From positions 1 through 35,348 of the forward strand of contig JASGMV010000042.1 in NCBI GenBank assembly GCA_030156255.1: a stretch of DNA of 35,348 nucleotides, in the 5' to 3' direction. Made by a program: the position numbers and the translations under genes. Shown here in pieces: positions 1 through 35,348 of this stretch; the stretch's first letter is position 1, and each line of letters begins with the position of its first letter. Below the pieces are notes generated by a model. The model saw nothing but the letters and a program-made list of their open reading frames with translations, searched no databases and was not told where the DNA came from. This DNA comes from Desulfovibrionales bacterium. Its GTDB lineage: Bacteria > Desulfobacterota > Desulfovibrionia > Desulfovibrionales > Desulfovibrionaceae.

Positions 1-44
1 TTTTTTCAAAAAGTTCCTCCCCCGGAAAAAGCCTTCAGGCGGTC

Positions 45-1502
45 TTAACGACCCGGCTTGCGGTGGACTTCCAGCACGTTGAGCTGCGCGCCGGACAAAG
101 GGAAAAGGTCTTTGGACGCGCTGGACTCCAGGGTTCCCGTGCGCAAATGCAGGGCGTCGCGCACGAGGCCGCCGTTGATGGGGTCCGCCTCCACCCACCG
201 CCCGTTCGCCACGGCCTCGGCCCAGGCGTGGCCGGCCAGCGATTCGGCCGGATCGCCGGCCGGGTAGTATCCCAGGACGATGCGCGTCGGAAGGCCTGCG
301 GTCCGGCAGATGGCCGTGAACAACAAGGCGTGCTCGCCGCAGTCGCCCCGCCGGCGGTCCATGATCTGTTTGACGTCCATGGCCGCCTCGCCCGGAACGT
401 CCTGAATGTAGTCGTCCACGAACGCCGCGATGTTGCGGAGTTTGTCCATGTCCGAGCGGGCGTCGCCCACGGCCTGTTGCGTCAACGCGACAAGCTGCGG
501 ATCGTCCAGGGGGCATCCGGCGATGGACCCGAGCCAGTCCTGTTCATGGTCCATGGAGGGGCGGGCGGCTTCGGGATTGGGTTCGCCAAGCCTGATCCGG
601 CAGTTCGGGCCGTCGCAGAGGATGCGTTGCGCGGGGCCATCCTCCAGGGCGCGCGCCAAGTCCTGCGGGCATCCCAAATCCCAGGAGATCACGCCGCGCG
701 GGTCGTCCAGAGGTTTGTCCAGCGTGACGCTGTTCGCCAGGAACAAGTCCACGGGGGGCGTCTCGGCCCGGGCCTGCTTGCGGTCTGAGCGCCGGAACGT
801 GAATCCCTGGCCCGTCATGGACAACACGCGGCCGTCCGCGGACAACTCCGTTGTTACCTGGCCGCGTCCCGGAATTTCGGTGCGCACCTCGTAGCGGCGG
901 CGTTCGGGGAAGACGGCCTGGGACACGGAGACCAAGGTGAGGCGGCTTGGAATCACTCGGAGCTGTTGGATGTCGAATTCCTTGCCCTTGATGGAGGCGC
1001 CGGCGGCCGGATGGTCCATAACCCAGAGCTTGAGCGCGCAGTAGTCGGCCAGCGTGTACTGCAAGGGCTCGGGCAGGGCGGTTTCCCGGATTTCTCCGTT
1101 GTATTCGATGAACGCCTTGTAGCTTTGGCCGCTTTCCTCGACGCGAATCGCCGCGCCGTCGCCCATGCGCAGCCGCGCGTTTTTCAGCCGATAGGGGGGA
1201 TTCGCGTGGAATTGCTGTTCGGAGCGTATGGTCTGGTCGAAGGCGTTGCCCGCGGAAAGGCCGTGCATCCGGACGTACTCCCGCGCGAAGTAGACGGCGC
1301 CGGTTGACGCCTGCTCCAGGGAGAGGCTGCTGTTCATGGCGCCGATCTTGGCGTCCTTGAAGGAGGCCGAAAACCAGTCCACGCCGTTGGTCAGGCAACG
1401 TTGCGCGTCGTCTTGGCCAAAGGCCCGGGAATCGGCGGGCGCAGCCAGGAAAAAGGCCAGCGTCGTCAAAGCGGCGACAAGGAGCGTCCCGTTGTTGCGC
1501 AT
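45..1502 (-). CDS. Secreted transglutaminase-like protein
   Basis: This 485-residue protein starts with a typical signal peptide (charged MRNN, hydrophobic LLVAALTTLAFFLAAP, then small residues), so it is probably exported to the periplasm. The C-terminal third carries the transglutaminase/papain-like core with the expected triad: Cys388 in RRGDCGEHA, His425 in GHAWAE and Asp440 in VEADP. Bacterial members of this family are usually proteases or peptide-modifying enzymes rather than true cross-linkers; the substrate cannot be read here. The N-terminal 300 residues match no family I recognise. It starts 48 bases after feoB on the same strand, with a GGAGA-like ribosome site, so it may be read from the iron operon, although a role in iron uptake is only a guess. 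Downstream (bases 1-44) there is only a weak GCCT/AGGC hairpin before a T run. Confidence 0.85.
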   Translation of the reverse strand: MRNNGTLLVAALTTLAFFLAAPADSRAFGQDDAQRCLTNGVDWFSASFKDAKIGAMNSSLSLEQASTGAVYFAREYVRMHGLSAGNAFDQTIRSEQQFHANPPYRLKNARLRMGDGAAIRVEESGQSYKAFIEYNGEIRETALPEPLQYTLADYCALKLWVMDHPAAGASIKGKEFDIQQLRVIPSRLTLVSVSQAVFPERRRYEVRTEIPGRGQVTTELSADGRVLSMTGQGFTFRRSDRKQARAETPPVDLFLANSVTLDKPLDDPRGVISWDLGCPQDLARALEDGPAQRILCDGPNCRIRLGEPNPEAARPSMDHEQDWLGSIAGCPLDDPQLVALTQQAVGDARSDMDKLRNIAAFVDDYIQDVPGEAAMDVKQIMDRRRGDCGEHALLFTAICRTAGLPTRIVLGYYPAGDPAESLAGHAWAEAVANGRWVEADPINGGLVRDALHLRTGTLESSASKDLFPLSGAQLNVLEVHRKPGR

Positions 1503-1550
1503 GTTTCGCCGTCTCCCTCCATCCGCTAAGCCCCCGGGCCAACCGCGCCG

Positions 1551-3752
1551 TTACGCCAGCGTTGCGCCGATCTGGTAGGCGGCGACGGCCAGCGCCGCGG
1601 CCAGGGCCGTGTTGAAGATCATGGAGAACGCCGCCCATCGCCAGGTTCCCGTCTCCTGCTTGATGGTCACGACGGTGACGAAGCAGGGGGAGTAGAGCAT
1701 GATGAACAGGATGGCGGCCACGGCCGTGGCGCGCGTCATGTTCGGGTTCTGCCGCAGCCGTTTGGCCAGGGTGGCTTCCTCCGAGGTCTGCTCTTCGCTG
1801 AGGGAGTAGGCCGTGCCCAGCGTGGAGATGATAACCTCCTTGGCCGCGAACCCGCCGATGAGGGAAATGTTCAGCCGCCAGTCGAATCCGGCGTATCGGC
1901 TGATGGACTCCAAGGCGACGCCGACCCGGCCGGCTACGGAGTTTTGCAGGGCGAGTTGGTCGAATTTGCCGTGCAACGCTTCGACCTGCGCCTTGAGCTG
2001 CTCCGTCTTTTCCTGGTTGAGGCGCACCTGCCCGCCTTCGGCCTGGGACAGCAGAGCCTCCTGGACTTTAATGGAAGACTGGATATCCCGGGCCTCTTGC
2101 GAGGAGGGGCGCGGGAAGGTCATGGCCGCCCAGAGCAGAATGGAGATGGCCAGGATCACCGTTCCGGCTTTTTTGATGAACTGCCAGGTGCGCTCCCAGG
2201 TGTGGATGATCAATCCCTTGGCCGTGGGCAGCCGGTAGGGCGGCAGCTCCATGACGAAGGGGGTGCTGGGGCCGCGCACCAGGGTGGAGCGCAAGGCTTT
2301 GGCCACCAGCAGGGCGATGGCCCAGGCCGTGAGCGTGATGGCGAACAGGGCCGTTGGTTCGTTTTTCGGGAAGAAGACGCCCACGAGCAGGATGTACACG
2401 GGCAGTTTTGCGCCGCAGGTCATGAACGGGGCGGTGAGGATGGTGGCCAGCTTTTCCCTGGGGCTACGCAGCGTTCGGGCGGCCATGACGCCTGGAACGG
2501 CGCAACCGCCGGCGATGCCGCCGGAGACGATCATGGGCATGACCGAGCAGCCGTGCAGGCCGAAAATGCGAAAAACGCGGTCCATCATGTACGCCACCCG
2601 GGCCATGTAGCCCGAGTCCTCCAGAAAGGCGATGAGCAGGAACATGATCATGATCAGCGGGGCGAAGGAGAGCACGCCGCCGACGCCGTCGATGACGCCG
2701 GACACGAGCATGGAGCGCAGCATGCCCGCCGGCATGGCGTTCTCCACGGAATGCCCCAGAAAGTCGAAAAATTCGCTGAGCCAGACCAGAGGGATGTCGC
2801 CGACCGAAAAGGTGAATTTATAGATGGCGTAGAGGATCAAAAGCATGATCAGCGGGCCGCCCATTTTGTGGGTCAGCACCTTGTCCATGCGGTCGGAGCG
2901 GGCGATGCGGTCGTGGGTCGTGTCGCGGGTGAGCACGCCCTGCTTGAGAATGGAGGCGATATAGCCGTAACGGTAGTCGGCGATCAGGGCCTCGGGATAG
3001 GTGGACAGGGTTTTCTGGCAATGGTCGCTGACGTTGTCCACGATTTCCTGGAGTTTGTCGTGCAGCGTTCCTTCGGTCCGGCCGATCTCCAGAACCTCCT
3101 CGTCGCCCTCCAGGTATTTCAGGGCCAGCCATTGGGCCGGATAGCGGTGCGTGAGGAAGTCGCTCTCCTGGATCAGGGCGACCATATCCTTGAGCGCGTG
3201 GTCGAGGTCCGGTCCGTAAGAGATGTTCAGCGGCTTCCATGTCCCGTCCTGTTGCTTCGCGAGCTCCATGGCCTGCCGCAGCAACTCTTCCTTGCCGACG
3301 CCGTGTTTGGCCACGGTCTCCACCACGGGAGCGTTGATGAGGCGGGAAAGCTTCGCCTTGTCGATGGTCATGCCCGCGGCGCGGACTTCGTCCATCATGT
3401 TCAGGACCAGAACCACCGGAACGCCCAGCTCCATGAACTGGACGGCCAGATAGAGGTTGCGCTCCAGCGCCGCCGCGTTGAGCACGTCGATGACCACGTC
3501 CGGCCGTTCATCCAGGACCATGTTGCGCGCGACCAGCTCTTCCGGGGTGTAGGAGGTGAGGGAATAGGCCCCGGGCAAGTCCACGATGTGGATTTCTCTG
3601 TCCTGGATTTTGGCGACGCCTTCCTTTTTCTCCACGGTGACGCCTGGATAATTGCCCACGTGCTGGCGCGCCCCGGTCAGGGCGTTGAACAGCGTCGTTT
3701 TTCCGGAGTTGGGATTGCCCGCAAGGGCCGCCGTTATTTTCGGGGAGGTCAT
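1551..3752 (-). CDS. feoB: Ferrous iron transporter FeoB
   Basis: FeoB is the inner-membrane Fe(II) permease with an N-terminal GTPase domain. The 733-residue product shows the G1 motif GNPNSGKT (residues 12-19), a G3-type DLPG followed by AYSL, and the G4 motif NMMD, then a spacer domain and the multi-spanning Gate/FeoB_C core beginning near MGGPLIMLLILYAIY. The second core motif reads GGIAGGCAVPGVMAARTL, where enterobacterial FeoB has GFGCNVP; the Cys is kept and the Asn is not. A predicted helical stretch of about 65 residues rich in Gln and Glu sits in the C-terminal half. The start ATG overlaps the feoA stop by four bases (ATGA), which implies translational coupling. It is the fourth gene of an operon behind a Fur-like box. 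Length is close to the usual 700-770 residues. Confidence 0.97.
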   Translation of the reverse strand: MTSPKITAALAGNPNSGKTTLFNALTGARQHVGNYPGVTVEKKEGVAKIQDREIHIVDLPGAYSLTSYTPEELVARNMVLDERPDVVIDVLNAAALERNLYLAVQFMELGVPVVLVLNMMDEVRAAGMTIDKAKLSRLINAPVVETVAKHGVGKEELLRQAMELAKQQDGTWKPLNISYGPDLDHALKDMVALIQESDFLTHRYPAQWLALKYLEGDEEVLEIGRTEGTLHDKLQEIVDNVSDHCQKTLSTYPEALIADYRYGYIASILKQGVLTRDTTHDRIARSDRMDKVLTHKMGGPLIMLLILYAIYKFTFSVGDIPLVWLSEFFDFLGHSVENAMPAGMLRSMLVSGVIDGVGGVLSFAPLIMIMFLLIAFLEDSGYMARVAYMMDRVFRIFGLHGCSVMPMIVSGGIAGGCAVPGVMAARTLRSPREKLATILTAPFMTCGAKLPVYILLVGVFFPKNEPTALFAITLTAWAIALLVAKALRSTLVRGPSTPFVMELPPYRLPTAKGLIIHTWERTWQFIKKAGTVILAISILLWAAMTFPRPSSQEARDIQSSIKVQEALLSQAEGGQVRLNQEKTEQLKAQVEALHGKFDQLALQNSVAGRVGVALESISRYAGFDWRLNISLIGGFAAKEVIISTLGTAYSLSEEQTSEEATLAKRLRQNPNMTRATAVAAILFIMLYSPCFVTVVTIKQETGTWRWAAFSMIFNTALAAALAVAAYQIGATLA

Positions 3753-4000
3753 GGGGCGGACTCCAGCATTTCCACGGTGATATAGTCGGCTTCGCTGTTG
3801 CGAAGGGTCAGGGTGAAGTCCAACAGTCTCAGGGCGACGGGATCCTTGAGCGGCGCCCGGCCGATGACCTTGACGATCGTTCCGGGAACCAGGCCCATGT
3901 CGCGGATGCGGCGGCCGAGTTCACCTGTCGCCGCCACGGAGACGATGCGCGCCGAAGCGTTTTGCGGCAGCTGGCGCAAGGGAAGAGCGTGCGTGGCCAA
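3749..4000 (-). CDS. feoA: FeoA-domain protein (TTG start)
   Basis: This 83-residue SH3-like FeoA-domain protein (PLRQLPQNASARIVSV...GRRIRDMGLVPGTIVKVIGRAPL) is the small cytosolic partner thought to act on FeoB. The family hallmark, a 'RRLxDMGLxPG' segment, is clearly visible as GRRIRDMGLVPG. The start is a TTG rather than ATG: there is no ATG in range, the TTG gives the normal FeoA length, and an AAGGAG ribosome site lies nine bases upstream, inside the last codons of the preceding gene. A run of eight T lies between the ribosome site and the start. The stop overlaps the feoB start. A second FeoA-domain gene begins the same operon. Confidence 0.93.
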   Translation of the reverse strand: MATHALPLRQLPQNASARIVSVAATGELGRRIRDMGLVPGTIVKVIGRAPLKDPVALRLLDFTLTLRNSEADYITVEMLESAP

Positions 4001-4006
4001 AAAAAA

Positions 4007-4276
4007 TCACTCCTTGGGTTCTTTCAGCGGCGAAAGCTTAGACCGCATACAGCACTTGTAGCAAGGCGGTACGGAGTTGTCGACTATTTGCCCGTATTTA
4101 TTCATTCTTTCATCAAGTTGCATGCAGGGGGCGCCGCCGCCTGGCTTCCCCGCGTGGGCGCAGGGGCAGAAGCCGCAGCCTTTGGACGTTTTGCCCACGA
4201 GCTTGCGCCCGAATGCGAAGACAAGATACGCCCCGGCCCCGATGAGGATCAGGACGACAACCAGCGTTTGCCACAT
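4007..4276 (-). CDS. FeoB-associated Cys-rich membrane protein
   Basis: This 89-residue protein has one N-terminal membrane segment (LVVVLILIGAGAYLVFAF) followed by a basic patch and a Cys-rich tail with CGFCPC, a single Cys, and CYKCC. The arrangement matches the FeoB-associated Cys-rich membrane proteins (PF12669-like) found in feo operons of anaerobes, although it is longer than the common 50-60-residue form. The Cys clusters suggest binding of Fe(II) or an iron-sulfur centre, which is inference. The gene lies between two FeoA genes on the same strand, 15 bases after the first, and its last codons carry the ribosome site of the next feoA. I see no strong ribosome site for this gene itself, so translation may depend on coupling. 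Confidence 0.8.
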   Translation of the reverse strand: MWQTLVVVLILIGAGAYLVFAFGRKLVGKTSKGCGFCPCAHAGKPGGGAPCMQLDERMNKYGQIVDNSVPPCYKCCMRSKLSPLKEPKE

Positions 4277-4291
4277 CTTGACGGAGCGGCG

Positions 4292-4543
4292 TTACGACAG
4301 AAGGCCTGCCGGTTGGGCCAGGATTTTACAAGCCAGTTGTTGGCCGAGTACGAGGTCGGAGCCTCGAACCCGCACACGCAGGGGGCCTGGGCCGTTGGCT
4401 ACGATCTCGACCTCCGTTCCGGGAGTCAGCCCAAGGGCGCACACTCGCAGCCTCCCCCGGCGCCCGGCGCAAAGCTGGGACACAATCGCTTTGCTGCCTG
4501 CCGGATAAGAGGAAAGGGGGCGAAATCCGTTGTTCGTACTCAT
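4292..4543 (-). CDS. feoA: Second FeoA-domain protein, first gene of the feo operon
   Basis: This is an 83-residue FeoA-domain protein (motif VCALGLTPGTEVEIVANGPGPLRVRVRGSDLVLG), distantly similar to the other FeoA here but with CALGLTPG where that one has IRDMGLVPG. I chose the ATG at 4543 (MSTNNGF) over an in-frame ATG at 4588. The longer version would translate the Fur-like box and the -10 promoter element, and its extra 15 residues look nothing like FeoA. With the chosen start the predicted transcript has a leader of only about ten bases and no good ribosome site. FeoA pairs of this kind occur in anaerobes and may differ in partner; that is inference. Confidence 0.88.
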   Translation of the reverse strand: MSTNNGFRPLSSYPAGSKAIVSQLCAGRRGRLRVCALGLTPGTEVEIVANGPGPLRVRVRGSDLVLGQQLACKILAQPAGLLS

Positions 4544-4555
4544 GGCGTTCGTTAA

Positions 4556-4588
4556 ATTGATAATTAATTTCAATCGCAAAGTTGTCAA
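4556..4588 (-). promoter_or_regulatory. feo operon promoter with overlapping Fur-like box
   Basis: On the minus strand a perfect -35 TTGACA (4583-4588) is followed after 17 bases by AATTAT (4560-4565) as a -10. Over that -10 lies the near-palindrome ATTGATAATTAATTTCAAT (4556-4574, plus strand), whose central 15 bases match the 7-1-7 Fur consensus TGATAATnATTATCA at 12 of 14 specified positions. Fur with Fe(II) bound there would block RNA polymerase, so the feo genes should be induced by iron shortage. The elements are seen; binding is inference from the Fur family. Confidence 0.75.
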
Positions 4589-4722
4589 GCATTAAATGGG
4601 CCTGCGGGGGCTCTTCACCCTGGCGTGTTGCCCCCGGGAGTGTTCTCGGGTAAGGAATACCTCTTGCGCGCGTCGCGCCTGAAACAGCCCGCCACGCTAA
4701 CCAGCCAGGAATCATTGAACCT

Positions 4723-7974
<3,252 letters not shown>

Positions 7975-7997
7975 GCGGGCGCCTGCACCGAGGCGAG

Positions 7998-9404
7998 ATG
8001 AAAAAGGAATATTGCGGCCTTTTCGGCATTTACGGCCATCCCGAGGCCGCCCGTTTGGCCTATTTCGGATTGTACGCCCAGCAGCACCGCGGGCAGGAGT
8101 CCGCGGGCATCGTCACCTGGGACGGGGGCAGAATCCGCGAGCATCGCGGCATGGGGCTGGTGGCCGACGTTTTCAACGAACGCCATTTGGGGAAGGAACT
8201 CAAGGGCTCCGTGGCCGTGGGGCACATTCGTTACTCCACCACCGGCGTGTCCCTGATCCGCAACGCGCAGCCTTTTTTGGTGCATTTCCAGGGGGTCCAC
8301 CTTGCCGTGGCCCACAACGGCAACCTGGTCAACGCCTACGAACTGCGGCGCGAACTGGAGGCCGAGGGCTCCATCTTCCAGACCACCATGGACACCGAGG
8401 TCTTTGTCCATCTGCTGGCCAAGTATCTCATCAATTCGACCATGGAGGATGCGGTGGTCAAGGCCTGCTCCAGGGTCAAGGGCGCCTACTCCCTGTTGCT
8501 GCTGGCCAACGACAAGCTCATAGCGGTCAAGGACCCCAACGGTTTTCGGCCGCTGGCCCTGGGCCGTCTCGGCGACAACTACTGCTTCGCCTCGGAAACC
8601 TGCGCTTTCGACCTTATCGAGGCCGAATACCTTCGTCCGCTGGAGCCGGGCGAGATGGTGGTGGTCCAGGACGGGAAACTGAAAAGCCGCCGTCTGGAGC
8701 AGCAGGCGAACCCCACGCCCTGCATTTTCGAGCTGATCTATTTTTCCAGGCCCGACTCCGTGGTGTTCGGGGAAGTCGTCTACGAAGCCCGCAAACGCAT
8801 GGGCGCTATCCTGGCCGAGGAGGCTCCCGTGGAGGCGGACTTCGTCATGCCTTTCCCGGATTCAGGCAATTATGCGGCTCTCGGCTACTCGGCCAAATCG
8901 GGCCTGCCCTTGGAGCTGGCCATGATCCGCAACCACTACGTGGGGCGGACTTTCATCCAGCCCACTCAGGACAGCCGCGATTTCGGAGTCCGCGTCAAGC
9001 TCAATCCCGTGCGCTCCACGATCCAGGGCAAGCGGATCATCATTGTGGAGGACTCCATCGTGCGGGGCACTACCATCCGCACCCGCGTCAAGAAGCTGCG
9101 GGAGCTTGGCGCGAGGGAAATCCACATGCGCGTGGCCTGTCCGCCGATTCGCTACCCCTGCTACTACGGCATCGATTTTTCCTCCAAGGGCGAACTCATC
9201 GCAGCCCATCAAAGCGTCGAGGACATCGCCAGGTTCATCGGCCTCGATTCTCTCCATTATTTGAGCGTCGAAGGCTTGCAGCGGGCCGTGGAGCGTCCCT
9301 TGAACCATTGTTACGCATGTTTTACCGGGGAGTACCCCGTCAATCCGGACGGCCGCCAGGGGAAGCTTTGCCTGGAGACCGACGGAGACGATTGCGAGGA
9401 TTGA
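7998..9404 (+). CDS. purF: Amidophosphoribosyltransferase
   Basis: PurF catalyses the first step of purine synthesis, transfer of glutamine nitrogen to PRPP. I start the protein at MKKEYCGLFGIYGH (468 residues). Cys6 would become the N-terminal nucleophile after removal of a five-residue propeptide, as in the Bacillus subtilis class. An in-frame ATG 90 bases upstream lies inside carB and would bury this Cys. The class II glutaminase domain (QQHRGQESAG, GHIRYSTTG, AHNGNLVN) is followed by a phosphoribosyltransferase domain with IVEDSIVRGTT as PRPP loop. Four Cys in the right places (TPCIFE, VACPP, and the pair NHCYAC near the C-terminus) indicate the [4Fe-4S], oxygen-sensitive type. It is followed by the next gene after a single base. 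Confidence 0.97.
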   Translation: MKKEYCGLFGIYGHPEAARLAYFGLYAQQHRGQESAGIVTWDGGRIREHRGMGLVADVFNERHLGKELKGSVAVGHIRYSTTGVSLIRNAQPFLVHFQGVHLAVAHNGNLVNAYELRRELEAEGSIFQTTMDTEVFVHLLAKYLINSTMEDAVVKACSRVKGAYSLLLLANDKLIAVKDPNGFRPLALGRLGDNYCFASETCAFDLIEAEYLRPLEPGEMVVVQDGKLKSRRLEQQANPTPCIFELIYFSRPDSVVFGEVVYEARKRMGAILAEEAPVEADFVMPFPDSGNYAALGYSAKSGLPLELAMIRNHYVGRTFIQPTQDSRDFGVRVKLNPVRSTIQGKRIIIVEDSIVRGTTIRTRVKKLRELGAREIHMRVACPPIRYPCYYGIDFSSKGELIAAHQSVEDIARFIGLDSLHYLSVEGLQRAVERPLNHCYACFTGEYPVNPDGRQGKLCLETDGDDCED

Positions 9405-9405
9405 A

Positions 9406-10395
9406 ATGGCGGTGGAGCCGTCGCCAAAGGACCACGTGGCTCGCGGCCGCGAGGTGCTGGACATAGAAATCGAAGGATTGCAGGCGGTTCGCGATCAGCT
9501 GGGAGAAGGATTCTCTAAAGCTGTAGAGATGCTTGCGGCCTGCTCCGGCAGAGTGGTGGTCACAGGGATTGGAAAATCCGGGCTGGTGGGCCGAAAAATT
9601 GCGGCCACCATGTCCTCCACGGGCACGCCTTCCTTCTTTTTGCATCCGGTGGAAGGCGCCCATGGCGACATGGGCATGATCCAGCCCGCGGACGTGACCC
9701 TGGCTATTTCCAATAGCGGGGAAACCGACGAACTCAACGCCATTTTACCGGTTATTCGGACCTTGGGCGCGGGGATTGTGGCCATGACCGGCGATGTGTC
9801 CTCCACTTTGGCGCGCATGGCCGACGCGGTGATCGAGGTTCGCACGCCGCGGGAGGCCTGCCCCATGGGCATGGCGCCCACCGCGTCCACCACGGCGACT
9901 TTGGCCGTGGGCGACGCCCTGGCCGTGCGGCTCATGGATCTGCACAGCTTCAAGTCGTCGGACTTCAGGCGGTTCCATCCCGGCGGCGTCCTGGGGGGCC
10001 GGTTGGCGCTGCTCGTGGATGAGCTCATGCACAGCGAGGATTTGCCCACCGTCTCCGAAGACGCTTTGCTGGAGGATGCGTTGCGGGTACTGGACGAACG
10101 CCGTCTGGGCCTCGCCGTGGTCACGGACGGCGCCGGCCGCCTGGTCGGCGTGGTCACGGACGGCGACGTGCGCCGCCTGGTCCGCCGGGGCGGGCTGGAC
10201 CCGCGCGCTTGCGTGTCCGAGATGATGACCCGCAATCCTCGCAAGGCGATCAGCGGCGCCAAGGCCGCTTTGGCTCTTGACACCATGGAGAACCATCAGA
10301 TTACCGTGCTGCCAGTGGTTGGCCCGGAGGATAAGCTGATGGGCGTGGTTCACATGCACGACCTGCTGGGCAAGGGGCGAGTAAAATTCGGTTGA
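9406..10395 (+). CDS. kdsD: D-arabinose 5-phosphate isomerase (KpsF/GutQ family)
   Basis: This 329-residue enzyme interconverts ribulose 5-phosphate and arabinose 5-phosphate, the first step towards Kdo of lipopolysaccharide. The N-terminal SIS domain is clear (VVVTGIGKSGLVGRKIAATM, then GDMGMI and ISNSGETDEL), and the family segment with TASTTATLAVGDALAVRLM follows. Two CBS domains fill the C-terminus (from about residue 205; VTDGDVRR and HMHDLLGKG). Length equals the E. coli KdsD, 328 residues. It begins one base after the purF stop and its stop overlaps the TTG start of the next gene, so it is cotranscribed. A tandem kdsD/kpsF paralogue elsewhere in the genome cannot be excluded, hence the symbol is by family. 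Confidence 0.95.
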   Translation: MAVEPSPKDHVARGREVLDIEIEGLQAVRDQLGEGFSKAVEMLAACSGRVVVTGIGKSGLVGRKIAATMSSTGTPSFFLHPVEGAHGDMGMIQPADVTLAISNSGETDELNAILPVIRTLGAGIVAMTGDVSSTLARMADAVIEVRTPREACPMGMAPTASTTATLAVGDALAVRLMDLHSFKSSDFRRFHPGGVLGGRLALLVDELMHSEDLPTVSEDALLEDALRVLDERRLGLAVVTDGAGRLVGVVTDGDVRRLVRRGGLDPRACVSEMMTRNPRKAISGAKAALALDTMENHQITVLPVVGPEDKLMGVVHMHDLLGKGRVKFG

Positions 10396-10967
10396 ACGTC
10401 CGCGCCCCCGAGGGGATTTTGCAGAGTCCGGATATCTGCCGCCGTTGCGCCGAGACCGGCCCCACCTGCTGTTGGTTGAATCCAGGCGGGGTCGACGCCT
10501 TGTTCCCTATTTCCGACCCCGAATGGCGACGCATCCGCGAGGCTTTTCCCGATGCGGGCGGTTTCCAGCAGGTTCCGAATTCGGCGGATTTTCTTTGCAG
10601 GCTCGCCCGGCTGTTTCCCCGGGAGAAAGACCTGCTTCCCGAGATTTTTCACCCTCGCAAGCACCACTACGCCCTGGCGGTCAAAGAAGAGGGGGGCTGC
10701 CGTTTTCTGGGACCCTCCGGGTGCGTCATTCCGCTGGAGTGCCGGCCGTATTATTGCAGGATTTTTCCGTTTTGGGTGACGGACAATGACGTTTGCGTCG
10801 TTGATTTCACAAGTTGCCTGGCCTGGCGGGAAGGCCGGTCGACTTTCAGAATGACCGAGTTTTTCGGCCTGACCGAGGCCCAAATCCGCGATCTCCACGG
10901 AAGGCTGCGCATCGCCTGGGGGTTTCCGCCCAAGGCGGGGATGGAGTTCGCAAAAAAGGGATTGTAG
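10392..10967 (+). CDS. YkgJ-family Cys-rich cluster protein
   Basis: This 191-residue protein belongs to the YkgJ/CxxCxxCC family thought to bind zinc or an iron-sulfur cluster. Visible Cys motifs are CRRCAETGPTCC near residues 16-27, GGCRFLGPSGC, LECRPYYCRIFPFW and a further FTSCLAW. The start is TTG at 10392, overlapping the preceding stop (TTGA), with GGGGCGAG about a dozen bases upstream; without it the first Cys motif would lose its N-terminal flank. The biochemical role is not established for the family. Its position three bases before a class A penicillin-binding protein gene, and after a Kdo pathway gene, gives a cell-envelope context but no proof of function there. Confidence 0.85.
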   Translation: MNVRAPEGILQSPDICRRCAETGPTCCWLNPGGVDALFPISDPEWRRIREAFPDAGGFQQVPNSADFLCRLARLFPREKDLLPEIFHPRKHHYALAVKEEGGCRFLGPSGCVIPLECRPYYCRIFPFWVTDNDVCVVDFTSCLAWREGRSTFRMTEFFGLTEAQIRDLHGRLRIAWGFPPKAGMEFAKKGL

Positions 10968-10970
10968 CGC

Positions 10971-13328
10971 ATGAGTCGAGGCAAAAAGATCGTCGCCTGG
11001 ATCGTAGGCCTGATGGCCTTGATGGCCGTGGCCGCCGCGGGCGGGATGATCGCTTTGTATTTTTGGGCCGTTCAGGAGCTTCCGAGTTTCAAGAAGCTTA
11101 CCGACTACCGGCCGCCGCTGGTGACCACGGTCACGGCTCAGGACGGCAGGCTGTTGGGATATTTCTACCGCGAACGCCGTTTTCTCGTCCGGCTGGACCA
11201 AATGTCCCCCTGGGCCTCCAAGGCCTTTCTGGCTGCGGAGGACGATACGTTCTATCAGCATGAAGGCGTGGACGTGCGCGCCATTTTTCGAGCCTTCGTC
11301 GCGAACCTGAGGGCCGGGGACATCAGACAGGGCGGCTCCACCATTACCCAGCAGGTCATCAAGCGGCTGCTGTTGTCTTCGGAAAAAAGCTACGAGCGGA
11401 AACTCAAGGAAGCCATCCTGGCCTACAGGTTGGAAAAGTATCTCTCCAAAGACGAAATTCTGACCATTTATCTCAATCAGATATTCTTCGGCGCAGGCGC
11501 CTACGGCGTCGAGGCTGCGGCCCGGACCTATTTCGGCAAGCACGCCGCGGACCTGACCCTGGCCGAAGCCGCCTTGCTGGCCGGCCTGCCCAAGGCGCCC
11601 AGCCATTACGATCCCTATAAGCATCCGGAGCTGGCCCGGCTGCGGCAGAAATACGTGCTGGACCGGATGCTTGATCTACGGTGGATTTCCCGCAAGCAAT
11701 ATGAACAGGCCGTGAATGAGCCTCTGGTCTACCAAAGCATGCCGGACCCGTCCTGGAGCATCGGTCCGTACTATCTCGAAGAGGTTCGCCGCCAGCTGAT
11801 CGCCATGTACGGCGAGGACATGGTCTACGAGGGCGGGCTCACCGTCCGCGCGGCCTGCAGCCTCGACCATCAGATCGTGGCGGACGAAGCGTTGAAGAAT
11901 GGATTGATCGCCTCCACCAAACGCCGCGGTTGGCGCGGCCCCGTGGCTGCGGCGACCTCGGCCGAACTCGCCGGAGGCGTGTTCGGGGACCTTCAGCCCG
12001 AGCAGGATTTGAAGCAGGGCCAGTGGGTCAAGGCCGCAGTCCTGAAGGTGGAGGAGAGCGGGGCGCAGGTTTTGTTTGGCAATAGGACCGCCGATATGCC
12101 GGTGGCGTCCATGGGCTGGGCTCGAAAGCCCGACCCCGAAGTCGCGCATGACTTCGTGAAGGACATTGCCGACGCCCGCAAGGTGCTGAAGAAAGGCGAC
12201 GTGGTCTGGGCCTCGATCCAGGAGTTTCCCGACAAGTCCAATAAGGGCCGGTTCATTCTCGGTCTGGAGCAGGAGCCGGAGATCGAAGGCGCCCTGGTCT
12301 CCATGGACCCTAAAACTGGAGACGTGCTGGCTTTGAGCGGCGGCTATTCCTTCGCCCGCAGCCAGTTCAACCGCGCCACCCAGGCCGCCAGGCAGCCGGG
12401 CTCGGCCTTCAAGCCCATCGTGTACTCCGCGGCCCTGGACAACGGCTACACCGCCGCCTCCGTGGAGATCGACGGCCCCATCACCTACGACGACAAAGAG
12501 CATAACAAGATTTGGCGGCCCCAGAACTTCGAAAACAAGTTTTACGGCCCGACGTTGCTGCGCACCGCGTTGGTCAAGTCCAGAAACTTGGTGACCATCC
12601 GTGTGGCGCAGAAGATCGGAGTGGACGCCATCATCGACCGGGCCGAGGCCTTGGGTCTGGAGACGGACTTCCCGCGCGACCTGTCCGTAGCCCTGGGCTC
12701 GGCTTCGGTGACGCTGCTGAACCTCTGCCAGGCGTACACGGCCTTTCCCCGAGGCGGCTCCTGCGTCAAACCCCGCTTGATTCTCGACGTGAAAAGCGCC
12801 TGGGGCGATACGATGTACGCCTCGCGTGAGGAGACCTACGACGCCATCAGCCCCCAGACCGCTTACATCATTGCCAGCCTGATGGAGGAAGTCGTCCAGC
12901 ACGGCACCGGGTTCCGGGCCAAGGTGCTGCACCGGCCCGTGGCCGGCAAGACCGGCACCAGCAACAATGAGCAGGACGCTTGGTTCATCGGGTACACGCC
13001 CTACCTGTTGACCGGCGTCTTCGTGGGATTCGACCAGGTGAAGCCCATGGGCCAGTACGAAACCGGCTCCCGCGCGGCCGCCCCTATCTTCGTGGAGTAC
13101 CGCAAGCACGTGGAGGGCAATTACACCGAGCAGGACTTCGAGCAGCCGCCCGGCATCGTCATGACGCGCGTAACGCCCGACGGCCTGCTGGCTGGCCCCA
13201 ACGCCAAGGAGAGCTACTTCCTGCCGTTCAAGGCCGGCACCCAGCCCACGCAGACCGCAGACGACGCCGAGGGTGCGGGCGGCCAGCAGCCTTCCTCGGG
13301 CGAGGATTTGTTCCGGCAGATTTTTTAA
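10971..13328 (+). CDS. mrcA: Class A penicillin-binding protein (PBP1A type)
   Basis: This bifunctional peptidoglycan synthase has 785 residues. One N-terminal membrane segment (IVGLMALMAVAAAGGMIALYFW) anchors it in the inner membrane. The glycosyltransferase domain shows FLAAEDDTFYQHEGVD (catalytic Glu near residue 87), GGSTITQQVIKRLLL, and ILTIYLNQIFFG. The transpeptidase domain shows the SxxK motif at Ser478 to Lys481 (GSAFKP), SRN as SxN, and KTGTSN at Lys660. The region between the two catalytic domains, residues about 290-420, fits the OB-like domain of PBP1A. The Pro-, Gly- and Gln-rich tail is probably disordered. It is the last gene of the carB run; no clear terminator follows before the AT-rich gene at 13447. 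Confidence 0.96.
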   Translation: MSRGKKIVAWIVGLMALMAVAAAGGMIALYFWAVQELPSFKKLTDYRPPLVTTVTAQDGRLLGYFYRERRFLVRLDQMSPWASKAFLAAEDDTFYQHEGVDVRAIFRAFVANLRAGDIRQGGSTITQQVIKRLLLSSEKSYERKLKEAILAYRLEKYLSKDEILTIYLNQIFFGAGAYGVEAAARTYFGKHAADLTLAEAALLAGLPKAPSHYDPYKHPELARLRQKYVLDRMLDLRWISRKQYEQAVNEPLVYQSMPDPSWSIGPYYLEEVRRQLIAMYGEDMVYEGGLTVRAACSLDHQIVADEALKNGLIASTKRRGWRGPVAAATSAELAGGVFGDLQPEQDLKQGQWVKAAVLKVEESGAQVLFGNRTADMPVASMGWARKPDPEVAHDFVKDIADARKVLKKGDVVWASIQEFPDKSNKGRFILGLEQEPEIEGALVSMDPKTGDVLALSGGYSFARSQFNRATQAARQPGSAFKPIVYSAALDNGYTAASVEIDGPITYDDKEHNKIWRPQNFENKFYGPTLLRTALVKSRNLVTIRVAQKIGVDAIIDRAEALGLETDFPRDLSVALGSASVTLLNLCQAYTAFPRGGSCVKPRLILDVKSAWGDTMYASREETYDAISPQTAYIIASLMEEVVQHGTGFRAKVLHRPVAGKTGTSNNEQDAWFIGYTPYLLTGVFVGFDQVKPMGQYETGSRAAAPIFVEYRKHVEGNYTEQDFEQPPGIVMTRVTPDGLLAGPNAKESYFLPFKAGTQPTQTADDAEGAGGQQPSSGEDLFRQIF

Positions 13329-13446
13329 CGCCTGTTGCTGGAATTGTTGGGATATGATCCATGAAGTAAAAAGTAGACAGCGTCACTTCACGCTGTCATC
13401 AGCAAGAACGGATTTCAGAAGACAAAAATTTTCCGTCGGGGACGCC

Positions 13447-14139
13447 ATGGCTTCTTTGCTCCAAAAAAGAATTTGTTTCTTTTGGCGCTGTACCTTGTGG
13501 TCGCTCGCCATCGCAGCAGGCGTGCAACTATCCCTTCAGACAGTCTGTTTTGCGGATCAAGCAGAAACCATCACCGGAAGTTATTGTTATACGTACAGTG
13601 ATGACGAAAGTTTGATCGAAGCCAGAGAGAAGGCAAAGTATTTGGCGATACAAGACGCCGTTCAATCACATAGGGTCTATATTGAATCTTTTGCGTCCGT
13701 TAATCTTGGCGTTCTTGAAAAGGACTATATTTATTCTATAGCGAACGGACTTGTTAAGAATGTGAAAACTGTCAGTAGAGAAGAAAACAATCGCAGGGTA
13801 TGCATAAAAATCCATGGAACGATTATCCCCTCGGAAGTAAAGCATATAATAAAAAATGTTGAGAGGAAAAAAAATTTAATTCTACCAAAAACGGATAATG
13901 CAGAGGTGGTAACGGCGAAAATAAAGAATGACCAAGTCCGCGTGCTCGTCAAAATGCTTCATAGCAACTTATATTTTAAACTACATTGTGATTATGTTGA
14001 TAGCGATGGCGATGTCGTTAATTCGGACTACAGGCGCTTTCGGGTAAGCTCTGAGGATGTAGGTAAGATCTTTGTATTTAATTTCCCTCTTCCCGAGGAG
14101 AAACAAGCCTCTTCTTTTCTGGTCCGGCTGACTGACTAA
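13447..14139 (+). CDS. Secreted LPP20/FlgT-N-like protein, AT-rich
   Basis: This is a 230-residue protein of unknown function. I start it at MASLLQKRIC because a GGGGAC sequence lies five bases upstream and the first 36 residues then form a signal peptide ending CFA before DQAE; earlier in-frame starts lie over the PBP gene. The first half of the mature part resembles the LPP20/FlgT N-terminal fold: a beta strand with TGSYCYTYSDDE, the helix EAREKAKYLAIQDAV, then GLVKNVKTVSREENNRRVCIKI. These domains occur in periplasmic and outer-membrane proteins, some near flagella. The second half (LYFKLHCDYVDSDGDVV) looks like a beta sandwich. Codon use is visibly AT-richer than both neighbours, consistent with transfer. 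The family call is weak, the gene itself is fairly certain. Confidence 0.7.
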   Translation: MASLLQKRICFFWRCTLWSLAIAAGVQLSLQTVCFADQAETITGSYCYTYSDDESLIEAREKAKYLAIQDAVQSHRVYIESFASVNLGVLEKDYIYSIANGLVKNVKTVSREENNRRVCIKIHGTIIPSEVKHIIKNVERKKNLILPKTDNAEVVTAKIKNDQVRVLVKMLHSNLYFKLHCDYVDSDGDVVNSDYRRFRVSSEDVGKIFVFNFPLPEEKQASSFLVRLTD

Positions 14140-14598
14140 GCGGCGGATGCGCTGCTGGCAAAAGTTTCAGGCTCCTGCGCACTCACCCGCGCCCGCCGAT
14201 TGTTTCGAGCGGTCGAACGTTCTTTTCGGGCGATCCTGGAGTTGGGCGGGCTCCTGGTTTCGTACGCTTTCGGTTTTCCTTGCGCCACAGACTTGTGTGT
14301 GGATCGTATCAGTTTGCCGGGAGAGAGGACAGCTGTCTGTTTTTTGTCTCACTGCCTTGTCGAGAAGCTGAAGTCTGTTTCTACAATCCGCCGGGTCACT
14401 TTTGGATAAGCTGGAAACGCTGTTACAACACACGCAAGGCGCCAATCCCGCGGTTTGTCGATTACAACTTCAATCTCAACGAGGGCTTGCAGTTTATCGG
14501 ATTGGACGAGTTTGCGAAATACGGGCTGCGCTTGACCTGGAGACGCAATGTTGTGGCCGCCAGGGGCGCACCAAAAGGGTAGACGCTACGTGCCTTTT
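14140..14598 (+). other. Gap with possible gene remnant
   Basis: No complete gene is convincing in these 459 bases. Two pieces read like protein in different plus frames: RLFRAVERSFRAILELGGLL (about 14190-14250) and, shifted, PRFVDYNFNLNEGL followed by QFIGLDEFAKYGLRLTWRR (14445-14550, stop at 14582). The second has GC-biased third positions like host genes. The two could be parts of one gene broken by frameshifts. I cannot assign a family. No transcription terminator was recognised for either flanking gene. Confidence 0.3.
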
Positions 14599-15216
14599 TT
14601 AGACGTCCTGGCGATACAGCAAGGACTGCTTCAGCGTTTGCTGGTCCATGTATTTGACTTCCGCGCCCATGGGAATGCCCTGTGCGAGGCGGGTGAGAGC
14701 GACGTTCGAAAAGCCTTCGCTCTTGAGCAGATTTTTGACGTACGAGGCGGTGTTTTCCGCCTCCAGCGTAGAGCCGAGGGCCAGGATGAGTTCGCGCACC
14801 TGGCCTTCGCGCAGCCGCGTGAGCAAAAGGCCCATTTGGAGTTGGTGCGGGTGGGTGGACTCCAGGGGGTCGAGCAGCCCGCCGAGCACCAGGTAGCGGC
14901 CGCGGTACACGCCCACCTCCTCCAGGGCCAGAAGGGTGTCCCACCCGGAAACCAGGCACAACCGCTCGTCGTCGCGCGTCGGATCGGAACAGATGGCGCA
15001 GGGGCTCGATTCCGCCAGGCTGGCGCAACGCCGGCACATGCAGAGTTTGTCGCGCAGCTCCGCGATGGAGGCGCCGATATCCCTGGCGCGGGCTTCGTCC
15101 ATGTTCAAAAGCTCCAGCCCGATGCGCAGGGCCGACTTGGGCCCCAGTCCGGGAAGCCTGGATAAATGCTCCACCACCCGGCGCAGGGGGGCGGGGAGTT
15201 TGTCCGTGCTCGGCAT
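14599..15216 (-). CDS. recR: Recombination mediator RecR
   Basis: RecR works with RecO (and RecF) to load RecA at gapped DNA. The 205-residue product has the expected order: an N-terminal helix-hairpin-helix (HLSRLPGLGPKSALRIGLELL), a four-Cys zinc finger (CMCRRCA then CAICSD), and a Toprim domain (ERLCLVSGWDTLLALEE, then LILALGSTLEAENTA), ending with the usual LARGIP-like segment here written LAQGIPMGAEVKYMD. Length is the family norm. It begins one base after the ybaB stop on the minus strand, the usual dnaX-ybaB-recR arrangement, so the three are probably one transcript with ilvE in front. Confidence 0.97.
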   Translation of the reverse strand: MPSTDKLPAPLRRVVEHLSRLPGLGPKSALRIGLELLNMDEARARDIGASIAELRDKLCMCRRCASLAESSPCAICSDPTRDDERLCLVSGWDTLLALEEVGVYRGRYLVLGGLLDPLESTHPHQLQMGLLLTRLREGQVRELILALGSTLEAENTASYVKNLLKSEGFSNVALTRLAQGIPMGAEVKYMDQQTLKQSLLYRQDV

Positions 15217-15217
15217 C

Positions 15218-15529
15218 CTACATCAGGCCTGGGATGGAGAGCCCGCCGGTGATCTGGCTCATTTCCCGCTCCATCATGTCCTTGGCCTGGCGCAGGGCCT
15301 CATTCACCGCGGCCAGCACCAGGTCCTGCAGCATCTCGGCGTCGCCGCCTTCGAAAATTTGAGGTTCGATTTTTACGTCGAGAATCTCCTGGGCGCCGTT
15401 GGCCTTGACCGTGACCATGCCGCCGCCGGCGGAGGCCTCGACTTCGCGGGTCTTTAGCTCTTCCTGCGCTTTGGAGATTTTTTTCTGCATCAGCTGCGCC
15501 TGGCGCACCATTTCGTTCATGCCTCGCAT
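15218..15529 (-). CDS. ybaB: YbaB/EbfC nucleoid-associated protein
   Basis: This 103-residue DNA-binding protein of the YbaB/EbfC family starts MRGMNEMVRQAQLMQKKI, with the long N-terminal helix, then the beta sheet segment GMVTVKANGAQEILDVKIEP, and a C-terminal helix ending GGLSIPGLM. Homologues form tweezer-like dimers that coat DNA. A clear GGGAGG ribosome site sits four bases before the ATG. It lies 25 bases after dnaX and one base before recR, a conserved trio in bacteria. Confidence 0.96.
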   Translation of the reverse strand: MRGMNEMVRQAQLMQKKISKAQEELKTREVEASAGGGMVTVKANGAQEILDVKIEPQIFEGGDAEMLQDLVLAAVNEALRQAKDMMEREMSQITGGLSIPGLM

Positions 15530-15554
15530 ACGTCCTCCCGTTTTTTATCCTTAT

Positions 15555-17375
15555 CTAGTTTGATTTACCCCGGCGTGGCTCCACGCGCATGTTTTGGACG
15601 TCAAAGATGTCCTGAATCGCCTGGACTACGGGGCTGGCTTTCGCGATTTGCTCCGCCTTCTGCATGTTTTCCGGGGGAGCATCGCCGCTGACGGCGATTT
15701 TTATTTCAAGCCGTCGGCCGAAATGTTCCTGCGACAGTTGGCGGAGTTTTGCAAGCGTTTCCTGATCCGCAAGCTGCTTGGCGATGAAGTCGTTGGAGCA
15801 GGTCAGCTCCATGCGTTCTCCGTCCACCGCGCCCCTCACGCCGCGCAGCCAGCTGGAAAGACCTTGGGCTTCGCCGTTTCTATCCTGAATGAATTGAAGC
15901 AGTCCGTCAAAGGTCTTGGGGCGAGGCTCCGGTGCTGGCGAAGCTTTCGGTTCGGGGGATGCGAAATCGGATACAGCGCCGGGCTCCGGATCGGGGTCCG
16001 GCTCGGGCTGCGCTGCGGGTTGTCCTCCCGGGGGCTCTTTACGAACTCCAGGACTTGGCGTCGACGCCGCGGCCGCGGGCCCGTGTGCGGCGTGAGGCGG
16101 CTCCATGGGGCCGATCGGGGCGCCGGCCGGTCCTCCCGGACCGAAGCGCCTGGCGTTTGGGCGAGCGGGGGGAGCGCCTTGCCCGGGTACTCCTCCCGGC
16201 GCCGTTCCGGTCGACGCCGGTCCCCGCTGCGCCGGGGGGCTCGCGCCGCCTGCGGGGGCGGGAATCTCTTCGATGGCCGCCAACTCGGGCATCAGCGCCA
16301 GATTGAGCAGCAAGAGCTCCAGGGCGAGCCCGGGCTCCAAGCTGGTCAACACCTTGCGCTGCCCTTCGAGCGCCATCTGCCAACAGGCGTGGATATGGGC
16401 GTCGTGCATGCGCGCGGCAAACCCCTTCCAGACTTCGAACTCCTCGGGGGTCAGTTCGAGCTGGGCCTCCGCAGCCTCGCCCAGGCGCGAGATGATGAAC
16501 ATGTTCCTGAAGCACAGGCCGAGTTCGCGCAGGAAGAATCCCAGGTCGAGCCCCTGGTCCAGGATAGCGCGCAGGATGTCGGATATGGCCGGTAGGTCGC
16601 GTTCCAGCAGGGCCGAGGCCAATCCCTGGAAGATTTCTTGGCCGGCCAGGCCTAAAACCTGGCGCACGTCGGATTCGGTCAGCTTGTCCCCGCCCAGGGC
16701 CAGCACCTGTCCGAGCAGGGACATGGAGTCGCGCACGCTGCCCGCCGCCCGCTTGGCGATGAGCCGCAGGGCGGCCTCCTCAAAGGGCGCCTGCTCCTTT
16801 TCCATGATCGTGCGCAGATGCTCCGTGATTTCGGGCTGGGTGAGGCGCTGGAATACGAAATGCTGGCACCGGCTGACGATGGTGGGCAGGATCTTGTGCG
16901 GTTCGGTCGTGGCGAGCACGAAGGTGGCGTGGCTCGGCGGCTCCTCCAGCGTCTTCAACAAGGCGTTGAAGGCCGGAGTCGTGAGCATGTGCGCTTCGTC
17001 GATGATGAAGACCTTGTAGCGCGCGTCGATGGGCGCGTAGCCGATGTCTTCCTTGAGGCGCCGGGCTTCGTCGATGCCGCGGTTGGACGCCGCGTCGATT
17101 TCCACCACGTCCACGGCTGCGCCGGCCGTGATCTGTCGGCATTGCCGGCATTGGTTGCAGGGCTCGGCCGCCGGGCCGTTTTCGCAGTTCACCGCCTTGG
17201 CGAAAATTCGCGCCAACGTGGTCTTGCCGACGCCTCGGGTCCCGCTGAACAGGTAGGCCGGGGCGATGCGCTCTTCGGCCGAGGCCCGGGACAGAATGCG
17301 TTTGACCGCATCCTGCCCGGCGACCTGGCTGAAAGTCTGGGGCCGGTATTTGGCCGTCAGGCTGGTGGTGCTCAT
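15555..17375 (-). CDS. dnaX: DNA polymerase III subunit gamma/tau
   Basis: DnaX is the ATPase subunit of the clamp loader. The 606-residue protein begins MSTTSLTAKYRPQTFSQVAG; it has Walker A GTRGVGKTT (about residues 45-53), the zinc site CENGPAAEPCNQCRQC, Walker B VFIIDEAHML, sensor/SRC motif IVSRCQHF, and then domain III. A Pro/Gly/Ala-rich linker of about 110 residues (roughly 370-480) precedes the C-terminal tau-specific domain. I saw no A6G-type slippery heptamer in the gene, so a shortened gamma form made by frameshifting as in E. coli is not predicted. The gene starts 12 bases after ilvE and is followed by ybaB. The low-complexity linker explains several long GC-rich open frames on the other strand. 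Confidence 0.97.
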   Translation of the reverse strand: MSTTSLTAKYRPQTFSQVAGQDAVKRILSRASAEERIAPAYLFSGTRGVGKTTLARIFAKAVNCENGPAAEPCNQCRQCRQITAGAAVDVVEIDAASNRGIDEARRLKEDIGYAPIDARYKVFIIDEAHMLTTPAFNALLKTLEEPPSHATFVLATTEPHKILPTIVSRCQHFVFQRLTQPEITEHLRTIMEKEQAPFEEAALRLIAKRAAGSVRDSMSLLGQVLALGGDKLTESDVRQVLGLAGQEIFQGLASALLERDLPAISDILRAILDQGLDLGFFLRELGLCFRNMFIISRLGEAAEAQLELTPEEFEVWKGFAARMHDAHIHACWQMALEGQRKVLTSLEPGLALELLLLNLALMPELAAIEEIPAPAGGASPPAQRGPASTGTAPGGVPGQGAPPARPNARRFGPGGPAGAPIGPMEPPHAAHGPAAAASTPSPGVRKEPPGGQPAAQPEPDPDPEPGAVSDFASPEPKASPAPEPRPKTFDGLLQFIQDRNGEAQGLSSWLRGVRGAVDGERMELTCSNDFIAKQLADQETLAKLRQLSQEHFGRRLEIKIAVSGDAPPENMQKAEQIAKASPVVQAIQDIFDVQNMRVEPRRGKSN

Positions 17376-17387
17376 GCTAACGAGAGG

Positions 17388-18311
17388 TTAAACCTCATAA
17401 TAATATAGCCAATCCGCGTACTTTTCGTTTTCCCCCGCCACGATCTTGAAGAATTCCTGTTGCAGCTTCTTGGTCACGGGGCCGGCCGAGCCTTCGCCGA
17501 TTTGGCGATGGTCCACCTCGCGGATGGGGGTCAGTTCGGCGGCTGTTCCGCTGAAGAAGACCTCGTCGGCCACGTAGACTTCGTCGCGGGTGAAATTCTG
17601 CTCCACAATCTCATATCCCAAGTCTTTGGCCAGAACCAAAAGGCTGTTGCGGGTGATTCCGGGCAACACGGAGTTGAGCGGCGGCGTCTTGATTTTGCCG
17701 TCGCGCACGATGTAGATGTTTTCGCCCGAGCCTTCCGACACAAATCCGTGGCTGTCGAGCATCATGCATTCGTCGAAGCCTTCGGCCACGGCCTCCTGCT
17801 TGGCCAGCACGGAGTTGACGTAGTTGCCGCAGACCTTGGCCTTGGTCATCATGACGTTCACATGGTGGCGGCTGAAGCTGGAGGTCTTGATGCGGATGCC
17901 TTTTTCCAAGGCGTCTTTGCCCAAGTAGGCGCCCCAAGGCCAGGCTGCAATGATCGTTTGGATCGGATTGTCGCCCGGATACACGCCCATGACGCCGGCT
18001 CCGACGAAAACCAGAGGCCGCAGGTAGCCGTTCTTCATTCCGTTGACTTGCATGGTCTCAACTGCCGCTTTATTGAGCTCTTCCTGGGAGTAGGGGACCT
18101 TCAAGTTCAGGATGTGGGCCGAATCCAGCAGCCGCCGCATGTGCTCTTTGAGACGGAAGATGGCGGACTTGCCGTTCTTGCATTCGTAGGCCCGGATGCC
18201 TTCGAAGACGCCGGCGCCGTAATGAAGTGTGTGGGTCAGGACGTGGACTTTGGCGTCGGCCCAGTCCACGAATTTGCCGTCGAACCAGATTTTTGAACTT
18301 TGTTGCACCAT
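17388..18311 (-). CDS. ilvE: Branched-chain amino acid aminotransferase
   Basis: IlvE performs the last transamination of leucine, isoleucine and valine synthesis with PLP. I start it at [12 protein letters not shown] (307 residues), which has a strong AGGAGG ribosome site; an in-frame ATG 111 bases upstream would add a non-family leader. The fold-type IV signature is clear: Lys159 ([11 protein letters not shown]) as the PLP lysine, [21 protein letters not shown], and [15 protein letters not shown]. Length matches the 309 residues of E. coli IlvE. It precedes dnaX by 12 bases; a link between amino-acid synthesis and the clamp loader is probably only shared transcription. The 182 bases up to maf on the other strand form a divergent intergenic region in which I found no convincing promoter hexamers. 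Confidence 0.96.
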
Positions 18312-18493
18312 AAAATCCCTCCTGGGCGCCGAAAAGAATAAAGAAAAACAGGTTGAACGCGTTCCGGCGAAGACAATCGCGCCAAACTTAAGGAAACTAA
18401 AGAATACCGCTCCCAAGGTCAAGATAGGGACGCTTGATGCTGCGAATGCGCTCCGGGCCTTGACGAAGCAGCTTCCTCGGGCGACACAGGGCC

Positions 18494-19099
18494 ATGCGAA
18501 ATTCTTGGCGAATCGATTCCCCTTTGGTGTTGGCCTCCGCCTCTCCGCGTCGGCGCGACTTGCTGTCCTCGGCCGGAATTCCTTTGGAAATCGTTCCCAG
18601 CCGGGCGGCGGAGCCGGCGCCGTCTCCCGGTGAGGACCCGGCCGGCTACGCCCGCCGACTGGCGCAGCTTAAAGCCTTGGACGTGGCCGAAGGCTTGCCC
18701 GGCCGGCTTGTTTTGGGAGCGGACACGGTGGTGGCGCTCGGCGGCGAGGTTTTGGGCAAGCCGCGGGATGCGGCCCACGCCCTGGAGATGCTGACGCGCT
18801 TGCGCGGCGCCGAGCACGCGGTGCACACGGGCGTCTGCATCGTGTTTCCGGACAAAAGCGCGCAGGATTTCGTCGCCACGACACGGGTGTGGTTCTGGGA
18901 GGCGCCCATGGAGATGGTGGCGGCCTACGCCGCGTCCGAGGAGGTCCTAGACAAAGCCGGCGCCTACGCCATCCAGGGAAACGGCGCGTTTCTGGTCAAG
19001 GAGATCGCGGGATCGTACACCAACGTCGTCGGGCTGCCCCTGGCGAGAGTTCTGGAGGTGTTGGTGGAGTGGGGTGTTGAGGCTCCGAGCCCCGGTTAG
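18494..19099 (+). CDS. maf: Maf-family nucleoside triphosphate pyrophosphatase
   Basis: Maf proteins hydrolyse non-canonical or modified nucleoside triphosphates to the monophosphate, as housecleaning enzymes. The 201-residue product has the N-terminal signature [18 protein letters not shown], the central [11 protein letters not shown] with its acidic metal site, the segment [13 protein letters not shown], and the C-terminal [19 protein letters not shown] followed by [11 protein letters not shown]. The start is the ATG at 18494; the ribosome site is poor. The last 26 codons occur again, diverged, at 20580-20657, so this 3' end may have been replaced by insertion. A strong terminator follows 29 bases after the stop. 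Confidence 0.95.
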
Positions 19100-19128
19100 G
19101 TTAGATTCATCCAACTTGTTTTATTCAG

Positions 19129-19168
19129 AATGGCGCACAGCTCAGAGACATGTTGTGCGCCATTTTTC
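19129..19168 (+). terminator. Rho-independent terminator after maf
   Basis: Arms AATGGCGCACA (19129-19139) and TGTGCGCCATT (19154-19164) pair perfectly over 11 bases with a 14-base loop, and the stem runs into TTTC on the plus strand. It would end maf transcription. It may belong either to maf or to the DNA inserted after it. Confidence 0.85.
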
Positions 19169-19442
19169 AGGGCATACATCATTTCAAGCGTTTTGATTTC
19201 AGCCGCATATTTTCTATCCCCGTAACCACCATATTGTTCGTTTCATTCTTCATCCTGTAAGTCAAAACATGTCCACTGGTTCGTGGGGACCGCTCGATAG
19301 GAATTTAGGCGTTCCTTGAATTGAACGGCGATCGCAACGTCTGGGTCTCAAGTTTAGCTTTGAGATCCGCAGCACCGTTTCCAGGCAGGATTCCCATCTG
19401 CTCTTGTTTTTGATGTCGCCTCCAGGTGTTAGCCTACTCCAT
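19169..19442. other. Non-coding stretch with a minus-strand frame remnant
   Basis: No full gene is present. On the minus strand one frame is open from about 19435 to a stop at 19312 and reads like protein (RRHQKQEQMGILPGNGAADL then KAKLETQTLRSPF), downstream of the zinc-ribbon gene. It has no start codon with a ribosome site of its own except an internal ATG. It may be the tail of a broken gene. A short hairpin (TCTCAA/TTGAGA) falls inside it. Confidence 0.3.
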
Positions 19443-19649
19443 TTAGGGCATTTTAAAGGTTGCGCCACAGTTTCTACACTTGTTATTAAAAACTTGATAG
19501 TTCTCGCAATTTGGGCATCGTTTCCCTTTGCCTCCTTTTCCGTCGTTCGGAGGGGCTTCCATTTCATAGCCGCAGTGAGAGCATTTTCTGCCAGTAGGAG
19601 TTTTAAAAAATGTTTGCTCGGCACAGTTTGGACAGACTTTTCCAGCCAT
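19443..19649 (-). CDS. Small double zinc-ribbon protein
   Basis: This 68-residue protein consists of two zinc ribbons: CPNCAEQTFF...CSHCGYEM in the N-terminal half and CPNCENYQVFNNKCRNCG in the C-terminal half, eight Cys in four CxxC pairs, joined by a Gly/Lys-rich linker (DGKGGKGKR). A GGAGG ribosome site lies four bases before the ATG, which makes it a real gene despite its size. It has no membrane segment or signal peptide. Such stand-alone ribbons may bind nucleic acid or act as adaptor domains; none of this can be decided here. It lies on the opposite strand to, and diverges from, the toxin-antitoxin pair, between the two copies of the maf 3' end. Base composition is lower in GC than maf. 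Confidence 0.75.
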   Translation of the reverse strand: MAGKVCPNCAEQTFFKTPTGRKCSHCGYEMEAPPNDGKGGKGKRCPNCENYQVFNNKCRNCGATFKMP

Positions 19650-19779
19650 GTTTCCTCCAAGTGGTTTTGATTTTGGTTTTTGTATGATTCCTCATTGAAC
19701 TACATATACACATTTCTACAAGATATATTTTTTATAATAATTTAATTATACTAAGTTGTTACTGGTTTGAGTTGCGCAC

Positions 19780-19829
19780 TTGCCAATCCCCTTGCGTGGT
19801 CCTGTAAAGAAGAGTAGGATTTAGTCCTA
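19780..19829 (+). promoter_or_regulatory. Promoter and candidate operator of the parD/parE pair
   Basis: TTGCCA (19780-19785) and TGTAAA (19803-19808), 17 bases apart, form a fair sigma70 promoter. Just downstream are two overlapping inverted repeats: TAGGA-5 nt-TCCTA (19815-19829) and TTTAG-2 nt-CTAAA (19820-19831). Antitoxins with a ribbon-helix-helix fold usually repress their own operon at such repeats. An ACGGAGG ribosome site follows before the ATG at 19848. Repression is inference. Confidence 0.5.
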
Positions 19830-19847
19830 AACAGTACGGAGGACGCC

Positions 19848-20126
19848 ATGCGATCGACCAGACAGATGAGCATCACGCTGCCCCATGAGATGGCGCGGAT
19901 GGTGAAGGATAAGGTGGCCAAGGGCGAGTACGCCACGGAAAGCGAGGTAATCCGTGACGGATTGCGAGCTTTGCTTGCGCGTGACCGGGCTGTTGAGGAA
20001 TGGCTCAGACAGCAGGCCGCCCCGGTATATGACGCCATGCGGAAAGACCCGTCCCGGGGCAGAAGCCTGGGGCAGGTGCGGGCCCGGTTGGCGGCGGAGT
20101 ATGATGCTGGAGCCGCTGACTCCTGA
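19848..20126 (+). CDS. parD: ParD-like ribbon-helix-helix antitoxin
   Basis: This 92-residue protein begins with a ribbon-helix-helix domain (MRSTRQMSITLPHEMARMV, then KGEYATESEVIRDGLRALLARD) of the ParD/CopG type. The acidic and Arg-rich C-terminal tail (RDPSRGRSL-like, here MRKDPSRGRSLGQVRARL) would wrap the toxin. Antitoxins of this family bind DNA as dimers, neutralise ParE-type toxins and repress the operon. A strong ACGGAGG ribosome site is present and the stop overlaps the toxin start by one base (TGATG), the normal coupling for such modules. Upstream inverted repeats are candidate binding sites. Confidence 0.9.
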   Translation: MRSTRQMSITLPHEMARMVKDKVAKGEYATESEVIRDGLRALLARDRAVEEWLRQQAAPVYDAMRKDPSRGRSLGQVRARLAAEYDAGAADS

Positions 20127-20449
20127 TGTCCTGCACAGTCATTTTCTCGCCTGAAGCTGAAGAGCAGCTTGTCGAGCTATATAGATACGTGGCTGAGGTC
20201 GCTTCTCCCGAGGTGGCTGCCGAATTCACCGACGCCATTGTCGTGCACTGCGGAGAACTGAAGGACTTCCCCCAACGGGGGACCATGCGCGACGATATCC
20301 GCCCCGGGCTGAGGATCACCCACTACAAGAAACGCACGATTATAGCGTTCGCGGTTCTGGACGACACCGTTGCCGTTCTCGGTATCTACTATGGCGGACA
20401 GAACTATGAAGAAAAACTCGACGATACAACGGATGGCGACCAACAGTGA
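20126..20449 (+). CDS. parE: ParE/RelE-superfamily toxin
   Basis: This 107-residue protein has the ParE fold signature: SPEAEEQLVELYRYVAEVAS in two N-terminal helices, then HCGELKDFPQRGTMRDDIRPGLR, and the beta sheet RITHYKKRTIIAFAVLDDTVAVLGIYYGG. ParE relatives poison DNA gyrase, RelE relatives cleave mRNA; the partner antitoxin of ParD type and the sequence PQRGTMRDDIRPGLR favour ParE, but activity cannot be told from sequence. The start overlaps the antitoxin stop. The C-terminal tail (EEKLDDTTDGDQQ) is acidic and longer than usual. The reading frame is intact, so the pair may be functional. Confidence 0.9.
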   Translation: MSCTVIFSPEAEEQLVELYRYVAEVASPEVAAEFTDAIVVHCGELKDFPQRGTMRDDIRPGLRITHYKKRTIIAFAVLDDTVAVLGIYYGGQNYEEKLDDTTDGDQQ

Positions 20450-20579
20450 TATTTCGGAGGATAAGCGGAATATTTGCTCGATTTTGTGCAGTATTTCGGA
20501 CGCAACGTCCCACATTTGTTCCCACGTAAATCGTATGTTTTCAAAAAATGCACATGGTTACAAAGTATTTCTTTCGATC

Positions 20580-20657
20580 AACGTCGTGGGCTTGCCCCTG
20601 GCGCGCGTGCGGGAAGTTCTACTATCTTGGAAAGTTGTCGTCCCAATGAAAACCTAG
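20580..20657 (+). pseudogene. maf: Displaced 3' end of maf (last 26 codons)
   Basis: This fragment reads [20 protein letters not shown] and then five further residues to the stop, against [20 protein letters not shown] in the maf gene. Both run exactly 26 codons from the Asn codon to a TAG stop with no gap. The first 25 bases (20579-20603 against 19021-19045) differ at three positions only, and several differences are synonymous (GTC/GTG, CTG/TTG), so this was a translated maf from a different lineage, not a random match. There is no maf 5' part nearby. The frame is open upstream to 20370 without meaningful sequence. It ends 24 bases before the DinB-like gene. Confidence 0.8.
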
Positions 20658-20681
20658 CAATTGAAATTTCATGAGGTAGCC

Positions 20682-21188
20682 ATGCCAAGCATAAATGCAA
20701 AAGAAATTGAAGCCATCCTACGCTCCTTGTCAGATTCCATCACCATATTCGAGGGTTTTCTTCGTTCAATTCCACCAGATAAGCTGGATGAAAGGCGGGG
20801 TGAGACCTTCTGGTCCATTCATGAACATGCCGATCATTTGGCAGGTGTCCAGCCCATGCTTCTGGAACGGATGCGACGGATACTATCCGAAGATATGCCG
20901 GAGTTCATACCGTTTATCCCGGAACAGGATGAGGTGGTTGAAGAAGCGACGCTTCATACTGTTAGGGAGATTATCGAACAATTCAAAGCAATGCGGGAAA
21001 AACAGCTTGATCTTCTTAAGAACGTAGGACCGGAAGACTGGGAAAAAATGGCGTTTCACCCCGAGTACGACCAATACGGACTGCTCATTCTGGCGCGTCA
21101 CGTTTTCATGCATGACCATTGGCACCTGTACCGCATGGAAGAACTTTGGTTGACCAAGGATGAATATCTGACGCGGCTTGAAGGTTAG
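20682..21188 (+). CDS. DinB-superfamily protein
   Basis: This 168-residue protein belongs to the DinB/YfiT-like four-helix family of putative metal-dependent enzymes. The likely metal ligands are in FWSIHEHADHLAG (about residues 48-52) and the C-terminal ILARHVFMHDHWHLYRMEE. I start at MPSINAKEIE, which has GAGG seven bases upstream; a TTG start seven codons earlier is less likely. Family members include mycothiol- and bacillithiol-dependent transferases, and many are uncharacterised, so a reaction cannot be given. It lies directly after the maf 3' fragment and directly before an IS3 remnant. Codon use is moderately AT-rich. Confidence 0.85.
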   Translation: MPSINAKEIEAILRSLSDSITIFEGFLRSIPPDKLDERRGETFWSIHEHADHLAGVQPMLLERMRRILSEDMPEFIPFIPEQDEVVEEATLHTVREIIEQFKAMREKQLDLLKNVGPEDWEKMAFHPEYDQYGLLILARHVFMHDHWHLYRMEELWLTKDEYLTRLEG

Positions 21189-21393
21189 CAATCTACGTCA
21201 ATGACCGGCCAAGCGCTCTGAGCGTGATGTCCCGACTTGGAGACTGGTTCGAGGACTACAACGAAAATCACCCGCACAAAGGCTTGCGGGTGTGTCACCC
21301 AGGGAATACATCAGGTCGGAGGAATTGTCGGCGCCCCGTCGGCGGCTCCGGAATGATCAACTGGAGGTGTCCGGTTTAGCGGGGGCAACTCCA
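21189..21393 (+). mobile_element. IS3-family insertion sequence remnant (3' end)
   Basis: Right after the DinB-like stop, one frame reads YVNDRPSALSVMSRLGDWF followed by EDYNENHPHKGLR, and after a one-base shift the reading continues SPREYIRSEE (from 21292). This is the C-terminal end of an IS3-family OrfB integrase-type transposase, including the WFEDYNENHPHKGLR...SPREYI block. The sequence TGTCCGGTTTAGCGGGGGCAACTCCA-like end (to about 21393) fits the terminal repeat of such elements. The rest of the element is absent, so it is dead. The following 252 bases up to the FkbM gene stop hold no gene I can support. Confidence 0.75.
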
Positions 21394-21645
21394 GGCAAGT
21401 ACAAGCAAAAGAAATTCAAGTACGCGGCTGTAAAGATTGAACAAGCCCAAGGCTGTTGGCGGATCGAATCTCTTTTCATCATGTTGTTGTATGGGCCATG
21501 ATGCGCCATGCAGCTAGGTAGACGCCTAAAAATTATAAAGTTGTGGTATCTTCCTGCTGAACTTCCCAGCAGATTTACACTTGATTACCCGCATGCTTGG
21601 ACGTGGCCGCGGCGTTTTCCGGTGGGATAGGAGCATTGAGATATA

Positions 21646-22752
21646 TTACTGTCGGGCAAAAAGCACATCAATGATCGGAGAATCTTGGTGTTCATATTTG
21701 AATTTTACTTTAAATCCCCTCGTTTGCATGTATTGATAGATATCAATCGAGTAATTATTTCTTTCGGTGTCCAGTTCGATTTGAACTTCTTTTAGCGCAT
21801 CGTTTGCGAAGGTGTTCTCACCTCCCGCCAGGATGAGGTCTTCATTTCCGTCAACATCGATTTTTATATAGTTTGGCGATGGAAGCGATGCTACGTGGAA
21901 AAAAGTATCAAGTTTCATTCCAAGAGCAAATTGCGTTTGAACTACGGGCCTGCATCGATAGTCTGATTTTTCTAGCTTATTGAAGCTATGCCTTGCCGAC
22001 CCTCCTTCTGTGGAGCTTAAAAAAAGCGTCGATATGGAGTCCGTTGCGCAAAGCGCAACAGGGCATGGAATAATCAGTTTGCCAAAATTGTTAAGACGAA
22101 TGTTTGTATCGAGTAGGCGAATATTTTCAATAAAAGGCTCGAAAGCGTAAACGGTGCAGCCTTTGGCGGCGGCAAGAAGGGACATCACTCCAACATTGGC
22201 GCCAATATCAAAAAAGACAGACTGATCTTCAAATGAAGCTATCCAATGCATGGTGTGGGATTCATGGTCGAAATTACGCGCCAGCCAGTATGTGGTGGGA
22301 GAGGGACACGCCATTTTAAAGCTTCCAAAAGACGATTGCACCACCGTTCGGCACGTGCGCTCCAGCGATTCTATAAGATAAAATCTTAAGTCCGCATCAA
22401 GTGAAACTATTGAGTCAGCGATGTTGGCAAGGGCTTCTTTGCTATAATCGGCAATATTGTCGACATCAAAAATTTTATAATGAATACTGGCGGCATCCAG
22501 TCCTTTCATAATTTCTAAATAGGAATTTGAACAAACAACGACTGTTTCCTTGATGCATTTTTCGCTATCGAACTTTCGCAGAGGAAACCCCATAAACTCG
22601 CCATCTTTAAAAGAATCGAGAAAATACAATATACCGACGTCAGGTCTTCTTCTGCGAATTAGATCGACAAACAATACGGCGCCACTTCCAGAACCATAAA
22701 CAACAATTTTATCATCAGCTGGAATTTCATTCAAAGAACGGAGAAAGGTCAT
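21646..22752 (-). CDS. FkbM-family methyltransferase with extra N-terminal domain
   Basis: This 368-residue protein carries a C-terminal FkbM-type SAM-dependent methyltransferase domain: VFFDIGANVGVMSLLAAAKG (SAM site), VYAFEPFIENIRLLDTNI, and NYIKIDVDGNEDLILAGG. FkbM relatives methylate hydroxyls of polyketides and of surface sugars. The first 110 residues (KIVVYGSGSGAVLFVDLIRR, then ILYFLDSFKDGEFMGFPLRK) form a Rossmann-like domain typical of sugar-modification genes, so a surface glycan target is plausible. I start at MTFLRSLNEI because AGGAG lies seven bases upstream; the 31 upstream residues are not family-like. Base composition is clearly lower in GC than the surrounding genome, a sign of acquisition. 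No other glycan genes lie beside it. Confidence 0.88.
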   Translation of the reverse strand: MTFLRSLNEIPADDKIVVYGSGSGAVLFVDLIRRRRPDVGILYFLDSFKDGEFMGFPLRKFDSEKCIKETVVVCSNSYLEIMKGLDAASIHYKIFDVDNIADYSKEALANIADSIVSLDADLRFYLIESLERTCRTVVQSSFGSFKMACPSPTTYWLARNFDHESHTMHWIASFEDQSVFFDIGANVGVMSLLAAAKGCTVYAFEPFIENIRLLDTNIRLNNFGKLIIPCPVALCATDSISTLFLSSTEGGSARHSFNKLEKSDYRCRPVVQTQFALGMKLDTFFHVASLPSPNYIKIDVDGNEDLILAGGENTFANDALKEVQIELDTERNNYSIDIYQYMQTRGFKVKFKYEHQDSPIIDVLFARQ

Positions 22753-23044
22753 AGCAACTCCTGAAGCATGCTGATCGTAACGTGTAGCTCGACATTCGAC
22801 TGGCCCCGTCTGTTCACTGATACCCAACGCTCGTGATTTCCTCAACGAAAGAATCCCCGGATGGGCTTTTAGAAAACAAAAGGGCGCCGCCCGAAGTCAG
22901 GGGAAGCGGCGACAGGAACGCCGATCTCTCGGAATGCGTCATCTCCCTGATGGCGCGATACGTCGTGTAACGGCGTTGTCATAGGCAACCAAAATGCTTT
23001 TACATAACTCTAGAACGAATACGAAATTTAAATTTATGCCGGGG
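22753..23044. other. Divergent intergenic region
   Basis: These bases separate the FkbM gene (minus) from the His-rich gene (plus). I see no gene in them; the open frames on both strands lack ribosome sites and family features. The part near 23020-23040 is AT-rich with a palindrome-like AAATTTAAATTT. The promoter for the plus-strand gene lies at its right edge. Confidence 0.5.
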
Positions 23045-23072
23045 TTGTCGCCTCGCAAAACGGAGCTATAAT
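23045..23072 (+). promoter_or_regulatory. Promoter of the His-rich protein gene
   Basis: TTGTCG (23045-23050) and a perfect TATAAT (23067-23072) stand 16 bases apart. Transcription would start near 23079, giving a leader of about 29 bases before the ATG at 23108, which includes an AAAGGAG ribosome site. I could not recognise a Zur, NikR or other metal-regulator site. Confidence 0.6.
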
Positions 23073-23107
23073 TCTGAATGGAGACATTCAAACAAAGGAG
23101 CTTGAAA

Positions 23108-23404
23108 ATGTGCAAGACTTGCGGTTGCAATTTGGGAAAGGACAAGGTGGTGCATGAGCATACGCATGGCGAAATGGGCGCCCATGATCACGAGCACGAA
23201 CACGAACACGCCCATGTGCATGAACACACGCACGCTGACGGCGTCACCCACTCGCATGAGCACTGCCACGTGCATAGTCACCCCCATAGCCATTCCCATG
23301 ACCACGGCGTTGACGGCGAGCATGAACACGGACACGGCGCCCACAGCCGCGATAATGACCATGCCCATTCCGATGGTGATGGGCACAACCACATTCACGG
23401 CTAA
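23108..23404 (+). CDS. Small His-rich metal-binding protein with HypB-like N-terminus
   Basis: This is a 98-residue protein with 31 histidines, most in HxH alternation (for example HDHEHEHEHAHVHEHTH). It opens with MCKTCGC, which resembles the CxxCGC high-affinity nickel site at the N-terminus of HypB, but no GTPase domain follows: the protein is the metal-binding head only. No signal peptide is present, so it is probably cytosolic. Binding and storage of Ni(II) or Zn(II), perhaps for hydrogenase maturation, is inference. The ATG at 23108 has AAAGGAG seven bases upstream and a strong promoter precedes it; a perfect terminator hairpin follows, so it is transcribed alone. The repetitive coding makes several long open frames in the other phases. 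Confidence 0.85.
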   Translation: MCKTCGCNLGKDKVVHEHTHGEMGAHDHEHEHEHAHVHEHTHADGVTHSHEHCHVHSHPHSHSHDHGVDGEHEHGHGAHSRDNDHAHSDGDGHNHIHG

Positions 23405-23466
23405 TTACCTAGCCAGCTTACCAGTATGGCGCGGCTCCAGACGGGTAAGAGCACAGCGCTTATGCA

Positions 23467-23495
23467 AAAAGAGGACGGATTTTCCGTCCTCTTTT
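23467..23495. terminator. Bidirectional terminator between convergent genes
   Basis: AAAAGAGGACGGA (23467-23479) and TCCGTCCTCTTTT (23483-23495) form a perfect 13-base-pair stem with a three-base loop and A/T tracts on both sides. It would end transcription of the His-rich gene (plus) and of the DUF4870-like gene (minus), which converge here. Confidence 0.93.
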
Positions 23496-23526
23496 AAAGG
23501 GGGGGCCTTCCCCCAGTTCTTCCTTG

Positions 23527-23880
23527 CTAAAACCAGCCGGTTCCCATGGGTTTTTCGTCCCACATGGCCAACCCGCCCTTGATGACCCGTCCGAGATACC
23601 AGATGCTCACGACGAACATGATAACGTTTCCGATAAAAGCGAAACTCAGCAGCACGCCGATGAGGGCCCCGATCAGCGAAAACCAGAAAGTGCGAATCAA
23701 CCAGGCGATGTGGGAGTCCAATACCATGGACTGGCGAAAGCTCGAACGTTTGACGTAGCAAATGATGATGCCGATCAGAGGGAAGAATATGAAAAGTCCA
23801 TAGGTAACCAAGATCAAGCTCTTGTACTTGGCGACGATATCTTGATCGGCTCCGTTCGTTGTGTGAAAGTCTTCCGGCAT
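23527..23880 (-). CDS. DUF4870-like membrane protein
   Basis: This 117-residue protein has three predicted membrane segments: LVTYGLFIFFPLIGIIICYV, FWFSLIGALIGVLLSFAFIG and a third reading VIMFVVSIWYLGRVIKG. Between the first two is a conserved-looking loop, RQSMVLDSHIAWLIRTF, and the C-terminus is short (GGLAMWDEKPMGTGWF). This layout matches small predicted membrane proteins of the DUF4870/COG3671 type, whose function is unknown. I start at MPEDFHTTNG, behind AAGGAG, rather than at an in-frame ATG 105 bases upstream. Downstream it shares a terminator with the His-rich gene. Confidence 0.8.
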   Translation of the reverse strand: MPEDFHTTNGADQDIVAKYKSLILVTYGLFIFFPLIGIIICYVKRSSFRQSMVLDSHIAWLIRTFWFSLIGALIGVLLSFAFIGNVIMFVVSIWYLGRVIKGGLAMWDEKPMGTGWF

Positions 23881-24331
23881 GTTCCTTTCTCCTTGGGATG
23901 AGGCCGTGTCGGCGTCGGACGGCATGGAAGTTATGAGGTTATCGAAAAAAATACTGCAGTAACAAGAATTTCGCGCATCCTCCATGCGGCGGCTACGACA
24001 ATCGCATTGTAACCGCTCAGCAAAAGATTATAACTCCATATTAAGAATATGTATAGGCTTGGGCTATTGCAGGCCGGGATTGGCGCTGAACGAATCGCTT
24101 CTGTGACATCATAATTGCATCCCGGCGCCAAAGAACATTTGTTTTGGTTTTCTGGGGCGAAAATCGCAAGGGTGCGTTTATGGTCGTCCATTTCCCGTTT
24201 GAGGGACAAATGCGTTATTGACGAAAAATGGCGATGCTTTCGGGACGGGACGACGCGCAAGGGGCGGCGTTCGACGGAGCGGGGATGCGCGCCGTTGCGC
24301 CACGTTGCAGCAGGTGAAGGGGGTGCTTCTA
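23881..24331. other. Intergenic stretch without a supported gene
   Basis: About 450 bases separate the divergent DUF4870-like and QueG-like genes. The part at 23930-24060 is AT-rich and includes a perfect short inverted repeat, CATATT-AAG-AATATG (24037-24051), which could be an operator. The part after 24200 is GC-rich and open in two plus frames that continue into the next gene, but without start signals. I see no RNA gene. Confidence 0.45.
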
Positions 24332-25060
24332 ATGGACAATCGTTTCCCAACCGTTCTTTTCGCCAAGGCCAAGGAGTGGGGCGCAAGCCTAGCGGCGGTG
24401 GCCGACACGGCCCGGCTGGCCGGCCTCGAAACCCATCCGGCGGATTTGCTGGACGGTTTTCCCCGGGCCGTGGCCATGGCCGTGCGGCTTTCGGACGGAA
24501 TCATGGACCCCGTCGCCGCCGGGCCGACGCCGTTGTACTCCCAGCACTACCAGCGGGTGAACGCGCTGCTGGACGATATCGCGACCCGCGTCGCGACGTT
24601 GCTGCAGGACGCCGGAGCCAAGGCCGTGCCTATTCCGGCCAGCCAGATGCTCTCCTTGGAAGGGCTTTACTCCTACATCTCGCACAAGGCCGTCGCCGTG
24701 GCCGCGGGACTCGGCTGGCAGGGCAAATCGCTCCTGCTGGTCACGCCGCAATACGGTCCGCGCGTCAGGCTGGTCACGGTGCTGACGGACATGGATTTGC
24801 CGGCGAGCGGGCCGATCCGGAACCGGTGTGGCGGATGCCCCCGCTGCACGGACGCTTGTCCGGCCGGCGCCATCAAGAATGTGAACACCACCTTGCATTA
24901 CGCCACGCGCGAGGAGGCCGTCGATATGGACGCCTGCCTGCGCAGAGTCGAGCGTAGCGGGGATCAGGAGCACGTCCTGCCGTATATCTGCGGGGTCTGC
25001 GTTTCCGTCTGCCCGTGGGGCAAGCAGAAACGCAAAAAGGGCGGAAGAGCAACGGCGTAG
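24332..25060 (+). CDS. QueG-like 4Fe-4S double-cluster protein
   Basis: This 242-residue protein resembles the epoxyqueuosine reductase QueG family but lacks its HEAT-repeat C-terminus. It has LYSYISHKAVAVAAGLGWQG and SLLLVTPQYGPRVRLVTVLT, followed by two [4Fe-4S] motifs, CGGCPRCTDACPAGAI and ICGVCVSVCPWG, and a basic tail (KQKRKKGGRA). QueG uses cobalamin and two clusters; the short anaerobe paralogues have no proven reaction and may work as corrinoid-linked reductases or activators. I start at MDNRFPTVLF, behind AAGGGGG; the open frame continues upstream without family match. It converges on cheV with 43 bases between stops. Confidence 0.85.
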   Translation: MDNRFPTVLFAKAKEWGASLAAVADTARLAGLETHPADLLDGFPRAVAMAVRLSDGIMDPVAAGPTPLYSQHYQRVNALLDDIATRVATLLQDAGAKAVPIPASQMLSLEGLYSYISHKAVAVAAGLGWQGKSLLLVTPQYGPRVRLVTVLTDMDLPASGPIRNRCGGCPRCTDACPAGAIKNVNTTLHYATREEAVDMDACLRRVERSGDQEHVLPYICGVCVSVCPWGKQKRKKGGRATA

Positions 25061-25103
25061 ATTTTCGCCGGCGGCGCCGGGGCGGTCTCCCGGGCGCGGA
25101 TCG

Positions 25104-26096
25104 TCAGCGCTCTTCTCCGACCACCCGGGGCTCCACGCCCTGCATTTTCTTGATCAGCTTGACCGCGCGCTGCGCGAGTTGGGTCACTTCGGGCTTGGAC
25201 ACCTGGTCGTCCGCCCCGACGGATTCGCCTTTGTGGCGCAGCTTCTCCGTGATGATGGATGAGAACAGGATGACCGGGATGTTGCGGAAGGCCGGGTCTT
25301 CCTTGATGCGCTTGGTCAGGGTCAGGCCGTCCATCATGGGCATTTCGATGTCGGCCACGATGACGTTGAGATAGTCCGTGAGAGGGCGCTCGTCGTTCGC
25401 CGCCTGCTGTTTGATGGCCTGCAGCCGGTCCCAGCACTCCCGGCCGTTGCTGGTGGTCTCGGCCAGGAATCTGGCCCGCTGCATGAGGTCGCGCAGCAGA
25501 CCGCGAATCAGGGGGGAGTCGTCCGCGATGAGCGCGCGGTTGTTGACCATGCTGGTCCAGACGATGTTCTCGTCGAGGCGCAGGGCGCTTTCCGGATTGA
25601 GGTCCGAGACGATTTTTTCCAGATCCAGGATGAAGACGATGCGGTTCTCCAACTTGACCACGCCGGTGATGGAGTTGGCCGACAGAGAGGAGACGTATTT
25701 GGTGGGCGCCTCCACGTTTTCCCAACTGATGCGGTGAATGCGGGTCACGCCGGAGACCATGAACGCCGTGGAGGTGTCATTGAATTCGGTGACGATGACC
25801 TTTGGCGATTCGAGTTCGATGCGGTCTTTGCGCAGCCACTTCGCCAAATCCACCAACGGGATGATTTTTTCCCGCAGGTTGAAGGCCCCCAGAACGGCTG
25901 CGTTGGACACGTCCGGCATGTCCGTGATTTTGGGCATGCGGATGATTTCAAGCACCTTGGCGACGTTGACGCCGTAATAGCCGCGATAGGACGTCTCGCC
26001 CTCGTCGCGTTCCTTGGGATTTTCCTCAAGGTAGAATTCGACGATTTCGAGCTCATTGGTGCCGGCCTCAAGCAGAATATTGGTCGTGTACGACAT
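25104..26096 (-). CDS. cheV: Chemotaxis coupling protein CheV
   Basis: CheV joins a CheW-like coupling domain to a response-regulator receiver domain and links chemoreceptors to CheA. In this 330-residue protein the CheW part covers about residues 1-180 (ELEIVEFYLEE, YYGVNVAKVLEIIR, AVLGAFNLREKIIPLVDLA), and the receiver part follows with ALIADDSPLIRGLL, phosphorylatable Asp249 in IVADIEMPMMDG, and Lys301 in VSKPEV. I start at MSYTTNILLEAG, which has an AGGAG ribosome site seven bases upstream; the upstream in-frame extension runs into the dihydrouridine synthase gene. It has its own promoter over the end of that gene, and no other chemotaxis gene is nearby. Confidence 0.95.
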   Translation of the reverse strand: MSYTTNILLEAGTNELEIVEFYLEENPKERDEGETSYRGYYGVNVAKVLEIIRMPKITDMPDVSNAAVLGAFNLREKIIPLVDLAKWLRKDRIELESPKVIVTEFNDTSTAFMVSGVTRIHRISWENVEAPTKYVSSLSANSITGVVKLENRIVFILDLEKIVSDLNPESALRLDENIVWTSMVNNRALIADDSPLIRGLLRDLMQRARFLAETTSNGRECWDRLQAIKQQAANDERPLTDYLNVIVADIEMPMMDGLTLTKRIKEDPAFRNIPVILFSSIITEKLRHKGESVGADDQVSKPEVTQLAQRAVKLIKKMQGVEPRVVGEER

Positions 26097-26144
26097 GCCC
26101 GGCTCCTCTCTCAGCAAGCAAAGATAAAGGTCACTAAGGGTTGA

Positions 26145-26173
26145 GATATACCGCTCAGCTTCATACTCGTCAA
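26145..26173 (-). promoter_or_regulatory. Promoter of cheV
   Basis: On the minus strand TTGACG (26168-26173) and TATATC (26145-26150) stand 17 bases apart. Transcription would start near 26138, giving a leader of about 40 bases before the cheV ATG. The -35 overlaps the stop codon of the upstream dihydrouridine synthase gene. It looks like a sigma70 promoter rather than a sigma28 motility promoter. Confidence 0.5.
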
Positions 26174-27219
26174 CCATTGCCCGGAACGGCCGCGCCCTGG
26201 ATCGCCTCGATTTCGTCGATGGCCTCGTCAAGTTCCGCAAAATTTTCGCAGCGAGTGAGCCGTTGGCGTAGGGTCTTGGCGCCGTGCAGCTCCCGGATGT
26301 AGCGGGGAACGATGGAGCGCATTCTGCGCAGGGTGCGCTCGGAGTCTTCGAATCCCCGCGCCAGGGCGATGTGCTCCCGGATCATCTCCGCGGGGCCGGG
26401 CAAGCCCTGCGGCGCCGCCTCGCCGCGGACTAGGGCGACGTGGCGGAGAAATACGGCCGGATCGGCCAGCGCGCCTCGGGCGTACATGACCGATTCGACG
26501 CCGGTCGAGCGGATCATGTACGCGCCGGCCTGGGCGGAAAAGAGATCGCCGGAGCCCACCACAGGGAGGCAGGTTCGGGATTTGAATGCGGCCAGAAGCT
26601 CCATGTGCGCGGTCCCGGAAAACATCTGCTTGCCGAAGCGGGGATGGAAGGCCAGCCAAGATGCGCCGGCCGACTCCAGCCGCGGAGCGTTTTCGACGGC
26701 CTGGACGTCGTTCGTTTCGAATCCCGGCCGGAGTTTGACGCCCACCCGGCAATCGCCGGCCGCCTCGGCCATGGCCTCGACGATGCGGACCAACTGGTCC
26801 ATGTCTTTGAGCAGGGCGGCGCCGGCGCCGGTCTTGGCGACCTTGCGCACCGGACAACCGGCGTTGAGGTCGAAGAGGCGAAAGCCCCGATCCCGCAGGA
26901 TACGGACAGCTTCGGCCAATACCTCCGGCTCGACGCCGAAGAGCTGGACCACCAGCGGGCTATCCTCCGGGCAGGTGTCCAGCAATTTGTTCGTGCCGGG
27001 CTGGCGCATGACGAGCCCTTTGGCGCTGACCATTTCGGAAACGGCCGCGGCCGCGCCGTATCGGCGGCAGAGCAGCCGAAACGGCAGGTCGGAGTAGCCG
27101 GCCATGGGCGCCAGCCACGGCGCGTCGGGCTGGAAGGGCGGCGCTGGATTGGAATCCGCGCCGGAGAAGAAAACGGCGCGGGAAGCCGTGCCCCCCGCGC
27201 CGTTTGGATGCGTGGTCAA
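26170..27219 (-). CDS. dusB: tRNA-dihydrouridine synthase
   Basis: Dus enzymes reduce uridines of tRNA with FMN and NAD(P)H. The protein shows the family motifs in order: APMAGYSDLPFRLLC, SEMVSAKGLV, LVVQLFGVEPEVLAEA, LNAGCPVRKVAKTGAGAALL with the catalytic Cys (residue 122 counted from the TTG), VGVKLRPGF, and GSGDLFSAQ. The C-terminal helical domain is present, and the sequence is closest to the DusB subgroup. The start is unclear: between the long upstream open frame and the first motif the only canonical start in frame is TTG at 27219 (349 residues), eight bases after the ppsA-like stop, but then the first codons cross the ppsA-like terminator hairpin. A near-cognate start after the hairpin is the other option. 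The C-terminus meets the cheV promoter. Confidence 0.88.
   Translation of the reverse strand: MTTHPNGAGGTASRAVFFSGADSNPAPPFQPDAPWLAPMAGYSDLPFRLLCRRYGAAAAVSEMVSAKGLVMRQPGTNKLLDTCPEDSPLVVQLFGVEPEVLAEAVRILRDRGFRLFDLNAGCPVRKVAKTGAGAALLKDMDQLVRIVEAMAEAAGDCRVGVKLRPGFETNDVQAVENAPRLESAGASWLAFHPRFGKQMFSGTAHMELLAAFKSRTCLPVVGSGDLFSAQAGAYMIRSTGVESVMYARGALADPAVFLRHVALVRGEAAPQGLPGPAEMIREHIALARGFEDSERTLRRMRSIVPRYIRELHGAKTLRQRLTRCENFAELDEAIDEIEAIQGAAVPGNG
27166..27204 (-). terminator. Rho-independent terminator after the PEP-synthase-like gene
   Basis: AACGGCGCGGG (27172-27182) and CCCGCGCCGTT (27194-27204) pair over 11 bases with an 11-base loop. On the minus strand the stem is followed by TTTTCTTC. It lies 23 bases after the upstream stop and inside the 5' part of the dihydrouridine synthase reading frame if the TTG start is used. 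Confidence 0.85.
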
Positions 27220-27226
27220 AGACGGG

Positions 27227-30200
27227 TTACCACTTTTTTTGGCGCTGGGCTTCAAGGGCCTCGGCCTGCTCCTCGAAATCCTTGAAACCGGCGTGGTGCA
27301 GAGCGTTGAGCACGGTGGTGTCCCAATCCCAGCTGGCGTAGATGACCGGCTTGTGGAAGCGCCGGCGGAACGTTTCCAGCTCTTCGCGGTAGAAGGCCTC
27401 GCGTTCGCTCTCGAGATTGTCGCGCAACTGGTCGGCGAAGCGGCCCAGTTCACCTTCGTACCACTCCACCATGTCTTCGGGCGTGTTGTAACGCTTGAGG
27501 ATGTGATCGTAGTTGTGCTCTTGCAGAATTCGCTTCAGCCGCTCGAAATGCCGACGCTTGAGCCATGCGCCCAGGTCGCTGACCGGAATATTTTGTTTTT
27601 CGACTTCGGCCATGTCGAACTTGGTCTGCTGGTAGGTGTCCGGCACTACCGAGGCGGACACGATGCCCGCGATGCAGACCAGCCCGCGCAGGATGAGGCT
27701 GTTGGACACGCCCTGGCCGCAGAAACCGATTTTCTTGCCGTACTTTTGCCCCGTGAAAATGCTCACCAGAATGGCCCAGACCACGGCCGGGTCCTCTTCA
27801 TCATAGATGTGCGCAAGCCGCGAGTTGTCGCGGTCCGTGCCCAGCACCATCTGGGTCATGTCGTTGGACCCGATGGAGAAGCCGTCCACTTCCTGAATGA
27901 ACTCTTTGCAGAGAATCGCGTTGCTGGGGATTTCGGACATGAGAATGATCTTGAGTCCGTCTTCACCGGAGCGCAGCCCGTGGACCTGGGAGAGGTAGCG
28001 TTTCATGGACCGGGCTTCTTCGAGGCTGCGGACGAAGGGGAACATGATGTTCAGGTTCTTGCCGCCGAAGACGCCGCGGGCGAGCTTGAAGGCTTCCAGC
28101 TCCCAATCGTGGATATTGCGCGAGACGCCGCGGTAGCCCAGCATGGGGTTGTCTTCGAAGTCCTCGAACAGGTTGCCGCCCAGCAGGTTGCGGTACTCGT
28201 TGGACTTGAAGTCCGTGGTCCGGTAGACGATGTCCTTGCCGTAGAAGGCCATGGCGAAAAGGGCGAGGCCCTGGGCCAGGGTCTGGATGTAGTTCTCCTT
28301 GCCGGAGCGGTATCCGCGGGACTCCAGCAGCCCGGCCAGGCGCCGGCTAAGCGTGGCGACTTCGTCCATTTCGGACTGCAGGCCCATTTTCATGGCCACT
28401 TCCGTGCGCATGGCCTGAATGCGTTCGATCGTCTCCTTGACGATTTCCTTGTTCTTGACCTTTTCGACGATGGCGTCGGTGCGCCGGAAATTCGCTTCGC
28501 GGGCCTTCATGGCCTCGGGGTCGCTGACCGGCGCCGGATCGAGCATGTCGTGGTAGCCCATGACCACGGCGACGTGCGCCTCCAGGTCCACGGAGGTTTT
28601 GAGGGTTTCGAGGCGCTCGGTGGCCCACTCGATGTGCCTGTCGAGTTTCTTGTCCAGTTCGCGCAGTTTGCGATGAATGGCCAGCACCTCGTCGGTGCCC
28701 TGAGCGCCTTCCTTTTCGGTCAGTTCATCCATCTGGTCGGAAAGCCCGGTGATGGCGCCCACGTAGTTGCGCAGGTTGATGGGCAGGCTGATCAGGCCGC
28801 TGGAGAGCTGCTCTTTCATGACCTTGGTGAGTTGGGCGTCCAGCTCCTTGAGCTTAGCCTGCACCAGATCCTCAAGGCGGCCCTGGTCGTAGGCCTCCAG
28901 GGCTTTGGGGTGGGCCGAGATGTTGCCGAGCATGAATTCGGCGCGCAGCAGGCCCACCTCGAAATCCGGAACCATCCGCAGGCGGGAGAGGAACAGGGCC
29001 TGGCCCACGTCGGCCAGGATCAGGCCGATTTTGGTTTTGGTCTCGGGCAGCTCGGCCAGGTCGATTTCTCCGCCCACCTCGATGAGCGGTAGTTTGCCGC
29101 GATAGACCGCGCCGCGGGAGCCGTCCACGGTAACGTCCTGCCCGTCCAGGGAGCGGATGCCCTCCAGGCGCTGGATGCCGATGACCGCCGGGATGCCCAG
29201 TTCGCGGGAGGTGATGGCCGCGTGCGAGGTGTCGCCGCCCACGTTGGCCACGATGGCCGAAGCGATGCGCATGCCCGGCACCATGTCCGGGTCGGTGCGG
29301 TCGGCGGCCAGGACGTCGCCCTTGAAAACTTTGTTCAACTCCAGGGCGGAGCGCAGGAACTTCAGCTGGCCGTTGCCGGCGCCGTGGGAGGCGCCGTTGC
29401 CTTCCAGAACCTGCTCCGCTCCGACCAGGGCCTTGGGGTCCACCTCCCGGCGGCGCATGAAGATCGTGTGCGGATGTTTCTCCAGCTCCTCGTTCCAGCG
29501 CGTTTCGGGCCGGGCCTGCACGAACCATAGGCGGTCAAAGGAGTCGATGCAGAATTCGGTGTCCATGATCATGCCGCCGTAGGCTTTGGAGATGGCCCGC
29601 ACCCCGCCGGCCACTTCTTCGGCCTGGGCCAGGGAGAGCGACCAGCGGAACACGTCGGCCTCCTCCACCTCCATGAGCTTGGTCCCGCCCAGGTCCTCGT
29701 CGTAGACGAATTTTTTGTCCTTGCAGCCCATGTAGCGGACCACGACCTCCGATCCGTCGTCGCGTTGGAATACGTAGAATTTGTCCGGCGTGACCATGCC
29801 GCCCACCACGGCCTCGCCCAGGCCGTAGCTGGCGTCCAGGGAGACCAGGTCGCCGCGCTCCGTGCCGCGGCAGCCCGTGGATGTGTCCGCGGAGAAGGCC
29901 GTGCCCGAAATGACCGGGTTGATCATGCGCATGATGCAGACCGACAGCGAGGTGTTCTCGATGGCCCATTCCTTTTTGGCCCGGGACGCGATCTCCTCGT
30001 CGCCGGTGCGCTCGGCCAGGGCCACGGCGTCGGAAATGGCTTCACGGCGATAGGTCATGGAGCGAAGGTTGTAGGCCGAGGCGCAGTCCCAGTGGTAGGC
30101 CTCCGTGGCGTTTTCTTCGCCGGCGATGTTCAGGTAGGTGTCCTGGAGGCCGGCGAAGGCCTTTTTGCGGGAGTCCTCGCCCGCGGCGGAGGAGCGGACG

Positions 30201-30805
30201 GCAACGGGTTCGTTTTCCAGGCCCGCCTCGCGGCAGATGGCGCGGTAGGCCTTCTTTACGGCTTCGCGGACCTCCCGGGGCATCTCCACGGAGAGAATGC
30301 CGGTTTGCACCAGCACGGAGCGCTTGCGCAGCTGGTCGATGCCTTCCGGCGAGGTGGCGAACCCGTCCACGACGTTGTTGATGAAGGTGCGCAGCTTGAT
30401 CTGCTTGCCTTCCACCCGTCGACCTTCTTCCTTGACCTTGCGGGCCATGCTCCGGACGAATTTTTGCAAAAAGTCCGGGTCCTGGTTGATTTCTTCATCG
30501 CTCCAATCCGTCGACTGGTACTCTCGGTCCACGATGGAGCGCACCAACTGGGCGTTGACAGTCGTTTCGTCCAAAACAATATGGAAAGCCTTCGAGGAGA
30601 TGGCCCGGAACTGGGGCGCCCGGATTCCCTGCACTTGGCTGATGATGGCGGTGTTGTAGTTCTTGCCCCCTACCAGCAGCTCAGCCTCTTCGCCTATGGC
30701 TACGATGTCGGCGCCGTCCAGAACGAGTTTTTCTTTGAGGGCCGAAACGGTGGCTACGGGTGCGTCGACCTGTGCTTGACTGGCTTCCTTTTTGGCTTTT
30801 GCCAT
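27227..30805 (-). CDS. ppsA: PEP synthase/PPDK-family protein with large insert and C-terminal extension
   Basis: This 1192-residue protein belongs to the phosphoenolpyruvate synthase/pyruvate phosphate dikinase family, normally about 790 residues in PpsA. The N-terminal ATP-grasp part has PVAVRSSAAGEDSRKKAFAG; the swivelling domain has GGDTSHAAITSRELGIPAVIG-like sequence with the phosphorylated His528; the TIM barrel has VGLLRAEFML, DFKSNEYRNLLGG, NPMLGYRGVSR, GSNDMTQMVLGTDRD and GFCGQGVSN with Cys1029. Catalytic residues are therefore intact. Unusual parts are a roughly 200-residue mainly helical, charged insert between VGLLRAEFML and the DFKSNEYRN block, where PpsA has about 40 residues, and about 130 extra C-terminal residues. 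It probably converts pyruvate to PEP for gluconeogenesis. AGGAG lies eight bases before the ATG. Confidence 0.9.
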   Translation of the reverse strand: MAKAKKEASQAQVDAPVATVSALKEKLVLDGADIVAIGEEAELLVGGKNYNTAIISQVQGIRAPQFRAISSKAFHIVLDETTVNAQLVRSIVDREYQSTDWSDEEINQDPDFLQKFVRSMARKVKEEGRRVEGKQIKLRTFINNVVDGFATSPEGIDQLRKRSVLVQTGILSVEMPREVREAVKKAYRAICREAGLENEPVAVRSSAAGEDSRKKAFAGLQDTYLNIAGEENATEAYHWDCASAYNLRSMTYRREAISDAVALAERTGDEEIASRAKKEWAIENTSLSVCIMRMINPVISGTAFSADTSTGCRGTERGDLVSLDASYGLGEAVVGGMVTPDKFYVFQRDDGSEVVVRYMGCKDKKFVYDEDLGGTKLMEVEEADVFRWSLSLAQAEEVAGGVRAISKAYGGMIMDTEFCIDSFDRLWFVQARPETRWNEELEKHPHTIFMRRREVDPKALVGAEQVLEGNGASHGAGNGQLKFLRSALELNKVFKGDVLAADRTDPDMVPGMRIASAIVANVGGDTSHAAITSRELGIPAVIGIQRLEGIRSLDGQDVTVDGSRGAVYRGKLPLIEVGGEIDLAELPETKTKIGLILADVGQALFLSRLRMVPDFEVGLLRAEFMLGNISAHPKALEAYDQGRLEDLVQAKLKELDAQLTKVMKEQLSSGLISLPINLRNYVGAITGLSDQMDELTEKEGAQGTDEVLAIHRKLRELDKKLDRHIEWATERLETLKTSVDLEAHVAVVMGYHDMLDPAPVSDPEAMKAREANFRRTDAIVEKVKNKEIVKETIERIQAMRTEVAMKMGLQSEMDEVATLSRRLAGLLESRGYRSGKENYIQTLAQGLALFAMAFYGKDIVYRTTDFKSNEYRNLLGGNLFEDFEDNPMLGYRGVSRNIHDWELEAFKLARGVFGGKNLNIMFPFVRSLEEARSMKRYLSQVHGLRSGEDGLKIILMSEIPSNAILCKEFIQEVDGFSIGSNDMTQMVLGTDRDNSRLAHIYDEEDPAVVWAILVSIFTGQKYGKKIGFCGQGVSNSLILRGLVCIAGIVSASVVPDTYQQTKFDMAEVEKQNIPVSDLGAWLKRRHFERLKRILQEHNYDHILKRYNTPEDMVEWYEGELGRFADQLRDNLESEREAFYREELETFRRRFHKPVIYASWDWDTTVLNALHHAGFKDFEEQAEALEAQRQKKW

Positions 30806-30903
30806 ATTCTTAATCTCCTGAATTGATTGGGCGATAAATCCCGGAATCCCGGCGCGGACGCCTTTGCGTCGGGTGTGGGCGGGATTGGCTGTCGACGTGA
30901 AGG

Positions 30904-30932
30904 ATGTAACTCGCAGAAAACATTTTCGTCAA
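30904..30932 (-). promoter_or_regulatory. Possible promoter of the PEP-synthase-like gene
   Basis: On the minus strand TTGACG (30927-30932) and TTACAT (30904-30909) are 17 bases apart. The -35 is good and the -10 weak. A leader of about 90 bases would precede the ATG at 30805. Confidence 0.3.
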
Positions 30933-31440
30933 CGGAAACAATGGTCCGCCGCGGGCCGTTTTTGGGAAGATTTGAACCGATTGAATATATTAAAGGAAAC
31001 CGTTTTCCTTTTTTTCCAATTTTGTTCTTTTGCGGAGGCTGGCGTCAGCTTGCAGTAAGACATCGTAGTTCCAAGTTGCAGGCGTGTAAAGCCGCGCTGA
31101 CGCGACCAAGGCGTACTGCCGCCTAAGAGGCTGCCATAATTTCCCAAAAATTAAAAAGATAACTTGTTGCGCTGCAGATGGAAATTTCCCAAACGGATGA
31201 TGCGGAAGGCGCTTGGTCTTTATCTTGTTGCAAAATGAGTTGGTTCAATAAAGTAAGAAATAATATTCGTCAAATATCGCTGGATTTACCTGTAGAACTA
31301 ACCTTAAAAGAGCTGGCATGCTCTATAATATTTACGTTTGAAATGTTTGATTGCCGGCTGGCGCAGCCAGTTTGCAAGGATGTCGCTGCAAGGCGTTGCT
31401 CGCGACTCCTTGCAGAGCAGTCGGCTTTGCAAAGTCAGCT
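30933..31440. other. Long non-coding stretch, AT-rich in part
   Basis: No gene is convincing between the putative ppsA-like promoter and the TIGR03943-type stop. From 31130 to 31340 the DNA is clearly AT-rich. A GGCTG-GCG-CAGCC hairpin (31356-31368) is followed by a repeat-rich patch at 31370-31435: TGCAAGG occurs twice and its complement CCTTGCA once, making an inverted pair CTGCAAGG/CCTTGCAG (31386-31393 and 31408-31415), then the palindrome CTTTGCAAAG. It may be a small repeat element or the 3' region of the TIGR03943-type gene transcript. Confidence 0.4.
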
Positions 31441-32208
31441 TTAATACGCATAGGGCTCTTTCTCCCGGAATTCGAAGATGTACGGCATGGCCGGCGGATC
31501 GGCGGCCGCGGCGTGGTCGATGTGCAGCACGTACCGGTCGTCCAGCACGGTGAAGATCGAGCCGGGGATGCGCACCGTGTAGTTGCCCGCCCAGCCTTGC
31601 GGCATGGGTTCGATCGTTCCCAGAATTTCGGACCAGGCGCCGGAGGGCGGGGCGCTTGCCGCATCTCCGGACACCAGCATTCCCATGGCCAGGGCGTCGG
31701 CCAGGCAGCAGACCACGGCGGTGCGCACGATGGCGGCCCGCCCGGCCGTGGCCAGATCGCCGCTGCGCGTGAAGAAGCCTCGCACGGCCACGCGCTCGCC
31801 GGTTGCGTTCGGCGTCCTGTCGATGAGCAGCAGCACCTCGGCCGTGTTCATCCGGACGTACTCCTGGCCGTTCCATTCGACGCGTGCAGGTTGGGCTTCT
31901 TCCTTGCCGCCGGAGAAGAACAGGTCGGCCTCGGCGGTGTTCTCTCCAAAACCCGCGGCGGAAATTCCAGCCAGGACCAGGAAGACCGACAATACGGCGA
32001 TGTTGGACCATCCGGGGCTCGCCCCGCGGTCGAAGGGCAGCGCCAGACCGCAAAAAAGCAGCACGACGCCCGCGGCGCCCGTCAGACGCATGAATTTCGG
32101 GTTCAGGTAATTCCAATACGTCCCGGTCGCGATGAGTCCGAGCATGAAGCCGCCGAGCAGAACAAGGACCAAGGCGCCGGCAAGGCGCTCCACGGTGCGC
32201 GCATTCAT
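31441..32208 (-). CDS. TIGR03943-type membrane protein, permease partner
   Basis: This 255-residue protein matches the TIGR03943 family (YcgQ of Bacillus subtilis), which travels with the UPF0718 permease. Two N-terminal segments (LAGALVLVLLGGFMLGLIA; LTGAAGVVLLFCGLAL) and a third (IAVLSVFLVLAGISAAGFG) cross the membrane; the remaining C-terminal part (VRMNTAEVLLLIDRTPNATG, then VAVRGFFTRSGDLATAGRAA, and VLDDRYVLHID) is soluble and resembles an OB-like domain. The start at 32208 overlaps the permease stop by four bases (ATGA). The long upstream open frame in the same phase is GC-rich shadow of the permease gene. The transported substrate is unknown. Confidence 0.9.
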   Translation of the reverse strand: MNARTVERLAGALVLVLLGGFMLGLIATGTYWNYLNPKFMRLTGAAGVVLLFCGLALPFDRGASPGWSNIAVLSVFLVLAGISAAGFGENTAEADLFFSGGKEEAQPARVEWNGQEYVRMNTAEVLLLIDRTPNATGERVAVRGFFTRSGDLATAGRAAIVRTAVVCCLADALAMGMLVSGDAASAPPSGAWSEILGTIEPMPQGWAGNYTVRIPGSIFTVLDDRYVLHIDHAAAADPPAMPYIFEFREKEPYAY

Positions 32209-33119
32209 CCGCCCACCCCCTGCATGACCATGGCCAGAACGAATACCGTCGCCGTGGGGACGATGACCAGCGCCGCCGTGATCCTCCGATGGAACACCGC
32301 CGAGAACATGGCGATGAGCTTCAGGTCCACCATGGGGCCCACACCGATGAAGGCGGCCTGCGCCGCCCGCGGCATGAACGAAAACGACGCGGCCACGAAG
32401 GCGTCGGCCTCCGAGCAGATGGACAGGACGATGGCCAAGCCCATCATGCCGGCCACGGCCAGCCAGGGGCTTTGGGCGAACCACTCCATGGCCGCAGGCG
32501 GCGTGAAGACCTTGAAGGCCGCGGAGGCCATGGCGCCCAGAGCGAGATACTTGCCCAACTCCACGAACTCGGCGCCGGTGCGCGCCAGTATGGTGATCGG
32601 CCCGACCCGGCCCTCGGGCTCATGGCCGGCGCAGCAGGCGCCGCCGCAACCGCAGGAAGGCTCCTCCTGAAGCAGGAGTCCTCCTTTAAGGAGATGCTGG
32701 GACGGAATCCGATTGAGGGCCAGGCCCAGCCCCACCGCCGGCGCCAGCACCATCAATATCCGCCATGAAAGCATGGCGTAGTCGCCCTGGAAAGCCACGT
32801 ATGTGGACGCCAGCACCACAGGATTGATCACGGGCGCGCACATCATGTACGGAATGGCGGTTGTGGGCGGAACGCCTTTTTTCAGCATCTTGCGGACGAT
32901 GGACACCACCCCGCATTCGCAGGTGGGGATCAGCAATCCGGCGAAAACCCCGACCAACACTCGTCCCAGCGTGGATTTGGGCGTCAGGCGCTCCAGGCGG
33001 CCAGCCGGCATGTACGTCTCGAACAGCACGCCCAGCAACGATCCGAGCAGCAAAAACGGAGCGGCCTCCAAAAAGACCGCCGTCGTCATGGTGGCGAACA
33101 TGTTCAAGTCTTCGAACAT
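32205..33119 (-). CDS. UPF0718/YraQ-family permease
   Basis: This 304-residue multi-spanning protein belongs to the UPF0718 (YraQ/YcgR) permease family. Diagnostic parts are AAPFLLLGSLLGVLFETYMP, LLIPTCECGVVSIVRKMLKK and GVPPTTAIPYMMCAPVINP, plus ICSEADAFVAASF near the C-terminus. A cytoplasmic loop near the middle carries CGCGGACCAGH, a likely metal-binding Cys cluster. I start at MFEDLNMFATM; a GGAG lies nine bases upstream, and an in-frame ATG at 33212 would add a basic leader. Family members have been linked to metal or metalloid efflux, but the substrate is not known here. The stop overlaps the TIGR03943-type start. Confidence 0.9.
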   Translation of the reverse strand: MFEDLNMFATMTTAVFLEAAPFLLLGSLLGVLFETYMPAGRLERLTPKSTLGRVLVGVFAGLLIPTCECGVVSIVRKMLKKGVPPTTAIPYMMCAPVINPVVLASTYVAFQGDYAMLSWRILMVLAPAVGLGLALNRIPSQHLLKGGLLLQEEPSCGCGGACCAGHEPEGRVGPITILARTGAEFVELGKYLALGAMASAAFKVFTPPAAMEWFAQSPWLAVAGMMGLAIVLSICSEADAFVAASFSFMPRAAQAAFIGVGPMVDLKLIAMFSAVFHRRITAALVIVPTATVFVLAMVMQGVGG

Positions 33120-33256
33120 GGGGGCAAACTCCGTGCGCCGGCGCGAGGTGTAACGGGAATGTCGGCGCCTCGCCTTCACTTTTATGCGCTCGGCGTGTAT
33201 ATCCTGCATCAAACTCGGATTGTAAATACGCCGGCGGAGGCGAAAGCGAGGAGCTC

Positions 33257-35291
<2,035 letters not shown>

Positions 35292-35310
35292 ACGCCTCTG
35301 GAGCGAATGC

Positions 35311-35348
35311 AAAAGGCCCGCCTCCGATCGATCGGAGGCGGGCCTTTT
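35311..35348 (+). terminator. Rho-independent terminator after the ferredoxin gene
   Basis: The sequence from 35311 to 35348 is a perfect palindrome: AAAAGGCCCGCCTCCGATC against GATCGGAGGCGGGCCTTTT. With a small loop at its centre it forms a stem of about 16 base pairs, with an A run before and a T run after, reaching the end of the window. It ends ferredoxin transcription and could work in both directions. Confidence 0.93.

What the first reader, a model, noticed from the sequence alone, without database searches (positions are those of the whole stretch)
19021..20657. maf 3' end duplicated around a toxin-antitoxin and zinc-ribbon cassette
The last 26 codons of maf (from Asn at 19022 to TAG at 19099) recur at 20580-20657, ungapped, in frame, with the stop in the same place. 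The first 25 bases differ at three positions, and several codon differences are synonymous, so the second copy once was a translated maf end of another lineage. This is the known pattern of an element that inserts in the 3' end of a gene and brings a replacement end. The 1.56 kb between carries only the ParD/ParE pair, a zinc-ribbon gene and debris, with no integrase. A short maf-targeting cassette, or the shrunken remains of a larger island, would be a little-described integration site. Which copy is native cannot be told here.
Basis: partly seen in the sequence, partly recalled or inferred. Interest (0 to 1): 0.7.

Follow-up and report, generated by a model that had tools for sequence, protein, structure and literature searches.

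The report
Integrase-less cassette in maf gene end
A small toxin-antitoxin DNA cassette has inserted into the very end of the housekeeping gene maf, giving the gene a replacement end and pushing the original end 1.6 kb away; a number of related bacteria carry one or several such inserts at the same spot, so it is a recurrent docking site for mobile genes.

Summary
The last 26 codons of maf (19022-19099) recur at 20580-20657; a junction profile built without the window finds the second copy at E 3.4e-16. It is best read as site-specific integration. In three relatives the dinB-superfamily gene that follows copy 2 here starts 8 to about 32 nt after maf, so copy 2 is the displaced native end and copy 1 came with the 1,558-bp insert. 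Of 288 genomes of the family, 28 (13 genera) carry such junctions apart from maf itself, in 24 of them downstream of maf on the same contig, sometimes in tandem. Most of those read break at the Asn codon of NVVGLP. In the best preserved, the window's included, a CCCAC-N7-CCCAC pair lies about 70 nt upstream; the same pair lies in the last codons of a tyrosine integrase whose only intact copy found ends 42 nt before a maf end in genome G023. The insert is most likely an integrase-less, CIME-like derivative of a maf-specific integrative element. Its ParDE cargo is 76-82% identical in another genus whose maf bodies are under 50% identical where measured, so it moved horizontally. Whether cassettes move in trans, integron-like, or are decay products is open.

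The parts
18494..19099 (+). maf (Maf-like protein), intact reading frame; its last 26 codons come from the insert
   Evidence: PF02545 E 5.2e-58; only full copy in the genome
19022..19099 (+). maf 3' end copy 1 (attL side), replacement end brought by the insert (inferred)
   Evidence: inferred from the native position of copy 2
19443..19649 (-). 68-aa double zinc-ribbon protein, cargo
   Evidence: Zn_ribbon_3 E 1.1e-5, below Pfam cut-off; no relative in 99 other maf loci
19848..20126 (+). ParD-type antitoxin, cargo
   Evidence: PF03693 23.9 bits, cut-off 21; 79-82% identical to cargo in G241, G242, G244
20126..20449 (+). ParE-type toxin, cargo
   Evidence: PF05016 E 2e-11; 76-77% identical in G242 (100 aa) and G244 (73 aa), remnant pieces in G241
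20506..20529 (+). right-end motif CCCAC-N7-CCCAC (putative paired arm-type sites); one frame reads RPTFVPT*, possible relic of the integrase tail
   Evidence: intact integrase tail SPTKVPTKLRLVG* in G023
20557..20579 (+). conserved right terminus GTTACA..GATC up to the crossover region
   Evidence: junction profile and alignment A2
20580..20657 (+). maf 3' end copy 2 (attR side), displaced native end, starting at the Asn codon of NVVGLP
20682..21188 (+). dinB-superfamily gene, native downstream neighbour of maf
   Evidence: PF12867 E 2.9e-13 (from 20685); starts 8 to about 32 nt after maf in G262, G063, G184
21521..21615 (+). remnant of another element's left end, without maf codons
   Evidence: left-end profile E 1.2e-8

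Best explanation
The 1,558-bp insert is an integrase-less derivative of a family of integrative elements whose attachment site is the 3' end of maf. Shown: copy 2 sits where maf's own end sits in three relatives, directly before the dinB-type gene; most downstream copies read in other genomes break at the same codon; the better preserved junctions carry the same right-end motif; an intact tyrosine integrase ends 42 nt before a maf end in G023, a broken one stands in the same place in G030, and a fragment lies just after a maf end in G002. Inferred: a tyrosine recombinase exchanged strands inside the roughly 24-nt conserved core AACGTCGTSGGCYTGCCCCTGGC, so maf stayed whole by taking the element's 3' end while the native end was pushed aside; the CCCAC-N7-CCCAC pair is the recombinase's arm-type site and overlaps the 3' tip of the lost int gene; the cassette can now move only if a related integrase is supplied in trans or by a neighbouring element (CIME-like). 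The ParDE pair is cargo that may stabilise the cassette.
For: Empty sites: dinB-type gene 8, 17 and about 30 nt after maf in G262, G063, G184; 24 nt after copy 2 in the window. Same architecture in G264: maf, a GNAT gene, right-end motif, core, worn maf end, dinB. Profiles built without the window find its junction. 28 of 288 family genomes carry non-maf junctions (two unclear single matches proved to be maf); of the 17 that gave no training row, 15 have one on the maf strand 0.1-4 kb downstream of their own maf. Perfect CCCAC-N7-CCCAC in 12 of 43 secondary junctions (7 training rows, 5 not), 0 of 80 maf genes, 28 of 4000 random positions. Integrase: intact in G023 (PF00589 E 3.9e-19), 57-61% identical fragments in G030 and G002. 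After the motif, G061 reads QLRLVG* and G002 HLRMVK*, like the integrase tail KLRLVG*. ParD 80-82% and ParE 76% identical to G241/G242 cargo (ParE only a remnant in G241) against maf body 46-48%.
Against: The window's left end lacks the AAAATCGTACATTCG or paired CCCAC signature found after the maf stop in 15 of 100 loci by script. 31 of 43 secondary junctions lack a perfect arm pair (rows of L039, L040, L062, L109 and hits ending before the core were dropped). The PT..PT reading follows from the motif itself, seen in some frame in 9 of 18 junctions, so in the window it adds little. No close maf-type integrase is in the window's genome (best 37% identity) and none in 100 maf loci. In G023 maf and the integrase lie on different contigs, so continuity is inferred. 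Copies in G037, G026 and the second extra end of G245 extend upstream into maf and lack the GATC terminus; G203 has such a copy at a contig edge. So one mechanism may not cover all. No circular form or excision was observed.
Confidence: 0.85

Rival explanations
1. In-situ decay (one version of the best explanation): a full-size integrative element entered maf once and shrank by deletion to its cargo and ends; small cassettes are worn remains and never moved as such.
For: Possible int-tail relics at right ends; a broken integrase before a maf end in G030 and a fragment after one in G002; worn maf ends and a missing left-end signature in the window.
Against: The same ParDE pair occurs in arrays of two genera, before a maf end in G242 and the window and after one in G241; G241, G242 and G256 have three or four extra ends and no maf-type integrase in the stretches searched; a 170-nt unit between two ends in G002 is too short for a gene.
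Confidence: 0.48
2. Trans-mobilised gene cassettes (the other version): minimal units with two recombination ends are captured, exchanged and stacked at maf by an integrase supplied elsewhere, working like an integron without being one.
For: Tandem ends in G241, G242, G245, G256, G277; cargo shared across genera: ParDE, and a GFA gene 87% identical in G242 and G256; ends conserved although the integrase is missing.
Against: No genome seen with both an intact maf-type integrase and a cassette array; intact integrase found once; many junctions are worn. A GNAT gene shared by four loci lies beyond dinB in G256, so it may be a native neighbour there.
Confidence: 0.36
3. Homologous or illegitimate duplication of the maf 3' end, with later unrelated insertions between the copies.
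For: Longer duplications in G037 (108 codons), G026 and one copy in G245 lack the GATC terminus.
Against: The window and most copies read break at one codon and carry a conserved terminus that is not maf sequence.
Confidence: 0.05
4. Decayed second maf gene in tandem.
For: In-frame 26-codon similarity.
Against: No maf codons upstream of copy 2; the break falls at the same codon in many genomes.
Confidence: 0.01

Closest known systems
ssrA genomic islands of Dehalococcoides (PMC3146451, passages seen)
   Same: Tandem islands downstream of one conserved gene, bounded by repeats of its 3' end; a conserved motif beside the repeats; 15 islands without an integration module, which the authors suggest might be cis-mobilizable.
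   Different: Target is tmRNA, not a protein gene; recombinase is a serine recombinase (DsiB, CcrB-like). Neighbouring maf ends here are 0.1-4.3 kb apart.
CIME (cis-mobilizable element) and tandem accretion (PMC5704250, passages seen; ICESt1 type case from its reference list)
   Different: maf target; very small units, down to 170 nt without a gene; parent element inferred from G023 and fragments; conjugation module not looked for.
SCC elements at rlmH in staphylococci (recalled; search listing only)
   Same: Insertion in the 3' end of a conserved protein gene, composite arrays with repeats, elements lacking the recombinase.
   Different: Ccr serine recombinases; Gram-positive hosts.
Integron cassette arrays (recalled)
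   Same: Small cargo such as TA genes, shared between arrays, with recombination ends.
   Different: No integron integrase identified, attC folding not tested; the site is a coding gene end.

Membership tests
CIME (cis-mobilizable element) | flanked by attL and attR | tested here: met
   two maf ends, right-end motif, empty sites in relatives; the left-end motif is missing
CIME (cis-mobilizable element) | no integrase and no transfer genes inside | tested here: met
   only zinc ribbon and ParDE recognised between the ends; no PF00589 match on contig C66
CIME (cis-mobilizable element) | related autonomous element uses the same site | tested here: inconclusive
   integrase abuts a maf end in G023, but the element spans a contig break and its transfer genes were not examined
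CIME (cis-mobilizable element) | mobilised by accretion with a related element | not testable with these tools
   needs an excision or transfer assay
Dehalococcoides ssrA genomic island | target ssrA and DsiB serine recombinase | tested here: not met
   target is maf; associated enzyme is a tyrosine integrase
SCC element | rlmH target and Ccr serine recombinase | tested here: not met
   target is maf; associated enzyme is PF00589
Mobile or chromosomal integron | tyrosine integrase gene intI next to the array | tested here: not met
   no PF00589 match at E <= 1e-5 on contig C66
Mobile or chromosomal integron | attC sites in cassettes | not tested
   ends were inspected by eye only
ParDE toxin-antitoxin | RHH antitoxin followed by ParE toxin | tested here: met
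   PF03693 and PF05016 above cut-off, adjoining genes; activity not tested

The most novel reading that the evidence does not exclude
An integron-like capture system anchored in a protein gene: minimal cassettes (TA, GFA, GNAT, diguanylate cyclase and unknown genes) with two short recombination ends are stacked at, and exchanged between, maf loci of one bacterial family by a maf-specific tyrosine integrase acting in trans, and each arrival rewrites the C-terminus of Maf.
Probability: 0.32. Interest if true: 0.8.

Novelty: new variant of a known kind. Interest (0 to 1): 0.6.

Why it matters
It defines a recurrent integration site with recognisable ends, a candidate recombinase and empty-site controls, so cassette movement can be tested directly. 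It shows how integrase-less units from a few hundred bases to a few kb can stack at a housekeeping gene without breaking it, a middle ground between CIME remnants and integron cassettes, and it marks a place to look for undescribed cargo (three cargo proteins had no Pfam or PADLOC match). No paper on maf as an integration site appeared in searches of an open-access library, which misses most subscription journals.

Tried and rejected
Old tandem maf gene: disfavoured, no maf codons before copy 2. Chance: rejected. A phage source: not found; the integrase gave only weak hits in named phages and IMG/VR; the junction pattern in IMG/VR hit 11 contigs, of which one (L109) is a maf-end junction. G031's integrase (49%) has no maf end in the locus fetched. 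A first arm-pair count allowing two mismatches also fired on 25 of 80 maf genes and 95 of 2000 random positions; replaced by a stricter count. Maf tails against bodies (tails 62.7%, bodies 57.9% between genera in 17 loci with a left-end signature; 42.8% and 55.8% in 29 others) supports horizontal tails, but two of the 17 were added by eye and the 29 picked by hand, some with tails shorter than 78 nt. G013 first looked like an empty site but may keep a worn left end; G262, G063 and G184 were used instead.

Full report
What was checked. The window is contig C66 of an unnamed 3.84-Mb draft genome, G000. The last 26 codons of maf at 19022-19099 recur at 20580-20657 in frame and with the stop in the same place: 46 of 78 nt and 17 of 26 codon products agree, nine of the latter by synonymous codons. 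In 60 Markov shuffles of the next 5 kb the best match was 38. A DNA search of the genome with copy 2 finds itself, copy 1 and ten weaker short matches. Between the copies lie a 68-aa zinc-ribbon gene on the minus strand and a ParD/ParE pair. PF00589 has 11 matches in the genome, none on this contig.

Relatives. A profile of the Maf C-terminus (A1, 18 rows) matched 262 of 288 family genomes at E <= 0.5. I took the 100 genomes that I read in that table as having two or more matches, plus G037, and listed their matches. A subset of the extra matches begins at profile position 26-30, around the Asn of NVVGLP, runs to the stop, and lies on the maf strand 0.2-10 kb downstream. By this search G241 and G256 have three extra ends, G242 four (one at E 0.3), G245 and G277 two. 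Most remaining second matches are weak, cover other profile parts and sit in long frames; I take them for chance.

The ends. Most downstream copies printed start at the same codon and are preceded not by maf but by a shared terminus with GTTACA and GATC (alignment A2). Exceptions: G037, G026 and the second extra end of G245 extend upstream into maf sequence, and G203 has such a copy at a contig edge. A profile of 12 junctions without the window hits the window at 20505-20649, E 3.4e-16, and all its hits at E <= 0.1 are on the maf strand. Model R1 (15 junctions from 11 genomes, window left out) was run on 288 family genomes at E <= 0.001: 92 have a match, mostly the maf gene itself; 28 genomes in 13 genera have a match elsewhere. 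Two single matches whose nature was unclear are maf. In 24 of the 28 at least one match lies downstream of maf on the same contig; in G014 and G163 they lie elsewhere, in G023 and G030 on other contigs. Of the 17 genomes that supplied no training row, 15 carry it 0.1-4 kb downstream of their own maf on the same strand. In an order-wide sample of 297 genomes at E <= 1e-6, 60 had a match, 59 of them of the same family; the one outside, G043, matched at its own maf. E-values of R1 are rough. Neighbouring ends in the fetched loci are 0.1-4.3 kb apart.

The native copy. A dinB-superfamily gene follows copy 2, its ATG at 20682, 24 nt after the stop. Among 99 other maf loci this gene lies downstream of maf in 12 and upstream in two. 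In G262, G063 and G184 it starts 8, 17 and about 30 nt after the maf stop; these are empty sites. In G264 a GNAT gene (Acetyltransf_7 E 6.5e-13), a right-end motif, the core and a worn maf end lie between maf and dinB. Copy 2 is therefore best read as the displaced native end, and copy 1 as the end that came with the insert.

The recombinase. In G023 a 352-aa tyrosine integrase (PF00589 E 3.9e-19) ends 42 nt before a maf end. In G030 a broken relative (57%, stops inside) stands in the same place; in G002 a 61% identical fragment follows a maf end, and the next end is about 1 kb on. G023's maf, on another contig, ends 248 nt before the contig edge with a left-end motif; joining the two is inference. 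The DNA of the integrase tail SPTKVPTKLRLVG* contains CCCAC-N7-CCCAC, the pair found about 70 nt before the better preserved copies: perfect in 12 of 43 secondary junctions (7 training rows, 5 others including the window), 0 of 80 maf genes and 28 of 4000 random positions. A PT..PT reading was found in 9 of 18 junctions, but it follows from the motif; the parts beyond it are informative: QLRLVG* in G061 and HLRMVK* in G002. The window reads RPTFVPT*. That these are arm-type sites overlapping the 3' tip of int is inference. Two integrases (G023, G031) gave no tblastn hit at E <= 1 in 100 maf loci. Across 288 family genomes 158 have some match to the G023 integrase at E <= 1e-10, but the best after G023 itself is 49% (G031), with no maf end in its fetched locus. 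The window's own genome has at best a 37% relative.

Cargo. ParD is 79-82% identical in G241, G242 and G244; ParE is 76-77% in G242 and, over 73 aa, in G244, and a remnant in G241, while the maf bodies of the window and of G241 and G242 are 46-48% identical. The pair moved horizontally. A GFA gene is 87% identical in G242 and G256. Other genes between ends include a GGDEF protein (G241), a SnoaL-like protein (G245), a DUF3800 protein (G002) and three proteins with no Pfam or PADLOC match. A protein matching PADLOC PDC-S15 lies just beyond the last maf end found in G245, and a shared GNAT gene lies after a maf end in G242 but beyond dinB in G256, so their cargo status is uncertain.

Against this reading. 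The window's first cassette lacks the left-end signature seen in 15 of 100 loci by script. Most junctions lack a perfect arm pair. Some duplications have another form. GC content is low from 19001 to about 24000 and a left-end remnant lies at 21521-21615, beyond dinB, so the foreign stretch is larger than the finding and its history is not fully read.

Compared with the known. The closest described cases are the ssrA islands of Dehalococcoides, where tandem islands with ssrA repeats include 15 without an integration module (PMC3146451, passages), and CIMEs formed by decay and accretion (PMC5704250, passages). The insert meets the anatomical features of a CIME that could be tested; mobilisation was not testable. 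Target gene and enzyme class differ from the ssrA islands. Searches found no paper on maf as an integration site; passages of the nearest listings and a term search in one paper (no occurrence) concern other matters.

Verdict. The best account is an integrase-less cassette of a maf-specific integrative element family; trans movement against decay in place is undecided.

Noticed in passing
window 21521-21615: A left-end remnant of the same element family (E 1.2e-8) without maf codons, beyond the dinB-type gene and just after a possible IS3 remnant; unexplained.
   Followed up: partly
window 21224-21379: Short frame with a sub-threshold rve_3 integrase-core match (E 5.9e-5), possibly an IS3-family remnant.
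   Followed up: no
window 19001-24000: GC 0.43-0.57 per 500 nt against 0.55-0.68 upstream; holds an FkbM methyltransferase gene and a His-rich protein gene with no Pfam match. The foreign region may be about 5 kb.
   Followed up: partly
L039 (G037:C16) 2966-14517: An 11.5-kb stretch between maf and a 108-codon duplicate of its 3' end, with large helicase-like, methyltransferase-like, Fic-like and restriction-like frames named by eye only; no integrase recognised by eye.
   Followed up: partly
L061/L109 (G002:C31; IMG/VR 3300014656_006081): maf-end junctions near phage tail-like frames (by eye), a DUF3800 gene and a DndD-like frame (by eye), away from the genome's maf; the junctions also occur on a viral contig, so arrays may travel in prophages.
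   Followed up: partly
L040 (G026:C168): maf followed by a deaminase-like frame (by eye), a worn maf-end copy and then an AT-rich stretch with two frames; the order differs from the other arrays.
   Followed up: no
L045 (G242), L048 (G277), L049 (G061): Cargo proteins of 410, 355 and 225 aa between maf ends with no Pfam or PADLOC match.
   Followed up: no
L046 (G245) 6916-7713: Protein matching PADLOC PDC-S15 (E 1.5e-51) just beyond the last maf end found there.
   Followed up: no
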